From assembly GCA_958295925.1 (NCBI GenBank), contig OY282384.1:375572-439571 (forward strand): a stretch of DNA of 64,000 nucleotides. The letters are read 5' to 3'. The notes beneath the pieces were generated by a model. It worked only from the letters and a program-made list of their open reading frames with translations. It was not told the DNA's origin and did not search any database. Position 1 is the stretch's first letter. Each line of letters begins with the position of its first letter. The DNA comes from an uncultured Acidimicrobiales bacterium (GTDB taxonomy: Bacteria > Actinomycetota > Acidimicrobiia > Acidimicrobiales > CATQHL01). A program made the position numbers and the translations under genes. Below are positions 1 through 64,000 of this stretch, piece after piece.

Positions 1-1
1 C

Positions 2-88
2 CTGGCCCACAAGCTGAACCGCCACCGCGAGAAGCTGGCGACCCAGACGACACGGGACGAAACCGCCCCGGTGGGAGCCGCCCGGTGA
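2..88 (+). CDS. 3' end of an upstream gene, partial
   Basis: An open frame runs from the window edge to a TGA at 86-88, giving the last 28 residues of a protein (LAHKLNRHREKLATQ, then a Thr/Ala-rich tail). The first half is basic and could be helical. The stop overlaps the GTG start of the next gene in a GTGA arrangement, which suggests the two are translated together. Too little is present to name a function. Confidence 0.45.
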   Translation: MAHKLNRHREKLATQTTRDETAPVGAAR

Positions 89-558
89 AACCCAGAGCCA
101 TCGTGACCACCGACTACCAGCCTTCAGTAGAAGAAGCGATCAGGAGTAAATTCACGCCAATGAGTCGAGTCAGCCACAATCACGAAAATGACCCGGAAGG
201 CGACCCCGAAACCCAACCGCCCCGCTGCAGCGAATGCGGCACCACCGCCGAGGTCAAGGTGACCGGCGGCCCGCCCTATTGCTTCGACTGCATGCTGAAA
301 CTCCCCAAGCCCGATTGCAGCCGCTGCGGCGTCCCCGGCGCGTCGACCTTTCTCGGCCTAACCCGGAAGGGCGAGTTGCAGCAGATGACCATGATCTGCG
401 CCTCCTGCGCCGTCGAAGTCCAGGAGATGATCCGGGAGCAGCACGGCCACGAAGCGGCTTCGGAGATAACCAACCCCACCGAGGCCTTCCAGTGGAGCGA
501 CGCCGTCAGACGGGCTTACCTGGCCGGGCGAGAAAGCGAACAGGACGCAGCAGGCTGA
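85..558 (+). CDS. Zinc-ribbon protein with four CxxC pairs
   Basis: A 157-residue soluble protein of unknown function. Four CxxC pairs are visible at about residues 48/51, 66/69, 78/81 and 105/108, enough for two structural zinc sites of the ribbon or knuckle type. The C-terminal third is helical and charged. The GTG start at 85 overlaps the stop of the preceding frame and has a GGGAG upstream. An ATG at 160 (MSRVSHNHEN) would lose a short N-terminus but keep every cysteine, so the exact start is uncertain. Small zinc proteins of this sort in mobile elements often bind DNA or partner proteins, but nothing here shows which. Confidence 0.7.
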   Translation: MKPRAIVTTDYQPSVEEAIRSKFTPMSRVSHNHENDPEGDPETQPPRCSECGTTAEVKVTGGPPYCFDCMLKLPKPDCSRCGVPGASTFLGLTRKGELQQMTMICASCAVEVQEMIREQHGHEAASEITNPTEAFQWSDAVRRAYLAGRESEQDAAG

Positions 559-601
559 AATGCATCAAGCATCAGGAATTAAGAACAGAAGGAGGGAACG
601 C

Positions 602-1318
602 ATGAATTTAACCGAAACCCCGGTGGAAGACACGGTAGACAAGATAGCAGAGGACCGAACCCCGGACGAGCGGCTCATCGACCGCGCCCAGCGCAGCCGG
701 ACGGCCAAGCCGATCCTGACCATGGGCCATTCCACCCACAGCCTCCCGGCCTTCATCACAATATTGGAGGACCACGCCGTCAACCGCGTCGTCGACCTGC
801 GTTCCTACCCCTACAGCCGCCACGCGCCCCAATTCAACCAGCAGCCGCTGGCCCAGGCGCTGCACCGCGCCGCCATCGCCTACGACCACGAGGGTGAATA
901 CCTGGGGGGCCGGCCCCGCCGGGTATCCATGTACGACGCCGGCGGCCAGGTGGATTATCTAAAGATGGCGGAAGGCTCCCACTTCCACGGCGCCATCAAG
1001 AAGCTGGCCCGCCAGGCCATGAACGAGAAGGTATTATTGCTCTGCACCGAGCACGACCCCCTGCAGTGCCACCGGACGGTACTGGTCGCCCGTACCCTGC
1101 ACGAGCAGGGCATAGCCCTCAGCCATATCCTGCGGAGCGGGAAAATAGAAGACCACCGGCAGACGGTGAACCGCATGCTGCGGGGACAAGGCCACGCCAC
1201 GGCATTGGCCGGCACACCGGCCGAGCAGCTGGAAGAATTAGTAGCCGAAGCCTGGCGGGAACAGGGCAAAGCCATCGCCTACCGCAAGCCCAGCCCGGGC
1301 CGCGCCAGCTACAAGTAA
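602..1318 (+). CDS. DUF488 family protein
   Basis: A 238-residue protein. From about residue 40 it carries the DUF488 pattern: a TMGHSTHSLPAF opening strand-turn, then VVDLRSYPYSRHAPQFNQ, EYLGGRPRR, and LLLCTEHDPLQCHRTVLVA near the end of the domain. The CxEHDPxxCHR segment is the family's most conserved part. The family is widespread in bacteria and has no agreed biochemical role. The frame is open from 560, but the ATG at 602 sits behind AAGGAGGG at the right distance and is the better start. The last 60 residues are helical and less conserved. It is followed 51 bases later by the first gene of a small paralogous pair. Confidence 0.85.
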   Translation: MNLTETPVEDTVDKIAEDRTPDERLIDRAQRSRTAKPILTMGHSTHSLPAFITILEDHAVNRVVDLRSYPYSRHAPQFNQQPLAQALHRAAIAYDHEGEYLGGRPRRVSMYDAGGQVDYLKMAEGSHFHGAIKKLARQAMNEKVLLLCTEHDPLQCHRTVLVARTLHEQGIALSHILRSGKIEDHRQTVNRMLRGQGHATALAGTPAEQLEELVAEAWREQGKAIAYRKPSPGRASYK

Positions 1319-1369
1319 GCCGACTCCACCCAGAAACTGACCACAGAAGAAGAGGAGCCTGACCTAACA

Positions 1370-1687
1370 ATGACGACGATGACCGAGCGGCCCACCGAAG
1401 AACGCGAACCCCGGTTCAGCCTCGCCTCCGGCGAGGCCCTGGACCTCAGCGACTGCCCCGACCTGGCCGCAGCGACCCGGAAGGCCTGGCACTGGTGCCA
1501 CCGGAACCTGAGCTGGGACCAGGGCGTCCCGGCCCTGGACGACACAGTGCAGCACTACGTCCAGCTCTTCCCAGAACGCTGCCCGCATGCCAACAAAGAA
1601 CAGCGGGAGGCCTTCCGCAGGGGCATAGAACAGGCCCAGGCCGAAGCCGTGAACCGGCGGGACGCCACGCTAAACCCAGAAGAGTAA
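1370..1687 (+). CDS. Small acidic protein, PERCP-motif pair member 1
   Basis: 105 residues, unknown function. The core matches the next gene: an L-x-L-x-D/E-x2-D/N-L-x2-A start, an AW-x-WC motif (here KAWHWCHRN), a short helix, then Y-x4-F/Y-PERCP and an EQ-rich helix. Both proteins are acidic and probably all helical. The shared cysteines (WC and RCP) could bind metal or form a pair, but two cysteines are not enough to call a zinc site. GAAGAAGAGGAG lies upstream of the ATG. The neighbouring copy suggests local duplication. Confidence 0.65.
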   Translation: MTTMTERPTEEREPRFSLASGEALDLSDCPDLAAATRKAWHWCHRNLSWDQGVPALDDTVQHYVQLFPERCPHANKEQREAFRRGIEQAQAEAVNRRDATLNPEE

Positions 1688-1770
1688 ACCCATTACCCCA
1701 CAGAGCAACCAGGACCAACCACCATCCAGAGAAACCCGCCAATAGGAACAAGAATAAGGAAGGAAAGACC

Positions 1771-2214
1771 ATGCCCACCGACTACGAACCCGAGGACCAA
1801 GACGACGGAGAGAACACCCACCGCGAACCCGAAGGCGACCTCGAACCCGGCGGAATGCTGGAATTAGAGGACAGCGCCAACCTGGAAGAGGCCGTCAGCA
1901 ACGCCTGGCAATGGTGCTTCAGCAACATCGGCGACTGGGGGGCCCGGGGCCAGGCCCTGGAGATGATCATCGAGGAATACGTGTACCACTACCCGGAACG
2001 CTGTCCCGAAGACCCCGAAGAGCAGAAGATGATCGTAGAAACCGTCGTCGCCCGCTCCGTAACCGGGACGATCCGGGAAAGCGTCGAAAAGCTGAAGGAA
2101 GAGGGTTCCATCGTGGAAGACGAGAAGGGAGTCATCACCGTCAACCCCATCCTGAAGCAGGCCACCCAGGTCGCCGAGGACTACAGTCGGGCCCTGGACC
2201 GAATGAACGACTAG
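1771..2214 (+). CDS. Acidic protein, PERCP-motif pair member 2
   Basis: 147 residues. The N-terminal 40 are strongly acidic. Residues about 35-90 repeat the core of the preceding gene (AWQWCFSN, then YHYPERCPEDPEEQ). A C-terminal helical extension of about 55 residues (VTGTIRESVEKLKEEGS onward) is absent from the shorter copy. AAGGAAGGAAAG precedes the ATG by a few bases. No family is recognised. The duplicated core with different tails suggests the core is the interaction unit and the tail gives specificity, which is inference only. Confidence 0.7.
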   Translation: MPTDYEPEDQDDGENTHREPEGDLEPGGMLELEDSANLEEAVSNAWQWCFSNIGDWGARGQALEMIIEEYVYHYPERCPEDPEEQKMIVETVVARSVTGTIRESVEKLKEEGSIVEDEKGVITVNPILKQATQVAEDYSRALDRMND

Positions 2215-2399
2215 GCCAGCAGGCTGACCAGACAGGGCCGACCAGGCTCCACTGCCGGGCCACCCCCTACCTCCCCGCCTACCCGGTTTCAGGCCTCCCC
2301 ACATCCATTCTCACGCTTAGCTACGCCGCCCCCGGCGAAGAGCCGCCAGCGTCGAGGAAGGAAAGAAGGGAGCACTCCTGATAACCGGCAGCGGAGAGA

Positions 2400-2870
2400 A
2401 TGATGCCCCGAAAGACCAGAACGACCACCGGAACGACCACCAGAACCGCCAGCAGGCCGAGCAAGCGAAGAACGACCCCGGCCGAAGCCATCGCCGAGAG
2501 CGAGGCCAACCAAGGCGCCGACGCCGGAGCTGCCCCAGGCCGAAGAATCGCCAGCGCCCTGGACCAAGCCCGCCAGGCAGGCGCTGGGAAGCCAGCAGGG
2601 GAAGCAGAGACCCAGGCCAGCCACCCCACCGGCGGTTATCACATAACGCCCACCTACGGGCGCAGGCTGACCAACAGCCAAAAGGCGGAGCAGCAGCTCC
2701 AGAGCCTGGAAGAGGAAGTAGCGCGGCTCACCCCGGAAGACCGCCAGCGTTTCCAAGGCCAAGTCAAGGCCATCCGGAAGGCCGCCGCGCAGCCGACTTT
2801 GGACCTGGAAATAGCTCCCCCAGCCGGAGACAGCAATACCAAAGAACAAGAGGTCGCCGACCTCTTCTAA
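2400..2870 (+). CDS. Hypothetical basic protein with coiled-coil C-terminus
   Basis: 156 residues. The first 25 residues are almost all Arg, Lys and Thr (MMPRKTRTTTGTTTRTASRP), so this end is strongly basic and likely disordered. The middle is Ala/Gly-rich and low in complexity. Residues about 90-135 form a helix with heptad character (QLQSLEEEVARLTPEDRQRF). Two ATGs, at 2400 and 2403, are possible starts. The basic tail would suit nucleic-acid binding. No domain is recognised, and low complexity makes homology hard to judge. Confidence 0.55.
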   Translation: MMPRKTRTTTGTTTRTASRPSKRRTTPAEAIAESEANQGADAGAAPGRRIASALDQARQAGAGKPAGEAETQASHPTGGYHITPTYGRRLTNSQKAEQQLQSLEEEVARLTPEDRQRFQGQVKAIRKAAAQPTLDLEIAPPAGDSNTKEQEVADLF

Positions 2871-2950
2871 CGTAGAGCTAGACACCGGGAAACGCGACCC
2901 AGCACAACAAGAAAATCCCGACCTACCGGGAGCCAAGGACGGCCAGACCG

Positions 2951-3295
2951 ATGGACAAGGAAGAACTGCAGAAGCTACGAGACGAAATGGAAGCTAGCTG
3001 GCGGCCCAGCAGCGACGCCCGCAACTTCTGGGCGCTTTGCCCGCGCTGCCGGCACTGGGCGCCTCAGTACACGCTGCCCAGTAAGAAGACCGAAATCAGA
3101 TGGCACTCCCGCTGCGCCAGCTGCCGGCTGCTCAGCCCGAACCTATTGCAGTACAGTAAGGACACAATGCGCGAGATGCTCCCGACCAGCGACCCCATGG
3201 CCAAATACTGCCGGCCCAGGGAGATAACTCCCCAGGAGTCCATCAAACGCCGCAAGATCGAACGGGAACGCATGAGACGCTACGGGATACGATGA
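2951..3295 (+). CDS. Zinc-ribbon protein
   Basis: 114 residues with a classic four-cysteine ribbon: CPRC at about residues 30-33 and CASC at about 55-58, separated by a Trp/Lys-rich strand region. The C-terminal 30 residues are a strongly basic helix (SIKRRKIERERMRRYG). The layout, ribbon then basic helix, resembles small DNA- or RNA-binding factors of phages and plasmids, but no named family fits. The TGA stop overlaps the ATG of the next gene (ATGA), so the two are probably translationally coupled. Confidence 0.7.
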   Translation: MDKEELQKLRDEMEASWRPSSDARNFWALCPRCRHWAPQYTLPSKKTEIRWHSRCASCRLLSPNLLQYSKDTMREMLPTSDPMAKYCRPREITPQESIKRRKIERERMRRYGIR

Positions 3296-3642
3296 GCGAA
3301 ACGACGGCAGAAGTAAGCCAGCGAGAACCCAGCCGCCCCTGGCAGGTCAGACAGCAACGCTGGGCGCCGCCCCTCTGTACCGGGCTGACCATGGCCCTCT
3401 TCGTCACCGCCTGGACCATCTACGGCGTCTACGCCTACCAGGAACTATGCATCTTCCCGCCGCAGCGAGTCGCCGCCTGCAGCGAAGACTTTTGGGGCGA
3501 CCTCACCCTGGTCTGGGTCGGAACCGGGACTCTGGCCCTCTTCATCATCGCCAGCGGCTTCACCCACTGGGTGAACACCGGCTACCGGGAATACCGGAAG
3601 AGCGAAGGCGCAGAGGCCATCGAGGACTACAACTATCGCTAG
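3292..3642 (+). CDS. Two-pass membrane protein
   Basis: 116 residues. Two hydrophobic segments are clear, at about residues 30-50 (LCTGLTMALFVTAWTIYGVYAY) and 73-92 (LTLVWVGTGTLALFIIASGF). The loop between them has two cysteines (CIFPPQRVAAC) that could face the outside and form a disulfide. The tail is charged and ends EDYNYR. It overlaps the zinc-ribbon gene by four bases. It is the last gene before the 630-bp repeat-bearing leader of hen1. No family is recognised. Confidence 0.65.
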   Translation: MSETTAEVSQREPSRPWQVRQQRWAPPLCTGLTMALFVTAWTIYGVYAYQELCIFPPQRVAACSEDFWGDLTLVWVGTGTLALFIIASGFTHWVNTGYREYRKSEGAEAIEDYNYR

Positions 3643-3670
3643 TCAGTATCGCGAGCCAGTCAGCAGCCGG

Positions 3671-3780
3671 TTTTAATTGACGGGTAATTGACAATCAGAA
3701 CGGAAAACGGCCGGTTTGCAGCTTTTCCCTATCTGAAGACGCCCCGATTTTAATTGCTGGGTAATTTACAATTAGAACGG
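3671..3780 (+). repeat. Two direct copies of a 33-bp AT-rich element
   Basis: Copies lie at 3671-3703 and 3748-3780, 77 bp apart, and differ at 4 of 33 positions. Each starts TTTTAATTG, has GGGTAATT in the middle, and ends AGAACGG. They stand out as AT-rich in GC-rich surroundings. They could be operator or iteron sites upstream of the hen1 promoter. Confidence 0.75.
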
Positions 3781-3840
3781 TTTCCGCTGGGATTGAGAAC
3801 GCAGTGCGAGAGGGCCCAATGGCCGATAGGCCGCCCTGAC

Positions 3841-3849
3841 TGCTATAAT
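3841..3849 (+). promoter_or_regulatory. Extended -10 promoter element upstream of hen1
   Basis: TGCTATAAT is a perfect extended -10 box (TGn then TATAAT). No good -35 is present 16-18 bases upstream, which is usual for extended -10 promoters. Transcription from here would give a long leader before hen1 at 4276. Confidence 0.5.
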
Positions 3850-4122
3850 CGGAGTTAGAAACAAGACCTGCTCCGACGAATACGGAGCTCCGCCCCGCAT
3901 GACTAACCAATGGCATCCCATTGGCAGCCCAGCCACCAACTCCCCCACCGGGGAATCACCCCTTGTCCACGTGACGGGAGACAAATTCCCAGCCGGGCAA
4001 GCCGAGCAGGGAATCAGCCGACATACTTCGGCGAATTGAGATACGAGGGAACGAACCCACCCCCGGAGGGATCCACGAACTATCAACCAGGAAGACCAAT
4101 CACACCGTTACCAGCCCTGGAA

Positions 4123-4137
4123 AGAGGGGACTCCACC
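4123..4137 (+). promoter_or_regulatory. 15-bp element shared by hen1 and pnkp leaders, copy 1
   Basis: AGAGGGGACTCCACC occurs here and again, identical, at 5905-5919 upstream of pnkp. The copies lie about 140 and 75 bases before the respective start codons. Identity upstream of two functionally linked genes suggests a shared regulatory site. Confidence 0.4.
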
Positions 4138-4275
4138 CTTCATCATTTGGGACCATACAATCCCCCAAGGGCAAGACGAAGCCAAGACGGGACTCCCCCG
4201 AACGAGACCTTGACTGAAGAAGGCCAACCCAGAAACGCCCAACCCCCCACGGGAAAGAAGGAAGAGAACCAGAAG

Positions 4276-5832
4276 ATGTTGACAATCAGCACCACCCGCG
4301 CCCCGGCCACCGACCTGGGCTACCTGCTGCACAAGCACCCGGACCGGGTCCAGCAATTCGACCTCCCCTTCGGGCAGGCCCACGTCCTCTACCCCGAAGC
4401 CACCGAAGAACGCTGCACCGCCGCCCTGCTGCTGGACATCGACCCGATAAAGCTGACCAAGCGCGGCCAGAGCCGGAACGAGCGAGGCACCCCCGACTTC
4501 CTGCTCCAGGAATACGTGAACGACCGGCCCTACGCCGCCAGCTCGCATCTCAGCGTGGCGCTGACCCGGGTCTACAGCAGCGCCCTCAGCGGCGTGTGCC
4601 AAGCCCAGCCCGAGCTGGTCAACCAGCCGCTGCCCCTGAGCATCGGGATAACCTCCCTGCGCTGCCCGGTGGGCGAAGAACTGCTGCGCCGCATCTTCGA
4701 ACCCCTGGATTACACGGTCACAGTGGAGACCCCCGGCCTGGACGAACGCTACCCCCACTGGGGCGAAAGCGTCCACCATAACGTCACCCTGGAGTCGGAT
4801 AAGCACACCCTGAGCCAGACATTGAAGCATCTGTACCTGCTCCTGCCGGTGGTGGACAACAGCAAGCATTACTGGATCGACGACAGCGAACTGGAGAAGA
4901 TGTTCCGCATCGGCGAAGGCTGGCTTGAGCAGCACCCCGGACGCCGGCAAATCGCCCGGCGCTATTTGGGACACCGCAACAGCCTGCTGAACGAAGCCGA
5001 AGAACGCTTCAAGAAGCTGGACGAAGAGGCCGGCAGCGACAATGCCGGAGTAGCAGCCGAAACCGTCCTGCCCGGCCTGGACTTACCAGCCATTGAAGCA
5101 ACGATAGACCAGACCGGAGACGCGATGGGCGAAGAACCGCCCGACCCAGAGCAGGAGACCGCCACCCCGCGCCTCAAGCGAGGCCGGGACTACCGCAACC
5201 TGGAGGCCCGCCTGGAAGCCCCGCTCACCCTGGGCGACCAACGGATGGCCGCGGTGTTGGACGCGGTGAAAACCTGCAGCGCCAAGACGGTCCTGGACCT
5301 CGGCTGCGGCGAAGGGCAGCTGCTGCGGCCCCTCTGCCAGACACCTGAACTGGAGAAGGTGACCGGAGTCGAAGTCTCCCCCTTCACCCTGACACGTTGC
5401 AAGGGCCGCCTGAAGATGCGGGAATACGTCCCCGAATGGCTGAGCCACCTGACCCTGCTGCAGGGGTCGTTAGTTTACAGAGACCGGCGACTCAACGGCT
5501 ACGACTGCGCCGTCGCCATGGAGGTCATCGAGCACATCGACGAAAGCCGGCTGCCCGCCTTCGAGGATGCGATATTAGGCGCCGCCCGGCCCAAAACCCT
5601 GATCATCACCACGCCGAACCGGGAGTTCAACCGCCTGTTCCCCGACTTCGACTACGAGAAGGACAAGCGGCACCGGGACCACCGGTTCGAATGGACCCGG
5701 GAACAGTTCCAGGAATGGTGCAGCCAAGCCGCCAACAACCAAGGCTATTCAGTAGCCATCAGCCCCATCGGCAACGAACACCCGGAATACGGCGGCGGCA
5801 GCCAGATGGCCGTCTTCACCCGCCTGGACTGA
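4276..5832 (+). CDS. hen1: Hen1-type 3'-terminal RNA ribose 2'-O-methyltransferase
   Basis: 518 residues, typical of bacterial Hen1. In RNA repair this enzyme methylates the 2'-OH at the 3' end of a broken RNA before Pnkp seals it, so the mended site resists a second cut. The N-terminal half matches the bacterial Hen1 regulatory domain (start MLTISTTRAPATDLGYLLHK, then FGQAHVLYPEATEERCTAA). The C-terminal half is the methyltransferase: SAM loop VLDLGCGEGQLL near residue 340, metal-binding EVIEHI near 417 and the later histidines in HRDHRFEWTREQF, which together make the ExxEH...H site expected of Hen1. The ATG at 4276 is preferred over the open frame from 3910 because it begins exactly where the family begins, behind AAGGAAGAG. 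pnkp follows 161 bp later. Confidence 0.95.
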   Translation: MLTISTTRAPATDLGYLLHKHPDRVQQFDLPFGQAHVLYPEATEERCTAALLLDIDPIKLTKRGQSRNERGTPDFLLQEYVNDRPYAASSHLSVALTRVYSSALSGVCQAQPELVNQPLPLSIGITSLRCPVGEELLRRIFEPLDYTVTVETPGLDERYPHWGESVHHNVTLESDKHTLSQTLKHLYLLLPVVDNSKHYWIDDSELEKMFRIGEGWLEQHPGRRQIARRYLGHRNSLLNEAEERFKKLDEEAGSDNAGVAAETVLPGLDLPAIEATIDQTGDAMGEEPPDPEQETATPRLKRGRDYRNLEARLEAPLTLGDQRMAAVLDAVKTCSAKTVLDLGCGEGQLLRPLCQTPELEKVTGVEVSPFTLTRCKGRLKMREYVPEWLSHLTLLQGSLVYRDRRLNGYDCAVAMEVIEHIDESRLPAFEDAILGAARPKTLIITTPNREFNRLFPDFDYEKDKRHRDHRFEWTREQFQEWCSQAANNQGYSVAISPIGNEHPEYGGGSQMAVFTRLD

Positions 5833-5904
5833 AAGAGCGGGCTCCGCCCATCAGCGAACGAGCAAGAGGCCAACTCCCCGTAGCAATCCCCACGGCTAGC
5901 CCCA

Positions 5905-5919
5905 AGAGGGGACTCCACC
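5905..5919 (+). promoter_or_regulatory. 15-bp element shared by hen1 and pnkp leaders, copy 2
   Basis: This is identical to the element at 4123-4137. Together with the 23-bp repeats just downstream it makes the short hen1-pnkp gap look regulatory. Confidence 0.4.
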
Positions 5920-5931
5920 GGAGAGTTTAGA

Positions 5932-5980
5932 AGACTATTAGAGACTGGCCTAAAAGACCACTAGAGACCAGTCTAAAAGA
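5932..5980 (+). repeat. Imperfect 23-bp direct repeat with internal dyad upstream of pnkp
   Basis: Two copies of AGACyAyTAGAGACyrGyC followed by TAAA lie end to end, at 5932-5954 and 5955-5977. Overlaid on them is an inverted repeat, AGACTGG (5942-5948) against CCAGTCT (5968-5974). The pnkp ribosome site starts right after. This could be a repressor site or a leader hairpin controlling pnkp. Confidence 0.6.
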
Positions 5981-5993
5981 GGAAGAGAACGCC

Positions 5994-8900
5994 ATGAGCA
6001 TCCCCGAAACCCGACGCTACCCCGACGAGGGGCTCAACCCCGACGCCTACCCGGTGAACGCCCACGCCTCCCACGAGACTGAGCAGACCCAGGCCCAAGA
6101 GGCCAGAACAGCCTGCCGAACGACCACCGTCGCGGTGGCCAGGCCGGACAATCCGGTAGCCGTCGCCGTCCCGAAGACTTCCAGCAGGGAGAACAGCACC
6201 GAACCCGTAGACGGGCAGGAAGAGACCGACAGACGCCAGCCCCGCAACCGCCACGAGCGGAAGCAGCAAGAGGCAGCCCTGCGAGAGGACATAGACCGGG
6301 ACGACCCCTTGGGGCCGGAACAGTCCCACCCCAAGAAAATCAACATCAACGACTTCTGCCTGGTGCTGCTGATCGGCCCCGCCGGCAGCGGCAAATCCAC
6401 GTTTGCAAAGAAGCACTTCGCCAAGGACGAAATCCTGGCCTCGGACGACTTCCGGGAGATGCTGACCGGCAACCGCCACGACCAGGAATGCTCGGCGGAA
6501 GCATTTGAGTTGCTGCACCACGCGTTAGACCTGAGGCTGAAGCGCCGCCGGCTCTGCGTGGTGGACGCGACCAATCTCATGGACGAACACCGGAAGAAGA
6601 TGGTCGACATCGCCCGCGAGCACGACGCCCGCGTGACGGCAATAGTCTTCAAGCTTCCGCTAAGCGACATCCTGCTTCAGAACGAAGAACGAGGGGAAGC
6701 GGACCCCGCCAGCGTAGTGCCGGAACGCGACGTCCGCCGGCAGAACGGCGGCTTCCGCAAGCTGGACGGCTCCCTGAAGAGCCAGCGAGTGAAGGGAGTA
6801 CGCTACCTGCGGAGCCGGGAGCAAGCCGAGGAAACTATCGTAGAACGCTACCCCCTGCGAGAGGACAAACGCAACGAACGCGGCCCCTTCGACGTCATCG
6901 GCGACGTCCACGGTTGCCACGCTGAGTTGGTCACCCTGCTGCAACAGTTAGGCTACCGGGAAACCGAAAGCGACTCCGGCACCGAGTCCGACGCCACAAC
7001 CTACCGCCACCCCGAAGGCCGAAGAGTCGTTTTCGTCGGCGACCTAAACGACCGCGGCCCCAGCTCCGACTCCTGCCTGGACCTGGGCATGAGAATGGTG
7101 GAAGCGGGCGACGCCCTCCACGTCAACGGCAATCACGAGGACAAGCTGTACCGCCACCTGCGGGGGAACAAGGTCCAGATGAACCCGAGCCTGCAACTGA
7201 CCATCGACCAAATAGAAGCCCGCGGCCCCGAATTCAAACAGCAGGTGAGGCAATTCCTGGGCAACCGCCCCGAACACCTCTGGCTGGAGGACGGCCGCCT
7301 CACCGTGGCCCACGGCGGCATCCTGGAACGCTACCAGGGCCGAGCCTCCGGCCGAGTGAAAGCCTTCTGCCTCTACGGCATGACCAACGGCGAGCAGGAC
7401 GAATGGGGCCTGCCAGTCCGCCTGCAGTGGCACCGGGAATACCGCGGCAAGAGCACGGTGGTCTACGGCCATACCCCGGTATTGGAGCCGGAGTGGTCCA
7501 ACCACACCATCAACATCGACACCGGCTGTTGCTTCGGCGGGAAGCTGACCGCCCTGCGCTGGCCGGAGAAGGAATTGGTCAGCGTCCCCGCGCTGGAGAC
7601 CTACTACACGCCGCCCAAGCCGCTGGAAGCCCCGGCAAACGACGGAACGGCGACAGTCGGCCCGACAGTGACTATAGAAAACCTGAAGGCCGCCGGGCAG
7701 GAAGAGAACACACCCAACCAACAAAGCAAAGGCCGCCGAGGCGACCCCGGCAAGATAGAATCCCTGAAGGCGGCCCTGAACCCGGCGCCGCCCCGGCCGG
7801 CCCCGGCCCAGAGCCTGGACCTGCAGAAGTTCACCGGCGACCAGGAGATAATGACCGCCCGTGGCGGAGTAATCAGAACCAAGGCCAAGCAGAACGCCGG
7901 CGCCCTGGAGACCATCTCCCGTTTCAGCGTCGACCCCCGCTGGCTGGTATATCTGCCGCCGACAGTATCGCCGAGCGAAACCTCCCGGCTGGAGAACTGG
8001 CTGGAACGGCCGGAAGAAGTACTGAACCAGTACCGCCAGGACGGCGTGAGGACGGTGATCTGCGAAGAGAAGCACATGGGCTCTAGGGCCGTCGCCATCG
8101 TCGGCCGAAGCCGCCTGGCAGTCAACAAATACTTCGGCCTGACCGAGGACGAGGACACCGCGAACGCCGGCATCATCTATACCCGGACCGGCCGGAGGTT
8201 CTTCGACGACCCGGAAAGAGAGAAGTACGTCCTGGACGCCCTCCGCCGGGGAATGGTCGGCAGCGGCCTCTGGAACATCCTGGAAGCCGATTGGGTAGTC
8301 CTGGACTGCGAACTCATGCCCTGGTCCCTGAAGGCCGAAGGCCTCTTCCAGAAGACCTACGCCCCAGTGGCCGCAGCGGCGATGAATACGACCCAGCAGA
8401 CCGAAGAACTACTCATACAAGCCGCGAAACGCGGCCTGGAAGTAGTCGACCTGGTGGAAGGGCAGGAACAGCGGATGCGCGCCGCCCGGGAGTACGAAAT
8501 CGCCTACCGGACCTACTCCCAGCCCACGCTGACCAACCAGGACATCAGGATCGCCCCCTTCCACCTCCTGGCCAGCGACAGAGCGATTTACTTCAACCGC
8601 ACGCACCACTGGCACATGCAGCAGGCGGAGGCCCTGGCCGAACACGGCGCAGCTACAGTACAAGCCACCAAGTGGCTGACCGCCGACCTGGACGACCCGG
8701 AGCAGTGCCAGGCCGCCATCGACTTCTGGAACGAACTCACCGCCGCCGGCAGCGAGGGCATGGTGGTCAAGCCCTTGGAGTTCCTGCCCCGGGGAACGAG
8801 AGACCGGATCCAGCCGGCGGTCAAAGTACGGGGCAGCCGCTACCTGAGATTGATCTACGGGCCGGAATACGACCTGCCCGGGAACATCAACCGGATGCGA

Positions 8901-9062
8901 AGGCGCAGCCTCCACACCAAACGCAACCTGGCAGTGAATGAATTCCACCTGGGCATCGAAGGACTGGAAAGATTCGTCCAGGGCGACACCCTGGAACGGG
9001 TGCACCAATGCGCCTTCGGCGTCCTGTCCCTGGAAACCGAGGAGACCGACCCCCGGTTGTAG
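5994..9062 (+). CDS. pnkp: Polynucleotide kinase-phosphatase-ligase
   Basis: 1022 residues and three catalytic modules in the order known for bacterial Pnkp. The P-loop kinase phosphorylates 5'-OH ends (GPAGSGKST near residue 130, then DATNLMDEHRKKM). The metallophosphatase clears 2',3'-cyclic or 3' phosphates (GDVHGCH near 302, GDLNDRGPSSDS, NGNHED near 380, and VAHGGI). The ATP-dependent ligase module has its nucleotidyl lysine in EEKHMGSRA near 692. With Hen1 it repairs RNA cut by ribotoxins. About 115 residues at the N-terminus, Pro/Glu/Arg-rich and likely disordered, precede the kinase, and a second low-complexity linker separates phosphatase and ligase, so the protein is longer than the roughly 850-870 residues usual for the family. 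The ATG follows AAGAGGAAGAG. Confidence 0.95.
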   Translation: MSIPETRRYPDEGLNPDAYPVNAHASHETEQTQAQEARTACRTTTVAVARPDNPVAVAVPKTSSRENSTEPVDGQEETDRRQPRNRHERKQQEAALREDIDRDDPLGPEQSHPKKININDFCLVLLIGPAGSGKSTFAKKHFAKDEILASDDFREMLTGNRHDQECSAEAFELLHHALDLRLKRRRLCVVDATNLMDEHRKKMVDIAREHDARVTAIVFKLPLSDILLQNEERGEADPASVVPERDVRRQNGGFRKLDGSLKSQRVKGVRYLRSREQAEETIVERYPLREDKRNERGPFDVIGDVHGCHAELVTLLQQLGYRETESDSGTESDATTYRHPEGRRVVFVGDLNDRGPSSDSCLDLGMRMVEAGDALHVNGNHEDKLYRHLRGNKVQMNPSLQLTIDQIEARGPEFKQQVRQFLGNRPEHLWLEDGRLTVAHGGILERYQGRASGRVKAFCLYGMTNGEQDEWGLPVRLQWHREYRGKSTVVYGHTPVLEPEWSNHTINIDTGCCFGGKLTALRWPEKELVSVPALETYYTPPKPLEAPANDGTATVGPTVTIENLKAAGQEENTPNQQSKGRRGDPGKIESLKAALNPAPPRPAPAQSLDLQKFTGDQEIMTARGGVIRTKAKQNAGALETISRFSVDPRWLVYLPPTVSPSETSRLENWLERPEEVLNQYRQDGVRTVICEEKHMGSRAVAIVGRSRLAVNKYFGLTEDEDTANAGIIYTRTGRRFFDDPEREKYVLDALRRGMVGSGLWNILEADWVVLDCELMPWSLKAEGLFQKTYAPVAAAAMNTTQQTEELLIQAAKRGLEVVDLVEGQEQRMRAAREYEIAYRTYSQPTLTNQDIRIAPFHLLASDRAIYFNRTHHWHMQQAEALAEHGAATVQATKWLTADLDDPEQCQAAIDFWNELTAAGSEGMVVKPLEFLPRGTRDRIQPAVKVRGSRYLRLIYGPEYDLPGNINRMRRRSLHTKRNLAVNEFHLGIEGLERFVQGDTLERVHQCAFGVLSLETEETDPRL

Positions 9063-9247
9063 ACTGGAAGCAAGCAGCAGGGAAGCCACCAGGCCTGCCT
9101 GCAGAAGCCCCACCCAGGGGGATCAACCAATGAGCGACCAGGAACGCTAGGCCACTGAGAGACAAAAACCCCGCCCACCGGGGAGAGCGATAGCCCAAGC
9201 CCATCCACCACCGGCCCCACCACGGGCCGAAGGAGAACAACCGAACC

Positions 9248-9781
9248 ATGCTAGCCCGAGAGAGCGGAGCGCTCAACTACGAGACGCTCCTGGAAATGCT
9301 GAAAAGAGAACCGCCCCTGGTCGAGAACATGACCAACCCGGCCGACCAGGTCCAGCCCAACGGCATCGACCTGACCCTGGACTCCGTCGCCAGCTTCACC
9401 GGAGCCGGGCGGATCGGACTGGACAACGCGCAACGCGAGTTGGCATCCACCATGGACTTAGAGTTGATAGAAGGCGAATGGACCACTCTGGGCCCCGGGC
9501 CCTACCTGATAACCTTCCGGGAGACCGTCAACATGCCGACGAACCTGATGGCATTAGGGCGGCCCCGCTCCAGCCTGCTGCGGAACGCCGTGTCAATACA
9601 CTCCGGGGTATGGGACGCCGGGTACAGCGGACGCTCCCAGTCCCTGATGACCGTGCACCAGCGCTTCGGCTTCCGGGTGCAGCCGGGAGCGAAGCTGCTA
9701 CAGCTGGTCTTCTTCACCCTGAATCAGCCCACCGGCTACGCCTACCAGGGGCGCTACCAGCACGAGAATACCGGGAAGTAG
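9248..9781 (+). CDS. dUTPase / dCTP deaminase superfamily enzyme, probably dUTPase
   Basis: 177 residues of the trimeric Dcd/DUT fold, which keeps dUTP out of DNA or makes dUMP for thymidylate. Seen: VQPNGIDLTLDSV, then GRPRSSLLRNAVSIHSGVWD, then AGYSGR and a Gln/Tyr-rich tail (GYAYQGRYQHENTG). In true dCTP deaminase the strand after the DPGW/DAGF turn carries the catalytic Glu (VLEF). Here that strand reads SQSLMTV, longer and without Glu, as in dUTPases built on the Dcd scaffold. I therefore prefer dUTP diphosphatase to deaminase. The N-terminal 30 residues differ from standard Dcd. The ATG follows AAGGAGAAC. tRNA-Ser lies directly downstream. Confidence 0.85.
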   Translation: MLARESGALNYETLLEMLKREPPLVENMTNPADQVQPNGIDLTLDSVASFTGAGRIGLDNAQRELASTMDLELIEGEWTTLGPGPYLITFRETVNMPTNLMALGRPRSSLLRNAVSIHSGVWDAGYSGRSQSLMTVHQRFGFRVQPGAKLLQLVFFTLNQPTGYAYQGRYQHENTGK

Positions 9782-9816
9782 AAGAGAAAAGCAGCCCAAC
9801 CAAGAGCAACCCACGC

Positions 9817-9906
9817 GGAGCGATGGCAGAGCTTGGCTTATTGCGGCGGTCTTGAAAATCGCTATGTCTTCGGACATCGGGGGTTCGAATCCCTCTCGCT
9901 CCGCCA
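9817..9906 (+). tRNA. tRNA-Ser (anticodon TGA)
   Basis: 90 nt including an encoded CCA. The acceptor GGAGCGA pairs with TCGCTCC. The anticodon stem GCGGT/ATCGC holds loop CTTGAAA. A long variable arm (ATGTC TTCG GACAT) confirms the class II serine type. The T-arm is GGGGG TTCGAAT CCCTC with one wobble. It reads UCA codons. It lies 35 bp after the dUTPase-like gene. Confidence 0.95.
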
Positions 9907-9945
9907 CCCAGTCAATCACAAGCACAGAAGTAGGAAGGGCCAACG

Positions 9946-10662
9946 ATGATAGAAGAGAAGCCCACGGGCACCCAAACGCCCCAGGACGGCAAGCCCAGCC
10001 TGGCCATGGCCGCCCTGGCCATCTACGACCGCTACGGCGAAGCGGCCATGCTGGACCACCTCCAGGAAATCACCTACCAATGCGTCCCCAACCCATGCCG
10101 CCTCAGCGACGAAAGCATGGTCGCCTTCACCGGCAACTTCTACAGCTTCTTCGACCCGGAAGGCTGGGAATCGAACCTCGACCCAAACACCCCCTTCCCC
10201 GACCGACCCGCCACGCTGAGCGAGGCGGAACAGCTGGAAAGGCTCCGCCAGCCGGTGAGCCTGCTCTGGGCGCCCAACGAAAAGAGCCTAGTGCAGCAAT
10301 ACGTCCGCAACCGGCGGCAGGAAATCCTGGAAGAGGAGCTGGAGAAGGACCTAGCCCCCGGCGACCTCCCCAGGGTGGAAAACGAAGCCGTAAAGACCTT
10401 CCTGCTAGAGGAGGACTTCGGCATCCAGCCCGACCAGATCAGAGCCGCCGCCCCGGCGCTGCCCGTACAAGCCCGCCAGGCGGCACTCAACTACGACGCC
10501 CCGGAATACCTGATCGAAATCCTGGAAAACGAAGTAGCAGAGGTAGCCGGCCAGCTGGACGATAACCTGCCCGCCGAGCAGATTGAAGCACTAGACCAGG
10601 TCATCCGGCAACACGTCCACAACTTCCTGAAAGACCCCAAGGTCAAGACCAACCTGGGCTGA
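9946..10662 (+). CDS. Hypothetical acidic protein with AYDRxGE motif
   Basis: 238 residues, unknown function. Near residue 20 it has ALAIYDRYGEAAMLDHLQE followed by a C-x4-C region and a DESMVAF strand. A comparable AYDxxGExxLLExL plus D-x-S-V/L-x-x layout occurs in the genes at 14992 and 29273, so this may be a small family specific to this DNA. The rest is acidic and helical (EILEEELEKDL). The ATG at 9946 follows GGAAGGG. A promoter for the next gene starts at the stop codon. Confidence 0.6.
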   Translation: MIEEKPTGTQTPQDGKPSLAMAALAIYDRYGEAAMLDHLQEITYQCVPNPCRLSDESMVAFTGNFYSFFDPEGWESNLDPNTPFPDRPATLSEAEQLERLRQPVSLLWAPNEKSLVQQYVRNRRQEILEEELEKDLAPGDLPRVENEAVKTFLLEEDFGIQPDQIRAAAPALPVQARQAALNYDAPEYLIEILENEVAEVAGQLDDNLPAEQIEALDQVIRQHVHNFLKDPKVKTNLG

Positions 10663-10688
10663 CATTGACCCAGGCCAACCCCTATAAT
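10659..10688 (+). promoter_or_regulatory. Sigma70-type promoter
   Basis: CTGACA at 10659-10664 and TATAAT at 10683-10688 are separated by 18 bp. The -10 box is perfect. It would drive the membrane protein gene at 10874 with a leader of about 180 nt. Confidence 0.55.
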
Positions 10689-10873
10689 GGAAGGAAGGGA
10701 ATCCACCCCAGTCCTGGCTACCTCGCGAACCGACTACGTCACCAACCGAAGCGCGAAATCAACCCCACTACACAACCATTTGGGAACAAGTCCCGCAATG
10801 AGCCAATCCCGGCCCCCGGGACTCCGCCCAGCCACACAATCAAAGCCCACAGGCCCAAAAGGGAAGGTAAACC

Positions 10874-11383
10874 ATGACCGAGGAAAGGACTGACAATCAA
10901 CCAAACGCCGGCTTCTGGCGGGAGCTGCTGCACAGCAAAGTAGCCCGCCAGCTGACCTCCCTCTGGGTCTGGAGCACAGTAGCCGGCGGGCTGACAATAC
11001 TGAGCATCCACTTCGGCAGCGCGATACTGGGAATATGGAACGAGCCGCACATCTACTGGCCCTTTGGCATCACACCACTGACATCAAAGGCAGTCGCCAT
11101 CGCCGCCCTGTCCCTCCTGGGCTGGCCCCTCCTGGGGACCCTGAAGACATTGTTCCCACTACCAGGGAAGCCCAAGAAGGTGAACTGGCTGGGCGACCCC
11201 GCCATCGCCGTCCTGGCGATAGGAATGTTCATCCTCAGCGCCTTCCCGGTCGAAGGCCCTACCTACAGAGTCGCCGGCGGAATGATCATCGGCGGGATGA
11301 TAATGTGCCTGGTCAGCTACTGGCAGAGCACCAAGAAGGAGAATCGCCTACAGCCGGACCCGGATGACAGCAACCCGAACTAA
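10874..11383 (+). CDS. Four-pass integral membrane protein
   Basis: 169 residues with four hydrophobic segments at about 29-50, 72-92, 108-125 and 133-150. The termini are polar (TEERTDNQPNAG and KKENRLQPDPDDSNPN) and likely cytoplasmic. There is no signal peptide and there are no conserved charged residues within the membrane segments, so transport activity is not suggested. No family is recognised. The start follows GGGAAGG. It has its own promoter upstream and a 360-bp gene-free stretch after it, so it may be transcribed alone. Confidence 0.7.
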   Translation: MTEERTDNQPNAGFWRELLHSKVARQLTSLWVWSTVAGGLTILSIHFGSAILGIWNEPHIYWPFGITPLTSKAVAIAALSLLGWPLLGTLKTLFPLPGKPKKVNWLGDPAIAVLAIGMFILSAFPVEGPTYRVAGGMIIGGMIMCLVSYWQSTKKENRLQPDPDDSNPN

Positions 11384-11744
11384 ACGGGCAACCCGCCCTG
11401 GGTCAAAACCACCGCATGACAGCTGCGACCGGAATAGCACCCATTCCTAAAAAGGAATCACCCCGTGCGACCAGGCAGAACATTCCCACCGCAAAGGGAA
11501 ATACCCAAGTGTAGATAAACGCTGCAGAGAAGCCCCCAGCAGAGTGAAAGAGGCGCCAGGCAACACGGCGCTCCGCCCCACGAGAACAACAGCCGCAAGC
11601 AGCACCCACAATCGCCAACCGCGACTCCGCAGACCCCGGAACAGGACAGGTCAAACCCCTGAGAGACGAAGGGGCTCCCCAAGTCAGTCACTCGGCTTCC
11701 GACCGACCAGCCACTCCAGCAGAACGGAAGAGGCAAGCAGCGCC
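11384..11744 (+). other. 361-bp gene-free stretch
   Basis: No supported gene on either strand; the open frames here are antisense or out-of-frame with poor composition. It contains one perfect dyad at 11443-11458 and otherwise nothing recognisable. The last 60 bases serve as leader of the small HTH gene. Confidence 0.5.
11443..11458. promoter_or_regulatory. Perfect inverted repeat, operator candidate
   Basis: ATTCCT, spacer AAAA, AGGAAT: 6-bp arms with a 4-bp centre. It lies about 300 bp upstream of a small helix-turn-helix gene, whose product is one candidate ligand. Confidence 0.35.
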
Positions 11745-11954
11745 ATGCCCAAACCGGCGAACAGCAAAATCCTGCCACTGGATACGTGCAGGAATCCTCG
11801 ACACCAGGCGATCGTGCGGGACCGCCTCCAGGGCGCTTCCCACAAGAACTTGGAACAGACCTACGGCATCAGCCCCGCCGCCCTCCACGTCCTGCTGCGC
11901 CGCTACGGCCTGCTCAACGGCCAAAGCCCCATCGGCAAGCTCCCCAAGTTCTAA
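11745..11954 (+). CDS. Small helix-turn-helix protein
   Basis: 69 residues. The central part (HQAIVRDRLQGASHKNLEQT then YGISPAALHVLLRRYGLLNG) has the helix-turn-helix spacing of recombinase/transposase-type HTHs, with KNLEQTYGIS as the turn and AALHVLLRRYG as the recognition helix. It could be a small transcriptional regulator or an excisionase-like factor. The frame is open from 11544, but the ATG at 11745 follows GAAGAGG and gives a compact protein. The dyad upstream might be its binding site. No exact family is assigned. Confidence 0.6.
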   Translation: MPKPANSKILPLDTCRNPRHQAIVRDRLQGASHKNLEQTYGISPAALHVLLRRYGLLNGQSPIGKLPKF

Positions 11955-12081
11955 GACGATACCTGGACAGCGCCAAGCCCCAGACCACAGCGACAACCCT
12001 ACCTGCCAACACGCCTACGAAAAGGAAGTGAAGCGACTCACGCCTATGACCAGCGACATCGCCGCGACCATCACCAAGACC

Positions 12082-12117
12082 ATCGCCACCAGCATCGCCA
12101 CCAGCATCGCCACCAGC
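12082..12117 (+). repeat. 12-bp tandem repeat, 3 copies
   Basis: ATCGCCACCAGC is repeated three times without a mismatch, with a degenerate copy before it. It lies in the open frame upstream of the 12184 gene and would encode IATS repeats if translated. Confidence 0.85.
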
Positions 12118-12183
12118 ATCGACAACATCCAGAACGGCATCCAGCACTGGCTGCCCCAACTCCATCAAGGAGAGAGTAAGAAC

Positions 12184-12708
12184 ATGAATCAAGAACCGCA
12201 AACCCAACCCTGGGAGGGTGGCCGCGTCACCAGCAACCTCCAACTCTGGCCGTGGGCAGTCGACGAAAGCATCTGGACCATCCACGGCAGCGAGGACAAC
12301 ATGGCCGCCACTGCGTCCCCAGAGGAGCTGATGCACCTGGCCCTGCTGATCCTGGAACGAGTCGACGAAGGCGAAGCCCAGCTGGACCCGGACACCGGCC
12401 AGCCCACCGGAGAGACCAAGCCGCTGCTCTACCTGGAGAACATCGGCCAGTTCCTCCACCCGCATACGACAGCGTTACTGAAGAACATGCAAGACCACCT
12501 GGCCGAAACCACCCAGTCGCCCTACGACGCGCACAGCGCCTCCCAGCAGGCTGAAGTCGGCTTCATCCTGATCGCCCTGGGCCGCCAGGCCCTCAAGCAA
12601 GCCCGCCGGGAGCATCAAAAGGAACGAGAGCGAGGCCGCCCCATGACGGAGTTCTTCCGCCAGGAAGGCATGAGCCCGAAGTATCGGCTGGACTTCAAGC
12701 AGAAGTAG
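12184..12708 (+). CDS. Hypothetical protein
   Basis: 174 residues, unknown. Mostly helical: an acidic helical region near residues 40-65 (ASPEELMHLALLILERVDEG) and a basic C-terminal helix (QALKQARREHQKERERGRP). The ATG at 12184 lies behind AAGGAGAG at ideal distance. The frame is open back to a GTG at 12028, and that extension would add 52 residues including a 12-bp-encoded IATS repeat. I regard it as probably untranslated leader, but it cannot be excluded. No domain is recognised. Confidence 0.6.
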   Translation: MNQEPQTQPWEGGRVTSNLQLWPWAVDESIWTIHGSEDNMAATASPEELMHLALLILERVDEGEAQLDPDTGQPTGETKPLLYLENIGQFLHPHTTALLKNMQDHLAETTQSPYDAHSASQQAEVGFILIALGRQALKQARREHQKERERGRPMTEFFRQEGMSPKYRLDFKQK

Positions 12709-12828
12709 ACCAACCAACCCGAGCCCACAGCGGCAACAGCAGGACAACCACCCAGCGGTTTAGAATGGAACAGACCGGCAATGCCGCATTGCCGCGCCCA
12801 TTCCCACCTAATGGGAGGCCGATCGGCC

Positions 12829-14361
12829 ATGCCGCTCAACGACAGAAATTACATCCGAGGCGAGCATCCCCCCACCTGCAGCTGCGTCGAGTGCATCGAG
12901 CAGTACCGAACGCCGGCCGCGCCGCCGCCCCCGGCCGAACTGAAGCCGACGCCTAAGGCGACGCCCAAGCCCGCCCCCAGGGCCATGCCGCCGGAGGCCT
13001 TGACCAGCGGCCGAGCCGCCAGAAGGTTCGACCGAGAACAGCGCGACATCCACCGCAAGAGCAAGTGGAGAGAGAAACTTCCGCCCCCTCCCCGCCTGAT
13101 AGCTGGGTTCTTATTGCTCCTGCTGCTCCCCGGGGGCTTACTCCTCTGGTGGCAGATGAGTGAGGAAGACGAAAGGCCGGCAGCGCCGCCGGTCGTCGCC
13201 ATAGAAGTGGACCAGACCAACCGCGCCCCGGTCAAAGTTCCAACCCAGCTGGAACTCACCGGCCTGACCGGGCCGGCGCTAGCGGAAGAGCCGGCACCGG
13301 CCACCCTACCGATACCCCGGGTCCCCAGCGCCGCGGAGCTGCCGACTGAAGAGCTGATCGACAGCGTCTTAGAAGCCAACGCGGACCTGCCCACACCCAC
13401 CCCAGGGCCCACCACCCTGGCGGAGGAACAGGAACACTTGCTGGAACTGATCAACCAAGAGAGAGCGAAAGGCAACCTGAACCCGCTCACCCTGGACGAC
13501 AACCCGGCGGCCCAGGCCCACGCCGAGGAGATGCGAAGCGAGAACTACGTCGCCCACTGGAACCTGGCCGGAGAGAATCCCAATTATCGGTACACCCAGG
13601 CCGGCGGCAGCCAGTACCTGAACGAAAACGCCTCCGGCGGCGTGACAGTGGGCCGCAGCAGCCGGCCCAAGCCCAGCAACCTGGCCGAGCTGACCCTGAT
13701 CCACCAAGGGCTGCTGCAGAGCGAAGACCACCACCGAAACGTCCTGGACCCCTGGCACACCAGGGTGAGCATCGGCATCAGCTGCGACGGGGTGACCTGC
13801 TCCATCGCCCAGCACTTCCAAGGCGAATACCTGGAATGGACCAAGCAGCCCACCATCAACCCGGACCACATCCTGACCCTGGCCGGCAGACTCCTGAACG
13901 AACGCACCATGCACCCCGCCGTCCAGGTCTGGTGGAGCCCCGCCCCGGCGCCGCTGACCCTGGGACAGCTGGACCGGACCCTGGCCTATGGCATCGGGCA
14001 GAGCCCGGCGACCTTCATCATCCAGCCGGCGCCCCACGGACAAGCCTACGAGCCTGGGCAATTAGAGCCGGAGCAATTCAGCTGGCCCGGCCGCAGCGAC
14101 CCCCACGAGGTCAGCCCGGAGCTGCCCCGCACCCAGCCCTGGGAGCAACCGGCCGACACCGGAGTGCATAAGGTGAAGTGGGTGCCCCTCACCGTCGCCG
14201 ACGTCTGGGACGAGACGGCAGGAGGAACCAAGTTCTCCCTGGTCGCCGACCTGTCCCAGGCGATAGAAAACGAAGGCCCCGGCGTCTACACCGTCCAGCT
14301 GTGGGCCAGCCACCAGGGCGACACCCGCAGCGTCAGCAACTACACCATCCTGGTGGAGTAG
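12829..14361 (+). CDS. Membrane-anchored CAP/SCP-domain protein
   Basis: 510 residues. The N-terminus has a Cys cluster (CSCVEC, residues 17-22) and a Pro/Ala-rich basic stretch. A transmembrane segment lies at about 90-109 (LIAGFLLLLLLPGGLLLWW), followed by a Pro-rich extracytoplasmic stalk. Residues about 205-345 form a CAP domain: EEQEHLLELINQERAK, LDDNPAAQAHAEEM, HWNLAGENPNYRYTQAG, LNENASGG, and HHRNVLDPWHTRVSIGISC, with the usual His and Glu positions kept. The final 170 residues are unassigned and probably strand-rich. CAP proteins are secreted or surface proteins of varied role. The ATG at 12829 follows GGGAGG and is preferred over 12781. The Cys cluster on the cytoplasmic side is unusual for this family. 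Confidence 0.85.
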   Translation: MPLNDRNYIRGEHPPTCSCVECIEQYRTPAAPPPPAELKPTPKATPKPAPRAMPPEALTSGRAARRFDREQRDIHRKSKWREKLPPPPRLIAGFLLLLLLPGGLLLWWQMSEEDERPAAPPVVAIEVDQTNRAPVKVPTQLELTGLTGPALAEEPAPATLPIPRVPSAAELPTEELIDSVLEANADLPTPTPGPTTLAEEQEHLLELINQERAKGNLNPLTLDDNPAAQAHAEEMRSENYVAHWNLAGENPNYRYTQAGGSQYLNENASGGVTVGRSSRPKPSNLAELTLIHQGLLQSEDHHRNVLDPWHTRVSIGISCDGVTCSIAQHFQGEYLEWTKQPTINPDHILTLAGRLLNERTMHPAVQVWWSPAPAPLTLGQLDRTLAYGIGQSPATFIIQPAPHGQAYEPGQLEPEQFSWPGRSDPHEVSPELPRTQPWEQPADTGVHKVKWVPLTVADVWDETAGGTKFSLVADLSQAIENEGPGVYTVQLWASHQGDTRSVSNYTILVE

Positions 14362-14405
14362 GGCCAGTCCACATAACCGAGAACAGAAGGAGCAGAACGC
14401 AGCCA

Positions 14406-14846
14406 ATGAGCGGAGTAATGCTGGAACCAGAATGGGCCGCAGAATACGGCCTGAGCATCGAGGCCATCGAACGCCGGCTGGGCGTGAAAATCTCCATCTG
14501 GAGAGAATCGACCTCAGCCGTAGGCCAAGACGGGGAAGTGGCCGAACACCTGAAGCCCCACCTCCTGGGGCCGGACCACCTGAAGGAAATCGACCCCCGC
14601 ATCGCCACCCAATTCACCATCTACCTGCACTACGGCGACCCGGAACTCCCCGACCCCGGGGGCGACCCGGAACACACCCGGCAGCAACGCCGGCGGGAGA
14701 AGCCCCGCACCTTCCGGGGCGGCGAATGCTGGCCCCAGGGCCACAGCTGGCGCACCCGCACCGCCAGCCGCTCGGACCAGGTGGAACACCAATGCCTGCG
14801 CTGTTCCGCCCAAAGCAGCTGGCCCCGGAGCCAGACGGGACACTAA
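14406..14846 (+). CDS. Hypothetical protein with C-terminal CxxC knuckle
   Basis: 146 residues, unknown. The N-terminal half is acidic (LEPEWAAEYGLSIEAIERRL) and could be a small alpha/beta fold. The C-terminal part has GGECWPQGHSW and later HQCLRCSAQSSWP, so three cysteines and a histidine could bind one zinc ion, in the style of small phage zinc-knuckle proteins that start C-x-x-GH and end CxxC. AAGGAG lies 13 bases before the ATG. The next gene starts 145 bp later behind an apparent -10 box (GATAAAAT). Confidence 0.6.
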   Translation: MSGVMLEPEWAAEYGLSIEAIERRLGVKISIWRESTSAVGQDGEVAEHLKPHLLGPDHLKEIDPRIATQFTIYLHYGDPELPDPGGDPEHTRQQRRREKPRTFRGGECWPQGHSWRTRTASRSDQVEHQCLRCSAQSSWPRSQTGH

Positions 14847-14991
14847 GGCCGCAAGAGAGCCAGAAACCCCGAAGAAACCGCCCCTAAACGCCCCGGAAAA
14901 GACGGCTCAATAACACAGCCGCTAAACCCCAACGCTAAACGAAAACCAGCCTTTCGGCTACGATAAAATCGCCGAAGCAGGAGCGAAAAGC

Positions 14992-16077
14992 ATGACCCAG
15001 CCCCAGCCCGACAACCTGGCCGACAACCAAGCCGGCAGCCTGGCCGACAGCCAACCCGACAGCCTGGCCGACTACTACCCGCTCAGCCACGCCGAGCACG
15101 CCCTGGCCGCCTACGACAGGCAAGGAGAGACCAGACTCCTGGAATACGTCAAGGAACACGCCCTGCGTGAGGAAAGCCCCGAAGGCCAGACCGCAGCCGC
15201 GACCAGCTACAAAGGACGCCGCTGGTTCTTCAACGACGACTCCGTGGTCTGGCTCCACGACCCCTGGTGGCGGGAGACAACGAGAGAAGACGCCGGCATG
15301 GCGGAGAGCGAGGAAAACGACGGCGACGTGCCGCCCAAGTACCGCTTCACCTGGCGCTACGGCAATACGGAACGAGTCATCGACGGCCGCCCCGCCGGCC
15401 GGGACTTCCCGCGCCTGGACGAAGCCCAGCTGAGCTACACCCAACGGGCCTACCAGCTCCTCACCGAGGACGGCGAAGTCGCCCTGCTGGACTTCCTCCT
15501 GGAACACGGCGACTGCGCCAACCAACCCAGAGAAGACGACATCGCCCAGAACCAGTGGGAGTGCCGAGTCTTCATCTTTCCCGACCACTCCCTGGTCGAG
15601 ATGCCCGAGGGCATCAACAAGGAATGGAAGTTCGCCGAAGCGAACATGTCCCATTCCGTCCCCATGGCCGACTCAGTAGAGGAAGAGTTGCCGGACGACC
15701 CGCCGGTCAACCGCCCGCTGTTCAACAACTGGCCCACCACCAGGTCGACCATGAAGGAAGCCCTGCTCAACCTGGAGAACCAGGTCCGCCAGGAAATGAA
15801 CCTCCCCCTGGTCAGCAACGACCTCAGGCCGGTGGAACCGGTGGTCGGCCTCTTCGAGGCCCATACCAGGCACTGGCGACTATTCAAAGCCGTAGAGGAC
15901 TCCCACCAGGGACAGCAGCAACGCTACGTCCACGTAGCCCAGGCGCTCCGCCAGTTCGAAGTCCTCTGCGCCAGCGAGGCCATCAATCAAATGCCGGGCC
16001 AGGCCAGACAGGAGCTGCTGCAGGACATCCGCCGGAAGCTGACCGCGCCGACCACGGGAACCGGCAACCAAAGCTAG
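14992..16077 (+). CDS. Acidic hypothetical protein with repeated AYDxxGE units
   Basis: 361 residues. Two internal units look alike: HALAAYDRQGETRLLEYVKE followed by FNDDSVVWLHDPWW, and RAYQLLTEDGEVALLDFLLE followed by CRVFIFPDHSLVEMPEG. Each has a helix ending in LLE/LLD and then a strand with D-x-S-V/L. The genes at 9946 and 29273 have single units. The N-terminus contains a degenerate LADNQ/LADSQ repeat. The C-terminal 100 residues are helical. AGGAGCGAAAAGC precedes the ATG. There is no named family; the repeated unit may be a new small domain. Confidence 0.65.
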   Translation: MTQPQPDNLADNQAGSLADSQPDSLADYYPLSHAEHALAAYDRQGETRLLEYVKEHALREESPEGQTAAATSYKGRRWFFNDDSVVWLHDPWWRETTREDAGMAESEENDGDVPPKYRFTWRYGNTERVIDGRPAGRDFPRLDEAQLSYTQRAYQLLTEDGEVALLDFLLEHGDCANQPREDDIAQNQWECRVFIFPDHSLVEMPEGINKEWKFAEANMSHSVPMADSVEEELPDDPPVNRPLFNNWPTTRSTMKEALLNLENQVRQEMNLPLVSNDLRPVEPVVGLFEAHTRHWRLFKAVEDSHQGQQQRYVHVAQALRQFEVLCASEAINQMPGQARQELLQDIRRKLTAPTTGTGNQS

Positions 16078-16104
16078 GGCAGCCAGCCCCCGAGGAGACC
16101 AGCC

Positions 16105-16437
16105 ATGAGAGAACCGATAGGCCCACCGGACCACACCATGCCCTGCACCAACTGCCGCCAGCGCGTACCCCTGGAAGGACACAAGCTGGTCCTGCACGGC
16201 AGCCCCCAGGGGGGCGTCTGCCGAGGCTCAGGCCGGCACTTCGACCGAGAGGTCATCTACGTCGTCCAGAACTTCCACAGTTCGAGACAAAGTTCGAGAC
16301 GACGTTCGAGACGACGAAGAGAACAGCCCCAGCTGGCGGCGACCCACCCCCATACCAGAGACATCAAGCCGGACCGAACCGCCATACGCCAAGCCACCAA
16401 AGCCGCGATACGCGGCGCCACCTGGAGCCGAGCGTAA
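16105..16437 (+). CDS. Small basic protein with CxxC and Ser/Arg repeat
   Basis: 110 residues. The N-terminal half has CTNCRQRVPLEGHKL, then GVCRGSGRHF, giving three cysteines plus histidines, a plausible single zinc site. The middle is a Ser/Arg tract encoded by a 12-bp tandem repeat (16280-16315), and the tail is basic. The whole protein would bind nucleic acid readily. It lies 27 bp after the preceding stop and 74 bp before ligA, and may be co-transcribed with it. Confidence 0.6.
   Translation: MREPIGPPDHTMPCTNCRQRVPLEGHKLVLHGSPQGGVCRGSGRHFDREVIYVVQNFHSSRQSSRRRSRRRREQPQLAATHPHTRDIKPDRTAIRQATKAAIRGATWSRA
16280..16315 (+). repeat. 12-bp tandem repeat, 3 copies, in frame
   Basis: Three units of GTTCGAGAC followed by AAA or GAC. 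The repeat lies inside the small basic CDS and encodes its Ser/Arg tract. Confidence 0.85.
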
Positions 16438-16511
16438 GACAGCGCCAACGCACCGGAACCCCAGGGCCGCTCCGTCCTTACCGAGAAACCGAAAAGGAGA
16501 ACAGACCGACC

Positions 16512-18668
16512 ATGGCCACCGAGACCAACCCGGCCCGCCGGATAATCCAGCTCCGCGAGGAACTGGAACAGCACAACCAGGCCTACCACGGCAGCGACGA
16601 CCCCGCCGTCTCCGACCAGGAGTACGACCAGCTCTTTCAAGAGCTACAACAGCTGGAAGCCGCCCACCCCCAGCTGAAGAGCGACCTGTCCCCCACCGGG
16701 AAGGTCGGCGCCCCCGCCAAGAACACCTTCCAGCAGGTCAGGCACGAAGAGCCCATGTTGTCCCTGGCAAATGCTCATTCAGAGCAGGACTTCCGCGACT
16801 GGCTGAAACGGGTCAACCCCAACAACCAACCCATGGCCTTCACCTGCGAACCCAAGATGGACGGATTGGCCGTCCGCCTGGAATACCGCAACGGAGTATT
16901 ACAACGAGCCGCCACGAGAGGCGACGGCCAGGTCGGCGAGGACGTCACCAACAACCTGCTGACCATCCCCGAAGTCCCCCGGCAGTTGAACTGGAGCCGG
17001 AATTATAAAGGCCACCCCGCCGACCCGGAGCCGGGCAGCACCGAATGCCCCGAATACCTGGACGTCCGAGGCGAGGTCTTCATGACCAAACGCTCCCTGA
17101 AAGAAGTCAACGTCAAGCGCATAGCCAAAGGCGAACCGGAACTGCTGAACACCAGGAACGCCGCCGCAGGCGGGCTGCGGCAGCTGGACCCCCGGGAGGC
17201 CAGAGAACGCCAGCTCTCCTTCTACGCCTATTCCTGGCGGAATCCCCCGGCCCGCGTAACCGGCCATCACCAGGGCCTGCAGCAACTGCAGCACGCCGGC
17301 CTGCCCACGGTGGACCGGCAGTTCCACTGCGAAACGGTCGACCAGGTCATCCGGCAGTTCAAGCAATTGCAGCAAGACCGCCAGTCCCTGGACTACGACA
17401 TCGACGGCATGGTCATCAAGGTCGACGACCTGACCACCCAGAACCAGCTGGGCAACGCCAGCCGGGAACCCCGCTGGGCCATCGCCTGGAAGTTCCCACC
17501 GGAAGGGGCGGTAACCACCCTGCTGGACATAGAAATCAGCCACGGCCGCTTCGGCCGACTGACCCCGGTGGCAGTCTTATCAGCCGTACAGCTCCATGGC
17601 ATCACCGTCCGCAGCGCATCCCTGCACAACGAGGAGGACATCCACCGCAAGAACCTCCGCATCGGCGACAAAGTAGTAGTCGAACGCGCCGGCGACGTGA
17701 TACCCCAGGTCACCCGCCCGGCCAACCCCGTCGACACCGAGAACTTCCCAATGTTCCAGATGCCCGCCGACTGCCCCAGCTGCGGGCAGAAAGTGACGAC
17801 GGTCCCCGGCGAAGTAGGCCACTGGTGCGAGAACGACGACTGCCCCAGCCGGCTCCCCGAGCAATTGACCCATTTCGTGGGCCGCAGCTGCATGGACATC
17901 GACGGCTTGGGCGAAACCTGGTGCAAGTTGTTAATTGAACACGGCCTGGTGTCCAACCCCGGCGACCTGTACCACCTGACCAGAGAGCAGCTGCTCACCC
18001 TGCCTCGCATGGGCAACAGCATGGCCACCCGCATCCTGAACGGCATCGAAGCCAGCCGGCACCGGCCTTTGAACAAGGTCTTCTACGGCCTGGGCATCTA
18101 CCGGCTAGGTAGAGACGTCTCCAAGACACTGATGGAGGTCTGTTCCTCAGTGCAACAGGCCCAGCAGCTGACTGTCGAACAACTGACCTGGCTGCCCAAC
18201 ATCGGAGGGACGATAGCAGAAGCCACCCAACGGGGGCTGCAACAACCGAGAGTGAACCACCTGCTGGAAAGAATGGCCGCCGGCGGGGCTGTGATGGCCA
18301 AACTGCCGGAAGACCGCCCCGGCTACGGGACAGTGGAAGCAACAAACCAAAGCGCCGTCCAAGCCGGCGCCGCACGCAACGAGGAGGAAAAGAGAACAAT
18401 GGAACAGTCCACACAAAGCAGAACCCTGAACGGACAGACCTACGTGGTCACCGGGAAGATCGAAGGCTACACCCGCACCGAGGTAGAAGGGCTGATCCAA
18501 CAGCACGGCGGCAGGGTCGCCTCCAGCGTCAATAAGAACGTCAACTGGCTGGTCGTCGGCGAGAAGGCCGGCAGCAAGCTGAAGAAGGCCCAGCAGCTGG
18601 ACATCGGCATCATGGACGCCAAGACCTTCTTCGCCCACGTAGAAGGAAGAATAAACTGGCCGGAATAA
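16512..18668 (+). CDS. ligA: NAD-dependent DNA ligase LigA
   Basis: 718 residues, slightly longer than the usual 670. It seals nicks in duplex DNA using NAD+. Domains in order: NMN-binding Ia (HNQAYHGSDDPAVSDQEYDQ), adenylation domain with nucleotidyl lysine in EPKMDGLAVR near residue 115, OB fold, four-cysteine zinc finger (CPSC...WCENDDCPSR near 420), helix-hairpin-helix repeats (MDIDGLGE, LPRMGNSMA, LPNIGGTIAEAT), and BRCT at about 633-718 (LNGQTYVVTGKIEGYTRTE). A charged linker of about 45 residues before the BRCT explains the extra length. All catalytic motifs appear intact. The frame is open far upstream to 15267, but that part overlaps another gene; the ATG at 16512 begins where the family begins. 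A hairpin terminator follows. Confidence 0.97.
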   Translation: MATETNPARRIIQLREELEQHNQAYHGSDDPAVSDQEYDQLFQELQQLEAAHPQLKSDLSPTGKVGAPAKNTFQQVRHEEPMLSLANAHSEQDFRDWLKRVNPNNQPMAFTCEPKMDGLAVRLEYRNGVLQRAATRGDGQVGEDVTNNLLTIPEVPRQLNWSRNYKGHPADPEPGSTECPEYLDVRGEVFMTKRSLKEVNVKRIAKGEPELLNTRNAAAGGLRQLDPREARERQLSFYAYSWRNPPARVTGHHQGLQQLQHAGLPTVDRQFHCETVDQVIRQFKQLQQDRQSLDYDIDGMVIKVDDLTTQNQLGNASREPRWAIAWKFPPEGAVTTLLDIEISHGRFGRLTPVAVLSAVQLHGITVRSASLHNEEDIHRKNLRIGDKVVVERAGDVIPQVTRPANPVDTENFPMFQMPADCPSCGQKVTTVPGEVGHWCENDDCPSRLPEQLTHFVGRSCMDIDGLGETWCKLLIEHGLVSNPGDLYHLTREQLLTLPRMGNSMATRILNGIEASRHRPLNKVFYGLGIYRLGRDVSKTLMEVCSSVQQAQQLTVEQLTWLPNIGGTIAEATQRGLQQPRVNHLLERMAAGGAVMAKLPEDRPGYGTVEATNQSAVQAGAARNEEEKRTMEQSTQSRTLNGQTYVVTGKIEGYTRTEVEGLIQQHGGRVASSVNKNVNWLVVGEKAGSKLKKAQQLDIGIMDAKTFFAHVEGRINWPE

Positions 18669-18707
18669 GAATCCCCTGGGTAGAGCCAGTGCTCCACCGA
18701 GAAAGCG

Positions 18708-18735
18708 AAAACCCGGCTGCCATCAGCCGGGTTTT
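18708..18735 (+). terminator. Bidirectional hairpin terminator between ligA and the pilin block
   Basis: AAAACCCGGCTG, loop CCAT, CAGCCGGGTTTT: a perfect 12-bp stem with A/T flanks. It sits between convergent genes and can serve both strands. Confidence 0.85.
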
Positions 18736-18771
18736 CCAAGTGACGATTCAAGCCAGGAGAGAAGCCGAAGC

Positions 18772-19485
18772 TCACGGCGAATTGTAATTGCGAGTCCAGG
18801 ACCGCAGCCGGGAAGTATAAAGCCAGCAGATGGAATTGTCCGAAGGAAGAGCATTAGTCGCATTCTGATTGAAATAGACCAGGATGTTATTGGCGTCGTC
18901 GCGGAAAGAACGGTTAATCTGCTTGGCGCCAGCCGCCCGGCCTACCCGCAGACCAATCGGCACCGCGACCCCGCCGATCTCAGAACGGGCGGAAGCGTGC
19001 AGCGGATCAGTATGGTCGTAACAAGAATGCTGCGGGCTTGTGAGAGTTGCCGCATCGGCAACGAAGGTAAGATTATTCGGCTTGATCCGGGGCGCCCAGA
19101 TGTCGGCGCTGCAGGCCTCCCTGGTCTGAATCAGGCGAATGACTTCCTGCATCCGAGCGCCGTTGGTGGCGCCACGCTGGGAAACCAGCTGGTCCTCCAG
19201 CAGCGAGTCGCACGCTACCTGTCCCTCGGTGACGATCGAAACACCTCCAGCCGGTTCGATGATCGCCTGACTGATAATCCTGGGTAGAACGAAGGCGGAA
19301 CCAGTGATAATGAGCCCAATGAAGGCCCCCATAAGCGCCTGACGAGCCTGCCCAGTCTTCTGTGGATCGCCGCTAGCCGTCATAAAAAGAAAGCCGGCAT
19401 AGATGAAGACTATGACGCTGACTCCACCAATGCCGAAAGCAAGAAAACGGGCTATGTTATTGATGAGATTAGCCATCTCTTCCAT
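18772..19485 (-). CDS. VirB2/TrbC-like pilin paralogue A (distal)
   Basis: 237 residues. Residues 1-130 are nearly the same in all four genes: MEEMANLINN, membrane helix 12-36 (LAFGIGGVSVIVFIYAGF), DPQKTGQARQAL turn, membrane helix 50-70 (GAFIGLIITGSAFVLPRI), then EPAGGVSIVTEGQVACDSLL and IQTREACSADIW. This two-helix hairpin is the plan of VirB2/TrbC pilins. After SADIW comes a variable segment containing SCYDH, a conserved VPIGLRVGRAAG block, RSFRDDANNILVYF, a second variable stretch, and CWLYTSRLRSW. Four cysteines could make two disulfides. It ends with an extra NSP. AGGTGA precedes the start. No cleavable signal peptide is obvious. Confidence 0.85.
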   Translation of the reverse strand: MEEMANLINNIARFLAFGIGGVSVIVFIYAGFLFMTASGDPQKTGQARQALMGAFIGLIITGSAFVLPRIISQAIIEPAGGVSIVTEGQVACDSLLEDQLVSQRGATNGARMQEVIRLIQTREACSADIWAPRIKPNNLTFVADAATLTSPQHSCYDHTDPLHASARSEIGGVAVPIGLRVGRAAGAKQINRSFRDDANNILVYFNQNATNALPSDNSICWLYTSRLRSWTRNYNSP

Positions 19486-19509
19486 AGAGACGTCACCTCA
19501 AAGGGAAAG

Positions 19510-20232
19510 TCAGTAGCTCCGCCCCCAAGAACGAAGACGAGCAAGGTAGAGCCAGCACACGGAGTTATCAGAAGGGAGGCGAGAGCCAGGATTACCAGTA
19601 TTAGTATCCTCCCAGAACAAGACAAGGATATTATTGCTGTCATCGCGGAAGCTACGCTTCACAGTATCAGCCCCAGCAGCGCGGCCATCACGAAGACCAA
19701 GCGGGACAGGGTTACCACCAACAGCATCCGTCTTAGCAGTTGCATCATCTGCCCAGCAGCTGCTAAGACCGGAGCCGTTAGCCGGGAAACTACCAGTAGG
19801 AGTAGCACCCCAACCAGAAGCATTAGTAAGAACCCGGGGGTTCCAGATGTCTGCAGAGCACTCTTGCCGATTCTGAATCAAACGGATGACTTCGTTCATG
19901 CGGGCACCATTATTCGCACCCCGCTGCGCTACCAGCTGATCCTCCAAGAGAGAATCGCAGGCAACTTGTCCCTCGGTCACAATCGAGACCCCACCAGCCG
20001 GCTCAATAATGGCTTGGCTGATGATACGGGGCAAAACGAAGGCCGCCCCCGTGATGATAAGACCAATGAACGCACCCATAAGCGCCTGCCGCGCTTGACC
20101 CGTTTTCTGCGGGTCACCGCTAGCCGTCATAAATAAGAAGCCCGCATAGATAAAGACGATGACCGACACGCCGCCAATACCGAAGGCTAAGAATCTAGCC
20201 ACGTTGTTAATGAGATTAGCCATCTCTTCCAT
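19510..20232 (-). CDS. VirB2/TrbC-like pilin paralogue B
   Basis: 240 residues; the same two-helix N-terminal half as its neighbours. The first variable segment (LTNASGWGATPTGSFPANGS then SCWADDATAK) is the longest of the four. The second has FWEDTNTGNPGSRLPSDNS. The conserved C-terminal blocks read VPLGLRDGRAAG, RSFRDDSNNILVLF and CWLYLARLRSW. The frame extends six residues upstream, but the ATG at 20232 matches the sibling starts and follows TGAGG. It is separated from A by 24 bp, so one transcript is likely. Synonymous differences from the siblings are many, so the duplication is not recent. Confidence 0.85.
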   Translation of the reverse strand: MEEMANLINNVARFLAFGIGGVSVIVFIYAGFLFMTASGDPQKTGQARQALMGAFIGLIITGAAFVLPRIISQAIIEPAGGVSIVTEGQVACDSLLEDQLVAQRGANNGARMNEVIRLIQNRQECSADIWNPRVLTNASGWGATPTGSFPANGSGLSSCWADDATAKTDAVGGNPVPLGLRDGRAAGADTVKRSFRDDSNNILVLFWEDTNTGNPGSRLPSDNSVCWLYLARLRSWGRSY

Positions 20233-20268
20233 AAAAGAAAACCTCACCAATGGAAAGTTAAGGACAGC

Positions 20269-20982
20269 TCAGTAGTCCCGTGACCAACTACGGAGACGAG
20301 CAGTATAAAGCCAGCAAACAGAGGAATCAGAAGGGAGACGAGCAGCATCTTCGACAGGACTGCTATGCGGCTCTTGAAAGAGGACGAGGATATTATTGGA
20401 TTCATCCCTGAAAGAACGAGGAACGACGGCACCACCAACTGCACGACTGACCCGCAAACCCAAAGGAACCTCAACAGAACCGATGGGACCAGATTGCGAA
20501 ACAGTACCAGTGCTGTTAAAGCAACTATTCTTATCCGCTGCGAGGGCAGCATCGAGAACGAAGCCGCCAGCAGTATCAATCACCTCAGGATTCCAGATGT
20601 CAGCAGAACACTCCTGCCGGTTCTGAATCAACCTGATAACCTCATTCATACGAGCAGCACTGTTGGCACCACGCTGGGCCACTAATTGGTCTTCCAACAA
20701 GGAGTCACAGGCAACCTGTCCTTCAGTAACGATGGACACACCACCGGCAGGCTCAATGATAGCTTGGCTGATAATCCTAGGCAGGACGAAAGCAGCCCCT
20801 GTAATGATAAGCCCAATAAAAGCCCCCATCAAAGCCTGTCGCGCCTGCCCAGTCTTCTGCGGATCACCACTGGCCGTCATAAATAAGAAGCCGGCGTAAA
20901 TGAAAACAATCACGCTGACTCCACCAATCCCAAAAGCGAGAAAGCGAGCTACGTTGTTGATGAGATTAGCCATCTCTTCCAT
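20269..20982 (-). CDS. VirB2/TrbC-like pilin paralogue C
   Basis: 237 residues, same plan. Variable segment 1 reads EVIDTAGGFVLDAALAADKN then SCFNSTGTVS; variable segment 2 reads FQEPHSSPVEDAARLPSD. The conserved VPLGLRVSRAVG block departs most from the GRAAG consensus. The N-terminal 130 residues are almost identical in protein to B and D although third positions differ widely, a sign of strong purifying selection on the membrane part. GAGGTGA precedes the start. It is 36 bp from B. Confidence 0.85.
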   Translation of the reverse strand: MEEMANLINNVARFLAFGIGGVSVIVFIYAGFLFMTASGDPQKTGQARQALMGAFIGLIITGAAFVLPRIISQAIIEPAGGVSIVTEGQVACDSLLEDQLVAQRGANSAARMNEVIRLIQNRQECSADIWNPEVIDTAGGFVLDAALAADKNSCFNSTGTVSQSGPIGSVEVPLGLRVSRAVGGAVVPRSFRDESNNILVLFQEPHSSPVEDAARLPSDSSVCWLYTARLRSWSRDY

Positions 20983-21010
20983 AGAAGAATCACCTCAAAG
21001 GGAAGGAAAC

Positions 21011-21700
21011 TCAGTAGTTCCGAGACCAGCTGCGCAGCCGAGAGCTGTAAAGCCAACAGATGGATTCATCAGAAGGCTTGGCACTCTCGAGGAAGTAAAC
21101 AACAATGTTGTTCGATTCGTCACGGAAAGCACGGTTAACAGGAAGAGCAGCGGCTGACCGCCCAGTGCGGAGACCAATAGGCACCTCTGTCTGCCCGATC
21201 AGAGCATCATCGGTAGCAGTAATAGCAGTCTGATAGCACCCATTCGCGGTATCACTGTGCGACGCAGTAACTACATAACTGCCGGTAAAGGCAGCCCCCA
21301 CCAGGGGCGACCAAATGTCAGCAGAACACTCCTGCCGGTTTTGGATCAGGCGAATGACTTCGTTCATCCGCGCCGCGCTGTTAGCCCCTCGCTGAGCAAC
21401 CAGCTGGTCTTCCAAGAGAGAGTCACAGGCCACCTGCCCCTCAGTCACGATCGACACACCACCAGCCGGCTCAATAATCGCCTGCGAAATAATCCGCGGC
21501 AACACGAAGGCCGCCCCGGTGATGATCAAGCCGATAAAGGCACCCATGAGTGCCTGCCTTGCTTGCCCAGTCTTCTGCGGATCACCGCTGGCGGTCATAA
21601 AAAGAAAGCCAGCGTAGATAAAGACGATCACGCTAACTCCACCGATGCCGAAGGCTAAGAATCTAGCCACGTTGTTAATGAGATTGGCCATCTCTTCCAT
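21011..21700 (-). CDS. VirB2/TrbC-like pilin paralogue D (promoter-proximal)
   Basis: 229 residues and the shortest; as the first gene of the minus-strand block it would be the most transcribed. Variable segment 1 (LVGAAFTGSYVVTASHSDTA, then GCYQTAITATDD) and a very short variable segment 2 (FLESAKPSDES) differ from the siblings. The last block is CWLYSSRLRSWSRNY. TGAGG lies upstream of the ATG. The 149 bp between this gene and the divergent 21850 gene must hold promoters for both directions, but no consensus box is clear. No other type IV secretion gene is adjacent. Confidence 0.85.
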   Translation of the reverse strand: MEEMANLINNVARFLAFGIGGVSVIVFIYAGFLFMTASGDPQKTGQARQALMGAFIGLIITGAAFVLPRIISQAIIEPAGGVSIVTEGQVACDSLLEDQLVAQRGANSAARMNEVIRLIQNRQECSADIWSPLVGAAFTGSYVVTASHSDTANGCYQTAITATDDALIGQTEVPIGLRTGRSAAALPVNRAFRDESNNIVVYFLESAKPSDESICWLYSSRLRSWSRNY

Positions 21701-21849
21701 AAACGCAGAACCTCACAGCGGAGTGCACAGGAAGAATTACCAAATGACTAAACACTCCCGAGATCCACGCTAAACAGCAACACCCCCCAAGAGTTTAGGA
21801 ATAGCGGCGGAACCGACACGAGAACAACCAATATCAAGGAGACAGGACC

Positions 21850-22353
21850 ATGACCGAAGACGAACTGATGACCGAGGAAGAACCCCGACCCTTCATGCTG
21901 ACGAAGACCGACTTCGACCCGGACCACTTCCGCGAGATGCTGGAAGCCATGCACGGCTACTGGCGCCTCCCCACCACTGAAGAAGGCGGCTTCACCAACC
22001 TCCCGGAGATGCCGGACATCGGCCGGGACGCGCTGATGTACTACTACGGCATCGCCATGGACGAGGTCTTCGTCGAAGTTATGGAGGACGAACACGAGGA
22101 CGAGCTGAACCACTACGCGGGGATAACCATGGCCCGCCTCGGCGAGAACGGCCGCGAATTCCTGATGAAGACCCAGGATGCAGAGATCTGGACCCAAGTG
22201 AAAGAAATCATGAGCCGCTACGGCGTGAGCCTGGGCATCCAGGCCACCGACGCCCTGGCGGCGAGCGCCGCGCAGGACGCGCTCACCCCCGAGCAGGAAC
22301 CCACCCGGGCCGAACGCCGCCGCGGACACCGCAGCAGCTGGAGCACCAACTAA
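21850..22353 (+). CDS. Hypothetical acidic protein
   Basis: 167 residues, unknown. Strongly acidic with Met/Glu/Asp-rich stretches (MTEDELMTEEEPRPFMLTK, VFVEVMEDEHEDELNHY) and a basic Arg-rich tail (RAERRRGHRSS). Predicted helical, soluble. AAGGAGACAGG precedes the ATG. It stands alone between the divergent pilin block and the convergent transporter gene. An 11-bp repeat follows the stop. Confidence 0.6.
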   Translation: MTEDELMTEEEPRPFMLTKTDFDPDHFREMLEAMHGYWRLPTTEEGGFTNLPEMPDIGRDALMYYYGIAMDEVFVEVMEDEHEDELNHYAGITMARLGENGREFLMKTQDAEIWTQVKEIMSRYGVSLGIQATDALAASAAQDALTPEQEPTRAERRRGHRSSWSTN

Positions 22354-22372
22354 GGGACCAGGCAGCCAGAGC

Positions 22373-22410
22373 CACAGCGTCACCACAGCGTCACCACAGC
22401 ATCACCACAG
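22373..22410. repeat. 11-bp tandem repeat, 3.4 copies
   Basis: CACAGCGTCAC twice, then CACAGCATCAC and CACAG. It lies between convergent genes and runs into the last bases of the transporter gene at 22402. Confidence 0.85.
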
Positions 22411-23487
22411 AACCAAGCAAGCCCCGGCAACGACCAGTCCCAGGAGCAACACCCGAGCCCCCGGCCCCAGGGCGTCCTGGAAGTGAACCAGGACATTGGC
22501 CACGATGACCACCAGCGTCCCCGCCACGAGGTACTCCCCACGCACCACCTGGGCCAACCCCAACAACAGCAGCCAGCACAGCGTCAACGGAGGAGTCAGG
22601 TAGAGCACCCCGTTCAACGCCAGATTGCGCATGAGCAGATTAGCCTGCCGCCAGGACAGGGACATGGCCACCGCCGGCCCCAGGCCCACCAGGAAACCGA
22701 CCAAGGCCACCGACCAGACCAGCGGCTCCCCCACCGCGAAGCCAACCGCCAGGTTGACCGGCGCCGCCGCCAGGACTGACACCAGCAGCGACACCGCCGC
22801 CCCGCAGAGGCCCAGCCCCGCCGGAGCCCCCGGCTGCCGCGCCAGAGCCGCCCCCAGGTCGGCGCCCCACTTCAGATTGAAAGCCACCAGGCCGGTCAGG
22901 AACATAGCCGCCAACGCCAGCCCCAGGCCCAACAAGGTAGACCGGAAAGCCCCATCGGCGAAGAGCAGCTGCCACCCAACCACCTGGCCACCCAAAGCCA
23001 AGAGAAACCCCAGCACCGTGACCAGGGCCATCCCGGCGACGAACCAGGTCATCGGACGATACCGCCCCTCGCCACGGAAGGCGAAGGCCAGGAGCGCCAC
23101 GCCGGAAATGGCCCAGGAGTCGAAAATCAACACGGACACAGTGGCGTCGACGTAACGGGTGGACCAGGAAAGCAGGGCGTAATCCCAGGTATTGACCAGC
23201 CCCAGGAGCAGGTACCGATTGGCCGGCCAGGAGAAGACCCGCGCCCGAATCAAGGCCCAAGCCGACGAAGTAAAAACCCACCGGCGGTAGAAGGCCAGCA
23301 GCAGCCCAGAGCAGCCAAGGCCGATACCCACCCGGTAGAAGCCGTTGAACAGGAAAGGAGCCAAGTCCCCGGCGAAGGCCGCCGCCACCGGCACGGTGGA
23401 AGCGCAGAGCATGCACACCAGGATCAGCCCCAAGGCAGCAGTATCACGACCGGGCGGAGCGGTAGAAGACAAAGAAGACTCCCCCAA
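22402..23487 (-). CDS. DMT-superfamily (EamA-like) transporter
   Basis: 361 residues with about ten hydrophobic helices and two-fold pseudo-symmetry, as in drug/metabolite transporters of the EamA type (TLGLILVCMLC-like first helix, then NGFYRVGIGLGCSGLLLAFY, and LNGVLYLTPPLTLCWLLLL in the second half, which resembles the EamA signature around a proline in helix 9). The substrate is unknown. The frame begins with TTG (MGESSLSSTA) and has a stop just upstream; no clear ribosome site is visible, so the start may lie a little further in. A single metabolite exporter on the opposite strand is out of keeping with its surroundings and may be cargo. Confidence 0.75.
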   Translation of the reverse strand: MGESSLSSTAPPGRDTAALGLILVCMLCASTVPVAAAFAGDLAPFLFNGFYRVGIGLGCSGLLLAFYRRWVFTSSAWALIRARVFSWPANRYLLLGLVNTWDYALLSWSTRYVDATVSVLIFDSWAISGVALLAFAFRGEGRYRPMTWFVAGMALVTVLGFLLALGGQVVGWQLLFADGAFRSTLLGLGLALAAMFLTGLVAFNLKWGADLGAALARQPGAPAGLGLCGAAVSLLVSVLAAAPVNLAVGFAVGEPLVWSVALVGFLVGLGPAVAMSLSWRQANLLMRNLALNGVLYLTPPLTLCWLLLLGLAQVVRGEYLVAGTLVVIVANVLVHFQDALGPGARVLLLGLVVAGACLVLW

Positions 23488-23623
23488 AGACTAAACGACG
23501 TTCAGGCCGGCAGACCCCAAGACAGCACCAGCTTCAGCCATACCAACAGAGTATGATGGAAGGACGAGCCCAGCCCACAAGAAGATTCCCAATCTACCCA
23601 CAGAGATAAGGAGACGAGACGAC

Positions 23624-23788
23624 ATGAAAATCATCTGGAAGTCCCACGAATGGGACCAGCTGACCGAGTTGCAGCGAATACACCTACTCGCGTTGGCGGA
23701 CAGCCATGAGTTCCTCCCGGAGCCAGAGTGGCAGAAACGCGGTGAGAACCTGGCCGTAGAAACCGACCGCGGCGCCAAGCGGGAATAG
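23624..23788 (+). CDS. Small hypothetical protein, 54 residues
   Basis: A short gene with an excellent ribosome site (ATAAGGAGACG) nine bases before ATG. The product MKIIWKSHEWDQLTELQRIH, continuing LLALADSHEFLPEPEWQKRG, is amphipathic and helical with a charged tail. A possible -10 (TATGAT) lies near 23560. Codon choice agrees with its neighbours, so I think it is real. Unknown function. Confidence 0.6.
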   Translation: MKIIWKSHEWDQLTELQRIHLLALADSHEFLPEPEWQKRGENLAVETDRGAKRE

Positions 23789-23824
23789 ACCCACCCAGCC
23801 CAGGGCAGAGGAGGACGGAGCAGA

Positions 23825-24373
23825 ATGACCACCACTCTAAACGCCGCCCCCAGCGAGACGACGACGGTGGACTGCCAGCCGGCAGCCGGCAGCGCCAGAA
23901 TGGCCCCAGGTCCCCTGAAGCTATACCCCGGCTGCCCGTGGCGCCGTGGGAACCACGGCAAGCCCACCCCCGGCGGCTTCTACCGCAAGGACAACCTCCG
24001 CCGCCTCTGGAACCAAATTAGAAAGGGTCAAGGCATCCAGAGCTGCCACCTGACCGACCCCGGACACCCGGACCACGTAGCCGCCGGCGCCGCACCCACG
24101 GCCCAGCCCCGAGAATGCGCCGGCTCTATAGCCCTGGTCCACCGGGAGACCAGGAAAATCCAGGACTGCCTGGACCAAGGGATGACCGAGGACAGCGCCC
24201 TCCTGCGCTACCAGCAGGAGAACCCCCACGGGCTGACCAAGCGAGGCCTGGTCTTCTGGGCCTGCCAGCGCACCACGCTGACCAACACCCCGCTGGGCGA
24301 AGACCCCATCCCGGAGATCGAACCGGGACTGGTGAACGACGAGGAATTAGTAGCCAGGCTCCCCGAACACTGA
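23825..24373 (+). CDS. DUF6283-like Cys/His protein
   Basis: 182 residues. The middle follows the DUF6283 pattern, CPWR near residue 38 (YPGCPWRRGNHGKPTPGGFY), then a helix (DNLRRLWNQIRKG), SCHLTDP near 78 and ECAGSIALVHRE near 97. The conserved cysteines and histidine probably make a metal site. The family is common in actinobacteria and their phages and has no known activity. The C-terminal 70 residues are variable. GAGGAGGACGGAGCAG precedes the ATG. Confidence 0.7.
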   Translation: MTTTLNAAPSETTTVDCQPAAGSARMAPGPLKLYPGCPWRRGNHGKPTPGGFYRKDNLRRLWNQIRKGQGIQSCHLTDPGHPDHVAAGAAPTAQPRECAGSIALVHRETRKIQDCLDQGMTEDSALLRYQQENPHGLTKRGLVFWACQRTTLTNTPLGEDPIPEIEPGLVNDEELVARLPEH

Positions 24374-24550
24374 GCATCCGCTACGGCTGTTACCGCCCCT
24401 GCCTCCGCCACCTCCCCAGGCCAGCGCGCTGTTTCACCGGCCGCCTCCAGGAGAACCCGGGCAATCGGAATAACGCCACCAGCCATCAGACAACACAAAC
24501 GACACCAGGACGCCCAGAGGGCGAATCCAACCACTAAGGACCAGAGACAA

Positions 24551-25135
24551 ATGACCACCACGCCAATGAACAGCCCCCAAGCAGCCGCCACCGCCGCCCA
24601 GCGCGTCAACGTCTACGAACTGTTCCTGGACAACGAACAGATGCCCCAAGACGACCTCGGCGCCGTCCACTACAAGCAGGGCTACCTGGACGCCTTCTTC
24701 CAGGACTCCGTCCCCGACCGGGAGGAACGCCGCAAGATAACCACCTTCATGCAGAAGGCAGTCAACAACGAATACTGGCGGGTCAGCATCTTCATCCCCG
24801 AAGACGAACTCCAAGCCGCCCACGACAGAATCACCCTGAACGGCTCCCCGGTGGTCTTCCAGGACCTGGCCGAGCCGATGCTGGAACCCGACCAATTCAC
24901 CCTGCCCGCGGCCTTTCAGCTGAAGCACTGCGGCTGCATTCTGGACCCCCGGTCGCTCCAAGACCACCCGGGCCGCATGGAACTGCTGAGCCGCATCGTC
25001 GCCAACGAAATACCCGACCTGCCGGAAGAGGCCGCCGACTGGCAGAATTGGACCAGCTTCGAAAGCAGCGCGGAGGAAGACTTCAAAGACCGGATGGGAC
25101 TCTTCACCATCCGCTGGGAACAGCGGCAGCCCTAA
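24551..25135 (+). CDS. Hypothetical protein
   Basis: 194 residues, unknown. Acidic, mixed alpha/beta. Segment YWRVSIFIPEDELQAAH resembles the strand part of the AYDxxGE proteins at 9946, 14992 and 29273, but the match is weak. A CGC pair (LKHCGCILDPRSLQ) is present near residue 127. Upstream 177 bp after the DUF6283-like gene hold no other gene. No SD stronger than AAGGA is visible before the ATG. Confidence 0.6.
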   Translation: MTTTPMNSPQAAATAAQRVNVYELFLDNEQMPQDDLGAVHYKQGYLDAFFQDSVPDREERRKITTFMQKAVNNEYWRVSIFIPEDELQAAHDRITLNGSPVVFQDLAEPMLEPDQFTLPAAFQLKHCGCILDPRSLQDHPGRMELLSRIVANEIPDLPEEAADWQNWTSFESSAEEDFKDRMGLFTIRWEQRQP

Positions 25136-25193
25136 GCCCACCGAGGCAGGCCCCCGGACCAGGGCGCTAACACAACCCGCCCAGAGGAGACAA

Positions 25194-25982
25194 ATGCCCC
25201 AACCGCATCGCGACAACCCCGACAACGAAGTCACCCACAGCAACCCCACGGCCCAGGCCTTCCAGTCCATAATCAACACCGACAACGCCAGCTACCAGAC
25301 CACCGCCGTCCAATCCTTCGTGGAACTCTACCAGCGGCTGGACCTCAAGGACCACCCCGGCCTCTACCCGGTAGGAGTAGTGAAACTGGCCAACGACTGC
25401 TGGCTGGAACAGCTGGGCCCCCACCTGACCCTTTACTGGAGAGACCCGGCTCCAGCCACAGAGAGTGACACCGGCAACACGCTGGAAGAACGTCCAATAC
25501 AGTGCCTGAAACTCCGTCTACCGGGCGAGGCGCCCTGGCCCACACTAACCCCCAGGCACGAGGCCCTGCTAGACTACTGGAACACCGAATTCGTCTTCAG
25601 GAAGCTGATGCAGACCATCCGAGACGCAGCCCAAGCCGAGCTGGAGGCCCAAGAGGGCGAGTACCCCTACGAAGAAGACCTCTACGACGACTACGACCCG
25701 GACCAGGGAGCCGACCTGGTAGACCTGGCCCGAGCCTGCGCGGCCATGCCCGAACTACCGGAAAGCATGAAAGAGGCTATGGACGCCTGGCAGCCGTCAG
25801 ATTCCTTCCTCCAACGCCTGGAAGAATACGCAGAGGACATCGCCCGCGACATCCACCTGAACCTCAGCGACCGACAGAAGCACCAGCTGATCCAAGCCAC
25901 GCTCCAGGCCTTCCACGAAGACCAGGCAACCAAGCAGGCGGACAAAGCCCACACAGCAACAGACGCAGCCGAAGGCGAATAA
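25194..25982 (+). CDS. Hypothetical acidic protein
   Basis: 262 residues, unknown. Mixed N-terminal half (FVELYQRLDLKDHPGLYPVG, WLEQLGPHLTLYWRD) and helical, very acidic C-terminal half (EAQEGEYPYEEDLYDDYDPD). The last 60 residues are helical and basic/acidic in alternation. AGAGGAGACAA precedes the ATG. It is 33 bp from the next gene and 59 bp from the previous one, so the 24.5-27.6 kb genes probably form one transcript. Confidence 0.6.
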   Translation: MPQPHRDNPDNEVTHSNPTAQAFQSIINTDNASYQTTAVQSFVELYQRLDLKDHPGLYPVGVVKLANDCWLEQLGPHLTLYWRDPAPATESDTGNTLEERPIQCLKLRLPGEAPWPTLTPRHEALLDYWNTEFVFRKLMQTIRDAAQAELEAQEGEYPYEEDLYDDYDPDQGADLVDLARACAAMPELPESMKEAMDAWQPSDSFLQRLEEYAEDIARDIHLNLSDRQKHQLIQATLQAFHEDQATKQADKAHTATDAAEGE

Positions 25983-26014
25983 GGTAGACCAACCACCAGG
26001 AGCGAAAGACGAAC

Positions 26015-26470
26015 ATGGCCCACGACCCCGACCGAACCTCCTACGGCAACGCCACGATGCCCCTCACCATCACCGAAGGCTGGCGCGAAATCACCCAATG
26101 GCTGGAACACTGCCGCCGGCAGAGCATGACCGACCAAGACTTCTTCCGAGCAGTAGGCATGGACGATCAAGCGTGGTACGCCGTCCAACGGCTGCTGAAC
26201 AAAGCCAGGCAGACGCCCAAGCACAAAGAGCTTGAGTTGCGCCTCCGCCCCGACGAAGCCCAGCGGTTGGGCGACCAGCTGCGGTTTTGGGAATGCTGCC
26301 GCGACGAAATGGCGGAGAAATACCGGGAGCATTGCCCCAACTGGGAGACCTTCGCCTGCGTCACCGAGGACGTCCTATCGTCCATCTACGAATACGACCA
26401 CCCCGGCGAAGCAAGGCAGCAGGCAACAGCAGCGCCAGCCCCCCAAACCGCCCAAGGCGGAGTAAGATAG
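26015..26470 (+). CDS. Hypothetical helical protein
   Basis: 151 residues, soluble and almost wholly helical, rich in Glu, Arg and Gln, with a Trp in several predicted helices (GWREITQWLEHCRRQS, DDQAWYAVQRLLNKAR, LRFWECCRDEMAEKY). A polar Ala/Gln tail ends it. The start may be the ATG at 26015 or the one at 26057 (MPLTITEGW). No family is recognised. Confidence 0.6.
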   Translation: MAHDPDRTSYGNATMPLTITEGWREITQWLEHCRRQSMTDQDFFRAVGMDDQAWYAVQRLLNKARQTPKHKELELRLRPDEAQRLGDQLRFWECCRDEMAEKYREHCPNWETFACVTEDVLSSIYEYDHPGEARQQATAAPAPQTAQGGVR

Positions 26471-26503
26471 AAAGAGCAGCCACCCAGGCGAGGAGAAACC
26501 CGA

Positions 26504-26698
26504 ATGACAGCACACCTGCCCCAGAAGGGCTTCTGGGAAGTGAGAATCAGACCCGCCCCCTACGGCGGCTACCATGCCGAGATACCCCGCGTCCCCGGCT
26601 GCAACGCCGAGGGCAACAACTGGCCCGAGTTGTTCCGCAACCTGGCTAGAGAGATAGAGATCTGGGAAGCCCAGCACCAGAGAGAAGCGGGAAAGTAA
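26504..26698 (+). CDS. HicB-like antitoxin-fold protein
   Basis: 64 residues. The run VRIRPAPYGGYHAEIPRVPG, then CNAEGNNWPELFRNLAREIE, fits the HicB partial RNase H fold, whose mark is a G-Y/W-x-A-x-x-P strand, PGC turn and an 'EG.. W.E....l..ei' helix. HicB normally blocks the HicA mRNA interferase and binds its own operator through a C-terminal DNA-binding part. Here there is no HicA gene on either side and no C-terminal extension, so it is either an orphan antitoxin, an anti-toxin carried against a host HicA, or a different use of the fold. GAGGAGAAACC precedes the ATG. Confidence 0.7.
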   Translation: MTAHLPQKGFWEVRIRPAPYGGYHAEIPRVPGCNAEGNNWPELFRNLAREIEIWEAQHQREAGK

Positions 26699-26757
26699 CG
26701 CCGGCCAACCACCGAGCGCACGCGAGCAAACCTACCCGGTAGGAAAGGACGAAAGCC

Positions 26758-27129
26758 ATGACCAACATGACGCCCACCGACACCCAGCACAACACCGACA
26801 CCCGCCAGTTCACCCTGGAACTGATCGACGAAACCGCCCCGGACTACTACGCCTACGGCGGCCCGGAAGCCTACATCCACCTGGACCCCGGCGCCACCAC
26901 CGCGCCGCCGCCCCGGAGCATGACCTTCAGCGTCACGCCGGTCATCGGCGGAGAGGCCGAGGAAATGCTCCACAGCGAAGGAGCCGACTTCGTCGAGGCC
27001 TTCGGCGACGACCTGGACGAATACGTCAACTTCAGTCGAGTGGACGACCGCCCCGGCGCCCGCGGCCAGCTGCAGGAGCCGGGCCACCCCGACCTGCTGG
27101 GTTACAACATCACCTGGCAACCGGCTTAG
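26758..27129 (+). CDS. Hypothetical protein
   Basis: 123 residues, unknown, soluble. Acidic with strand-forming stretches (FTLELIDETAPDYYAYGG, MTFSVTPVIGGEAEEML). No cysteines. A run of three Thr/Asn-rich repeats opens the protein. AAAGGACGAAAG precedes the start; an in-frame ATG at 26767 is also possible. It is likely co-transcribed with the neighbours on both sides. Confidence 0.55.
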   Translation: MTNMTPTDTQHNTDTRQFTLELIDETAPDYYAYGGPEAYIHLDPGATTAPPPRSMTFSVTPVIGGEAEEMLHSEGADFVEAFGDDLDEYVNFSRVDDRPGARGQLQEPGHPDLLGYNITWQPA

Positions 27130-27197
27130 AGAACGCAGGCAACTGCCGAGGCCCGACAACAAAGCCCAATCGGGCTGCTAAGGAACAGAGACAGACC

Positions 27198-27641
27198 ATG
27201 ACTCAACCGAAAACCCCCGAGTTCCAGTGCCAAGCCCCCAGGATGAGCTTCATCGTCACCATCGAAGGAACCGAGGACCAGGCCGAACTGGAAAACGCCG
27301 TCGCAGCCATAGGCGGCACCCTCCGCTGGGTGACCGTGGAAGAATACAGCGAGTACGACGGCGAGGGCGCCCACGGCGAAGAGTGGCTCTGGTCCTCAAT
27401 CGAAGAGTGGCTGGAAGGCCTGGAGGAAGACGACGACGGGGAATACGAAACCCTGGTCGAAGCCGTAGGCAAGCCCTTCGAGGACTTCAACCAGAAGGAG
27501 AAGCGCCGCTTCATGCGGCTGCTGGTGGAATCAGGGAATTATTTGGGGCACAACACCCCGACCGCGCGAAGGGTGACCGAGCTGGTCAGAAGCATGAAAC
27601 GCGACCTAGACCGCTGGACCGGGCAGAAACCCGGCCCGTAA
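27198..27641 (+). CDS. Hypothetical protein with ACT-like N-terminal strand
   Basis: 147 residues. The first 50 residues suggest a small beta-alpha-beta unit (MSFIVTIEGTEDQAELENAV, AAIGGTLRWVTVEEYSEYDG). Next comes a highly acidic segment (LEGLEEDDDGEYETLVEAVG) and a basic C-terminal helix. No active-site motif is visible. The name ACT-like is only a guess from the strand-helix pattern. AAGGAACAG precedes the ATG. Confidence 0.55.
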   Translation: MTQPKTPEFQCQAPRMSFIVTIEGTEDQAELENAVAAIGGTLRWVTVEEYSEYDGEGAHGEEWLWSSIEEWLEGLEEDDDGEYETLVEAVGKPFEDFNQKEKRRFMRLLVESGNYLGHNTPTARRVTELVRSMKRDLDRWTGQKPGP

Positions 27642-27770
27642 GCCTCCCCCACCTCCCCGGCCATATAAATCAGCCCTCCCTGCGCCCCCGCGCCAGGAGG
27701 CGCCACTCCCCACGGAAAGACTCCGACCAAGAGGGAAGCAGAACCCAAAAACGAAGGGGACGCACCTAAC

Positions 27771-28433
27771 ATGCCCCAACCGCTTAACATCTACCTGGCC
27801 AGCTCCTGGGACAACCTGGCCCAGGTCCAAGAGACGACCAAGCTGCTGCGCGCCCACGCCCACCAGGTCTACGACTTCACCGAACAGGGCCGCAGCGCCG
27901 GGCCCCACTGGCCAAAGAAGGGCGAAGCCGTGCCCTACGGCCAATTAGCCCAGCTATATCAGTTGCCCGACCCGACGATGACCTTCACCCGGGACATGCA
28001 GGCCCTGGACCGGGCGACGGCCCTGGTCTGCATCCTGCCCTGTGGAAGATCGGCCCACCTGGAATTGGGCTACGCCATCGCCCGCGGGATCATCACCGTC
28101 ATCCTCACCCCACCCACCCAGGGCGGCCATGAACGAGAAGCTACCGAAGCAATCCACGCCGGCCCGGAGACCGACGAAGGCCGGGAACCCGAACTGATGC
28201 ACCGGGCCGCCGACGCCCTCTGCAGCAATAGCGCCCACCTGCCCAACCTGCTGGACCTGCTGGCCGCCCGGGTCTACCCGCCGCCGGGTTACAAGCTCTC
28301 CCCGGACCCGAACCACGAGGGCAGAAGCGTCAGAGAAGAAAGACGCCCAGCGCCGGTCGCGCCCCGGAACCTGAGAGTCTACGAACCGCTCCACGTCCAC
28401 CCCGGCGTCCACCCGAAACTAGCCGGAAACTAA
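27771..28433 (+). CDS. Nucleoside 2-deoxyribosyltransferase-like protein
   Basis: 220 residues. The first 125 show the deoxyribosyltransferase/YtoQ-type Rossmann-like plan: LNIYLASSWDNLAQVQETTK at the start, VYDFTE after the first helix, MQALDRATALVCILPCG in the middle, and the SAHLELGYAIARG helix that carries the family's catalytic Glu. Members move deoxyribose between bases or hydrolyse modified nucleotides. In mobile elements they sit in nucleotide salvage or modification. The C-terminal 90 residues are variable. The exact substrate cannot be told. The start follows AAGGGGACGCACC. Confidence 0.75.
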   Translation: MPQPLNIYLASSWDNLAQVQETTKLLRAHAHQVYDFTEQGRSAGPHWPKKGEAVPYGQLAQLYQLPDPTMTFTRDMQALDRATALVCILPCGRSAHLELGYAIARGIITVILTPPTQGGHEREATEAIHAGPETDEGREPELMHRAADALCSNSAHLPNLLDLLAARVYPPPGYKLSPDPNHEGRSVREERRPAPVAPRNLRVYEPLHVHPGVHPKLAGN

Positions 28434-28540
28434 ACCCCTATTGCTAAACCAGCAGCATTAGAATAGAGTTAGCGGGAGAGCCCACCCCGGAGGGCCAGCC
28501 ACGGAGCGAAGCCCGCTCAAAGAAGGAAGCAAGCCGCCTC

Positions 28541-29224
28541 ATGACTTCAAGCCAAGAAGCTCAAGCCAAGGAAGAAACGGCCGCCGGCCAACAGACCAAA
28601 CCAGACCCCCTGGAAGTGACCCAGCTGGCCGACGGCCGCAGCCTAATCCGCCACCCAGCCCACGGCTTATTGAAGCTATCCCGCACCGGCAACAACAGCC
28701 ACACCCTCTTCGGCTGCGACCTGCGGCACCCCGCCGCCATCCGGCTGGAAATCCACCAGGCCGCCACCCACCGGCAGCACGGCAAGGACATCCACAACGA
28801 AGAGGAAGTCCTCCTGACCTGCCTGCTGTCCCACCAGCAATTACTCGAAGCCGTCACCGGCATGAACCAGAGCCCGGGCGTCCCGGTGACTCTGGACTTC
28901 GTCCAAGGCGACGCCGAACGCCGGCCGAGCCCGCCCCAGCGCAGCCTCCGCCAGCAGTTCAAAGCGGAAATGAAACGCACCCTGGCCGACAGCATGACGC
29001 TGGCCGAGCAGTTAGTGGCAGAAACCAAGGGCAGCGCCAAGCGCAAGGCCGAAGCCCTGAAGCAGAGCATCACCAGCCGGCTGGAATACCTGGACAATCA
29101 ATTCGACGAGGAGCTGACCAAGACGATCAACCAGGCCAAGCTGGAAATCAAGCGGCAGGCCGAGGCGGCCAGCGCCAGAGTGGACGTAGCCAGCTTCGAG
29201 GAGAAAGAGAAGCCAAAGGACTAA
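28541..29224 (+). CDS. Hypothetical protein with C-terminal coiled coil
   Basis: 227 residues. The N-terminal 120 are a mixed domain (ADGRSLIRHPAHGLLKLSRT, TLFGCDLRHPAAIRLEIHQA). Residues about 127-220 form one long helix with apolipoprotein-like heptads (FKAEMKRTLADSMTLAEQL, SITSRLEYLDNQFDEELTKT). Soluble, no membrane segment. A possible promoter (TTGCTA, 17 bp, TAGAGT) starts near 28440. Function unknown; the rod could tie it to another protein or to the membrane surface. Confidence 0.6.
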   Translation: MTSSQEAQAKEETAAGQQTKPDPLEVTQLADGRSLIRHPAHGLLKLSRTGNNSHTLFGCDLRHPAAIRLEIHQAATHRQHGKDIHNEEEVLLTCLLSHQQLLEAVTGMNQSPGVPVTLDFVQGDAERRPSPPQRSLRQQFKAEMKRTLADSMTLAEQLVAETKGSAKRKAEALKQSITSRLEYLDNQFDEELTKTINQAKLEIKRQAEAASARVDVASFEEKEKPKD

Positions 29225-29272
29225 CAGCCCCAGGACGAACCAGTGCGGAACGGAGTGAGGAGGAGCAGTCCC

Positions 29273-30016
29273 ATGACAGCAAACACGACATCGAGGACCG
29301 AATCCACAGCGACAGCCATACCCTGGCGGAAGGAAGACCACTTCATTCCCAAGAAGGAAAGCGGCAGCGCTACAGAGAGACCAACCCCAGGCCAGCCAGC
29401 AACACCCAACACCCCAGTCTCAAGAACGACCACCCCAGCGGAACTGGAAGCCCTGGGCTGGCAGGTCAACTTCCAGGTGAACCCCGACACCCAGTCGGAA
29501 ACCGTCGCCGGCATCCAGACCCGAATACCCCACTGGCAGGAACTCAACCAAGCCGAGCGACTCTACCACCAAGCCGCCTACGGCTTCGACCATGAAGGCC
29601 GGCTGCAACTCCCAGCCGACCAGCTCACCAGCCGAGCCAGCAAGAGCAGCCACCACCAAGCCTCCCCGGCCCTGGAAGCCGTGCTGGACGGCAGGCTGCA
29701 GCACTCCACGGAATACCCCTATACCTATGGCCTCCCCAACAGGCCCCTGCCCAGCTGGGCCACAAGACTGCACCAGCTATTGCCAACAGCAGCCGAATAC
29801 TGGGTAGGCTTCTCCTACGACGACTCAGCACTGGCCTGGTTCCTGCCCGACCAGTCGCTCATCTACACCAACGAAATCGGATGGGGCATCCCCGGCCACC
29901 AGGAAGGAACCAGCTACTTCGAATTCGGAACCACGCTGCCCGAGCTATTCACCGCCTGGCCCATCGAGAACTACGAGGCCCGGCAGCCGGAGTGGACCCG
30001 CCCGCCGAAGGATTAG
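29273..30016 (+). CDS. Hypothetical protein with AYDxxGE-like unit
   Basis: 247 residues. A disordered Thr/Pro-rich N-terminus leads to LYHQAAYGFDHEGRLQLPAD and then WVGFSYDDSALAWFLPDQS and LIYTNEIGWGIPG, the same helix-then-strand order as in the 14992 protein. Function unknown. The ATG at 29273 follows GAGGAGGAGCAG and is better than the GTG-type start further upstream at 29243. It lies immediately before the nine-gene membrane array, 17 bp from its first member, and may be part of the same transcript. Confidence 0.6.
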   Translation: MTANTTSRTESTATAIPWRKEDHFIPKKESGSATERPTPGQPATPNTPVSRTTTPAELEALGWQVNFQVNPDTQSETVAGIQTRIPHWQELNQAERLYHQAAYGFDHEGRLQLPADQLTSRASKSSHHQASPALEAVLDGRLQHSTEYPYTYGLPNRPLPSWATRLHQLLPTAAEYWVGFSYDDSALAWFLPDQSLIYTNEIGWGIPGHQEGTSYFEFGTTLPELFTAWPIENYEARQPEWTRPPKD

Positions 30017-30033
30017 AAGGAAAAGCAGCCCAA

Positions 30034-30564
30034 ATGAGAGACATGGAAAGGACACTAGACAAAGTCATACTAGGCGGCGGATTCCGGATCGGCGCCGTCT
30101 CCGTCATATTCGTGGTCTACATGACCTACTTCGCCATAACGGACAACGGAGGCCCCCACGGGCAAGTAAAGAGAACGCTGAACGCCGAGAAGGGGAGAAT
30201 CTTCCAGGCGATCAAGGACGACCGCCCCGGTACCGACCTGAGCCAGCTGACGCGGCGAACACCGTGGAGCTATACCTGCCAGGAGCACGAACGGACGCCG
30301 GCCAACCGGCACAACATGGCGGACAACCGGACAGGCGAAAGAGCCTACCTCTTCACCTGCCGTTTCTACACCACCCCGGACGGCTTCAAGATACAGGGTG
30401 TCTACTTCACCAGCGTAACCCCGGACCCCAGCAAGAATCCGCTAAGCGTCTTCGAACAGCCCCGCTGGCCGGTGACGCTCGCCTGGCTGAAAAAGGAATC
30501 CATCAGAATAGAACCGGTCAGCGGCCAGCTGAGCGTCTACCAAGCAGACGAAGAGGACAGATAA
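30034..30564 (+). CDS. Two-cysteine membrane protein array, member 1
   Basis: 176 residues. N-terminal anchor helix at about 14-36 (GFRIGAVSVIFVVYMTYFA), then RTLNAEKGRIFQAIKDDRPG and TDLSQLTRR, first cysteine in YTCQEHERT, DNR, and second cysteine in LFTCRFYTTPDGFKIQGVYF. The Cys-x26-Cys spacing and the C-x-x-Y...G-x-K...Y-F ending recur in the next eight genes. The domain after the helix is probably outside the cytoplasm, with the cysteines paired. The ATG at 30034 follows AAGGAAAAG. No known family. Confidence 0.75.
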   Translation: MRDMERTLDKVILGGGFRIGAVSVIFVVYMTYFAITDNGGPHGQVKRTLNAEKGRIFQAIKDDRPGTDLSQLTRRTPWSYTCQEHERTPANRHNMADNRTGERAYLFTCRFYTTPDGFKIQGVYFTSVTPDPSKNPLSVFEQPRWPVTLAWLKKESIRIEPVSGQLSVYQADEEDR

Positions 30565-30565
30565 C

Positions 30566-31099
30566 ATGAGCTACGCGCCAGGCGCCCAGAGCAGACCCGA
30601 GAAGACCGATTGGTGGGACATCGCCGCCGGGATTAGCCTGGCGCTGTGCCTATCCCCATTCCTAGCCATAGTCCTCTACGGAACAGCGCTCACAATCGAC
30701 GAAGCCGAGGACGGACCGCAGACAAGATTGAGCACCGCGATTGAGGCGGACAAAGCCAACATCATCCACGAGATCAAGAGGGCCCACCCCGGCGCCGAAC
30801 TAAGCCAGCTGAGCGCGAGCACCCCGATGGACCGCTACTGCGAATTACAGAGCAACACCGCCAAAAACCGGCACCGCCTGGGGGACAACCGAGTCAGCAG
30901 AGACTCCTCCCTCTACAACTGCCACCTCTACGCCACCGTCAACGGGCACAAGGTAGAGGCAATCTATTTCGTAGCTGTCGCCCCGCAAGCCGGCTGGCTA
31001 GGCCGATTCTTCCGGCAGACCTACCACGTTGAAGACAAATGGCTGATCAAAGGCTCCACCCGCATGGAGCCGACCCACACCGGCCGGGCAAAGAACTAA
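30566..31099 (+). CDS. Two-cysteine membrane protein array, member 2
   Basis: 177 residues, one base after member 1. Anchor helix at about 20-42 (IAAGISLALCLSPFLAIVLYG), IEADKANIIHEIKRAHPGAE, LSQLSASTP, then YCELQSNTAKNRHRLGDNR and NCHLYATVNGHKVEAIYF. Cys-x26-Cys. The tail GWLGRFFRQTYHVEDKWLIK is shared with member 3, so these two are the closest pair. An extra cysteine lies inside the anchor. Tight spacing implies translational coupling. Confidence 0.75.
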   Translation: MSYAPGAQSRPEKTDWWDIAAGISLALCLSPFLAIVLYGTALTIDEAEDGPQTRLSTAIEADKANIIHEIKRAHPGAELSQLSASTPMDRYCELQSNTAKNRHRLGDNRVSRDSSLYNCHLYATVNGHKVEAIYFVAVAPQAGWLGRFFRQTYHVEDKWLIKGSTRMEPTHTGRAKN

Positions 31100-31134
31100 G
31101 CCCGCCAGGGATGCAGACAGAAGGAGGAAAGCGC

Positions 31135-31680
31135 ATGAACCAGGCATTCCCCGCCCGAGGCCCAGCCAACCGGAATAGACCCGCGAAGGTAGATTGGGAA
31201 TACATCTTCGCCGGGAGCTTCCTACTGATGGTCGCAGTCCCCTTGGGCGGCGGATTACTCTACGCAACAGCCGTGATAGCAGACGAACTGCGGGACGGCG
31301 AGCACAAGTACCTGCGCCGGGCCGTGGCAGGAAATAAGGCCGACATCATCCACGACATCAAGAGGGCCCACCCGGGGACGGAGTTGAGCCAACTCACTAC
31401 AACCACGATGATGACCCGCCAGTGCGAGGTGGAAAGGAACACTCCAGAAAGCCGATACCGCCTGGGCGACAACCGGGTCAGCAAGGACGCCCGGTTGTGG
31501 AACTGCCAGCTGTACGCCACCGCCAACGGCCATAAAGTAGAGACCGGCTACTTCGTAGCCATAGGAAGAGATGGCGGCTGGCTCGGCCGATTCTTCGGGC
31601 CAAGCTACAAGATCGAAAGAGCTTGGGTACTAAAGGGAACCACCCGAGTGCAGCCAACCCACACGGGGAGTTGGAACTAA
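31135..31680 (+). CDS. Two-cysteine membrane protein array, member 3
   Basis: 181 residues. Anchor helix about 26-48 (FAGSFLLMVAVPLGGGLLYA), NKADIIHDIKRAHPGTELSQ, QCEVERNTPESRYRLGDNR, NCQLYATANGHKVETGYF, then GWLGRFFGPSYKIERAWVLK. Cys-x26-Cys. The two copies 2 and 3 match along their whole length, more than any others, so they arose by the latest duplication. GAAGGAGGAAAGCGC precedes the ATG at 31135; the frame is open further upstream but overlaps member 2. Confidence 0.75.
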   Translation: MNQAFPARGPANRNRPAKVDWEYIFAGSFLLMVAVPLGGGLLYATAVIADELRDGEHKYLRRAVAGNKADIIHDIKRAHPGTELSQLTTTTMMTRQCEVERNTPESRYRLGDNRVSKDARLWNCQLYATANGHKVETGYFVAIGRDGGWLGRFFGPSYKIERAWVLKGTTRVQPTHTGSWN

Positions 31681-31767
31681 CCCCACCAAGGAGCGCAGCG
31701 CCAGAGAACAAAGAGCCTAGCCCACGAAGACCGGAGCCACCGCCGGAAACCAGGATGGGAGGAAGGA

Positions 31768-32283
31768 ATGGCCAGCAGAGCAGCAGCGAAGAATCAGGAT
31801 AGACTGACCGGAGGCGACTGGGCCTGGATCATCGGACTCCCCCTCTTCTTCATACCCTTCTTCTACGCAGCCTTCGCCGGCATGTACGTCAAGAGCAGCA
31901 GCCTGCCGGGAGCGCTAGCCGAAAGCGCGGAGCGGGACCGCCAGAACATCCTCAGCGCCCTGCAGAAAGGCGGCAACGGCTATGAACTCAACCGCCTCAC
32001 CGCCGGCGACATCGCAGTCGACGACTGCCAGGTGCACGAGCAGAGCGCAAGAGAATACTACGAAGTAGCCAGCCTTCGAATAGGGCGGAACAACCACCTC
32101 ACCACCTGCCAGGTCTTCGCCGTAACCAACGGCTACCGCCTGAACGCGACCTGGGTCATGGAACGGGGAAGAGCACGGGCCGGCTTCTGGCCATGGGGCA
32201 AGGACATCTTCCCCGTCGTCGACGCCTGGATACAGGAGAACAGCCTAGTCGTAGAAGACGCCGGACGGCAGCTGAGGCGTTAG
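31768..32283 (+). CDS. Two-cysteine membrane protein array, member 4
   Basis: 171 residues. Anchor helix about 18-40 (WAWIIGLPLFFIPFFYAAFAG), then SAERDRQNILSALQKGGNGY and ELNRLTAGD, DDCQVHEQSAREYYEVASLR and TCQVFAVTNGYRLNATWVME. Cys-x26-Cys. The GNGYELxRL block and GFWPW tail are shared with member 9, so 4 and 9 form a second subgroup. GGGAGGAAGG precedes the ATG. It is 88 bp from member 3, one of the largest gaps in the array. Confidence 0.75.
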   Translation: MASRAAAKNQDRLTGGDWAWIIGLPLFFIPFFYAAFAGMYVKSSSLPGALAESAERDRQNILSALQKGGNGYELNRLTAGDIAVDDCQVHEQSAREYYEVASLRIGRNNHLTTCQVFAVTNGYRLNATWVMERGRARAGFWPWGKDIFPVVDAWIQENSLVVEDAGRQLRR

Positions 32284-32341
32284 CCAAAAGAAGAACAGCG
32301 AACCACGCCCGCAAAACCGGTCGCCTGGGAAGGACAAAGGC

Positions 32342-32920
32342 ATGAAGACGGAAGCAAGAGAGGCAGAGAGGGACCACCAGAAGAAGCCAGACAATCTCGC
32401 CGAAGAGAGCTTCGATAAGACGCTCCGCCAGACAAAGAAAGTCTTCGCCGCCCTGATCATCCTAGCCTTCGGCTTCATCACCTACCTCATGATGGATGCA
32501 ATAGAGATGAAGAACGACAACCCATTGACCACGGTAGAAACCAGCCTCAGGGCAGAGAAGGGAAGAATCGCCCAGGCGCTGCAGAACAGCCAGGCCAGCC
32601 CGGCCTTCGAAACAATAACCGATAAGAACACCCAGGTGGTCAATTGCCGAGAGGCCGGCGCCTACGCGGAAAACCAGGCGAAGGCCAACGACAAGATTGA
32701 AAGAGGCGCCCAGCTGCTCACCTGCGACCTATACGCAGGAGCCAGAGGGCAAAGAATAAGCGCCGAGTACTTCGCCGCCACCCGGGCCAGCCGGGAAGCC
32801 AACTTCATCTCCAGGCACTGGAAACCGAACCACATCATGTTCAAGCATTGGATCAACCGGGAGTCGATTAAGGTGAGCCAGGACAACCCGATCGACATCC
32901 CACTAACGGGAGAGAACTAA
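32342..32920 (+). CDS. Two-cysteine membrane protein array, member 5
   Basis: 192 residues. A 35-residue charged N-terminus precedes the anchor helix at about 39-57 (VFAALIILAFGFITYLMMDA). Then SLRAEKGRIAQALQNSQAS, VNCREAGAYAENQAKAND and LTCDLYAGARGQRISAEYFA. Cys-x25-Cys. Member 1 is its nearest relative by the RAEKGRI-x-QA block. The start follows GGGAAGGACAAAGGC. Codons here use more A (AGA, ATA, GCA) than the flanking genes. Confidence 0.72.
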   Translation: MKTEAREAERDHQKKPDNLAEESFDKTLRQTKKVFAALIILAFGFITYLMMDAIEMKNDNPLTTVETSLRAEKGRIAQALQNSQASPAFETITDKNTQVVNCREAGAYAENQAKANDKIERGAQLLTCDLYAGARGQRISAEYFAATRASREANFISRHWKPNHIMFKHWINRESIKVSQDNPIDIPLTGEN

Positions 32921-32942
32921 ACCTCAGGATAGAGAGGGAGAA

Positions 32943-33518
32943 ATGCAGAACAGCGAACCGGCAGCCAACGGAATACAAGCGGAGGGCAGCCCCGGAGCCA
33001 ACCCCATTCCGAAGCAGGAGAACAGCAGGGACGACAAAGTAGCCGAGATCGTCGGCTCGATAATGCTGATCCTGCCCTTCTTCCTGCTGGCCATACCCTT
33101 CAACCTGGCGCTGGACCACAGCGGGACAGCCGCATACGCCGCCTTCGAGGAGGGCCGTATAGAAGTAACACGGCAACTGGAGATAGCCACCGGCTCAGAG
33201 CCACGCACCGTGACAGACGTACAGCAGCAATGCAGCTACTTCACCTCAAGGGAGGGCAAACGCCGCCGGGAGACGTACCATTACGACCTACAGACGAGCC
33301 CGGACACCTGGATCCAAATGTGCGACGTACGCGCCCGCACCCCGAAGGGAACAATCCACACCACCTACCTGGCCCTCTACGATGACCCGCACCTGATAAA
33401 AAGCATCATCGGCCCGAACTGGAAGCTGCAGGAGACCCGCCTGGACCTACAGGACCTCACCGAAAAGAGCCCGGACAACCTGGTGCTAGTGAGAAATGCG
33501 AGCCGGGAAAGGAGGTAG
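32943..33518 (+). CDS. Two-cysteine membrane protein array, member 6
   Basis: 191 residues. Anchor helix about 37-60 (IVGSIMLILPFFLLAIPFNLA), EEGRIEVTRQLEIATGS, QQCSYFTSREGKRRRETYHY and QMCDVRARTPKGTIHTTYLA, then HLIKSIIGPNWKLQETRLDL. Cys-x29-Cys. The IIGPNWKLxExRLDLQ tail is common only to members 6 and 7. AGGGAGAA precedes the ATG. The stop codon lies within the ribosome site of member 7. Confidence 0.72.
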   Translation: MQNSEPAANGIQAEGSPGANPIPKQENSRDDKVAEIVGSIMLILPFFLLAIPFNLALDHSGTAAYAAFEEGRIEVTRQLEIATGSEPRTVTDVQQQCSYFTSREGKRRRETYHYDLQTSPDTWIQMCDVRARTPKGTIHTTYLALYDDPHLIKSIIGPNWKLQETRLDLQDLTEKSPDNLVLVRNASRERR

Positions 33519-33521
33519 CAA

Positions 33522-34094
33522 TTGCAGAATCACCAGGAGCCACCCATCAACCCCTTCAACCCGAAGAACCTCTTCACGCCCATGGGAGTCCCCGAAAGCC
33601 CCAACACCACGCCGTTCGAGTTCTTCGGCTACGCCTTCCTAGGCATCGGCTTCGTGGTATTCATGAGCCTCTTCCTACTCACATTGATGAACGACCTTTT
33701 CGACTCAGAATGGAAAGCTACCCAGCAGGCCTACCAGAAAGATTACGACGACGTGGAAGAGAAGCTGCAAGAAGCATTAGGCAAAGCAGAAATCATGGAG
33801 CTCCAAGAGCGGTGCGACTTCCTCCCCGGAAGGGAAAGACGCCCACTACGCCGGGACTACGAGTACCACCTCCGGACCGACGATGACACGACCATAAAAC
33901 TCTGCACCGTCCGTGGCCGGACGACCGAAGGCAGCTTCAAAACGAACTACCTGGCAGTTTTCGAAAGGCCCCATATCATCGGCAACCTGATCGGCCCGAA
34001 TTGGAAGCTGAAAGAAAGCAGGCTGGACCTCCAGGGAATAACCCATAGGGAAAACACCGAGCTAGTGGTGATACGAGGACCGGAGGAGACATAA
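33522..34094 (+). CDS. Two-cysteine membrane protein array, member 7
   Basis: 190 residues, starting with TTG. The choice rests on AAAGGAGGT ending a few bases before it, the strongest ribosome site in the array, which itself contains the stop of member 6. Anchor helix about 37-58 (FFGYAFLGIGFVVFMSLFLL), then LQERCDFLPGRERRPLRRDY, KLCTVRGRTTEGSFKTNYLA and LIGPNWKLKESRLDLQGI. Cys-x29-Cys. It is a clear sister of member 6. Confidence 0.72.
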   Translation: MQNHQEPPINPFNPKNLFTPMGVPESPNTTPFEFFGYAFLGIGFVVFMSLFLLTLMNDLFDSEWKATQQAYQKDYDDVEEKLQEALGKAEIMELQERCDFLPGRERRPLRRDYEYHLRTDDDTTIKLCTVRGRTTEGSFKTNYLAVFERPHIIGNLIGPNWKLKESRLDLQGITHRENTELVVIRGPEET

Positions 34095-34098
34095 CCCC

Positions 34099-34755
34099 AT
34101 GAAGAGCAGAGGCAAGAGAATAGGCGGAATCGTGGAGGCGATCGCTGCCGGCGTCGCCCTGACGATGCTCGCCGGGCTAGGGATAATAATAATGATCGGA
34201 CTAGCCCACGTCATCCTGGTCCCGAACAACCACCCCACAGCAGTGGCCGAGGCCGCCCTGGCAGCCGACGAGGATGAACTCAACAGAGTATTAACCCAAG
34301 GACTCCAAGCACCCCACCAAGGAAAGGCAGCGGCAATCACGGGCAGCTGCCGTCCCGGGCGAGGAAACCGGACACACATCTACCGGGACCTAGTAGCGAC
34401 AACCCAGGATGAAATGATCCAGGCTTGCCTCGCCGAGACCCAGCGCGGGGACAGCATCATCGCACTGAACTACATCGTGAAGATGGACAAGGACGTGGAG
34501 TTCCACCCGGACGTCGGCGACGATTGGAGCTGGAGCGCCTACGCCAGAGAAGCGAGGAGGGCCGCCTCCCATACCTTCAGCTTCAAGCGGAAGGACGTCA
34601 TACTGACCTACCTGGACGTAAACTCAGTAACGATAACGTCGGCCCCCAGCGTGACGCCCCTGAGCGAAGTACCGCCAAGCAGCATCACCACCGGGGCACG
34701 CGCCGAAATGCCCACCGGCCCACCAAATCTGGTAACTTTCCAGCCCAAAGATTGA
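34099..34755 (+). CDS. Two-cysteine membrane protein array, member 8
   Basis: 218 residues, the longest and most divergent member. Anchor helix about 14-38 (IAAGVALTMLAGLGIIIMIGL), LAADEDELNRVLTQGLQAPH, GSCRPGRGNRTHIYRDLVAT and QACLAETQRGDSIIALNYIV. Cys-x25-Cys. A Trp-rich insert (DDWSWSAYAREARR) and a Ser/Thr/Pro-rich tail of about 40 residues are its own. It starts four bases after member 7. Membership rests on position, topology and cysteine spacing more than on identity. Confidence 0.65.
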   Translation: MKSRGKRIGGIVEAIAAGVALTMLAGLGIIIMIGLAHVILVPNNHPTAVAEAALAADEDELNRVLTQGLQAPHQGKAAAITGSCRPGRGNRTHIYRDLVATTQDEMIQACLAETQRGDSIIALNYIVKMDKDVEFHPDVGDDWSWSAYAREARRAASHTFSFKRKDVILTYLDVNSVTITSAPSVTPLSEVPPSSITTGARAEMPTGPPNLVTFQPKD

Positions 34756-34805
34756 CGGACCCATAGCCATCAGAGAGAACCCTGCGAGCAGGACAAAGAA
34801 GAAAG

Positions 34806-35351
34806 ATGAGCAGCGCCCAACACTACGCACACAGCAAGGAGGAAACCGAGCACTGGGGAGCAGGGCATTAGCTAGCAATAGCAGGATGCGCAGCCATAGG
34901 ATTATTCATCTTATACACAGGCATCAGCATAATGGAGAAAGGCGGGCCATACCCGAGCCACAGCGTAGCCAGAAGAGAGATGCCACACCGGCAAGCCGAC
35001 ATAATCGCCGCGCTGCAGCGGGCCGGGAACGGCTATGAGCTGAGCCGCCTGAGCCCAGCCAACGTCCGGATCGACCGTTGCCAGATTTACCGAGGAAGCC
35101 AGCACCAAGGGGACTACGGCATCTTCTACGAGAAAGCAAGCCTCCGCATCGCGGAAGGAAACAGCATGGCAGCCTGCCCAGTGTATGCCGTCACCAACGG
35201 CTACTTAATAAAGGGAGAATGGATAATGGAAGTCGAACCGGCCACCCTACATTGGTGGCCCTGGAACAACACTGAGCCAAACATCACCAACGCGTGGCTG
35301 CAGGAAAGCACCCTCACCATTGGGGAGTCAGGAGACCAGCTCCGGCCATAA
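34806..35351 (+). pseudogene. Two-cysteine membrane protein array, member 9, interrupted by amber codon
   Basis: The frame from ATG 34806 (MSSAQHYAHSKEETEHWGAG) meets TAG at codon 22 (34869-34871), then continues without interruption for 159 codons to the TAA at 35351. The part after the stop has the anchor helix (LAIAGCAAIGLFILYTGISI), then ALQRAGNGYELSRLSPANVR, DRCQIYRGSQHQGDYGIFYE, ACPVYAVTNGYLIKGEWIME and WWPWNN: a sister of member 4. Cys-x31-Cys. An ATG at 34932 would make a shorter product without the anchor. A single nonsense mutation is the simplest cause, but the remaining frame has no other damage, so the event is recent or the codon is read through. Confidence 0.7.
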
Positions 35352-35413
35352 GGCAGCCAAGCAAGAACCAAAAACACAAGAAGAGAGGAACCACCCCCAA
35401 AGGAACAGCCCAG

Positions 35414-35448
35414 GGAGACCAGCCCATGGAGACCAGCCCATGGAGACC
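35414..35448 (+). repeat. 14-bp tandem repeat, 2.5 copies
   Basis: GGAGACCAGCCCAT twice and then GGAGACC. It is intergenic, and the unit is not a multiple of three. It carries two ATGs just upstream of the nuclease start at 35463. Confidence 0.8.
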
Positions 35449-35462
35449 GGACCAGGAGAGAA

Positions 35463-36761
35463 ATGAACACCTACGACAACACCCCCACCAGCCAAGCCCT
35501 GGCCATCGAAGCCCGCAGCGTCACACAAAGGGCCAACCAGGCCAACATCCAAACCCTGGACGCAGAGGCAGCCAAAGCAGCAACCAAAGCCGGACCCCAG
35601 CCCGGATTCACCGCCCCGATGAAGGTTGCATCAGAAACGCAGAAAGAGCGCCCCCACGAGCAGCCCAACCAGGGCAAGGCAGCAACGCCCCATGAGAGCC
35701 AAGCCCAAGCCGGCCGCACCCCGGAGGCCGCCCGCTCCCGGCCCCACGCCTACTTCGACGAGAACTACAACCTGGTCATCCGCGCCTCCGCCATGACCAA
35801 CTGCCGCCGCGCTTTGTGGTACACCGCGACAGGCCAGGAAGTAACGAACCCAAGGGACGACCAGTCCTACACCATCATGGAAGCCGGCACGGCGTTAGAA
35901 CCCGTCGTCCTGCGCGCCATGAGCCGCAGCGGGTGGAAGATAATCAGCCCCAAGGACCAGCCCCTGGTTTCGATAAAAATATCCGGCCACATCACCGTGA
36001 ACGGACACCCGGACGCCATGGGGCTGCATCCCCAGGACGCCAACGACCCGGAAGCGCCTCTTTCAATAATCGAAGTCAAGACCCGCGGGCCGGAACCCTT
36101 CAAACGTTGGCAGACCCTGGGCAGCGAGGTCAGCCACCCGGACGCGGCGGCCCAAGCCGCCTTCTACACCCTGGCCGCCTACCAGGAACCCCGGGACGCC
36201 GTCATCGCCAGCATGAACACCGGCAGCCGGGAATGGGACTACGAGGTAATCCCTTCCCACCGTATCGAACAGGCCTTCTACGTCTCCCAAACGAGGCTTC
36301 AGGCCTTGGAAGACCACCTACTGGAGTTCGGCCCCGACCCAACAGCGCTGCCCGACTACGACCACCGGCCCAGCAGCATCGAGTGCAAACGCTGCCCCTA
36401 TTTCGACATCTGCCAGAAGCCCAACCTTCCATCAATCCCAGCGGAGCAGCCGGCAATGAACCTGGAACCGGTGAGCCAGGAGCAGGCCGTCGCCGCCCTC
36501 CACGACTACGAAGAGCTGCAGGAGTCCATCCGGCAGTGGGAGAAGGAGAAGAAGGACGCGACGGAAACCCTCAAGCGCTACCTGGTCGAAAGGGACCTGA
36601 AGCGCGCCAAGCTGCAGGGCAAGGACAAGCCCCGCAGCATCAGCCTGGTGGAAACGCACCGTTTCAGCACCGACTACAAGCAGCTGAACAGCCTGCTGGA
36701 CCCGGAAACCCGGAAGGAGATAGTCTCCGAGTCCAGTTCGGAGTACCTCCGGGTAGGGTGA
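35463..36761 (+). CDS. Cas4-like PD-(D/E)XK nuclease with iron-sulfur cysteines
   Basis: 432 residues. The nuclease core lies at about 100-320: TNCRRALWYTATG (Cys 111), EAGTALEPVVLRAM, GHPDAMGLHP (Asp near 182), SIIEVKTRG (Glu and Lys near 203-205), AAQAAFYTLAAY (the QxxxY helix), and CKRCPYFDICQ near 307-316. One N-terminal plus three C-terminal cysteines is the Fe-S pattern of Cas4 and AddB-type exonucleases. Such proteins trim DNA ends in recombination. The first 95 residues are Ala/Gln-rich and disordered. A helical C-terminal 110 residues (LQESIRQWEKEKKDATETLK) is an addition to the family core. There is no Cas gene or CRISPR array nearby, so a recombination or replication role is likelier than adaptation. 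Confidence 0.85.
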   Translation: MNTYDNTPTSQALAIEARSVTQRANQANIQTLDAEAAKAATKAGPQPGFTAPMKVASETQKERPHEQPNQGKAATPHESQAQAGRTPEAARSRPHAYFDENYNLVIRASAMTNCRRALWYTATGQEVTNPRDDQSYTIMEAGTALEPVVLRAMSRSGWKIISPKDQPLVSIKISGHITVNGHPDAMGLHPQDANDPEAPLSIIEVKTRGPEPFKRWQTLGSEVSHPDAAAQAAFYTLAAYQEPRDAVIASMNTGSREWDYEVIPSHRIEQAFYVSQTRLQALEDHLLEFGPDPTALPDYDHRPSSIECKRCPYFDICQKPNLPSIPAEQPAMNLEPVSQEQAVAALHDYEELQESIRQWEKEKKDATETLKRYLVERDLKRAKLQGKDKPRSISLVETHRFSTDYKQLNSLLDPETRKEIVSESSSEYLRVG

Positions 36762-36860
36762 GCTGCCCACCAGGACAGCCCAGACTTGCCACCAGGCCGC
36801 CGGAAGGCTTACAATACGGAGATCAGGACCGCCTAATACCAGCCGTCAAGGGGCTGCAGA

Positions 36861-36912
36861 ATCTATTGATTGAATTTATTGATTAAATCTATTGATTAAA
36901 TCTATTGATTGA
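36861..36912 (+). repeat. Four 13-bp direct repeats, iteron-like
   Basis: Four head-to-tail units of ATyTATTGATTrA (36861, 36874, 36887, 36900). AT-rich in a GC-rich neighbourhood. A 6-bp hairpin GGGGCG-AAGC-CGCCCC follows at 36935-36950. The look is that of plasmid iterons or a regulator array upstream of the 36983 gene. Confidence 0.85.
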
Positions 36913-36982
36913 AACCACGGGACTACCCGCTCACGGGGCGAAGCCGCCCCCAGGCCCCCGAACTTAGGAGAACCACCCGCTT

Positions 36983-37282
36983 ATGACCCAGCAATACACC
37001 TTCCGAGTGAAGGGGCAAGCCCGCAAGCCCGGCGAGGAAACCCCGAAAGACCCCAACGAGTACAACGAAGACGGCACCCTGAAGTGCGTGCATCACTGGT
37101 TGATTGAGTCATCGCAAAAGGTCCACGCCGGACGCTGGCCCGGCCAGTGCAAGAAATGCGGCGCACGCAAGATCTTCGGCGAGAAGGAAGAGGACCAGCC
37201 CCACGCCTACGCGCCGCGAAGAGGCAGACCCGGACGTCCAGCCAAGATTCCCCGGGACCAAGCCGACGAACCGTTCGACTAG
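36983..37282 (+). CDS. Small zinc-finger protein
   Basis: 99 residues. LKCVHHWLIESSQKVHAG, then GQCKKCGARKIFGE, gives Cys, His and a CxxC pair, a probable single zinc site. The rest is basic and low in complexity, with RRGRPGRPAKIPRD near the end resembling an AT-hook (GRP core). An AT-hook could bind the AT-rich 13-bp repeats directly upstream, though that is inference. TTAGGAGAACCACC lies before the ATG. Confidence 0.65.
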   Translation: MTQQYTFRVKGQARKPGEETPKDPNEYNEDGTLKCVHHWLIESSQKVHAGRWPGQCKKCGARKIFGEKEEDQPHAYAPRRGRPGRPAKIPRDQADEPFD

Positions 37283-37295
37283 GTTCCCAGGGGCC

Positions 37296-37314
37296 CCGTT
37301 CTTGAAAAGAACGG
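37296..37314. promoter_or_regulatory. Perfect 8-bp inverted repeat
   Basis: CCGTTCTT, centre GAA, AAGAACGG. No T-tract follows, so an operator is as likely as a terminator. It lies 14 bp after the zinc-finger gene. Confidence 0.45.
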
Positions 37315-37378
37315 CAAGCACTGCTAGACTACCCACCAAGGGTATAAGCAGTTCGCTCGCAAACCCCTGGAACCCATA

Positions 37379-37437
37379 GGGACGACTCTGAGATCAGCGC
37401 CGCAGCGAAAGCGCGGCAGCAGAGAAGGAGTCGTTCC
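37379..37437 (+). ncRNA. Structured RNA candidate with GNRA tetraloop
   Basis: The outer helix GGGACGACTC (37379-37388) pairs with GAGTCGTTCC (37428-37437), 10 bp with one G-U. Inside, GCCGC (37399-37403) pairs with GCGGC (37413-37417), and past one bulged A the GC/GC pair is closed by a GAAA tetraloop (37407-37410). It lies in the leader of the 37486 gene. No known class is recognised; a cis-acting leader or a small RNA both fit. Confidence 0.5.
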
Positions 37438-37485
37438 GCAGTGTAACCCCGAAGCAAAGCACCCGGCTACAGCACCAGGGCAGCA

Positions 37486-37716
37486 ATGCAGAACAGGAAA
37501 GAAAGCATCACCGAGCACGAGCCCGACCAGCGACACATCTACCCGCTGCAGGCCCTCTGCGGCTTCAACCCGAACTTCATCGTTGCCCGAGGCCGCCGGC
37601 ACCGCTTCATAACCTACGCCCCCGAATGGAGCGAGTCCCGCGCCATCTATTCGACTGAGACCAACTGCCCCGACTGCCAGTTCAGAAAAGCCAGCCATGC
37701 CAATGACCAGACCTGA
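37486..37716 (+). CDS. Small Cys protein, CG...CPDC family, copy 1
   Basis: 76 residues: LQALCGFNPNFIVARGRR followed by TNCPDCQFRKA. The CG opener, a strand-rich middle of 25-35 residues and a closing CPDC is a layout often met in small proteins of actinobacterial phages; the cysteines probably hold zinc. Two more copies follow directly. The leader contains the structured RNA candidate. The ribosome site (CAGGGCAGCA) is poor, so translation may be low or controlled. Confidence 0.6.
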   Translation: MQNRKESITEHEPDQRHIYPLQALCGFNPNFIVARGRRHRFITYAPEWSESRAIYSTETNCPDCQFRKASHANDQT

Positions 37717-37960
37717 ATACCTCAGGATGAAGGACGCCACCCTGGTCTCCCACACGGCTAACAAGGCAACCGCGCCAGGGCAAGGGCACTGCGGCTACCA
37801 AGCCAGCTGGACCACCAGGAAAACCGAATGGCACGTCTTCACCATAAGCCGCCCCACCTGCGTCGATTGCCGCCAGGCCGTCAGGAAACCAGGGAGATCC
37901 GCAGCACGCTTAAAGGCGATAACCCAATGGCTGAGAGCCCAAGCCAGGACGACCAGATGA
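37697..37960 (+). CDS. Small Cys protein, CG...CVDC family, copy 2
   Basis: 87 residues: GHCGYQASWTTRKTEWHVF followed by PTCVDCRQAVRKPGRS and a basic tail. It overlaps copy 1 by 20 bases if the ATG at 37697 is used; ATGs at 37703 and 37727 are alternatives. The Trp/Tyr strand between cysteine pairs is shared with copies 1 and 3. The TGA overlaps the next ATG as ATGA. Confidence 0.6.
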   Translation: MPMTRPEYLRMKDATLVSHTANKATAPGQGHCGYQASWTTRKTEWHVFTISRPTCVDCRQAVRKPGRSAARLKAITQWLRAQARTTR

Positions 37961-38181
37961 AGCACATCCCCACCAACCATCCGCCGGAACTGCGCCGCGG
38001 CTACATCGCCTATTGCGGCTTCACCTGGCATTGGATAACCCCAGGCCCGGACGACATGTTCATCCCCGTCTACTGGAACGGCAGAGCCTTCTCCTTCCGC
38101 GGAAAGGTCGACTGCCCCGATTGCATCCATGCCAAGAAACCGGAATGGAGCTGGCCGGCAGGAGGGCCGAAGTTCAGCTAA
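37957..38181 (+). CDS. Small Cys protein, CG...CPDC family, copy 3
   Basis: 74 residues from the ATG that overlaps the previous stop (ATGA), behind AGGACG. Sequence: HPPELRRGYIAYCGFTWHWI then VDCPDCIHAKKPEWSW. An ATG at 37927 would add ten residues. All three copies keep CG and C-x-D-C and differ elsewhere, as expected for an old tandem triplication. A separate gene at 44753 has a related ending (GCPGC). Unknown function. Confidence 0.6.
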   Translation: MKHIPTNHPPELRRGYIAYCGFTWHWITPGPDDMFIPVYWNGRAFSFRGKVDCPDCIHAKKPEWSWPAGGPKFS

Positions 38182-38220
38182 CGCAAGACCAAGCAAACCG
38201 GTATAATGCCCCAGGCCCAA

Positions 38221-38248
38221 TTGACATAACCGGCCAGGCCAATACAAT
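38221..38248 (+). promoter_or_regulatory. Sigma70 promoter
   Basis: TTGACA (38221-38226), 16-bp spacer, TACAAT (38243-38248). One of the best promoters in the window. It would drive the RNase H-like gene at 38305. A second -10-like TATAAT at 38202 has no -35. Confidence 0.7.
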
Positions 38249-38304
38249 AGAACCGCCGCCTCCCGACTCCCAACCTTCCCCCAACAGCAGGAGGCCAAGC
38301 CCAG

Positions 38305-38862
38305 ATGCGACCCAGGACCAACCCCGGAGCCCCCGCCAGGAATCAGCCAGTCCCCAAGAACCAGGAACCCACCCCCACCTACCACTGCCACATCGCCGCT
38401 GCCGGCTCACCGGAAGCCACCGCCCCCGGAGCCTACGCCATCGTAGTGAAGAACCCCGAGGGGCAGGAGACGCTGATCGCCGGCCGCAACGCCCGGACCA
38501 CCATCCCCCGCATGGAGCTGACCGCCCTCCTGGCCGCCCTGCAGCAGGCCCACCGTGGCGCGACGATATTCATACATTCAGCATCAGCCTTGCTCCACGC
38601 CGCCTGCCGGGACATCCACCTGGCCACCCACAGCTTCAAGCGGACCGGAGACGCAGACCATTCCGACCTCTGGCATAAGCTGCGCCAGGCCATCCAGGAG
38701 CAAACGCTGGTGGCCCTGCCCACCAAACCAAGACGCAGCCGGGAGCTAAGAAAGGCCAGGAACATCGCCAAGCGGCAGCTGGAATACGCCCGATGCGGCC
38801 AATTCGGCGACCACACCACCAATACCAGAGACTGGACGAGAATGCCGAGCTCAGGGAACTGA
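38305..38862 (+). CDS. RNase H-fold protein lacking most catalytic residues
   Basis: 185 residues. Secondary-structure order and landmarks follow RNase HI: first strand pair YHCHIAAAGSPEATAPGAYA and IVVKNPEGQETLIAG, helix A with RMELTALLAALQQA, a strand IFIHSASALLHAA where IYTDSxYV is expected, and a C-terminal LRKARNIAKRQ helix. The catalytic Glu of helix A is kept, but the first-strand Asp (YTDGS) and the second Asp (TDS) are replaced by Ala and Ser. It is therefore probably a binding protein rather than a nuclease, unless residues are supplied elsewhere. Its own promoter lies 57 bp upstream. Confidence 0.65.
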   Translation: MRPRTNPGAPARNQPVPKNQEPTPTYHCHIAAAGSPEATAPGAYAIVVKNPEGQETLIAGRNARTTIPRMELTALLAALQQAHRGATIFIHSASALLHAACRDIHLATHSFKRTGDADHSDLWHKLRQAIQEQTLVALPTKPRRSRELRKARNIAKRQLEYARCGQFGDHTTNTRDWTRMPSSGN

Positions 38863-38883
38863 AGAAACACGCCCTGTAGCCGA

Positions 38884-38897
38884 GGTGTCCTGACACC
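38884..38897. promoter_or_regulatory. GGTGTC dyad with clustered GACACC half-sites
   Basis: GGTGTC-CT-GACACC is perfect. Further GACACC copies follow in the same direction near 38908, 38924 and 38960. A dyad plus repeated half-sites between two genes suggests an operator array. Confidence 0.45.
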
Positions 38898-39090
38898 AAG
38901 GAGTTGGGACACCAAGACGTAGAGACACCACCACCCGCTGGAGACAAAACACCCCGACACCCGAAGACCAATGAGCAGAAGAGACCGAGGCCGCGCAGCC
39001 ATACCCAACAAGGGCGAATACAGCCGCCGGCTATAATCGAATCAACCAGCAAGCATCAAACAGCCCAACGGCGGAGGTAGCCAAACCACC

Positions 39091-39660
39091 ATGACCACGC
39101 CAAACGAACCCCGAATCGAACAAATTGCCCGCGAGGCCTTGGGCATCACCAGCCCCAGTCCCAGCGCGCCGCCCCCGGCCCCCGGAGCCGCCACCCCCAC
39201 CGCGCCGGAGAGCGCCCAAACCCTGGAGCTGATCGCCGACCCGGAGGAAACCGCCGCCATCGCCGACACCTCCTCCGAGGCCTTCAAACTCAACGTCATC
39301 AAAGGCCCGCAAATCAAAAGGCCACCCTGCCCCCACGCCCCCGACTGCCCGGGGCATTGCACGCTGTGCATGGAATCGACGCTGAGCTGCAAGAACAACA
39401 ACCCGGCCAAGAAGTCCCACGACCCGGAACGCTACGTCCGCTTCGGGCTGAAGACCACCCCGTACCCCTGCCCGGACCGGCCCCGGCAGAAACTGCCCAG
39501 CCCCTTCCTGGCCGAGGACTACGACCTGGACGGCAAGGTGCTGCATACGAACCAATTCGAACCGGCGCCAATGCCGGACCGACCGGTGGCCGTAGGCAAC
39601 GGACGAAACGCCGACGAGAGCGAGGAAGAGAGCTTCGCCACCACCGAAAGCGAGGAATAG
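39091..39660 (+). CDS. Hypothetical protein with compact Cys/His cluster
   Basis: 189 residues. The N-terminal 70 are Pro/Ala-rich. At about 80-105 lies CPHAPDCPGHCTLCMESTLS then C: five cysteines and two histidines in some 20 residues, enough for one or two zinc ions. The C-terminal half is acidic. A perfect TATAAT at 39032 without a good -35 lies upstream, and GGAGGTAGCC is the ribosome site. Placed just before the 1188-residue orphan, it may be its partner. Unknown family. Confidence 0.6.
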   Translation: MTTPNEPRIEQIAREALGITSPSPSAPPPAPGAATPTAPESAQTLELIADPEETAAIADTSSEAFKLNVIKGPQIKRPPCPHAPDCPGHCTLCMESTLSCKNNNPAKKSHDPERYVRFGLKTTPYPCPDRPRQKLPSPFLAEDYDLDGKVLHTNQFEPAPMPDRPVAVGNGRNADESEEESFATTESEE

Positions 39661-39782
39661 CCCTAACTCCCATCCCTTTCCCCCAGCCTCCCAAATATTC
39701 GTTCCACCCCCAAGGGATAAGGCCTACAGGGCCACAGAACTGGGAACAAACCGACAAGCACTGAAAAAGGACGCCAGCGCCC

Positions 39783-42700
39783 ATGACTACCGACACCCAG
39801 GACCAGAGGCCCGAACCCATAACGGGCCACCACTACGTCACCAACGACGACATCGTCATTCGAGACCCAGAGGCACCAGCAGCAGGAGCGTCAACAATGA
39901 CGCCAGCAGAGAAGCAGAAGCGGCGCACCGCCAAACGAGCTACCCAGCAGCCGAATGAGACAGAAGAAACCGAGAACCCCAGGCCCTGGCCCCACGAACA
40001 CCACTTCCCCGAATACGTCAAGCAGCTCCGCGAGAAGGCCCTGCCGGAACTGCAAAAGATAGTAAACCAGCACCCCCGCATCAACCGCCATTCCCGCGGC
40101 ATCACCGTAACCAACTATGCCCTGCACCCCAAGGCCCAGGTGGACAGCCACGCCAACATCTCCATCCACCGGGACAGCATCACCAAGGAATGGACCGGCG
40201 GCATGGCCCTGCCCCTGGACGAAGGACGCCTCGCCTCCCTGATCGCCCACGAACGACGCCGTTACTACGATGAGATGTTCGTCAAGCTCCCCAACCGGCT
40301 GCGAGCCCGGAACGCCAACAAACGCAACCACTTCGAAGACATCGAGTACCGGAAGAACCTCACGGCACTCCGCGGCGAGATAATCGACTCCCTGATGCCG
40401 GAAGACCAGCGCACGCCGGACCGGCAGCTGGCCCGGGAGATGCTGGCCCAGCTCGATCAACAAGAACTGAAAACCGCGATAGAACTGCTGGGCCGCGGGG
40501 CCGAGCTCCACGACCTCACCCGGCTGGACGAGGCCCGGGCCTGCCTGAAGACCGCCAAAGGCGTCGAGTGGGATGGGAGCTGGGATGGCAGCTGGGATGG
40601 CAGCTGGGACCCCGACTGGGACGGACACCGCAACCGCATCGCCTGGTGGGTCGGCACCTGCCGCCAGGACCGCTGGCAGCACAAGATACCGGCGACTATA
40701 GAAGACCTGCTAGAGCAGGCGAAGGTTAGCTTCTCCCTCCGGCACCCGGAGGTCAAAATCTGGGGCCGGAACTACGGCCAGAACACGGAAACGGACTGGG
40801 CGTATATCGAGAACTTCGACCCCAACCTCTTCCGGAACAAGGACCTCCCCCCGGTCCGAGCCCTGATGCACCTGCGAGAGATGTACCCGGACGCCCCGCC
40901 TCATATCAAGATCCAGGAAATAATGGCCAAGGACAAAGAGGGCGCCTGGCCCAGCACGTTCCACCCCCGGACGCGGCAGCAGCTGGCGCCGTGGAACCAA
41001 TTCCTCAACGAACAACTCCAGCAAGTTGAAGCCCAGGCTGTGAACGAGAGCTGGAAACCGGTAGAACTGAAACGCCGCATCGCCGACATCACCAGCCCCC
41101 TGGAGACCTATCTCAAGATAGGAAAAACGCTGCCCTGGCTGGCCACCGAAACCCAGAATACCGTCTGCCAGGAGAAGTACCGGGAAGACCCCGCCGGGCT
41201 GGACCGAGAATTGCGCCGCATCATGAACTGCCCGCCGCTCGAACCCGAGACGGCAGGAGAAGGAGCAAGCTCCAGCGGTGAGACAGCCAAGAGCGGCAAG
41301 GCCAAAGGAAAGGGAGGAAGAACCGCCGCCACGCCGAAGGCCAAGCAACCACGCCCCGCACCGCGCCTCCGCTCCGGAGCAGCCCGAGCCAAGCAGGAGG
41401 AAGCCGAACGCCGAGCCCGCATGACCGAACACCTGGAATCGCCGGCAGCCCAAGCCCGCATGAAGGCCCGCCTGGTCCCTGAAACGACTCTCACCCCGGA
41501 CAAGGACTACCCCAGGATAGTCGCCAGCAGCCGAATGGGCGGCCCCGACACCTTCATGCTGGTCAACCGCTGGGACAATGGTATGATCCGCCCCCGGGTC
41601 ATCGGCGGCGCGGACGACCTGGCCCCCATGTGGTTCGGCCACGAAACCATGCCCATCGGCCTGGAAGAACTGCCGGAAGCCCAGGACAAACCCATCGGCC
41701 GCGCCCGGCACGACTACTTCCGCTGGGGCTGGGCCACCCAGCTATTAACGGCCCTGGCGAGGAACGAACTGCTGCGCCACGCTCCGGAGCTGGCCGAAGC
41801 CAGAAGCCAGGCGACCGAAGCGAGCGAAGAGACCGAGCCCGGCCCCACCGGCCAAGGCACAGAAAAGCGCAAGCTGCCCCACTGCGGGACTCCGGAATAC
41901 AACGCCGCCAACCGGGCCGCCTACCACTGGGTCCAAAACCTGAGAAGCGAATGGCAGAACGCCTGGGAATACCGCCTGCGCCGCGGCCTGGTCCAGATGT
42001 TCCTGGAAACAGCCGAGCCGGAACCCCTTGAAGCCTACCGGAAATTGATGGCCGAATGCCGGGTCCCCGGCCACATCCTGCAGCCCGAGCCGGTGCTGCG
42101 CCACTACAACCTGATCGCCGCGGCCCTGCCCGGCTGGGAGGAACTCTACGAGCGGCTCCCCGGAGCCGCCATGTGGTGGCTGCACCGCAGCGACATCCCC
42201 AGCAACTGGAAGCAGGAGCCCCTGGCTACTTCCGGCAGCCGCTTGGAGAAGAAGGTCCGCCAGGAAATACGCGCCATGAAGCTGCTGCAGCCGGAGGAGC
42301 AGGAAGGTCTGTTGAAGATGCCGGCCCGGCTGATTTCAATATCCCACTACGGAGAGCTGCACACGCATCAGACCTCCAACGTCAGGATGAAGCGCTGCCG
42401 AGAGCACATCAGCGACCTGGCCCGGCTGGGCGCCCAGCGGCCCGGCCAGAAGTGGCCGGACGCCCCCCACGCCGTCTTCGGCCTGGCCATGGGCATCAGC
42501 GACCACCTGCGCCACACCCCCAGCCCCTTCAACCCGAGCATCCCGCCGGCGGAGGCCGAAATAGCAAGATTATTGCTGGAAGCGCTGAGCCGCAGCGGCG
42601 ACAACCCCCAAGCCCCCGGCCCAGAGTACGCCATCGAGCCCCACGGCAACTGGACCGGACTGATCGCCGACGCCATCGGCTTCTATACCAGAAGGATACG

Positions 42701-43349
42701 GGCCAAAGCCGACGCGGCCCGACAAGCGTTGCCCCAGGATACGCCAGACGAACAGAAAAAAGCCGTCTACGAGGCAGCCTACCGCAACCCGGAAAGGGAG
42801 TTCCGCACCTGGCGGGACCTGATCCGGGCCATGCTCGCAGAGCAGCGCGAGAAGGAAGCCAAAGCCTTCAGGAAGGCACTAGGAAAGCTGCGCGGGCAAG
42901 AGAAGGGCTGCTACCACGCTTGGGAGAATAAAATCCAAGAATACCTGGACGAGGAGACCGGCTGCACCGCCCACGCCGTGCCGGATCAAATAGAAGAGAT
43001 ACGAGTCAGAGCCAAGCTGGACCTCCAGTACTACCCCGGCGACATCCAGCTGCGGACGAAGGAGAATTACCACGAGGATTACGAAAGGCTCTTCGTAATG
43101 ACCACGCCCCTAGGGACCATGTGCCTGGCCCGGCTGGGGCCGGTGACCGAGGGGCCGCAGCAGCCCGACGAACAGGGCGAATGGGACTGCCTCTCCTTCA
43201 GCTATCCCAAGCACCAGAGCGACTTCCACGAAAGAGAATTACTGCACGAAGCCGGAGAGCGGCTGGCCCTGGCCTACCAGGAGAAAGTGCAGGAGAAGAA
43301 GCACCTACCGGTGGAACGGTTGCCCATACCCGAAGGCGCCAGCTACTGA
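39783..43349 (+). CDS. Large orphan protein, 1188 residues
   Basis: The largest protein of the window and one I do not recognise. Soluble throughout. A disordered N-terminus (1-75) is followed by mixed domains: YVKQLREKALPELQKIVNQH, then a His/Arg segment LIAHERRRYYDEMF, a WDGS repeat near residue 263 encoded by a 12-bp tandem repeat, a Lys/Ala-rich linker near 500-560 (KSGKAKGKGGRTAATPKAKQ), and a second large part with many Trp, Glu and Arg (YHWVQNLRSEWQNAWEYRLR, FRTWRDLIRAMLAEQREKEA). No Walker, HNH, PD-(D/E)XK or polymerase motif was found by eye. Its size and intact frame suggest a central role. Confidence 0.7.
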   Translation: MTTDTQDQRPEPITGHHYVTNDDIVIRDPEAPAAGASTMTPAEKQKRRTAKRATQQPNETEETENPRPWPHEHHFPEYVKQLREKALPELQKIVNQHPRINRHSRGITVTNYALHPKAQVDSHANISIHRDSITKEWTGGMALPLDEGRLASLIAHERRRYYDEMFVKLPNRLRARNANKRNHFEDIEYRKNLTALRGEIIDSLMPEDQRTPDRQLAREMLAQLDQQELKTAIELLGRGAELHDLTRLDEARACLKTAKGVEWDGSWDGSWDGSWDPDWDGHRNRIAWWVGTCRQDRWQHKIPATIEDLLEQAKVSFSLRHPEVKIWGRNYGQNTETDWAYIENFDPNLFRNKDLPPVRALMHLREMYPDAPPHIKIQEIMAKDKEGAWPSTFHPRTRQQLAPWNQFLNEQLQQVEAQAVNESWKPVELKRRIADITSPLETYLKIGKTLPWLATETQNTVCQEKYREDPAGLDRELRRIMNCPPLEPETAGEGASSSGETAKSGKAKGKGGRTAATPKAKQPRPAPRLRSGAARAKQEEAERRARMTEHLESPAAQARMKARLVPETTLTPDKDYPRIVASSRMGGPDTFMLVNRWDNGMIRPRVIGGADDLAPMWFGHETMPIGLEELPEAQDKPIGRARHDYFRWGWATQLLTALARNELLRHAPELAEARSQATEASEETEPGPTGQGTEKRKLPHCGTPEYNAANRAAYHWVQNLRSEWQNAWEYRLRRGLVQMFLETAEPEPLEAYRKLMAECRVPGHILQPEPVLRHYNLIAAALPGWEELYERLPGAAMWWLHRSDIPSNWKQEPLATSGSRLEKKVRQEIRAMKLLQPEEQEGLLKMPARLISISHYGELHTHQTSNVRMKRCREHISDLARLGAQRPGQKWPDAPHAVFGLAMGISDHLRHTPSPFNPSIPPAEAEIARLLLEALSRSGDNPQAPGPEYAIEPHGNWTGLIADAIGFYTRRIRAKADAARQALPQDTPDEQKKAVYEAAYRNPEREFRTWRDLIRAMLAEQREKEAKAFRKALGKLRGQEKGCYHAWENKIQEYLDEETGCTAHAVPDQIEEIRVRAKLDLQYYPGDIQLRTKENYHEDYERLFVMTTPLGTMCLARLGPVTEGPQQPDEQGEWDCLSFSYPKHQSDFHERELLHEAGERLALAYQEKVQEKKHLPVERLPIPEGASY
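40569..40604 (+). repeat. 12-bp tandem repeat, 3 copies plus degenerate copies, in frame
   Basis: TGGGATGGsAGC three times, then decayed units to about 40622. It encodes WDGS WDGS WDGS WDPD WDGH inside the 1188-residue protein. Confidence 0.85.
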
Positions 43350-43358
43350 GAGAGACAG

Positions 43359-43643
43359 ATGAAAAGCACCGGAGACCAGGACTGCGCCCACACCAGGAGC
43401 TGGCGTTCCCACGCCCTGGGACTGACCACCGGGCTGCTGACCACCATCCTGGGATTCGGAATGGCCATAGCCCTAGCCACGGACACCGGGCTCCCCCTGG
43501 AAACCGAGGGATACCTGGCCGGGAAGACCATGCTGCTGGTGTACGGCACCGGCATCGCGGCAGCAGTAACCAGCGCCTGCTGGGGCTTAACCATTAAGCA
43601 AGAGACGCAGACCGGAAGACGGCAACCGCCAGGAAACAGATGA
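43359..43643 (+). CDS. Small membrane protein, triplet member 1
   Basis: 94 residues with two membrane helices at about 17-40 (ALGLTTGLLTTILGFGMAIAL) and 55-77 (TMLLVYGTGIAAAVTSACWGL). A short loop with LPLETEGYLAGK links them. Members 2 and 3 share the first helix, the TEGYLA/TENYG loop and the AxCW end of helix 2. The start overlaps no gene, but the stop overlaps the first ATG of member 2 (ATGA). Function unknown. Confidence 0.65.
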   Translation: MKSTGDQDCAHTRSWRSHALGLTTGLLTTILGFGMAIALATDTGLPLETEGYLAGKTMLLVYGTGIAAAVTSACWGLTIKQETQTGRRQPPGNR

Positions 43644-43687
43644 AGAACCCGATGAAGAACCCGATGAAGAACCCGATGAAGAACCCG
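43640..43687 (+). repeat. 12-bp tandem repeat with start codon, 4 copies
   Basis: ATGAAGAACCCG, four perfect copies. Each unit begins with an in-frame ATG, so the downstream gene has four candidate starts (MKNP repeated). Confidence 0.9.
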
Positions 43688-43957
43688 GGAGACCCGGGCT
43701 ACGACCGCGCCACCAGTTTGAGTTTCCACGCGGTAGGATTAACCACCGGCCTGATCACCGCCCTGATCGGCTCCTGGATAACTGTAGCCCTGGCCACCGA
43801 CGCCGGAACGGCCATCCAAACCGAAGGCTACCTGGCCAGGGAGACCATTCTCCTGGTCAACGGCGCCGGAATAGCCGCGGGATTCACCGCCGCCTGCTGG
43901 TTTTTCATCTATGAAGCAGCGAAAGTCGCCTACCAGGAGTTCACCCAGCGGGACTAA
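43640..43957 (+). CDS. Small membrane protein, triplet member 2
   Basis: 105 residues, or 93, 97 or 101 if translation begins at a later unit of the MKNP repeat. Two membrane helices (VGLTTGLITALIGSWITVALA and ILLVNGAGIAAGFTAACWFFI) and the loop AIQTEGYLARET match member 1 closely. The tail EAAKVAYQEFTQRD is cytoplasmic. It is coupled to member 1 by an ATGA overlap. The repeat could tune expression by changing the number of start codons. Confidence 0.65.
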   Translation: MKNPMKNPMKNPMKNPGDPGYDRATSLSFHAVGLTTGLITALIGSWITVALATDAGTAIQTEGYLARETILLVNGAGIAAGFTAACWFFIYEAAKVAYQEFTQRD

Positions 43958-44004
43958 CCCCAGCCAGCAGACTCCAAACAAAAACCCCACCCACGGGAAG
44001 AACC

Positions 44005-44027
44005 GCCCCAGCCACGAAGGCTGGGGC
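44005..44027 (+). terminator. Hairpin, possible terminator or leader stem
   Basis: GCCCCAGCC, loop ACGAA, GGCTGGGGC: 9 bp, perfect, followed by TTACTTAT. The T-tract is weak, and the next ribosome site is only 16 bases away, so a leader stem-loop is also possible. Confidence 0.5.
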
Positions 44028-44054
44028 TTACTTATCAGCGTAGGAGACAAATCC

Positions 44055-44387
44055 ATGTCAGCGACACCACTCAACATTTGGGAGCAACCGGAAAGAACCA
44101 ACACCCTAACTGCCTTCGTACGCCACACGGTAGGATTCGCCATCGCTTTGGTACTGCTCAGCTTCGGCGCCGGAGCCATGTTCCTGGCAGGCATTACCCG
44201 GATTGCCAGTTTGACCGAGAACTATGGCGACCCCGCCTTTTGGGTCTACCTGACCCTCGGCATCGCCATGACCAGCGCCGGCTGCACCGTCGCCTGCTGG
44301 ACCTTAGCCAGCTGCTGGCACTACGTCCAGAACGCCCAGGAGACGAGCAGAAAAGAAGTCAGCACCTACCAGAACCCGATGGAGTAA
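44055..44387 (+). CDS. Small membrane protein, triplet member 3
   Basis: 110 residues. Membrane helices at about 24-47 (HTVGFAIALVLLSFGAGAMFL) and 62-85 (FWVYLTLGIAMTSAGCTVACW). It keeps the helix-loop-helix plan and the CTVACW ending but is more diverged than members 1 and 2. The ATG at 44055 follows GTAGGAGACAAATCC; the frame is open upstream from 43911 but overlaps member 2. Unknown function. Confidence 0.65.
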   Translation: MSATPLNIWEQPERTNTLTAFVRHTVGFAIALVLLSFGAGAMFLAGITRIASLTENYGDPAFWVYLTLGIAMTSAGCTVACWTLASCWHYVQNAQETSRKEVSTYQNPME

Positions 44388-44394
44388 CCCGGCG

Positions 44395-44673
44395 ATGAAG
44401 CTGAGCAAGCTCCCACACCCAGTACTGAGAGCCTTCGCCCCGCTGCTGATAGCGACAGCGCTAGTCATAACCATCATGGGCATCCAGGGAGGCATAGCGA
44501 AGCTCCTCGCAGGAGACCCCACGGGGCTGGTCTACCTGGCCACAGCCGCCAGCCCAGTCGCCACGACCTACCTCCTCACCGGCGGCTGGCAAGAGCTGAA
44601 GGCCCGCCTGGCCCCGAGCAAGACAGCCGCCCGCATTTACGCTACAATGAACAGGAGAAACGAAGCAGTTTAG
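44395..44673 (+). CDS. Small two-pass membrane protein
   Basis: 92 residues. Two hydrophobic segments, at about 13-33 (AFAPLLIATALVITIMGIQGG) and 42-62 (TGLVYLATAASPVATTYLLTG), and a basic cytoplasmic tail (KARLAPSKTAARIYATMNRR). It follows the membrane triplet by seven bases and is probably part of the same transcript. It lacks the TEGYLA loop, so I do not count it in that family. Confidence 0.6.
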   Translation: MKLSKLPHPVLRAFAPLLIATALVITIMGIQGGIAKLLAGDPTGLVYLATAASPVATTYLLTGGWQELKARLAPSKTAARIYATMNRRNEAV

Positions 44674-44752
44674 CTTTAAGTTTTAACCCCAACCCCCAGA
44701 CCAGCAGGGAAGAATCCCACTTCCGCTGGCAGGAAAAAGAAGAAGGACGACC

Positions 44753-45109
44753 ATGACCACCGACGCCCCGGCGCGGGCTACCGAAAGCACCGGCATACTA
44801 TCCCAGAGGCAAAGCAACCAGAACGACAACCAGAACGGCAACCAGGACCAGGACCGGAGCGCCAGCAAGGACGCCGAACCCCACCACCATTACATCCGCT
44901 GGCAGACCCGGCACAACCGCACCCCGGAGCTGCGCCGCATCCTCTACTGGAACGACCAGGAGGTCCAAGTCCAGATAATCGGGCCAGCGCCAGAAAGCCG
45001 CTCCTGGTGGCTCCACGACCACGAAGGCTGCCCCGGCTGCCTTCTGAACCAACCCCGGAACAACCGGCCCGAAGCCGCCGGGCAAATCGCCGCCATCGCC
45101 GCCTGGTAA
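44753..45109 (+). CDS. Hypothetical protein with CPGC motif
   Basis: 118 residues. A Gln/Asn/Asp-rich disordered N-terminus (NQNDNQNGNQDQDR) leads to a compact part: HHHYIRWQTRHNRTPELRRI, then EVQVQIIGPAPES and HEGCPGCLLNQPRNN. The closing C-P-G-C and the basic PELRR segment recall the 37957 protein (HPPELRRGYIAYCG...CPDC), so it may be a distant relative. AAGAAGAAGGACG precedes the ATG. Confidence 0.55.
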   Translation: MTTDAPARATESTGILSQRQSNQNDNQNGNQDQDRSASKDAEPHHHYIRWQTRHNRTPELRRILYWNDQEVQVQIIGPAPESRSWWLHDHEGCPGCLLNQPRNNRPEAAGQIAAIAAW

Positions 45110-45148
45110 GAAAATAAGGCCCCCAGGCCACGAAAGGACCCACCCGTC

Positions 45149-45478
45149 ATGGAAAAGCAGCAGGAGAACCTGACCGAACCGAAGCAGGACCGACTGGGCA
45201 AGTGGAAATACTTCCCCACCGCGCTCTTATTCGCCTTGGCGATCAGCCTCTACGCGTCGATCGGCGCCAGAATGGGCAACACCGACAACCCCGCCGGGGT
45301 GCAGCTGGCCTTCTGGGCCATCTTCCTCACGACGATCTTCCTGGCCCTGTCCCTGGCCCACTACGACCCCAGGCACATGTACAGCAACCTCTGCCAGAAA
45401 TGCTGCCGGGGCAAGGGCAGGAAGGCCAAGCAAGACAAGAGAGACGCCGCCCCCACCGCGACGGAGCCCCGGGAATGA
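45149..45478 (+). CDS. Two-pass membrane protein with CxxCC tail
   Basis: 109 residues. Membrane helices at about 23-43 (FPTALLFALAISLYASIGARM) and 50-70 (VQLAFWAIFLTTIFLALSLAH). The tail after the second helix has LCQKCCRGKGRKAKQDKR: three cysteines and many Lys/Arg, on the cytoplasmic side by the positive-inside rule. Its stop overlaps the ATG of the methyltransferase gene (ATGA), an uncommon neighbour for a membrane protein. Confidence 0.65.
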   Translation: MEKQQENLTEPKQDRLGKWKYFPTALLFALAISLYASIGARMGNTDNPAGVQLAFWAIFLTTIFLALSLAHYDPRHMYSNLCQKCCRGKGRKAKQDKRDAAPTATEPRE

Positions 45479-46452
45479 ACCAACCCGACTCCGGGGCCAA
45501 CGAACTGCCACCCGGCAATAACGGCGCCCACTCAACCACGCCGCCGCCCTTGCCAAGCAAGCCCTTCAACAACGGGCTCAGCAACCCGATGATCGACCAG
45601 GTCTACTACCACTCAGCCGCCACCATGCCGGAGTTAGAAAACGACAGCATCAGCCTGGTCGTCACCTCCCCGCCCTACTTCAACGTGAAGGACTATTCCA
45701 AGAACGGGAAGCAGAATATCACCCATTCCGAAATCAAACCGGGGGACTGCGGCAGCATCGACGACTACCGGGAATATATCCAAGCCATGCTGCCAGTCTG
45801 GCAGGAATGCGCCCGCGTCCTGCAGCCCAACGGCAAGCTCTGCATCAACGCCCCGCTGATGCCCATGCCCAAGGCCCAATACCCGGACCGGCATAATAGA
45901 ACCATCTTCAACATCTACAGCGACATCGAGCATTGCATCCTCGCCAACTGCCCCGAAATGCACCTCCTGGACCTCTACATCTGGAACCGCACCAACCCCA
46001 CCAAGTCATTGATGTTCGGCAGCTACCCCCACCCACCCAATCTATATGCGCAAAACACCATCGAATTCATCGGCGTCCTGGTCAAGGAGGGGCCGCCGCC
46101 CCAGCGCCAGGAGCAGGCCAGGCTAGAATCACAGTTAAGCGAAGCCGAATGGCGGGAGTTCACCCGCCAGGTCTGGAACCTGGCCATCCCCAGCCGCAGC
46201 GACCCCGGCTACGACCCGCACCCAGCTCTGATGCCCGAAGCCATCGCCCAGCGCTGCATCCGAATGTTCTCCTTCGCCGGAGATAAAGTCCTGGACCCCT
46301 TCACCGGCTCCGGGACCACCCTGAAAGTAGCCCGCGAACTGGGCCGAATACCGGTCGGCTACGAAATCTACGAGCACTACCGGACTATAATCAACCGGAA
46401 GCTCACCACCCAGATGCCCATGCCCGGACTACTCAATCCGGTGAGACAGTAA
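45475..46452 (+). CDS. DNA methyltransferase, TSPPY type
   Basis: 325 residues. Catalytic motif IV TSPPYFNVKDYSK near residue 63 comes before the SAM-binding DPFTGSGTTLKVARELGR near 275, the beta-class order. TSPPY is typical of N4-cytosine enzymes but occurs in N6-adenine ones too. QECARVLQPNGKLCINAPL and LYIWNRTNPTKSLMFGSYP are the expected intervening strands. No restriction endonuclease is adjacent, so it is probably a solitary enzyme, perhaps shielding the element's DNA from host restriction. The first 45 residues are disordered. ATGA overlap with the upstream membrane gene. Confidence 0.88.
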   Translation: MNQPDSGANELPPGNNGAHSTTPPPLPSKPFNNGLSNPMIDQVYYHSAATMPELENDSISLVVTSPPYFNVKDYSKNGKQNITHSEIKPGDCGSIDDYREYIQAMLPVWQECARVLQPNGKLCINAPLMPMPKAQYPDRHNRTIFNIYSDIEHCILANCPEMHLLDLYIWNRTNPTKSLMFGSYPHPPNLYAQNTIEFIGVLVKEGPPPQRQEQARLESQLSEAEWREFTRQVWNLAIPSRSDPGYDPHPALMPEAIAQRCIRMFSFAGDKVLDPFTGSGTTLKVARELGRIPVGYEIYEHYRTIINRKLTTQMPMPGLLNPVRQ

Positions 46453-46897
46453 ACAAACGAGAAACTCAAGACAGAGCTCCACCCCGTTGAACTTGAAGGG
46501 AGGCTATTGGCCACTCCTGAGCCAACTCCTGAACCAACTCCTGAACCAGCTCCTGAACCAGCTCCTCAACGAAGGAGATACCCCGGTATCGAATTTAGTC
46601 GTCCATCTGCTTCCCCAACCAGAAGGGAATCAACCGGCATCACCCGGACCTAGCCCACACAAACAAGCAATATCCCCAACCATCCCAACACGAGGATTCA
46701 ACCGACCGACATCATAGAACAGGGCCTGACCCAACAAACCCCGCACCGGGGTTCCCCCGATTGTGACACTCAATTGCCGATGCGCGGCAATTACCGAGCC
46801 AAACCAATTCCTCACCAGAAGGAAGACCGAGGACCAGAGAGTAACCCGACAACCCAGCCGCCTGCCGAACCAGCCTCCCCCAGGGAGTAAACTGTCT
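46453..46897 (+). other. 445-bp gene-poor stretch
   Basis: It contains a 12-bp tandem repeat near its start. A TTG-initiated frame at 46487-46717 would encode LLNQ repeats, but it has no ribosome site and an unconvincing tail. The second half is a probable leader of the protease gene. No RNA gene is recognised. Confidence 0.5.
46513..46571 (+). repeat. 12-bp tandem repeat, about 4.9 copies
   Basis: Units rCTCCTGArCCA, near-perfect, head to tail. If translated in one frame it encodes LLNQ. The unit length equals that of many other repeats in this window. Confidence 0.85.
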
Positions 46898-48574
46898 ATG
46901 TTCAGCAAGTGGCCCATGTTCGTCACCATCCTGATCCCCCTGGCCGCCCTGGCCGGAGTGGTCATCACCCTGAACCTCCAGAGCAGCGACGGCGACCTGG
47001 TCGAAGAACTCCAGCAGGCCGACCGGGAGAGCCACCGCGAACTCCGCGAGCTGGCCCTGGCCGGCACCCGCACCGCCCACGAAGCCCAGACCGCCCAGCA
47101 GCAGCTCACAGACCAACAAGCCGACCACAGCCGAGCCACCGAAGCCCTAACCCAAAGGTTCGAACAACTGGAGGCGGACTACGCCAACTATCGCGAAGAA
47201 GCCCAGCAAAGAGAGGACGAACTCCGACTGAGCAACAATGAGATAGAAACCGCCCTGCGCCAGGACCTGGAACGAGAACAGCGAGATCGACAACTCAAAG
47301 AAGGCCAGGCCCAGACCATCACCCAGAGCCTCCACGAACGCATCGCCGAGTTGGGCAAGCAAATCCGTGGCGCGGAGAGAGCAGAAAAAGCCCTCCGCAA
47401 TCTGAACACGGAACAGAAAGACCACCTGGGCGAGCAAGCCGAAGAACTGCTGCAGAGCCGCCTGCGCGCCAGCGGATTGGCTACCGAAGTAACCGCCCTG
47501 GAGGGCGAACTGGCCATCCTGCGCCAAGCCCTGCAGGAAGCCTTGATACCGCTGCCGCCACCACCCACTTATACTCCCCAGCCGACCTACACGCCCCAGC
47601 CCACGCCCCGGCAACTGGACGGGGCCTTGACCACCGGCCAGTGGTCGGAACGGCTGCGCCATTGGATCGTGGAGATACGGCTGCACGACGCCGTAGGAAC
47701 CGGCTTCTTCATCCAGGACGACGCCGGCGACTATTACGTAGTAACCAACGCCCACGTGGTGGACCACCACGACACCGCCACCCTGCGCTGGCTGGGCGCC
47801 CATTCGACTGAAGCTCCCGTCCTGGGGAGGGACGAAGTAGCCGACGTGGCTCTGATCGACGCCGGCCCCGACGACTTCCTGCCCAACGGCCGAAGACTAT
47901 TAGCCCGGGAGGGCGAAGGCATCCAGGCCTCCACCAAGCCCCGCCCCGGCGACCAGGTAATCGCCATGGGCTTCCCCGCCAACAAGGGCTTGACGGTGAC
48001 CACCGGAACCTTGAACGCGGTCTGCGTGACCATCCGGAACAACTGCTACCTGGTCAGCAGCGCCGACATCGACGGCGGCAACAGCGGCGGGCCGCTGATG
48101 ACCACCCAGGGCAATATTATCGGCATGAATACCGCCGAAGCCGAAGGCGGCGAATGGGACGGCGACCGCCGGGAACCGGCCAGCTACGCCCTCACCATGC
48201 TGGCCATATTAAACCGACTGGACAGCCTGAAGCACGGCGGCGTCATCGAAGACCCGCTGGCCGAGGCCGAGCTGTTGCCCCGGAAAACCTGGCCCGACGG
48301 CAGCTTCCTGGCGGCGCTCACCTGGCAGGAGGAAGGCAAGAGCTTCTACCCAGCGGATACGCAGAACGAGCAACCCTGCGCCACCCGGGTCACCAAGACC
48401 CCCTACGACGACCAGGGCAACTTCCAAGTGGAGTGGGAAGTGGACCCGCTGAACGGCCTATGCCACTACACCGGCATCTTCCACGAAGAGGGAATAGTGG
48501 TCAGCTTAGACGGCGAACAGTACTTCGCCCAGGCGCTGCCATTAAGTACGTCGCCCTATGAGGAACACCCCTAG
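46898..48574 (+). CDS. Membrane-anchored coiled-coil trypsin-like protease
   Basis: 558 residues. An N-terminal anchor helix at about 7-27 (MFVTILIPLAALAGVVITLNL), a long coiled coil at about 33-210 (VEELQQADRESHRELRELAL, EQLEADYANYREEAQQREDE), a Pro/Tyr/Thr linker (PPPPTYTPQPTYTPQP), then a chymotrypsin-fold domain of HtrA type: His in VVTNAHVVDHHD near 284, Asp in VADVALIDAGPDD near 316, Ser in DIDGGNSGGPLMT near 393. There is no PDZ domain; the last 110 residues are a separate unassigned part. The enzyme should work outside the membrane. The ATG at 46898 follows CAGGGAG. It ends two bases from the convergent transporter gene. Confidence 0.88.
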   Translation: MFSKWPMFVTILIPLAALAGVVITLNLQSSDGDLVEELQQADRESHRELRELALAGTRTAHEAQTAQQQLTDQQADHSRATEALTQRFEQLEADYANYREEAQQREDELRLSNNEIETALRQDLEREQRDRQLKEGQAQTITQSLHERIAELGKQIRGAERAEKALRNLNTEQKDHLGEQAEELLQSRLRASGLATEVTALEGELAILRQALQEALIPLPPPPTYTPQPTYTPQPTPRQLDGALTTGQWSERLRHWIVEIRLHDAVGTGFFIQDDAGDYYVVTNAHVVDHHDTATLRWLGAHSTEAPVLGRDEVADVALIDAGPDDFLPNGRRLLAREGEGIQASTKPRPGDQVIAMGFPANKGLTVTTGTLNAVCVTIRNNCYLVSSADIDGGNSGGPLMTTQGNIIGMNTAEAEGGEWDGDRREPASYALTMLAILNRLDSLKHGGVIEDPLAEAELLPRKTWPDGSFLAALTWQEEGKSFYPADTQNEQPCATRVTKTPYDDQGNFQVEWEVDPLNGLCHYTGIFHEEGIVVSLDGEQYFAQALPLSTSPYEEHP

Positions 48575-48576
48575 AG

Positions 48577-50052
48577 CTAAGCCAGCAGCCAGACCAGCAA
48601 GGTCAAGACGACCGCCGCGGCCAGGAAATGCAACGCCCCGTGCTTGAACAGGTCCCAGGCTCCCGGGACCGCCAGGCCCAGCTCCGCCCCGCCCCGGCGA
48701 CAGAGAGACAGCCACAGCAGCCCAGCCAGCGACCCCGCCGGCGTCAAGACCACCCCCAGGTTGAGAGCCACCAGAGCAGCCGGCAGCTGGACCCCACTCC
48801 CACCCGGCGGGAACAATTCCACCAGGAAGGCCGCCGCCGGCAGGTCATTCACCAGATTGACCAGGAGTGCCGAACCGAAGAGCGCCGCGAGGAAATCAAC
48901 CACCGGCGCCCCAGAGGCCAACCCGGCATACAACGCAGGGAAATCCACCTCCCGCGCCAACGCCCCCACCGCCAGGAAGAGGCAGCAAGCAAAGACCGCC
49001 ACCGACCAGGGAAGCGCCGCCAGGGCGGAACGAAGCGAAGACACTCTGCTTAGGCGCATACCACCAGGGCCAGAAGAAAGACCCCAGTCACCAAAGGACA
49101 ACGCCACCAAGGCAGCCGGGAACGCCAGCGCCGACACCCACCAGACGGAAAAACCACCGGACAGCGCCACTCCGTAGGCAGCCACCGCCAACAGGAAGAT
49201 GACAAACCAGACGCCACAGCGGAGACGGAAAGACGGCGCCGTCCCCGGAGCCACGCCAGGCCAGGCGGAAAGAGAACGAGAGCGGCGAGACGCAAGCCAC
49301 ACCAGGGCGAAAGAAACCACCAGGCACACCGCCAAAGGACCCGCCATCAGGCTGAAATACTCGCCGAAGTCCAAGCCCAGCTCCAGGGCAAGAATCAGGT
49401 TAGTAGGACTGCCCAACGCCATCCCCATGGACGCCAGATTGGCCGGAATGAAGAGGCCCACCACCATGAACTGCCGCACGTCCCGAAGCCGCGCCCCCGC
49501 CGCCATTCCCAGGAACAAGGGCGTCAACGTCAGAATAACCACGTCATTGCTGGTCACCAAGCTCACCGCAGCGGAAAGCAAGTAAGCCCCCAGGAGCAGA
49601 CGCCGGGGCGAACCCCGGGAGAACAACAGCAGCCAGGCCGCCAGATACGAGAAGCAGCCACTGCGCTCCAGAGCCCGAGCCAAGAGGGAGAAGACGAAGA
49701 TAACCCCCAAGGGCGGCCCAGCCGAGGACAGAGCGCCAGCCACGAGAGACCAATCCAGCCGACCGGCTGCCAGAAGAAAGAGAGGCAGGCTCAGCGGAAG
49801 CCAGGCCTCCCTGGCCGGCAGAAATGACGCAAGACGGAGAGAAGGTCGCCCAGCTACAAGGCCAACACGGCCCCCACCGAGGACAATCCCCAGCACCACC
49901 ATAACCGCCAGCGCGAGCAGAGCAGGAACAAATGGGAGCCATCCCCAGCGGACCAAGACGCCAGCCGAAAGGGCCAGCCCGAGGACAAAGGCACCCCAGG
50001 CCAAACCAGACCACAGCGCCGCAGGAGCGACAGCTAAACCGCCACCAGTCAA
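48577..50052 (-). CDS. ArsB/SLC13-like ion transporter
   Basis: 491 residues, about a dozen membrane helices. Seen: FVFSLLARALERSGCFSYLA, AVSLVTSNDVVILTLTPLFL, and two re-entrant motifs, MALGSPTNLILA and NLVNDLPAAAFLVELF, the paired hallmark of the ion-transporter superfamily (ArsB, NhaD, citrate carriers). ArsB with arsenite is one possibility, but no ars regulator or reductase is nearby, so the substrate stays open. Start TTG is supported by GGAGGGG five bases upstream. It overlaps no gene, but its stop lies two bases from the stop of the protease. With the gene at 22402 it is one of two lone reverse-strand transporters, both starting with TTG. Confidence 0.8.
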   Translation of the reverse strand: MTGGGLAVAPAALWSGLAWGAFVLGLALSAGVLVRWGWLPFVPALLALAVMVVLGIVLGGGRVGLVAGRPSLRLASFLPAREAWLPLSLPLFLLAAGRLDWSLVAGALSSAGPPLGVIFVFSLLARALERSGCFSYLAAWLLLFSRGSPRRLLLGAYLLSAAVSLVTSNDVVILTLTPLFLGMAAGARLRDVRQFMVVGLFIPANLASMGMALGSPTNLILALELGLDFGEYFSLMAGPLAVCLVVSFALVWLASRRSRSLSAWPGVAPGTAPSFRLRCGVWFVIFLLAVAAYGVALSGGFSVWWVSALAFPAALVALSFGDWGLSSGPGGMRLSRVSSLRSALAALPWSVAVFACCLFLAVGALAREVDFPALYAGLASGAPVVDFLAALFGSALLVNLVNDLPAAAFLVELFPPGGSGVQLPAALVALNLGVVLTPAGSLAGLLWLSLCRRGGAELGLAVPGAWDLFKHGALHFLAAAVVLTLLVWLLA

Positions 50053-50166
50053 AAGCCCCTCCAGAGGCGCCCGGCTAAAATCCTGAACAGGGCCTTGAAC
50101 GGCCGATACAAAAAAGCCTACTTCCCGGAGCCGCCCCGGATACTCGGAAGGGAATCCCCACCGACG

Positions 50167-51456
50167 ATGCAGCAGCCAGAACAGACAACTGATTACCCCT
50201 TACACGAGCTGGCCAGGATCTTCCCGAAGGCCAGCCCAGCAACCTACGCGGAGCTCAAACAGAGCATCGCCGCCGTGGGCCAGCTGCAGCCGGCTATGCT
50301 GCAGCTGGGCCAGCTCCTGGACGGCAAGACCCGCCAGCAAATCTGCCGAGAGCTGGGACTGGAACTAAGCTGCCAGGAGCTGCCAGAAAAAACCCACCCG
50401 GTGGACTACCTCCTGGCCGTCAACCTGACCGGCCGAAACAGAAACGAGAACGAAAGAGCCATCATCGCCAGCCGCCTGGCCCAATACTATCAGGACGCCG
50501 GGAGCAAACCCCAGAGCGCCCAGCGCCGCGCCGCCACCCAGCTGAAGGTGACTCAGAAGACAGTCGCCCACGCCGCCAGGACCCTGAACCCGGCCAGCCG
50601 CGCCATTCCGGCCCTGCGCCACGCGCTGGAGACCGGCAAAATAAGTCTGAAAGAAGCCGACTACCTGTCCCGACAGGCCATGCACTGGCAGCAGCGAGCC
50701 CTGCAGGAGATGGCCGCCAGCCCGCCGGGCAGGCCGACCACGGCCCAGGCCGCGATCAAGAAGCTGCGCCGCGCTGAAATACGCCAGACCTGGGAGCAGC
50801 AGCAGGCAATAAAACGCAACACCCCGCCCAGCAAAGACCTGACCCTGTACCACAGCTCCTGCCGGGAATTGATCGGAATAATCCCCCAAGAGTCGATTGA
50901 TTTGATAGTAACCGACCCGCCCTATCAGCCGGAGACCCTTTCCTGCTACCGGGACCTAGCCAACCTGGCCGCCCACTGCCTGAAGGAAGGCGGGATATTA
51001 TTGGCCATGGCCACCACCTCCCACCTGCCCCAGGTGCTACAGTACCTGACTTCCAACGACGAACTCACCTACAACTGGACCTTGAACGATCTAATGGAAG
51101 GCGCCAACCTGCGCTTCCACACCCGCGCCGTCCGCATGGGCTGGAAGCCAATCATCTGGCTGCAAAAAGGCCGGCCCGACCTGACCGACCGGCACGACGT
51201 CATCCAGGCCCCCGCCCTGGCCAGGCAGGACGTACGCTACCACCAATGGGGCCAGAACGAAGCCGGGTTTGAGCTGTTGCTGGAACGCTTCGCCTTTCCC
51301 GGTCAGACGGTCCTGGATCCCTTCGTCGGCGGCGGGACCACCCTGTTAGCCGCCCAGCGACTGGGCTGCGCAAGCATCGGCGCCGACATCGACCAAGATT
51401 GCCTCACCACCACCCGGCAGCGGATCGTCGACTACCAAGCCGGCATAGACAACTAG
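50167..51456 (+). CDS. ParB-like domain fused to DNA adenine methyltransferase
   Basis: 429 residues. N-terminal 200: ParB/Srx-like fold (YPLHELARIFPKASPATYAE, LKQSIAAVGQLQPAMLQLG, VDYLLAVNLTGRNRNENERA) with a following helical DNA-binding part (RRAATQLKVTQKTVAHAART). C-terminal 200: methyltransferase with DPPY in LIVTDPPYQPETLSCYRDL near 250 and SAM motif VLDPFVGGGTTLLAAQRLGC near 383, so N6-adenine is likely. This fusion is known in prophages and plasmids; the ParB part probably gives site choice. A frame upstream to a TTG at 50095 is open, but the ATG at 50167 starts at the domain. A TAAAAT -10 lies at 50076. Confidence 0.88.
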   Translation: MQQPEQTTDYPLHELARIFPKASPATYAELKQSIAAVGQLQPAMLQLGQLLDGKTRQQICRELGLELSCQELPEKTHPVDYLLAVNLTGRNRNENERAIIASRLAQYYQDAGSKPQSAQRRAATQLKVTQKTVAHAARTLNPASRAIPALRHALETGKISLKEADYLSRQAMHWQQRALQEMAASPPGRPTTAQAAIKKLRRAEIRQTWEQQQAIKRNTPPSKDLTLYHSSCRELIGIIPQESIDLIVTDPPYQPETLSCYRDLANLAAHCLKEGGILLAMATTSHLPQVLQYLTSNDELTYNWTLNDLMEGANLRFHTRAVRMGWKPIIWLQKGRPDLTDRHDVIQAPALARQDVRYHQWGQNEAGFELLLERFAFPGQTVLDPFVGGGTTLLAAQRLGCASIGADIDQDCLTTTRQRIVDYQAGIDN

Positions 51457-51489
51457 AACAGAGAGAAAAGCGACGAGACAGAGACGAAG

Positions 51490-51633
51490 ATGATCAATCT
51501 GAATCCCTTCCGCTGGTTCAGCCTCTTTCAACAGTACCGTTCCCAGAAGATGGACGTGATCCTCATGGTCATCGGAGTCATCTGCATGTTCTTCGTACTG
51601 GGCGTCCTCTACAACCTCAGCCTGCCGGGATAG
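51490..51633 (+). CDS. Small single-pass membrane protein, 47 residues
   Basis: MINLNPFRWFSLFQQYRSQK, then one hydrophobic helix (VILMVIGVICMFFVLGVLYN) ending LSLPG. A short basic cytoplasmic N-terminus and one helix give a clear type of small membrane protein. GAGACAGAGACGAAG precedes the ATG, weak as a ribosome site. It follows the ParB-methyltransferase fusion by 33 bp and may share its transcript. Unknown function. Confidence 0.55.
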   Translation: MINLNPFRWFSLFQQYRSQKMDVILMVIGVICMFFVLGVLYNLSLPG

Positions 51634-51770
51634 AAGCGACCAGAGCCCAGCCCCGAAGCAATCCCCATTGTTGTGGTTTTCCCGGTTTTCCGCCGAGGGC
51701 CGCCCGAAAAGCCGACGAGGACGCCGGGAAGGTCCGAGGCTGCTAAAGCATAAGAACACGACCCCCCAAA

Positions 51771-51844
51771 GGGCTCTTAGTGTAATGAGAACACGTCGCT
51801 CCTGCACAGCGGAGATGAGGGTTTGACTCCCTCAGAGTCCACCA
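51771..51844 (+). tRNA. tRNA-Ala-like (anticodon TGC)
   Basis: 74 nt with encoded CCA. Acceptor GGGCTCT/AGAGTCC, D-stem GTGT/ACAC with a loop lacking GG, anticodon stem TCGCT/AGCGG, loop CCTGCAC, T-arm GAGGG TTTGACT CCCTC. The loop matches bacterial alanine tRNAs (TTTGCAC) except that position 33 is C instead of the near-universal U, and the T-loop lacks the TTCGA core. It may be a divergent, perhaps phage-type, tRNA or a decaying one. Confidence 0.75.
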
Positions 51845-51987
51845 ATAAAGCCAGACGCCGCGCATTAAGCGCTCCCCCCACAAAGCCCCCAGGCAAAGCA
51901 CAGGCAACCCACTCCCCCGATGAATAGCTGACCCCCAATCCTAAGCACCTAACCCGTGCACCCGCAAGGAGGCTGAAGAGAACGACC

Positions 51988-53232
51988 ATGCCCACGACCA
52001 TGACCACGACCATGACCACGACATCGAATAACGAACTGACTTCCCACCTGAGAGCCCTCCGCGTCGAAGGCTACCGATCACTCAAGGACGTGGAACTGCG
52101 AGACCTGCCCGAGGCCGCGCTACTAATCGGCCCCAACGGCGCCGGCAAATCCAATTGCCTGCACCTGCTGAGACTATTGCGCTGCATCGTGAAGGACCGC
52201 CGGCTCAACCTGCACGCCGCCTTCCAGGGCGGCGCCGACCAGCTGCTCCACGTGGGGCACGACCAGACGCCGGCCATGATGGTAGAAGTGAAAATCGACA
52301 ACCACGACGCCCAGGTACGGGACCAATACCGGCTGGGCCTGGGCTGGCAGCCGCCGGAGAACCTCCAGGTCAACGTGGAGAAGTACCGGACGGCACGACT
52401 GGACGCCGACCCCCGAGGGTACGGAGTCTGGCATGAATTAGCCGCCGGCGGGAAGGAGTCGACCCTCTTGGAGGCCGCGCGGGCCCAGACCTACGATGCC
52501 GGCAAGCCGAAAGCCGGCAAGCCGAAAGCCGACCAACCGGAGCAAGACGCCGCCCAGCGCCTGGTGGACTACCTGGAACAGGTAGAACTCTACGAGTTCA
52601 ACACCAGCCTGGCCACCTACGCCCCCGGCGTCAGCCAGGGCAGCCCGGCCCTGCACCTGCCCCAGGAGGTAGGCCGGAACTTCCGCCTGGAACCCGACGG
52701 CGCCAACCTGGCCCCGGTATTGCTGAGATTGAAGGAAACCCAATCCAGGCGTCTTGAACTGATCGAACACCAGGTCCAACGCTGCGTCCCCGAGTTCGAG
52801 CATTTCGTCCTGGAGCCGGACTACGGCAAGGTACTCCTGCAGTGGCAGGGCAAGCAGAGGCGGAACTTCCAGCCCCACCTGACCAGCGCCGCCACGCTGA
52901 AGCTAATGGCCCTGTTCACCCTGCTGAACCTCCCGACTGAGGAATTGCCGGCATTGCTGCTGCTGGACAACCCCGACCTGGGGCTGCACCCCGCGGCCAT
53001 CGACCTCCTGGCCGGGATGATCCGCAGCCTGCAGGTACAGAAGCAGATAATCACCGCCACCCAGTCGCCCAGAATGGTGGACAGCTTCGAACCCGAAGAG
53101 GTCTACGTCCTGGAAGACCGGGGGAACGGAACCAAGGTCCGCCGGAACACCCGGGAGGAGCTGAACAACTGGCTGGAAGAATACTCCCTGGGCGAACTCT
53201 GGGAGAAGAACGTACTGGGCGGCCGGCCTTAG
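51988..53232 (+). CDS. Stand-alone AAA15/AAA21-type ATPase (RecF/OLD-like)
   Basis: 414 residues. LRVEGYRSLKDVELRDLPEA leads to Walker A GPNGAGKSN near 48-56; Walker B is LLLLDNPDLGLHPAAIDLLA near 326; then IITATQSPRMVDSFEPEEVY. This ABC-type head, split by a middle domain, is shared by RecF, OLD-family and several anti-phage ATPases. The usual Walker B DEPE is DNPD here, so the base that activates water is Asn. No TOPRIM nuclease domain is fused and no partner nuclease is obvious next door. The ATG lies in a 12-bp repeat (ATGACCACGACC-like units at 51988, 52000, 52012), so three starts are possible. AAGGAGGCTGAAG lies upstream. Confidence 0.82.
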   Translation: MPTTMTTTMTTTSNNELTSHLRALRVEGYRSLKDVELRDLPEAALLIGPNGAGKSNCLHLLRLLRCIVKDRRLNLHAAFQGGADQLLHVGHDQTPAMMVEVKIDNHDAQVRDQYRLGLGWQPPENLQVNVEKYRTARLDADPRGYGVWHELAAGGKESTLLEAARAQTYDAGKPKAGKPKADQPEQDAAQRLVDYLEQVELYEFNTSLATYAPGVSQGSPALHLPQEVGRNFRLEPDGANLAPVLLRLKETQSRRLELIEHQVQRCVPEFEHFVLEPDYGKVLLQWQGKQRRNFQPHLTSAATLKLMALFTLLNLPTEELPALLLLDNPDLGLHPAAIDLLAGMIRSLQVQKQIITATQSPRMVDSFEPEEVYVLEDRGNGTKVRRNTREELNNWLEEYSLGELWEKNVLGGRP

Positions 53233-53267
53233 AAGAGTGCCCAGCGAAGTCACAGGACAGCAATGGA

Positions 53268-53295
53268 GGAGGCTGGGCGCCACCGCCCAGCCTCC
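53268..53295 (+). promoter_or_regulatory. 11-bp hairpin upstream of the 53369 gene
   Basis: GGAGGCTGGGC, loop GCCACC, GCCCAGCCTCC: perfect. No T-tract follows. A 15-bp direct repeat (CCAGCCTCCCACC core) overlaps its 3' arm. It is either an attenuating stem in the leader or a boundary between the ATPase gene and the next. Confidence 0.5.
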
Positions 53296-53368
53296 CACCG
53301 GCCAGCCTCCCACCAGCTTCCCAGCCGGCCCCAGCCAGAAGACACCAAAGCAGGAAGGAGATGAGCCC

Positions 53369-54202
53369 ATGACCACCGATCAAGCCCCGGCCCAAGCCGC
53401 CAGCGCCCAGGACGAGAACCAGGAGGAGAACCAGGCCGGCCCGCGCCCCTGGAACCCGCCGGTACTCTCCCGGGACACCGACCAGGACGCCGCCCGGCTG
53501 TACCACCTCCTGGAGCGGAGCAAGCGGAGTCTGAAAGAAGGGCTGACTGCAGCGGCTAAGGAAAGCGGCTACCAGCTGAAGGAACTGCGCTTCACGCTCA
53601 CCGAAAACGAAGGCCTCCAGGCCAAGGCCGAGTTCACTTTGCAACAGCGCCCCCAGCTCTGCAGCCGAGCCAATTGCCTCAGGGAAAGAGCAACAGTGGA
53701 AGAGCGCGACACCGACAACGACGTCTGCCGCTACCACCTGCCAGCCACCTACCCGGAGCAACCCTACCCCCTGGTACTGGATACCCTGGTCGCCTACGAG
53801 GTGCCGCCGGGCACCAACTGGGATTTCTATACCCCGGAAGAAGGCAACGTAGAAGGCGAACCGGTAATGGTCGTCACGGCCGACCACCTGGCCAAGGAGT
53901 TCCGCACCCCAATGCGGCCCCTATCCGACTGGGAAACGAAAGAATTGGTCTCCATACCGGAGACGGTGGCCTTTCAACTCTTGGCCGACTTCGCCGGCAA
54001 GCACTTCGCCTGGCTGCACTGCGAACGCTTCGCCCGGGACTTCTTCCTGAACCCCTACGAAGGCCGCTTCCACCGGATGCCGGAGCTGACCCTGACCCAG
54101 CAGGCCATGCACGACTGGTGCGAGGCCCGCGTCAGCGAAGACCCGCCCACCGAGCAACGCCGCGGGCCGTGGGAGCCGGACGAATGGGACCGGGACGACT
54201 AA
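53369..54202 (+). CDS. Hypothetical protein with central Cys/His motif
   Basis: 277 residues, soluble, unknown. A disordered N-terminus (Gln/Glu/Asn-rich), a helix (ARLYHLLERSKRSLKEGLTA), then LCSRANCLRERATVEERDTD and VCRYHLPATYPEQPYP: three cysteines and a histidine that may bind zinc. Later AFQLLADFAGKHFAWLHCER. Acidic at the end. AAGGAGATGAGCCC sets the start at 53369. A 13-bp repeat that duplicates the stop codon and then a strong terminator follow, so this closes a transcription unit that may begin with the ATPase gene. Confidence 0.6.
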   Translation: MTTDQAPAQAASAQDENQEENQAGPRPWNPPVLSRDTDQDAARLYHLLERSKRSLKEGLTAAAKESGYQLKELRFTLTENEGLQAKAEFTLQQRPQLCSRANCLRERATVEERDTDNDVCRYHLPATYPEQPYPLVLDTLVAYEVPPGTNWDFYTPEEGNVEGEPVMVVTADHLAKEFRTPMRPLSDWETKELVSIPETVAFQLLADFAGKHFAWLHCERFARDFFLNPYEGRFHRMPELTLTQQAMHDWCEARVSEDPPTEQRRGPWEPDEWDRDD

Positions 54203-54234
54203 TCGGCCCGACTAATCGGGACGACTAATCAGCC
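54196..54234 (+). repeat. 13-bp tandem repeat, 3 copies
   Basis: CGACTAATC plus four bases, three times. The first unit holds the TAA stop of the 53369 gene. Confidence 0.8.
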
Positions 54235-54252
54235 CGACCTACCCCCAAACAG

Positions 54253-54284
54253 CCCCTGGCAACCCCCAGGGGTTTTTTCTTTCC
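54253..54284 (+). terminator. Intrinsic terminator
   Basis: CCCCTGG, loop CAACCC, CCAGGGG, then TTTTTTCTTT. It is a textbook form and ends the 53369 transcript. Confidence 0.92.
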
Positions 54285-54409
54285 CGGTTTAGCGGGTTCG
54301 TCGTCGTGGACTAGGCCGTGCGCTATCGCTGAGGCGAAGCAGCACGGCAGCAACGGCGATGCCGAGCGCCCGCGGCCCCAGCCCCCGCAAGCATCAAACG
54401 CCATTGATT

Positions 54410-54446
54410 GGACTCACCACCGAGTCCGAAGGAGGGAAACGCTCCC
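54410..54446 (+). promoter_or_regulatory. Leader hairpin and self-pairing ribosome site
   Basis: GGACTC-ACCACC-GAGTCC (54410-54427) is a perfect stem. Right after it the ribosome site AAGGAGGG (54429-54436) can pair its GGAG with CTCC at 54442-54445, next to the ATG at 54447. Access to the ribosome site could therefore be controlled. Confidence 0.4.
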
Positions 54447-55250
54447 ATGACCATCACGATTGAATTCAAGAAGCCGGTGCAGACCCCCGTCTTCCCCAGC
54501 CACTGCCTGCCCCTGCACCAGGTCTACGACTGGGACAAGGTCCATTCCCTGATGGAGACCGCCCAGGCCGGCCTGGCCCTGGAGGAAATCCCGCCCTACG
54601 TGGTAGACTGCCGGCACACGCCGACCAACGGCGAGCCCCACTGCCATGAGCCGGGCCTAGCCCCGGAGCGGCCGGCCCTGCTGACCGGGACCCACCGCCA
54701 CGCAGCCAACGTCCTGCTCGCCCAGCAGAAGAGTAGGATACAAGTCCCGATAGTAGCCACCTGCGCCTGGGGCGAAGGCAACCCCGGCCCCGACGGCAAC
54801 TTCGACATCAGCCTGGGCTACGCCGCCGATACCGCGATCTACGGAGCCGGCGACCCGCCGGTGAGCGAGTATCTCCAGGCCCATCCCAAGTGGGCTCAGC
54901 CGGACGCGACGCCGCCCACGGCGGTCTGCGAATGCGGCGGGCTATGGCTGGCCGCGCAGCCGGTGGAACAGGAGCATTATCGCCCCAACACCCCGGGCCG
55001 CCGGACCATCGTGGTCCGCAGCTACTGCTGGACGGACGACTACTGGATGGCCACCAGCGGCAACCACCACTTCCGTTCCGTGGAGGAGATGCACGACGCC
55101 GTCGCCCGCTCCCTGGCCCAGGACCAGGGCATCCGCCACTACGGCGAGTGCAACCGAGAGCTGATCGCGCCCAGGCGTCCCGACCTGGGGCCGGCCACCA
55201 GCCCGCACTACACCCCCGGAGTTCCGGCAGAATACCACCTGGCTGCATGA
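54447..55250 (+). CDS. Hypothetical protein with ParB-like opening
   Basis: 267 residues. The first 110 (PVFPSHCLPLHQVYDWDKVH, PALLTGTHRHAANVLLAQQK) have the 'choose positions, list of residues, then GTHRHxAN' order of ParB/sulfiredoxin-type domains, where GxHRxxA is the nucleotide site. This is a suggestion, not a firm call. The second half contains CECGGLWL and several Cys/His that may bind zinc. It has its own leader after a terminator. The ATG at 54447 follows AAGGAGGG. Confidence 0.55.
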   Translation: MTITIEFKKPVQTPVFPSHCLPLHQVYDWDKVHSLMETAQAGLALEEIPPYVVDCRHTPTNGEPHCHEPGLAPERPALLTGTHRHAANVLLAQQKSRIQVPIVATCAWGEGNPGPDGNFDISLGYAADTAIYGAGDPPVSEYLQAHPKWAQPDATPPTAVCECGGLWLAAQPVEQEHYRPNTPGRRTIVVRSYCWTDDYWMATSGNHHFRSVEEMHDAVARSLAQDQGIRHYGECNRELIAPRRPDLGPATSPHYTPGVPAEYHLAA

Positions 55251-55313
55251 TACAGAGCCACAGCTTAGTCAATTCAGCCCATCACTTCCTGAAGAAAAGC
55301 CGCTTGGCCGGCC

Positions 55314-55343
55314 TTGACGCCCCTGGGGCCGGGAATATAAGAT
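55314..55343 (+). promoter_or_regulatory. Sigma70 promoter
   Basis: TTGACG at 55314-55319, then TATAAG (16-bp spacer) or TAAGAT (18-bp spacer). No open frame starts downstream before the terminator at 55477. Confidence 0.55.
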
Positions 55344-55349
55344 AACCCG

Positions 55350-55523
55350 TGGATTGAGTTGCACCTACCCGTACCGCAATTGCTTCGCCCCCGGGCGCTG
55401 CCGCTGCTTCCCCGGGCATCTGCGACCCAGCCGCCAGCATCCGAATGTGTACCAGGCGGCACGCAGGAGGGTGTATGCCCCGGCTCCGACCGCGCAAGCG
55501 GGGGGACGCCGGGGCGATTTTTT
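55350..55523 (+). ncRNA. Putative small RNA between promoter and terminator
   Basis: About 174 nt run from the promoter at 55314 to the T-tract at 55523. No convincing gene fits inside. Several stems can form, for example CCCGG/CCGGG near 55391-55420 and CCGCC/GGCGG near 55430-55458. It resembles no RNA class I know. A terminating leader (riboswitch-like) of the downstream 55603 gene is an alternative. Confidence 0.5.
55477..55523 (+). terminator. Intrinsic terminator
   Basis: Outer stem GCCCCGGC/GCCGGGGC encloses CCGC-GCAA-GCGG; GATTTTTTG follows. It is very stable. Confidence 0.9.
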
Positions 55524-55602
55524 GATCTCGGTTCAGGCCCACAAAACTCACTTTCCAAAGTAAAATAAGAGGTGAGACAAGCCCAAAGGAACCAGATGAG
55601 CC

Positions 55603-56511
55603 ATGACGACGAGCCAGACAGTGCTATTCCCATTAGCGCAGGACGCCGAGGGCCGGACGGTTGAAGCAACGAAAGCTCCGCCCCACCAGCGCTACCACTG
55701 CCTTGAATGCGACAACAGAATGGTAGTAAGACAGGGCGACCAGAAAACCTGGCACTTCGCCCACTACGAACCACATCCCGAATGTACACCGGACCTGGTG
55801 CTACACAAGCAGACGCAGAAGACATTTCAAGCCAGTGTACAAAAGATGCTAGACGGGAAAGCAATACGAAAGCTCCTGATACATTTCCCATGCAGCAACT
55901 GCAACGGGGAATTCGACAAGATGGCATACACCAGCCCGAGAGTGCCGAAAAGCACCCACGTAGTCCTGGAGGACAGAGAAGTAGCACCACCTTCAATAGT
56001 AGACGCCGCGGTCTACAGCAAAGGCAAGCTTTGGTTCGTCATCGAATTCATCAACACCCATGAACCGGAACAGGAAACGAGGCGGAGGCTGCAGGAACTG
56101 ACTTGCCCAGTCTATTTGGTAAAGACGAGCTATGAGGGGCTAGCCCTAGAGCGGAATCAACTACTGAACGGACGGAGGCCGGACCCGGAGGACAAAAGTG
56201 GCACGTACCTACCACTTTACATCAAGGCCTACGAAGTTCTCAACGCGGAGAGAATAGAAAAGGTCGACCCCCGAGCATTATTATGCAGCGGCTGCCTGAC
56301 CAACCCAAGCGAAGGGCGGCGAAAGAGGAGACAAGCAGAATGGAGAGCCGAGCAACGAACAGCCAACCAAGGCATAATCTGCCCAGGCTGCAGAGGGCCG
56401 AAGTCGAACGGGGCCTGGAGATGCAAGAACTGCAGCAACAGCCCATGGTGGTGCGCCTGCGGGAACAAGAAGTCGCCCAACTACGACAAATGCCGAGATT
56501 GCGCCCGCTAG
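55603..56511 (+). CDS. CoiA-like protein with zinc fingers
   Basis: 302 residues. The N-terminal part matches the CoiA opening: YHCLECDNRMVVRQGDQKTW then HFAHY, a Cys/His zinc site. Then a predicted PD-(D/E)XK-like core: PPSIVDAAVYSKGKLWFVIE and FINTHE, where V-D and E are placed as in CoiA. The C-terminal 90 residues have two more CxxC clusters (CSGCLTN; CPGCRG and CKNCS, CACGNKK, CRDCAR), not usual for CoiA. CoiA aids DNA uptake or recombination in transformable bacteria; on mobile DNA it may act on single strands. Codons are more A-rich (AAA, AGA, ATA) than in flanking genes, suggesting separate acquisition. Confidence 0.7.
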   Translation: MTTSQTVLFPLAQDAEGRTVEATKAPPHQRYHCLECDNRMVVRQGDQKTWHFAHYEPHPECTPDLVLHKQTQKTFQASVQKMLDGKAIRKLLIHFPCSNCNGEFDKMAYTSPRVPKSTHVVLEDREVAPPSIVDAAVYSKGKLWFVIEFINTHEPEQETRRRLQELTCPVYLVKTSYEGLALERNQLLNGRRPDPEDKSGTYLPLYIKAYEVLNAERIEKVDPRALLCSGCLTNPSEGRRKRRQAEWRAEQRTANQGIICPGCRGPKSNGAWRCKNCSNSPWWCACGNKKSPNYDKCRDCAR

Positions 56512-56574
56512 GCTGACAACGGGAACAGAGCCGCAAAGCAATTCAGAACATTAGGAAGAGAAAGGAGAACAGCT

Positions 56575-57105
56575 TTGGCTGACTGGAGACGAGGCTACGC
56601 CGCGAACGGCCAACCGATGTGGGTGAACTTCGACCGCGTGCAGCGGTACCGCACCGGCGAACCAATGGAGAAAACCACCGGTTTCATCCTAAGAGGCTAC
56701 GACCTGGTATTCGACTACGATGCGCCGGTAGTGGAATTCCTGGTAGAAACTTTCCACGAACGGCCGACGGACGACTTCGTCCGGTTGCCAACCTACGCCG
56801 AGCGTAGCGACAACCCTTACCAGACCGGAGTAGCGACCATTCGCCTGAAGGACATCGCCTACGTCAACCGGCTGCGTTACGAAACCGACAAGGAGGGAGT
56901 GCAGCTCTGGGAGCGGCACTGGTTCGAAATCCACGTCAAAGGCGCCGCGCCGTTGCTGACCTACCTGCACAACGCCGACTGGCCGGACAACTGGATCAGC
57001 CCGGACGCCTGGTACACCCAACCCGGCTCGGCGACCATCGACCTGGTGCCGGACTTCTCCGGCGAAATCCCCCAGCCGCAGGAGGGGGACGAGAAACCGG
57101 CCTAA
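56575..57105 (+). CDS. Hypothetical protein
   Basis: 176 residues from a TTG start, chosen because AAAGGAG lies eight bases before it and the protein begins sensibly (MADWRRGYAANGQPMWVNFD). Strand-rich and Trp/Tyr-rich (LVFDYDAPVVEFLVETFHER, HWFEIHVKGAAPLLTYLHNA). No cysteines, no membrane segment. Codon use is again GC-rich like most of the window. Family unknown. It lies just before the second ncRNA-like unit. Confidence 0.6.
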   Translation: MADWRRGYAANGQPMWVNFDRVQRYRTGEPMEKTTGFILRGYDLVFDYDAPVVEFLVETFHERPTDDFVRLPTYAERSDNPYQTGVATIRLKDIAYVNRLRYETDKEGVQLWERHWFEIHVKGAAPLLTYLHNADWPDNWISPDAWYTQPGSATIDLVPDFSGEIPQPQEGDEKPA

Positions 57106-57121
57106 TCGGAACGGCAGGCCA

Positions 57122-57150
57122 TTGACCGCAGGGAGCCAGCCTGCTAAAAT
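57122..57150 (+). promoter_or_regulatory. Sigma70 promoter
   Basis: TTGACC (57122-57127), 17-bp spacer, TAAAAT (57145-57150). It drives a short transcript that ends at the terminator 57229-57277. Confidence 0.7.
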
Positions 57151-57156
57151 AGAAAT

Positions 57157-57275
57157 GTCGTAGCGAAGCAGTCCTTTAGAATTCGCACCAGTCGAGCCAC
57201 TGTTTTTCCTTTCGTTAGGCGGTGGCAGCCCCAGTCCCGAGCTCGCCAGCTCGTTTAAGGGACTGGGGTCGACTT
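57157..57275 (+). ncRNA. Putative small RNA upstream of the VapE primase gene
   Basis: About 120 nt between a good promoter and a strong terminator. Besides the terminator stem it can form GCCACT/GGTGGC (57196-57226) with a 19-nt U-rich loop. No open frame. Plasmids often control replication-gene expression with a small RNA at this position, though those are usually antisense; here it is transcribed in the same direction and stops before the rep-type gene. Confidence 0.55.
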
Positions 57276-57277
57276 TT
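57229..57277 (+). terminator. Intrinsic terminator
   Basis: CCCCAGTCCC (57229-57238) pairs with GGGACTGGGG (57259-57268), with an inner GAGC/GCTC stem; TCGACTTTT follows. Confidence 0.85.
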
Positions 57278-57297
57278 GCCCCAGGCCAAACAGCCCC

Positions 57298-57327
57298 TTG
57301 ACAGGACCAAACCCCACAGGGTAAATT
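57298..57327 (+). promoter_or_regulatory. Sigma70 promoter of the VapE gene
   Basis: TTGACA (57298-57303), 18-bp spacer, TAAATT (57322-57327). It leaves a leader of about 75 nt before the ATG at 57408. Confidence 0.65.
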
Positions 57328-57407
57328 AGAGGCAGCCCTGAAAACTCCCCTACGGCCTGGCGAGCCGGAACGGCGGAGAGGGTGAATAACGAAAGGAGGT
57401 GGCACAC

Positions 57408-59813
57408 ATGGTGTCACTTAAACTGGAAAGCCCGCCTCAGACCAACGCCCCTAGCCCCAGCGACGACCGCATCACCCACCACGAACTGGCACTAGCCCTC
57501 CGCGCCAAGGGCAACCTGGTATTCGGCCCAGACGCCAACGGCCAATACCAGACCACCACGACTCTCTGCCACGGGGGCGATTCCCCAAAGAAGCTCTACA
57601 TCTCCACCTCCGGCCAGGGCGGCTTCCTCGCCTACTGCCATACCAAAGCGTGCGGACGCGGCAACCAGGGCGAACTGGGAAAGCGGCTCCTCGAAGCCGC
57701 CGGGATCGCCCGGCGACGCCTGCCCCAGCATTACCAACAACACCGTGACGACAAATGGCTGGTCAAGACCTTCAAAGCCCCCGGGAGAATCCGGAAGGAA
57801 TACCGGCGGAATTGGCCGGAGGACTGGAACGAGAGCCAGACCCACTGTCCCAACCCTATCGACAAGGGCGGACGAACCCAGTGCCTCAGGCCGAGGAATG
57901 ACCCGCACAAACACATGTGGACCGATCCCGGGAGCCACAGGGACGTCGAGTGCGACATCACCATCGGGAACGACACCGACATAATCTACCTGACCGAGGG
58001 AGGAAAGGCGTCCTACGCCCTGAACCGAGCCGGGTATAACGCAGCCTCATGGCTGGGCGGAGCCAACTCCATCCGATTGGTGGACCTGCGACCGTTGCAC
58101 GGGAAGCACATCATCGCGTGGCCCGACAACGACAAAGGCGGACTAGGGACCCGGGCCATGCAGTGGGCCGGCTACCTCCTGAAGGAGAAAGTAGCCTCTT
58201 TCTCCATATTGCCCCCATACGACGCCGGGCGCGACGGCGCCGACGCCGCAGATTGCCCTCGCAAGGAGCTGGCAAGCCACCTGGCCAAGGCCAAACCGTA
58301 CGAGCCGGAGAACGAGCCAGGGACCGACGAGGCTATCAACACCAAGGAAGAGGAGAACAAGAAGACAGAAATTCCACCCAGGGAAGAGCCAGCCACGCCA
58401 GGAGCAGGAGAGGAAGCGCCCAAGGCATTGACAACAGCCACAGGCCAGCAGACCCCATCCGTACCACGAACGGGGTTTACCAGCAGCGGAGCTCCAATCA
58501 AATTGGAGCTGGAAGACTCCGTCGACGGGATCAAGCAAGGACTGGAACACCTGGGCGTCCAGATACGCTACAACAAGCGCATGGAGGGGCCCGAGGCATC
58601 AGAGAACGGCGGAGAGACCTGGGACAACCTGGAAGACCTCTACGAGGCCCACCTGCGCCAGCTGCTGGAAGAGAACTGCGACGTAATCAACCACAAGAAC
58701 GGCAAGACCAAGCGCGCAGAGTGGGTGGACACCCGCTGGTACCGGCTGATGAAGAGCCTCCAACACCGGGAGCAGTGCGACCCCTTCAGAGACTACCTGG
58801 AAGCCCTGCCGGCCTGGGACGGGATACCCCGCCTGGAACGGATGCTGCACAACATCCTGCTGGCCGACGACACGCCGCTCAACGCGGCAGCCGGCCGCTG
58901 CTTCATGATCGGCGCCGTCGCCCGGACCTACAAGCCCGGCACGAAGTTCGATTGGATCCTGACCCTCATCGGGCCGCAGGGCGGCGGCAAGTCCTCCTTC
59001 GCCCGCCACCTGGTGCCAAGCCCGGACTTCTACAGCAGCAGCGTGGACTTCACCAAGAGCGACAAGGAAGTATGGGAGGGCTGCGGCCAAGCAGTAATCA
59101 CCGAGTTTCCCGAAATGGCCGGCCTGACCGGCAGAAGGATGGACTACGCGAAAGCGTTCATCACCAAGGAGACGGACCGCTTCCGTCCAGCCTACGGACA
59201 CCGGAGCATCCGGAAGGACCGGATGTGGATCGGCATAGCCACCGCCAATCCCAAGGCGAACGGCATCCTGCCGCATGACGAGACCGGGCAACGCCGTTTC
59301 GTATGCGTGGAGGTGCACGCCGAAGAAGGACAACAGCCCATCGTCGTAGAGGCGTTGGAAGCCGACCGGGACCAGCTCTGGGCCGAGGCACTCTACGCCT
59401 ACCGCAGCGGCGAAAGCCAGGAGTTCCCCTACGAACTGATCGGCGACCGGGACGCAGCCAACGCCAAGTACACCAAGACCAACGAGGCCATTGAAGAGAC
59501 GGTCAACCAGCTGACCGACCAGGGCAAGTCGATGCCCATCGGAAAGATAGTAGAGGCCTGCGGGGAGAAACCCACCGACCAAGGGGCCCAGGCCCGAGTG
59601 AGACCGATACTGATCAAACTAGGGTGGACGCAGCCACAACACGCGACCAGGGACACGACACTGGAACGGAAGGACCAAGTGAACCGTTGGTGGAAGCCCC
59701 CAACCCCGTTGGTGCTACCGATAGTAGAGAAAGTAGTAGAGAAAGCAGGGGAAACGGCCGCCCAGCGGGAGGAGAAAGCCGTGCAACAGGAACTGGCCCA
59801 CCAAACAGGGTAA
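57408..59813 (+). CDS. Primase-helicase with TOPRIM-like and VapE domains
   Basis: 801 residues, the likely replication initiator of this DNA. N-terminal 90: a Cys/His zinc-binding unit (TLCHGGDSPKKLYIS, LAYCHTKACGRG) as in primases. About 185-260: TOPRIM-like YLTEGGKASYALNRAGYNAA and IIAWPDNDKGGLG. Then a disordered Glu/Pro linker (305-360) and a VapE/superfamily 3-like ATPase: LPAWDGIPRLERMLHNILLA, TLIGPQGGGKSSFARHLVPS (Walker A near 521), VITEFPEMAGLTGRRMDYAK and WIGIATANPKANGILPHDE. AAAGGAGGT lies six bases before the ATG at 57408, the strongest ribosome site seen here; a GTG at 57399 is less likely. It sits after its own promoter, an ncRNA-like unit, and before an 830-bp gene-poor stretch. 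Confidence 0.9.
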   Translation: MVSLKLESPPQTNAPSPSDDRITHHELALALRAKGNLVFGPDANGQYQTTTTLCHGGDSPKKLYISTSGQGGFLAYCHTKACGRGNQGELGKRLLEAAGIARRRLPQHYQQHRDDKWLVKTFKAPGRIRKEYRRNWPEDWNESQTHCPNPIDKGGRTQCLRPRNDPHKHMWTDPGSHRDVECDITIGNDTDIIYLTEGGKASYALNRAGYNAASWLGGANSIRLVDLRPLHGKHIIAWPDNDKGGLGTRAMQWAGYLLKEKVASFSILPPYDAGRDGADAADCPRKELASHLAKAKPYEPENEPGTDEAINTKEEENKKTEIPPREEPATPGAGEEAPKALTTATGQQTPSVPRTGFTSSGAPIKLELEDSVDGIKQGLEHLGVQIRYNKRMEGPEASENGGETWDNLEDLYEAHLRQLLEENCDVINHKNGKTKRAEWVDTRWYRLMKSLQHREQCDPFRDYLEALPAWDGIPRLERMLHNILLADDTPLNAAAGRCFMIGAVARTYKPGTKFDWILTLIGPQGGGKSSFARHLVPSPDFYSSSVDFTKSDKEVWEGCGQAVITEFPEMAGLTGRRMDYAKAFITKETDRFRPAYGHRSIRKDRMWIGIATANPKANGILPHDETGQRRFVCVEVHAEEGQQPIVVEALEADRDQLWAEALYAYRSGESQEFPYELIGDRDAANAKYTKTNEAIEETVNQLTDQGKSMPIGKIVEACGEKPTDQGAQARVRPILIKLGWTQPQHATRDTTLERKDQVNRWWKPPTPLVLPIVEKVVEKAGETAAQREEKAVQQELAHQTG

Positions 59814-59878
59814 GCAGGACCGTGCCGGGAACGATAGCTGAATAGACAAGGACCGGACAGCCGGAGGACGAGAGAACG

Positions 59879-60013
59879 ATGGCCTCAATTCCACCGCCAG
59901 CAAGGCGGGGAAGAAGCACGCCCGAGAGAGAAGGACGACACACTCCACTAAGAGATAACAGCCGCCGACGGCGGGAAAAGGAGCACGACGCCCCACCTAA
60001 CCGACCAAGATAG
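59879..60013 (+). CDS. Possible small basic protein, 44 residues
   Basis: MASIPPPARRGRSTPEREGR, then HTPLRDNSRRRREKEHDAPP: highly basic, low complexity. GGAGG lies 16 bases before the ATG, too far to be convincing. It may be a real DNA-binding peptide or a chance frame in a gene-poor stretch. Kept only because nothing else explains this part. Confidence 0.25.
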   Translation: MASIPPPARRGRSTPEREGRHTPLRDNSRRRREKEHDAPPNRPR

Positions 60014-60367
60014 AGGCGCCCCACCGAGCAGTAGCACGGAAAAGCCAGCAGAAAGAAAAAAGGTAGCGCCGCAGCCAAGGCCGCCAGGCCAGTAAGGCCA
60101 CTCCCGACCAGGCTAACTACCCCTAAAAGGGCCCACCAGGGCCAGCCTCAAGCAGGCTACACGGGGCATACGCCCCGACACCCACCGGCGAAACAACTCC
60201 CCGTTGGCACAACGCTCAACAATTGCAAAAAAGCGGGGGCACCAGCCGCCGGGAACCTAGCCACGCCCAACTCCCAAGGAAGCGACGCCGAGAGCGACAG
60301 GAGAACCCCACCAGTAGAAAGAAAAAGGGGCGAAACTGCCGTGGTAACGGAGCATTTCCAACAGGGC

Positions 60368-60386
60368 GAAAAAGGAACCCTTTTTC
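60368..60386 (+). terminator. Hairpin with T-rich 3' side
   Basis: GAAAAAGG, loop AAC, CCTTTTTC, then TTTA. It can act as a terminator on either strand, or be part of an origin structure. Confidence 0.5.
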
Positions 60387-60643
60387 TTTACAACTGCAGA
60401 ATAGCGGATGAGCAGCGCTTTTCAACAATTGCGGGACTACTGGAGAGAAACCAACGGAAAGAAAAGTAGTTCCGTTACCACACAGGCCCTAACCTTCTGC
60501 CCGACAGGGGAGACAACGCCCCGGGCGTAGTTTTCCCGGTCTGGAGCGAGGGGGCCGGTGGGCGGAGAGGACTCGTCTATCCCGTCCATCCCACTGCGAC
60601 CATGCCCGCAAGAACCAACAGACCCACCAGGTGGAGGTGAGAC

Positions 60644-61279
60644 ATGACCATGCAGCAGCAAGCAAACGAACCGGCCACGCCCCTGGAGAACCCCCTGGCC
60701 GCCCCCGGGCTCTACTATCTACCAGACTTCCTGACCCCGGAGCAGCAGGCCTTCCTGGTGGCCCAGGTGGACGCCGCCGTCGACCAATGGCGGAGCGACC
60801 TCTCCCGCCGCACCCAGCACTACGGCTGGCGCTACGACTACCAGGCCAAAGCCATCACCCCGGATATGTACCTTGGGCAATTGCCCAACTGGCTGGAGCC
60901 GGTAGCCCAGCTACTACAGAACACCCTGGTCCACCCGGTAACCAACCAGCCCCTGTTCGTAGAGACCCCCACCCAGTGCATCGTCAACGAGTATATTGGC
61001 AGCCAGGGCATCGCCGAGCATACCGACCACCCCGGCTTCGGCCCGGCGATTGCCACCATCAGCCTGCTGGACGACCGGCCGATGCACTTCGGCCGAAGAT
61101 ATAAGCAGCCGGCCGGCGCAGTCGAACTGTCAGCCGGCTCCTGCCTGCTGATGACCGAGGGGAGTCGATCCGTCTGGACCCATGAAATCAAGAGAGACCA
61201 GGCCGTGCCGCGGAACGCCCGCCGGCTGTCGCTGACCTTCCGCACCGTGCGGAACCGGGACAACCGGAACGACAGATAA
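60644..61279 (+). CDS. alkB: AlkB-type 2-oxoglutarate/Fe(II) dioxygenase
   Basis: 211 residues. It removes alkyl groups from bases in DNA or RNA by oxidation. GLYYLPDFLTPEQQAFLVAQ opens the domain; IVNEYIGSQGIAEHTDHPGF has the iron-binding HxD near 126-128; SVWTHEIKRD holds the distal His near 181; and ARRLSLTFRTVR has the 2-oxoglutarate Arg. YGWRYDYQAK is the usual substrate-lid region. Length and motif order fit the AlkB family. On mobile DNA it may undo damage or host-made modification. GGTGGAGGTGAGAC precedes the ATG; a second ATG follows at 60650. Confidence 0.9.
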   Translation: MTMQQQANEPATPLENPLAAPGLYYLPDFLTPEQQAFLVAQVDAAVDQWRSDLSRRTQHYGWRYDYQAKAITPDMYLGQLPNWLEPVAQLLQNTLVHPVTNQPLFVETPTQCIVNEYIGSQGIAEHTDHPGFGPAIATISLLDDRPMHFGRRYKQPAGAVELSAGSCLLMTEGSRSVWTHEIKRDQAVPRNARRLSLTFRTVRNRDNRNDR

Positions 61280-61349
61280 CACAGTGGGTAGCACGGTGGA
61301 TAGACCGACAAGTACAAGGAGCCGGCCGCCATCCCCCAGCAGCCCCCGG

Positions 61350-61382
61350 CATTGATACAACATTGATACAACATTGATACAA
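61350..61382 (+). repeat. 11-bp tandem repeat, 3 copies
   Basis: CATTGATACAA three times, perfect. The last unit runs into TACAAT (61378-61383), which with TTGATA at 61353 and a 19-bp gap may form a weak promoter whose strength would depend on copy number. Confidence 0.85.
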
Positions 61383-61407
61383 TAGGGATCCAGGGAATTG
61401 ACAGCGT

Positions 61408-61441
61408 TGACTCCATCCCTGACTCCATCCCTGACCCCATG
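61408..61441 (+). repeat. 12-bp tandem repeat, about 2.8 copies
   Basis: TGACTCCATCCC twice, then TGACCCCAT. It is followed at 61453-61466 by the dyad GCCCG-GTAT-CGGGC. Both lie in the leader of the 61484 gene. Confidence 0.8.
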
Positions 61442-61483
61442 ATTGGAATGACGCCCGGTATCGGGCAGAAGGAGGAAACCACC

Positions 61484-61660
61484 ATGGCCAGACCCGAAGG
61501 GGAAGACCAAGCCTGGGACCGCTGGAGCCGCCGCGATTGGAAGAAGCGGAGCAAGCGGGGCCACCGGTACAACAACCTGAAGTGCCTGCTGCAGGTCGGC
61601 CTGCGGTTGGAGAAGGAGGCCCGGGAGGCCGCCGCCGGGAAGCGCGCCAAAGGGCATTGA
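61484..61660 (+). CDS. Small basic protein, 58 residues
   Basis: MARPEGEDQAWDRWSRRDWK, then KRSKRGHRYNNLKCLLQVGL and a Lys/Ala helix. Rich in Arg, Lys and Trp; helical; it could bind nucleic acid. AGAAGGAGGAAACCACC gives a strong ribosome site. The upstream repeats and dyad suggest regulated expression. The frame is open from 61439, but the ATG at 61484 is clearly favoured. Unknown family. Confidence 0.65.
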   Translation: MARPEGEDQAWDRWSRRDWKKRSKRGHRYNNLKCLLQVGLRLEKEAREAAAGKRAKGH

Positions 61661-61787
61661 AGACGCACCGGCTAGAGACAAAAAACCACCCAAGCTGACG
61701 ACCCAAGCTAATGGCCAAGCCGACGACTCGAGCCAACGACCCAAGCTGACAAGCTGACGACCGTTGAACGCAACACAAGCGAGGACG

Positions 61788-62495
61788 ATGATGACGACGG
61801 GAAGTGAAAGGCCCCCGCGCCCGCCCCGGCCCAGGGCGAACGCCCGCAGAGGGCAGAACGACTACCACGAAGGCGAGGAGCGGACCATCGACCCCAACTG
61901 GGACAAGAGACTACCCGGGCACCGCCGGCCACGAATGGTAGAGGACGAGGAACGCCCCAACTTCCCCACCAGCCGGCCCGGCCGCCACGACCCGTGCCAG
62001 ATCGCCAACTTCTTTATACTGCACGGAGTGGGCGCGGGTAAGCCGATCAACGCCCAGCAGATCGAAGCCCTGGTCTTCCTGGCCCACGGCCATCTGCTGG
62101 CCCGCCATCAGCAGAATTTATTGACCCAGACCTTCCACGTAGGGCACCAAGGGCCGGTGTTGCCCAGCCTGCATAAGCAGCTGAGCTACTACAGCGACAC
62201 ACCGCTCACCACGCCCTTGTCAGCCTTGGAAACCAAGTACACCAAGGAACAGACCCAGGTCTTGAACGAAGTCTATGCCAAGTATCAAGGCCACAGCGGG
62301 GCAGAATTGGCGGAAGTCTGCCACCAGGAGCACAACCCCTGGTACCTGGCCTGGCAGAAGTACCGCGGGCCGGCGCCGATACCGGACGAGATGGTCCGGA
62401 AGGAGTTCCTGGCGCTGTGGCCCGAGCTGGCGGTTCCAATACCGGCCCAAACACCGGCCCAAACGCCGGCCCAAACGCCGGGAACGGCAGAGTAA
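61788..62495 (+). CDS. Panacea-domain (DUF4065/GepA-like) protein
   Basis: 235 residues. A disordered basic N-terminus (about 70) precedes DPCQIANFFILHGVGAGKPI, then IEALVFLAHGHLLARHQQNL, HVGHQGPVLPSLHKQLSYYS, and ALETKYTKEQTQVLNEVYAK with HSGAELAEVCHQEHNPWYLA. The cxxAnfFi...i...l..L.ylahg...a...f.. GPV layout is that of Panacea-domain proteins, which act as antitoxins to many toxin folds. No toxin gene is adjacent. A 12-bp repeat encodes AQTP near the end. Starts at 61788 and 61791 are both possible (GAGGACG upstream). A paralogue with an amber codon lies 130 bp downstream, past tRNA-Gln. Confidence 0.75.
   Translation: MMTTGSERPPRPPRPRANARRGQNDYHEGEERTIDPNWDKRLPGHRRPRMVEDEERPNFPTSRPGRHDPCQIANFFILHGVGAGKPINAQQIEALVFLAHGHLLARHQQNLLTQTFHVGHQGPVLPSLHKQLSYYSDTPLTTPLSALETKYTKEQTQVLNEVYAKYQGHSGAELAEVCHQEHNPWYLAWQKYRGPAPIPDEMVRKEFLALWPELAVPIPAQTPAQTPAQTPGTAE
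62442..62477 (+). repeat. 12-bp tandem repeat, 3 copies, in frame
   Basis: CCGGCCCAAACr three times. It encodes the PAQT repeat at the end of the Panacea-domain protein. Confidence 0.85.
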
Positions 62496-62503
62496 CCGAA
62501 CCC

Positions 62504-62578
62504 AGCTGATTGGTGTATTGGCCAGCACGCAGGTCTTTGAAGCCTGAAGACAGGGTTCGATTCCCTGATCAGCTGCCA
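62504..62578 (+). tRNA. tRNA-Gln (anticodon TTG)
   Basis: 75 nt with encoded CCA. Acceptor AGCTGAT/ATCAGCT, anticodon stem CAGGT/GCCTG, loop CTTTGAA, T-arm CAGGG TTCGATT CCCTG. It reads CAA. It begins eight bases after the stop of the Panacea gene. Confidence 0.93.
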
Positions 62579-62627
62579 CCCCCGCAAGATAGCCCCAATA
62601 ATCCTCAATCATAAGGAGGAATCAACC

Positions 62628-63206
62628 ATGACTCAACTCTTGGAGAGAATCGGGGGCCGGCCCAAAGGCAGGCACGACGTGGAGGACAGCGAGCACTGCC
62701 TGGACCCGTGCCAAGTGGCCAACGACTTCATAGTCCGCGGAGAAGTTCACGGCCAGCGGATAACCGGGCTGCAGGCCAACAAGCTGACTTATTTAGCCCA
62801 CGCCTGGATGCTGGCCCTCCACGACCAGCCATTGATAAGAGGCGGCTTCTAGGCCTGGCCCTACGGCCCGCTGAACGAAGTGGTCTACTACCGCCTGAGC
62901 CATTACGGCGGCGAACCGGTGGCCCTCATGGCCAGCAAAGACCGGGAATACACCCCGCTGGAGCAGTCGATCATCGACCAGACCTGGGACCGCTACCGGC
63001 ACCTGGACCCGATCACCCTGGCCGGGCGGTGCAACAAGAAGCATGGCGCCTGGCACCAGGCTTGGCAGAAGTACGGCCCGGCCCGAGCGCCGATTCGCAA
63101 CGAGCGATTGCGCGCCGAGTTTGCAGCCATCTACCAGAGATGGGAGAAAGAACAGAAGGGCAAGGCCGGTAGCCAGCAGCAGCGGCAGGCCAGCCCTGCA
63201 GTATAG
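62628..63206 (+). pseudogene. Panacea-domain paralogue with in-frame amber codon
   Basis: From the ATG at 62628 (behind AAGGAGGAATCAACC) the frame codes for DPCQVANDFIVRGEVHGQRI, LQANKLTYLAHAWMLALHDQ, then IRGGF, a TAG at 62850-62852, and goes on in frame with AWPYGPLNEVVYYRLSHYGG, EQSIIDQTWDRYRHLDPITL and HGAWHQAWQKYGPAR to the stop at 63206. Family members have F-E/x-A-W-x-YGP at this point, so the TAG replaces one residue of the core. Everything else is intact over 192 codons. It is either a fresh nonsense mutation or a codon read through in the host. Confidence 0.75.
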
Positions 63207-63228
63207 GGACGAGACACCACCCCACCCC

Positions 63229-63302
63229 AGCTCTGTAGTGTAAAGGAATCACGCGGGTTTCTGGAGCCCGAGATCTGGGTTCGATTCCCAGCGGAGCTGC
63301 CA
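63229..63302 (+). tRNA. tRNA-Gln (anticodon CTG)
   Basis: 74 nt with encoded CCA. Acceptor AGCTCTG/CGGAGCT with one wobble, anticodon stem CGGGT/GCCCG, loop TTCTGGA, T-arm CTGGG TTCGATT CCCAG. It reads CAG. It starts 22 bases after the stop of the amber-bearing gene. It is related to the tRNA-Gln at 62504, so the pair may have arisen by duplication. Confidence 0.93.
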
Positions 63303-63360
63303 AGCAGGTCGCTAGACTTTCCCACTGGCCCCCCGGCCCCATCTTCCCCGGCCTGGCAAG

Positions 63361-63412
63361 CTATGATTGGGGCTATGGTTGGAGCTACGGTTGGGGCTAT
63401 GGTTGGGGCTAC
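63361..63412 (+). repeat. 12-bp tandem repeat, about 4.3 copies
   Basis: Units CTATGGTTGGGG with few changes. In one frame they would encode Gly/Tyr/Trp repeats, in another IGAM/VGAT. Confidence 0.85.
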
Positions 63413-63498
63413 AACGGGGGGCGACGCGACAGCCGCCATGATGGCTGCCGCCGGAAGGCGGGAAGACCGGCCAGCAGCCGGTGGAACCTACGAGAACC

Positions 63499-63539
63499 AA
63501 GCCAATCGAGAACTAAGCCAATCGAGAACTAAGCCAATC
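63499..63539 (+). repeat. 16-bp tandem repeat, 2.5 copies
   Basis: AAGCCAATCGAGAACT twice, perfect, then AAGCCAATC. Confidence 0.85.
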
Positions 63540-63620
63540 CCAACAGATGGGAATACCAGGCCCCAACCCTGGAGAGAGAACCCCCTAAACTCCATTACAG
63601 AGGAGGTATGAGTAGAGACC

Positions 63621-64000
63621 ATGCCCAAACGCTGGCAACCCAAGCCCAAGGACCCCAAGGCCAGAGAGGCCCAGGAAATCCACGCGACTGTATTGACCGA
63701 CCGCGTCGTGCGGGAATTGGAGCCCAGGAACTTCAAGTTCATGGCCATTTCCGACGACGGGAAGCGGCTCTACCCCATGGGCGAGAACGACGACTGCTGG
63801 CTGGAACGCCGGGACGCCGAAAGCGCCCTCCGGGCCGACGACGCCCAGGGCATCTTCGTCAAGCACGGCGACAGCTTTACGATACATAGATTACTCAACC
63901 GCGGGAAGGACAACTTCGGCTTCGACGCCTGGCGCCGGATCAACCACGAAGTTGAGAACGCACTGAACGAAGCCAAGGACGCCTTGGGCATCGACGACGA
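63621..64000 (+). CDS. Hypothetical protein, 3' end outside the window
   Basis: At least 126 residues, open to the window edge. MPKRWQPKPKDPKAREAQEI, then VLTDRVVRELEPRNFKFMAI, LYPMGENDDCWLERRDAESA and RLLNRGKDNFGFDAWRRINH. Acidic/basic mix, probably alpha/beta, no motif known. AGGAGGT lies 13 bases before this ATG; another ATG at 63608 sits too close to the ribosome site and opens a poor frame. Incomplete. Confidence 0.65.
   Translation, partial: MPKRWQPKPKDPKAREAQEIHATVLTDRVVRELEPRNFKFMAISDDGKRLYPMGENDDCWLERRDAESALRADDAQGIFVKHGDSFTIHRLLNRGKDNFGFDAWRRINHEVENALNEAKDALGIDD

Follow-up and report, generated by a model that had tools for sequence, protein, structure and literature searches.

A tandem array of nine genes encoding predicted membrane-anchored proteins with a conserved cysteine pair on a 643-kb contig from a bacterial genome bin

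In our study, nine neighbouring genes were found to form a tandem array on the plus strand of a contig from an uncultured Acidimicrobiales bacterium, at positions 30034–35351 of the window (the whole stretch of DNA analysed, 64,000 nucleotides). Eight of the genes were whole and one was broken. The encoded proteins were built alike: a single N-terminal membrane helix was followed by a helical stalk and then by a small alpha/beta ectodomain in which two cysteines were invariant. The array sits on a 643-kb contig (C1), which was found to contain an A-rich coding strand and its own replication genes. We tentatively regard the copies as a lineage-specific set of anchored, one-disulfide NTF2-like/cystatin-like binders, which may have been expanded in tandem on a Borg-like element and may serve as a repertoire for immunity or exclusion.

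Gene array and shared protein plan

The genes of the array and its surroundings were as follows.

18772–21700, minus strand: four tandem T4SS_pilin (PF18895) genes with a near-constant N-half and a variable C-half; context, outside the array
29243–30016, plus strand: upstream neighbour gene, 17-base gap to the array, no Pfam match at 0.01
30034–30564, plus strand: copy 1, 176 aa, Cys 82 and Cys 109
30566–31099, plus strand: copy 2, 177 aa, nearest copy is 3
31135–31680, plus strand: copy 3, 181 aa, basis of the better structure model
31768–32283, plus strand: copy 4, 171 aa, nearest copy is 9
32342–32920, plus strand: copy 5, 192 aa
32943–33518, plus strand: copy 6, 191 aa, clusters with copy 7
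33522–34094, plus strand: copy 7, 190 aa, TTG start preceded by an aaaggaggt stretch
34099–34755, plus strand: copy 8, 218 aa, most divergent, tied to copies 6 and 7 mainly via profile comparison
34806–35351, plus strand: copy 9, in-frame TAG at codon 22; the uninterrupted ORF from ATG 34932 has 139 aa and misses the helix
35463–36761, plus strand: downstream neighbour gene, Cas4/RecE-like PD-(D/E)XK nuclease

The intergenic gaps within the array ranged from 1 to 87 bases and all the copies had the same direction. The upstream neighbour gene, which runs in this direction too, appears to be part of the array's unit. An earlier sequence-only reading had described nine adjacent plus strand genes; their number, strand and coordinates were the same in our analysis, whereas their intactness was not general, as copy 9 was interrupted by the in-frame TAG. 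In the frame that begins with ATG 34806, this codon is located immediately ahead of the membrane helix; from there on, no common start codon occurs in frame before ATG 34932, which falls past the helix. The use of TAG as a sense codon was considered and rejected: TAG terminates 22 of the 66 caller-chosen genes in the window, and no tRNA with a matching anticodon was listed for the pieces of the 643-kb contig. The codons of the array had also been described as more A-rich than those of the flanks. Compared with 13 flanking genes, the enrichment was modest and was found at codon position 1 (0.31 vs. 0.24) and position 3 (0.20 vs. 0.16), whereas position 2 was lower in A (0.31 vs. 0.34).

One N-terminal membrane helix was predicted in all eight intact copies. 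Exactly two cysteines followed the helix in each of these copies, with 25 to 31 residues in between, as had been claimed for the Cys-x25−31-Cys signature. Copy 2 contained an additional third cysteine within the membrane helix. Only the two cysteines and the start were fully conserved; the cysteines were present in nine of nine copies and most of the ectodomain was variable. A closing aromatic pair, which the sequence-only reading had included in the plan, was not general, as the position after Y/W was taken by F, V, L or I. A basic N-side flank, which would fix the topology, was weak or absent in several copies (none in copy 7, for example). The copies appear to span the membrane once and to place the C-terminal domain on the extracytoplasmic side, and the cysteine pair probably forms a disulfide that staples the ectodomain.

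Relationships among the copies and search for relatives

In blastp against a database of the nine sequences only, all 15 pairs within copies 1, 2, 3, 4, 5, and 9 matched at E ≤ 4e-4, and copies 6 and 7 matched each other at E 2e-33. Pairwise blastp gave no link between these two groups. Profiles were scored with a control background of 516 other contig proteins of 80–500 aa, taken from plus strand calls only. With the profile of copies 6 and 7, scored against the background and the seven other copies, the first two ranks went to copies 3 and 8, in this order, both with colinear alignments (112 columns and a score of 28.9 for copy 3; 102 columns and 26.8 for copy 8; best background 21.8), and copies 4, 5, 2, 1, and 9 ranked 4, 50, 57, 105, and 393, respectively. 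With the six-copy profile (copies 1, 2, 3, 4, 5, and 9), scored against the background and copies 6–8, copies 6, 7, and 8 ranked 1, 5, and 6, respectively, and only copy 6 (25.3) exceeded the best background (22.9). Judged by these sequence comparisons, the relatedness is strong for copies 1, 2, 3, 4, 5, and 9, moderate for copies 6 and 7, and weak for copy 8.

Three of the subgroups proposed earlier were recovered, namely 2+3 (53% identity), 4+9 (42%), and 6+7 (34–36%). The pairing of 1+5 was unsupported, because copy 1 was nearer to copy 2 (88.6 bits) and copy 3 (80.5 bits) than to copy 5 (59.3 bits). Expansion by tandem duplication with wide divergence, as suggested in the same reading, was supported. 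The dN/dS was 0.38 in the pair 2/3, 0.36 in 4/9, and 0.56 in 6/7, and these nearest pairs are under purifying selection. More distant pairs ranged from 0.47 to 0.84; as these are old duplicates with a dS of about 1 or more, the values neither show nor exclude diversifying sites. Across the seven compared pairs the dS was about 1 to 1.9. Eight of the nine frames were intact despite this divergence, which argues that most of the copies are being kept.

Searches of Pfam, PHROGs, NCBIfam, and PDB sequences matched no known family, in agreement with the earlier reading, and no housekeeping family was among the matches. The closest Pfam line was SieB (PF14163), for copy 7 only, at E 0.0017 and 18.4 bits, below the cut-off of 26. 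The best PDB-sequence profile match, a LOV domain at E 0.02, was not taken. No VirB8/TcpC line of Pfam or NCBIfam was found for any of the nine proteins at E ≤ 1, a range in which HMMER filters hide most lines above 0.1. The array profile matched one of 60 related genomes and one of 397 genomes of the order, its own genome in both cases, and two of 396 genomes of the phylum, namely its own genome and one fragment (G210). These three sets overlap and each holds the own genome; in the listed rows of the 396- and 397-genome scans at most eight first-look candidates were scored per genome. The fragment (E 0.0037, locus read in part) contained an internal stop and was not taken as a relative. No convincing relative was found in IMG/VR with the sub-alignments 2+3, 6+7, and 4+9, or in GTDB contigs with the 2+3 sub-alignment, by pattern-based searches that are weak for distant relatives. 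The same was found in phage records queried with the single copies 3 and 7 and in plasmid records queried with the single copies 3, 7, and 4. A family of nine adjacent versions, without relatives in the searched collections, makes a clean test case for the way in which giant mobile elements assemble surface repertoires.

Predicted fold and possible roles

The model of copy 3 had a mean pLDDT of 75.8, with ten-residue means of 72–91 over residues 51 to 180, and placed the cysteines in strands 1 and 2. The model from copies 6–8 alone was of low confidence (52.6); it contained a long helix and three strands in the same order, and here too strands 1 and 2 carried the cysteines. The unrelated folds that would have spoken against the earlier reading were not seen: the two models, built from separate or partly separate rows and the second of low confidence, shared the order of the long helix and the first strands. 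The look-alikes of copy 3 included a cystatin-fold design, affimers, and an adhiron (Z 6.7–6.0), a cortisol binder (8uqf, Z 5.9), LinA (3s5c, Z 5.7), the VirB8-like chains 4o3v (Z 5.4), TraM 4ec6 (Z 5.3), OrfG 8s7l (Z 5.1), and TcpC 3ub1 (Z 4.9), and the colicin M immunity protein 2xgl (Z 5.1). For the low-confidence model of copy 7, TcpC 3ub1 came first (Z 6.3). These middling scores suggest that the ectodomain may have an NTF2-like/cystatin-like fold; all structural Z values were below 8 with unrelated rows intermixed, and NTF2-like enzymes and VirB8-like proteins scored comparably. Foldseek, run with the copy 3 model only against PDB and BFVD, gave nothing at E ≤ 0.001.

We tentatively favour a binding role, since the cysteines are invariant while the ectodomain varies and since binding folds are found among the look-alikes of copy 3. 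By analogy with the systems described below, immunity or exclusion would be the likeliest role of the copies. Repeated tandem duplication on the giant element would have built the array, and each copy, tethered to the membrane, would bind a single extracytoplasmic partner and thereby capture or block it. Candidate partners would be an envelope-acting toxin of a competitor, or a conjugation or phage component that arrives from outside. The set may then be retained as a repertoire of differing specificities, comparable to colicin M immunity and orphan immunity arrays.

The colicin M immunity protein (Cmi), as described in PMC8469651, has one N-terminal membrane anchor and a periplasmic alpha/beta domain whose sheet wraps a helix; it has no more than two cysteines, joined by a disulfide. 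The copies resemble Cmi in their predicted N-terminal anchor and alpha/beta domain and in two post-helix cysteines (eight of eight intact copies; the disulfide is predicted here). They differ from Cmi in that no sequence similarity was found and in the cysteine spacing, as Cys31 and Cys107 of Cmi are 76 residues apart whereas 25–31 residues lie between the cysteines here; in addition, no colicin-like gene was seen beside the array. Orphan immunity arrays (T6SS; acquired interbacterial defence) consist of small diverged immunity genes kept as a repertoire. Our array is likewise made of small diverged genes in tandem, whereas no association with an effector, a T6SS or a recombinase was seen. The neighbourhood of the array yielded no identifiable gene for a partner, a toxin or a bacteriocin, and 30 other window proteins scanned with Pfam at E ≤ 0.01, many of which match nothing at all, gave no bacteriocin-like match.

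The copies could instead be VirB8/TraM/TcpC-like parts of the element's own T4SS, with several versions serving to assemble or adjust the channel for transfer, which we consider unlikely. VirB8-like proteins of monoderm T4SS (TcpC, TraM, OrfG) are described in PMC8012802 with a plan of a transmembrane anchor and an NTF2-like extracytoplasmic domain, which the copies may share. VirB8-like chains are among the look-alikes of copies 3 and 7 (Z 4.9–6.3), and a VirB4-type ATPase and 13 T4SS_pilin matches are present on the same contig. However, the VirB4 gene is located about 180 kb from the array on the opposite strand, VirB8-like families gave no sequence match, and middling Z values are commonplace for such folds. 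Unlike the VirB8-like proteins, the array consists of nine tandem copies, remote from the T4SS genes, with a conserved cysteine pair; the words cysteine and disulfide do not occur in the main text of PMC8012802.

General gene-family inflation seems doubtful. In this reading the element tends to duplicate genes in tandem, and the copies would serve some ordinary role at the envelope and would not have diversified by partner. The contig was found by all-against-all blastp to contain many gene families, with 50 members in the largest single-linkage group, and such inflation would also agree with the purifying selection in the nearest pairs and with one broken copy in nine; the eight frames that stayed intact at the dS given above count against it. 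It is improbable that the copies form a sensor or receptor set, in which an NTF2-like pocket of the ectodomain would take up small ligands for signalling or for storage at the membrane. The look-alikes do include NTF2-like enzymes such as LinA and ligand-binding designs such as the cortisol binder, whereas the short tails N-terminal of the helix, about 10 to 37 residues, leave no space for a signalling domain, and the best conserved columns contain cysteines, aromatic and aliphatic residues rather than polar pocket residues.

The 643-kb contig and its comparison with Borgs

The AT skew of C1 ranged from +0.19 to +0.50 and the GC skew was negative in 33 of 33 bins. The gene calls were all on the plus strand (653 of 653), but the caller was trained on plus genes, and minus-strand islands were found with T4SS genes, pilins, and a DnaE-like ORF. 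Under the Borg thresholds, C1 contained 31 perfect tandem repeats with units of 6–60 nt, vs. two in a 120-kb sample of contig C2, and 20 of the 22 repeats inside called ORFs had a unit divisible by three. PF03135 and a Walker-motif scan of the plus strand calls found no VirB4 on C1; PF19044 matched a VirB4-type ATPase on the minus strand (PF19044 3.3e-14, PDB 4ag5 5.3e-20). Among the plasmid records matched by this ATPase, at least 359 of 722 were from Enterococcus, Lactococcus, and lactobacilli. The bin's only SSU rRNA match was on C2, to the bacterial model, and C1 is linked to its host by binning only.

Borgs, as described in PMC9605863, PMC9879509, and PMC12660748, are giant linear elements of Methanoperedens archaea with inverted terminal repeats of over 1 kb and no conjugative system, and essentially all genes of a replichore are on one strand. 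They contain 25–54 perfect tandem repeat regions (≥ 50 nt, ≥ 3 units), and inside ORFs all units are reported to be divisible by three (same sources). C1 resembles the Borgs, so described, in size range, the A-rich coding strand, the number of perfect tandem repeats, repeats within genes, and multicopy genes, and its coding may likewise lie nearly on one strand. It differs in belonging to a bacterial bin and not to a Methanoperedens archaeon, in the presence of VirB4/T4SS and minus-strand gene islands, and in that no second replichore was seen. No inverted terminal repeat was found by blastn of the first against the last 20 kb of the contig, which may be incomplete.

Giant extrachromosomal DNA elements of bacteria include the Inocles and others. 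Among the open-licence PMC papers listed, no bacterial Borg-like element was seen in print, which does not prove absence. We read C1 as a putative Borg-like element, giant in size (643 kb or more), within the genome bin of a bacterium. If this is confirmed, bacteria would offer a counterpart to the one-strand coding, in-frame perfect repeats, and multicopy families of the Borgs, together with a conjugation-type ATPase. A further reading is rather speculative and on balance doubtful: C1 would be a giant, repeat-rich bacterial counterpart of Borgs with nearly one-strand coding and its own T4SS, keeping variable surface-protein arrays (the nine-gene family and 12–13 pilin-like genes in which the N-half is constant and the C-half variable). 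As a repertoire, these would determine the range of cells, of competing elements and of toxins that the element's host can meet.

A phage identity of C1 was considered and provisionally set aside: one terminase-profile match scored better to helicase families. Among 39 non-array C1 proteins compared with PHROGs, a small part of the contig's genes, no capsid appeared and no other terminase-type line rose above chance use. The C1 polymerase had no relative in IMG/VR by pattern scan. P/T-rich stalk motifs were counted 79 times in C1 and four times in 120 kb of C2; a Chloroflexota affiliation guessed from such stalks was not adopted. A C1 protein of 1424 aa was found in no other genome among the 396 of the phylum.

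Layout, relatedness and selection of the array copies

The array of membrane-protein genes was present on the plus strand, and its copies were numbered in gene order.

30034-35351, plus strand: array of nine consecutive open reading frames, from sequence reading

The gaps between copies 1 to 9 were 1, 35, 87, 58, 22, 3, 4, and 50 bases, the last counted as far as the ATG that precedes the TAG of copy 9. A purine-rich stretch was seen by eye a few bases 5' of several array start codons. Copy 1 lay 17 bases from the end of the preceding gene and the next gene began 111 bases 3' of copy 9, and owing to these short distances the array is probably part of a longer transcription unit. The promoter scan found no clear site ahead of copy 1. 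Copy 9 contained an in-frame TAG just before the membrane helix, and no in-frame ATG, GTG or TTG was found between this TAG and the ATG at 34932, behind the helix. Since TAG is an ordinary stop here (it terminates 22 of the 66 called window genes) and no usable start precedes the helix, the reading frames indicate eight intact copies and one broken copy, unless the soluble fragment of copy 9 is used. The sequence-only reading of nine adjacent membrane-protein genes therefore held for the nine frames but not for the integrity of copy 9.

One predicted membrane helix followed by exactly two cysteines was found in all eight intact copies, and both cysteines were invariant in all nine, in agreement with the shared plan proposed earlier. 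Next in conservation, with strands taken from the copy 3 model, were an aromatic residue (Y or W) of the third strand in 9/9 copies and a tryptophan of the fourth in 6/9. Two cysteines behind a single helix were not peculiar to the array, as several other single-span proteins of C1, the contig that carries the window, contained them likewise. The following examples on the C1 plus strand were unmatched by the array profile:

C1 16217-17059, plus strand: single-span frame, exactly two post-helix cysteines
C1 91071-91661, plus strand: the same
C1 116278-116940, plus strand: the same
C1 142014-142364, plus strand: the same
C1 189316-191869, plus strand: the same

In blastp against a nine-sequence database, all 15 pairs among copies 1, 2, 3, 4, 5, and 9 (the six) were linked at E <= 4e-4 and copies 6 and 7 at E 2e-33, whereas no significant pair joined the six to copies 6 and 7; copy 8 was linked to copy 7 in one direction only (E 0.003). 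The profile-profile comparison of the six gave a probability of 54 with copies 6+7, 80 with copies 6+7+8 and 1.7 with copy 8 alone, and that of 6+7 with copy 8 gave 13. As a control, each cluster profile was compared with 516 other single C1 proteins plus the remaining copies. With the 6+7 profile, the best-scoring protein was copy 3 (28.9, a colinear alignment of 112 columns), followed by copy 8 (26.8 over 102 columns), against a best background score of 21.8 among the 516 proteins; copies 4, 5, 2, 1, and 9 came at ranks 4, 50, 57, 105, and 393. In the reverse comparison, the six as profile gave rank 1 to copy 6 (25.3), rank 5 to copy 7 and rank 6 to copy 8, and copy 6 alone exceeded the best background (22.9). 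Taken together, these comparisons make it likely that all nine copies form one family, copy 8 being the least certain member; the earlier claim of nine paralogues thus stood by blastp within the six and for 6-7, whereas copies 6, 7, and 8 were joined to the rest by weaker profile similarity.

The dN/dS values of seven copy pairs, obtained by a simple counting method, were 0.38 (2/3), 0.36 (4/9), and 0.56 (6/7) in the closest pairs and 0.70 (1/2), 0.52 (1/3), 0.47 (1/5), and 0.84 (7/8) in the more distant ones. As dS was ~1 to 1.9 in all seven pairs, they stem from old duplications, and the ratios are rough estimates. At the level of sequence, most copies are kept as proteins; the range of 0.36-0.84 would neither show nor exclude the diversified binding faces that versions facing varied partners might carry.

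Predicted fold and possible function

The AlphaFold2 model of copy 3, from an alignment of all nine rows (mean pLDDT 75.8, pTM 0.60), showed a long helix (membrane part and stalk), then a short helix and a sheet whose first strand is backed by a helix; Cys97 belonged to this strand and Cys124 to the second one. A further model, built on copies 7, 6, and 8 alone and of low confidence (52.6), contained a long helix and three strands ordered as in the copy 3 model, with Cys98 and Cys128 likewise in strands 1 and 2. The shared order argues against unrelated folds, although the second model is of low confidence. Foldseek found no match for copy 3 among PDB and viral models at E <= 0.001. VIA-align matched copy 3 to a cystatin-fold design, affimers and adhiron (Z 6.7-6.0), a LinA-type NTF2-like enzyme (5.7), VirB8-like/TraM/OrfG/TcpC proteins (5.4-4.9) and the colicin M immunity protein (5.1), and copy 7 first to TcpC (6.3), then to designs, PBP2a and other NTF2-like chains; since Z values of this size are common between unrelated proteins according to the notes of the tool, these look-alikes would indicate a class of fold, not a family.

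The earlier view that the array belongs to no known family was borne out, as no assignment was obtained from Pfam, PHROGs or NCBIfam. No convincing relative was found outside the own genome in genomes of the same phylum (overlapping sets of 60 relatives, 396 phylum genomes and 397 of the order, with up to 8 candidates scored per genome in the latter two), and none by pattern-based scans of IMG/VR (sub-alignments 2+3, 6+7, and 4+9) and GTDB contigs (2+3) or in phage (copies 3 and 7) and plasmid records (copies 3, 7, and 4). In the own genome, with C1 also searched in six frames, the array profile matched the array alone (9 matches at E <= 1).

Minus-strand islands of C1 were found to carry type IV secretion (T4SS) genes:

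C1 220.2-231.6 kb, minus strand: T4SS locus with VirB4-type ATPase
Same locus, minus strand: VirB3/PrgI-like protein and 1799-aa VirB6-like multi-span protein, by eye
18772-21700 and C1 117.1-120.2, 240.8, 354.5-355.2, and 468.0-470.3 kb, minus strand: T4SS_pilin genes, 13 matches in five places

When twelve T4SS_pilin proteins were compared pairwise, identity averaged 94% across residues 1 to ~120 and 52% beyond them, and each protein contained four cysteines, which lie in the C-half. This set is possibly a pilin variation system. Among the P/T-rich proteins of the T4SS locus, one was seen by eye to have ends resembling pilin C-halves.

We tentatively favour, on analogy, an immunity or exclusion repertoire in which each copy would be a membrane-tethered binding domain, because the plan matches that of anchored immunity proteins: an anchor, a two-cysteine alpha/beta ectodomain and tandem diverged copies with no recognised partner gene. 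Plain gene-family inflation is a somewhat less likely explanation of the array. It is unlikely that the array proteins are parts of the T4SS of the element; VirB4 on C1 and the VirB8-like look-alikes speak for such a role, whereas the array is distant from VirB4 and on the opposite strand, its copy number is high and a sequence match to such proteins is lacking.

The contig and its comparison with Borgs

The bin contained C1 (643,545 bases), in which the window spans 375572-439571, the 2.55-Mb contig C2 and a contig of 8 kb; C2 carries a bacterial 16S rRNA. A exceeded T on the plus strand in 33/33 bins of C1 (AT skew 0.19 to 0.50), whereas six samples of C2 ranged from -0.04 to 0.02, except for one end at 0.17. 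C1 also contained tRNA genes and encoded ribonucleotide reductase, NAD-dependent ligase, RNA repair enzymes and a VapE-type helicase, together with:

C1 527162-531514, plus strand: DnaE-type polymerase (PHROG E 4e-295)
3910-9062, plus strand: Hen1-like and Pnkp-like RNA repair pair

A second DnaE-like frame was seen by eye at C1 519030-522713 (minus strand). The LigA frame (15267-18668, plus strand) contained ~420 additional N-terminal residues ahead of the first ligase domain, and its true start probably lies later. By the thresholds of the Borg papers, C1 contained 31 perfect tandem repeats, none of them within the window; the unit was 12 bases in 23 of the 31, and 22 were within called frames, with a unit divisible by three in 20. 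C2 contained 2 such repeats in 120 kb, which gives a ~threefold enrichment on C1 that is indicative only, the sample being small.

C1 is a giant contig of strong strand bias that carries replication genes of its own as well as T4SS genes, tRNAs and the repeats, and it lies in a bacterial bin. Borgs are of giant size and code mainly on one strand, with repeats and multicopy genes (PMC9605863, PMC9879509 and PMC12660748). C1 resembles them in size, repeats and multicopy genes and, apart from its minus-strand islands, appears to code mainly on one strand as well. In comparison with Borgs, C1 is, as far as seen, devoid of terminal inverted repeats and a second replichore, lies in a bacterial bin instead of an archaeal host, and contains VirB4-type ATPase and T4SS_pilin genes where Borgs are described without a conjugative system. 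Because of these differences, C1 is considered Borg-like in architecture and is not classed as a Borg.

Many gene families were found on C1 by all-against-all search. The largest single-linkage group (50 members) comprised zinc-ribbon-like small proteins centred on C1 541-584 kb, with outliers such as 37828-38181, and contained HxW, CxxC, C-H, CG, and CPDCL motifs. Its profile matched 39/39 candidates scored (of 101), and matches were found in 0/98 other genomes and none in the IMG/VR pattern scan. Repeated DMT/EamA-like transporter frames were seen by eye at 22402-23487 (minus strand) and at several other minus-strand frames of C1.
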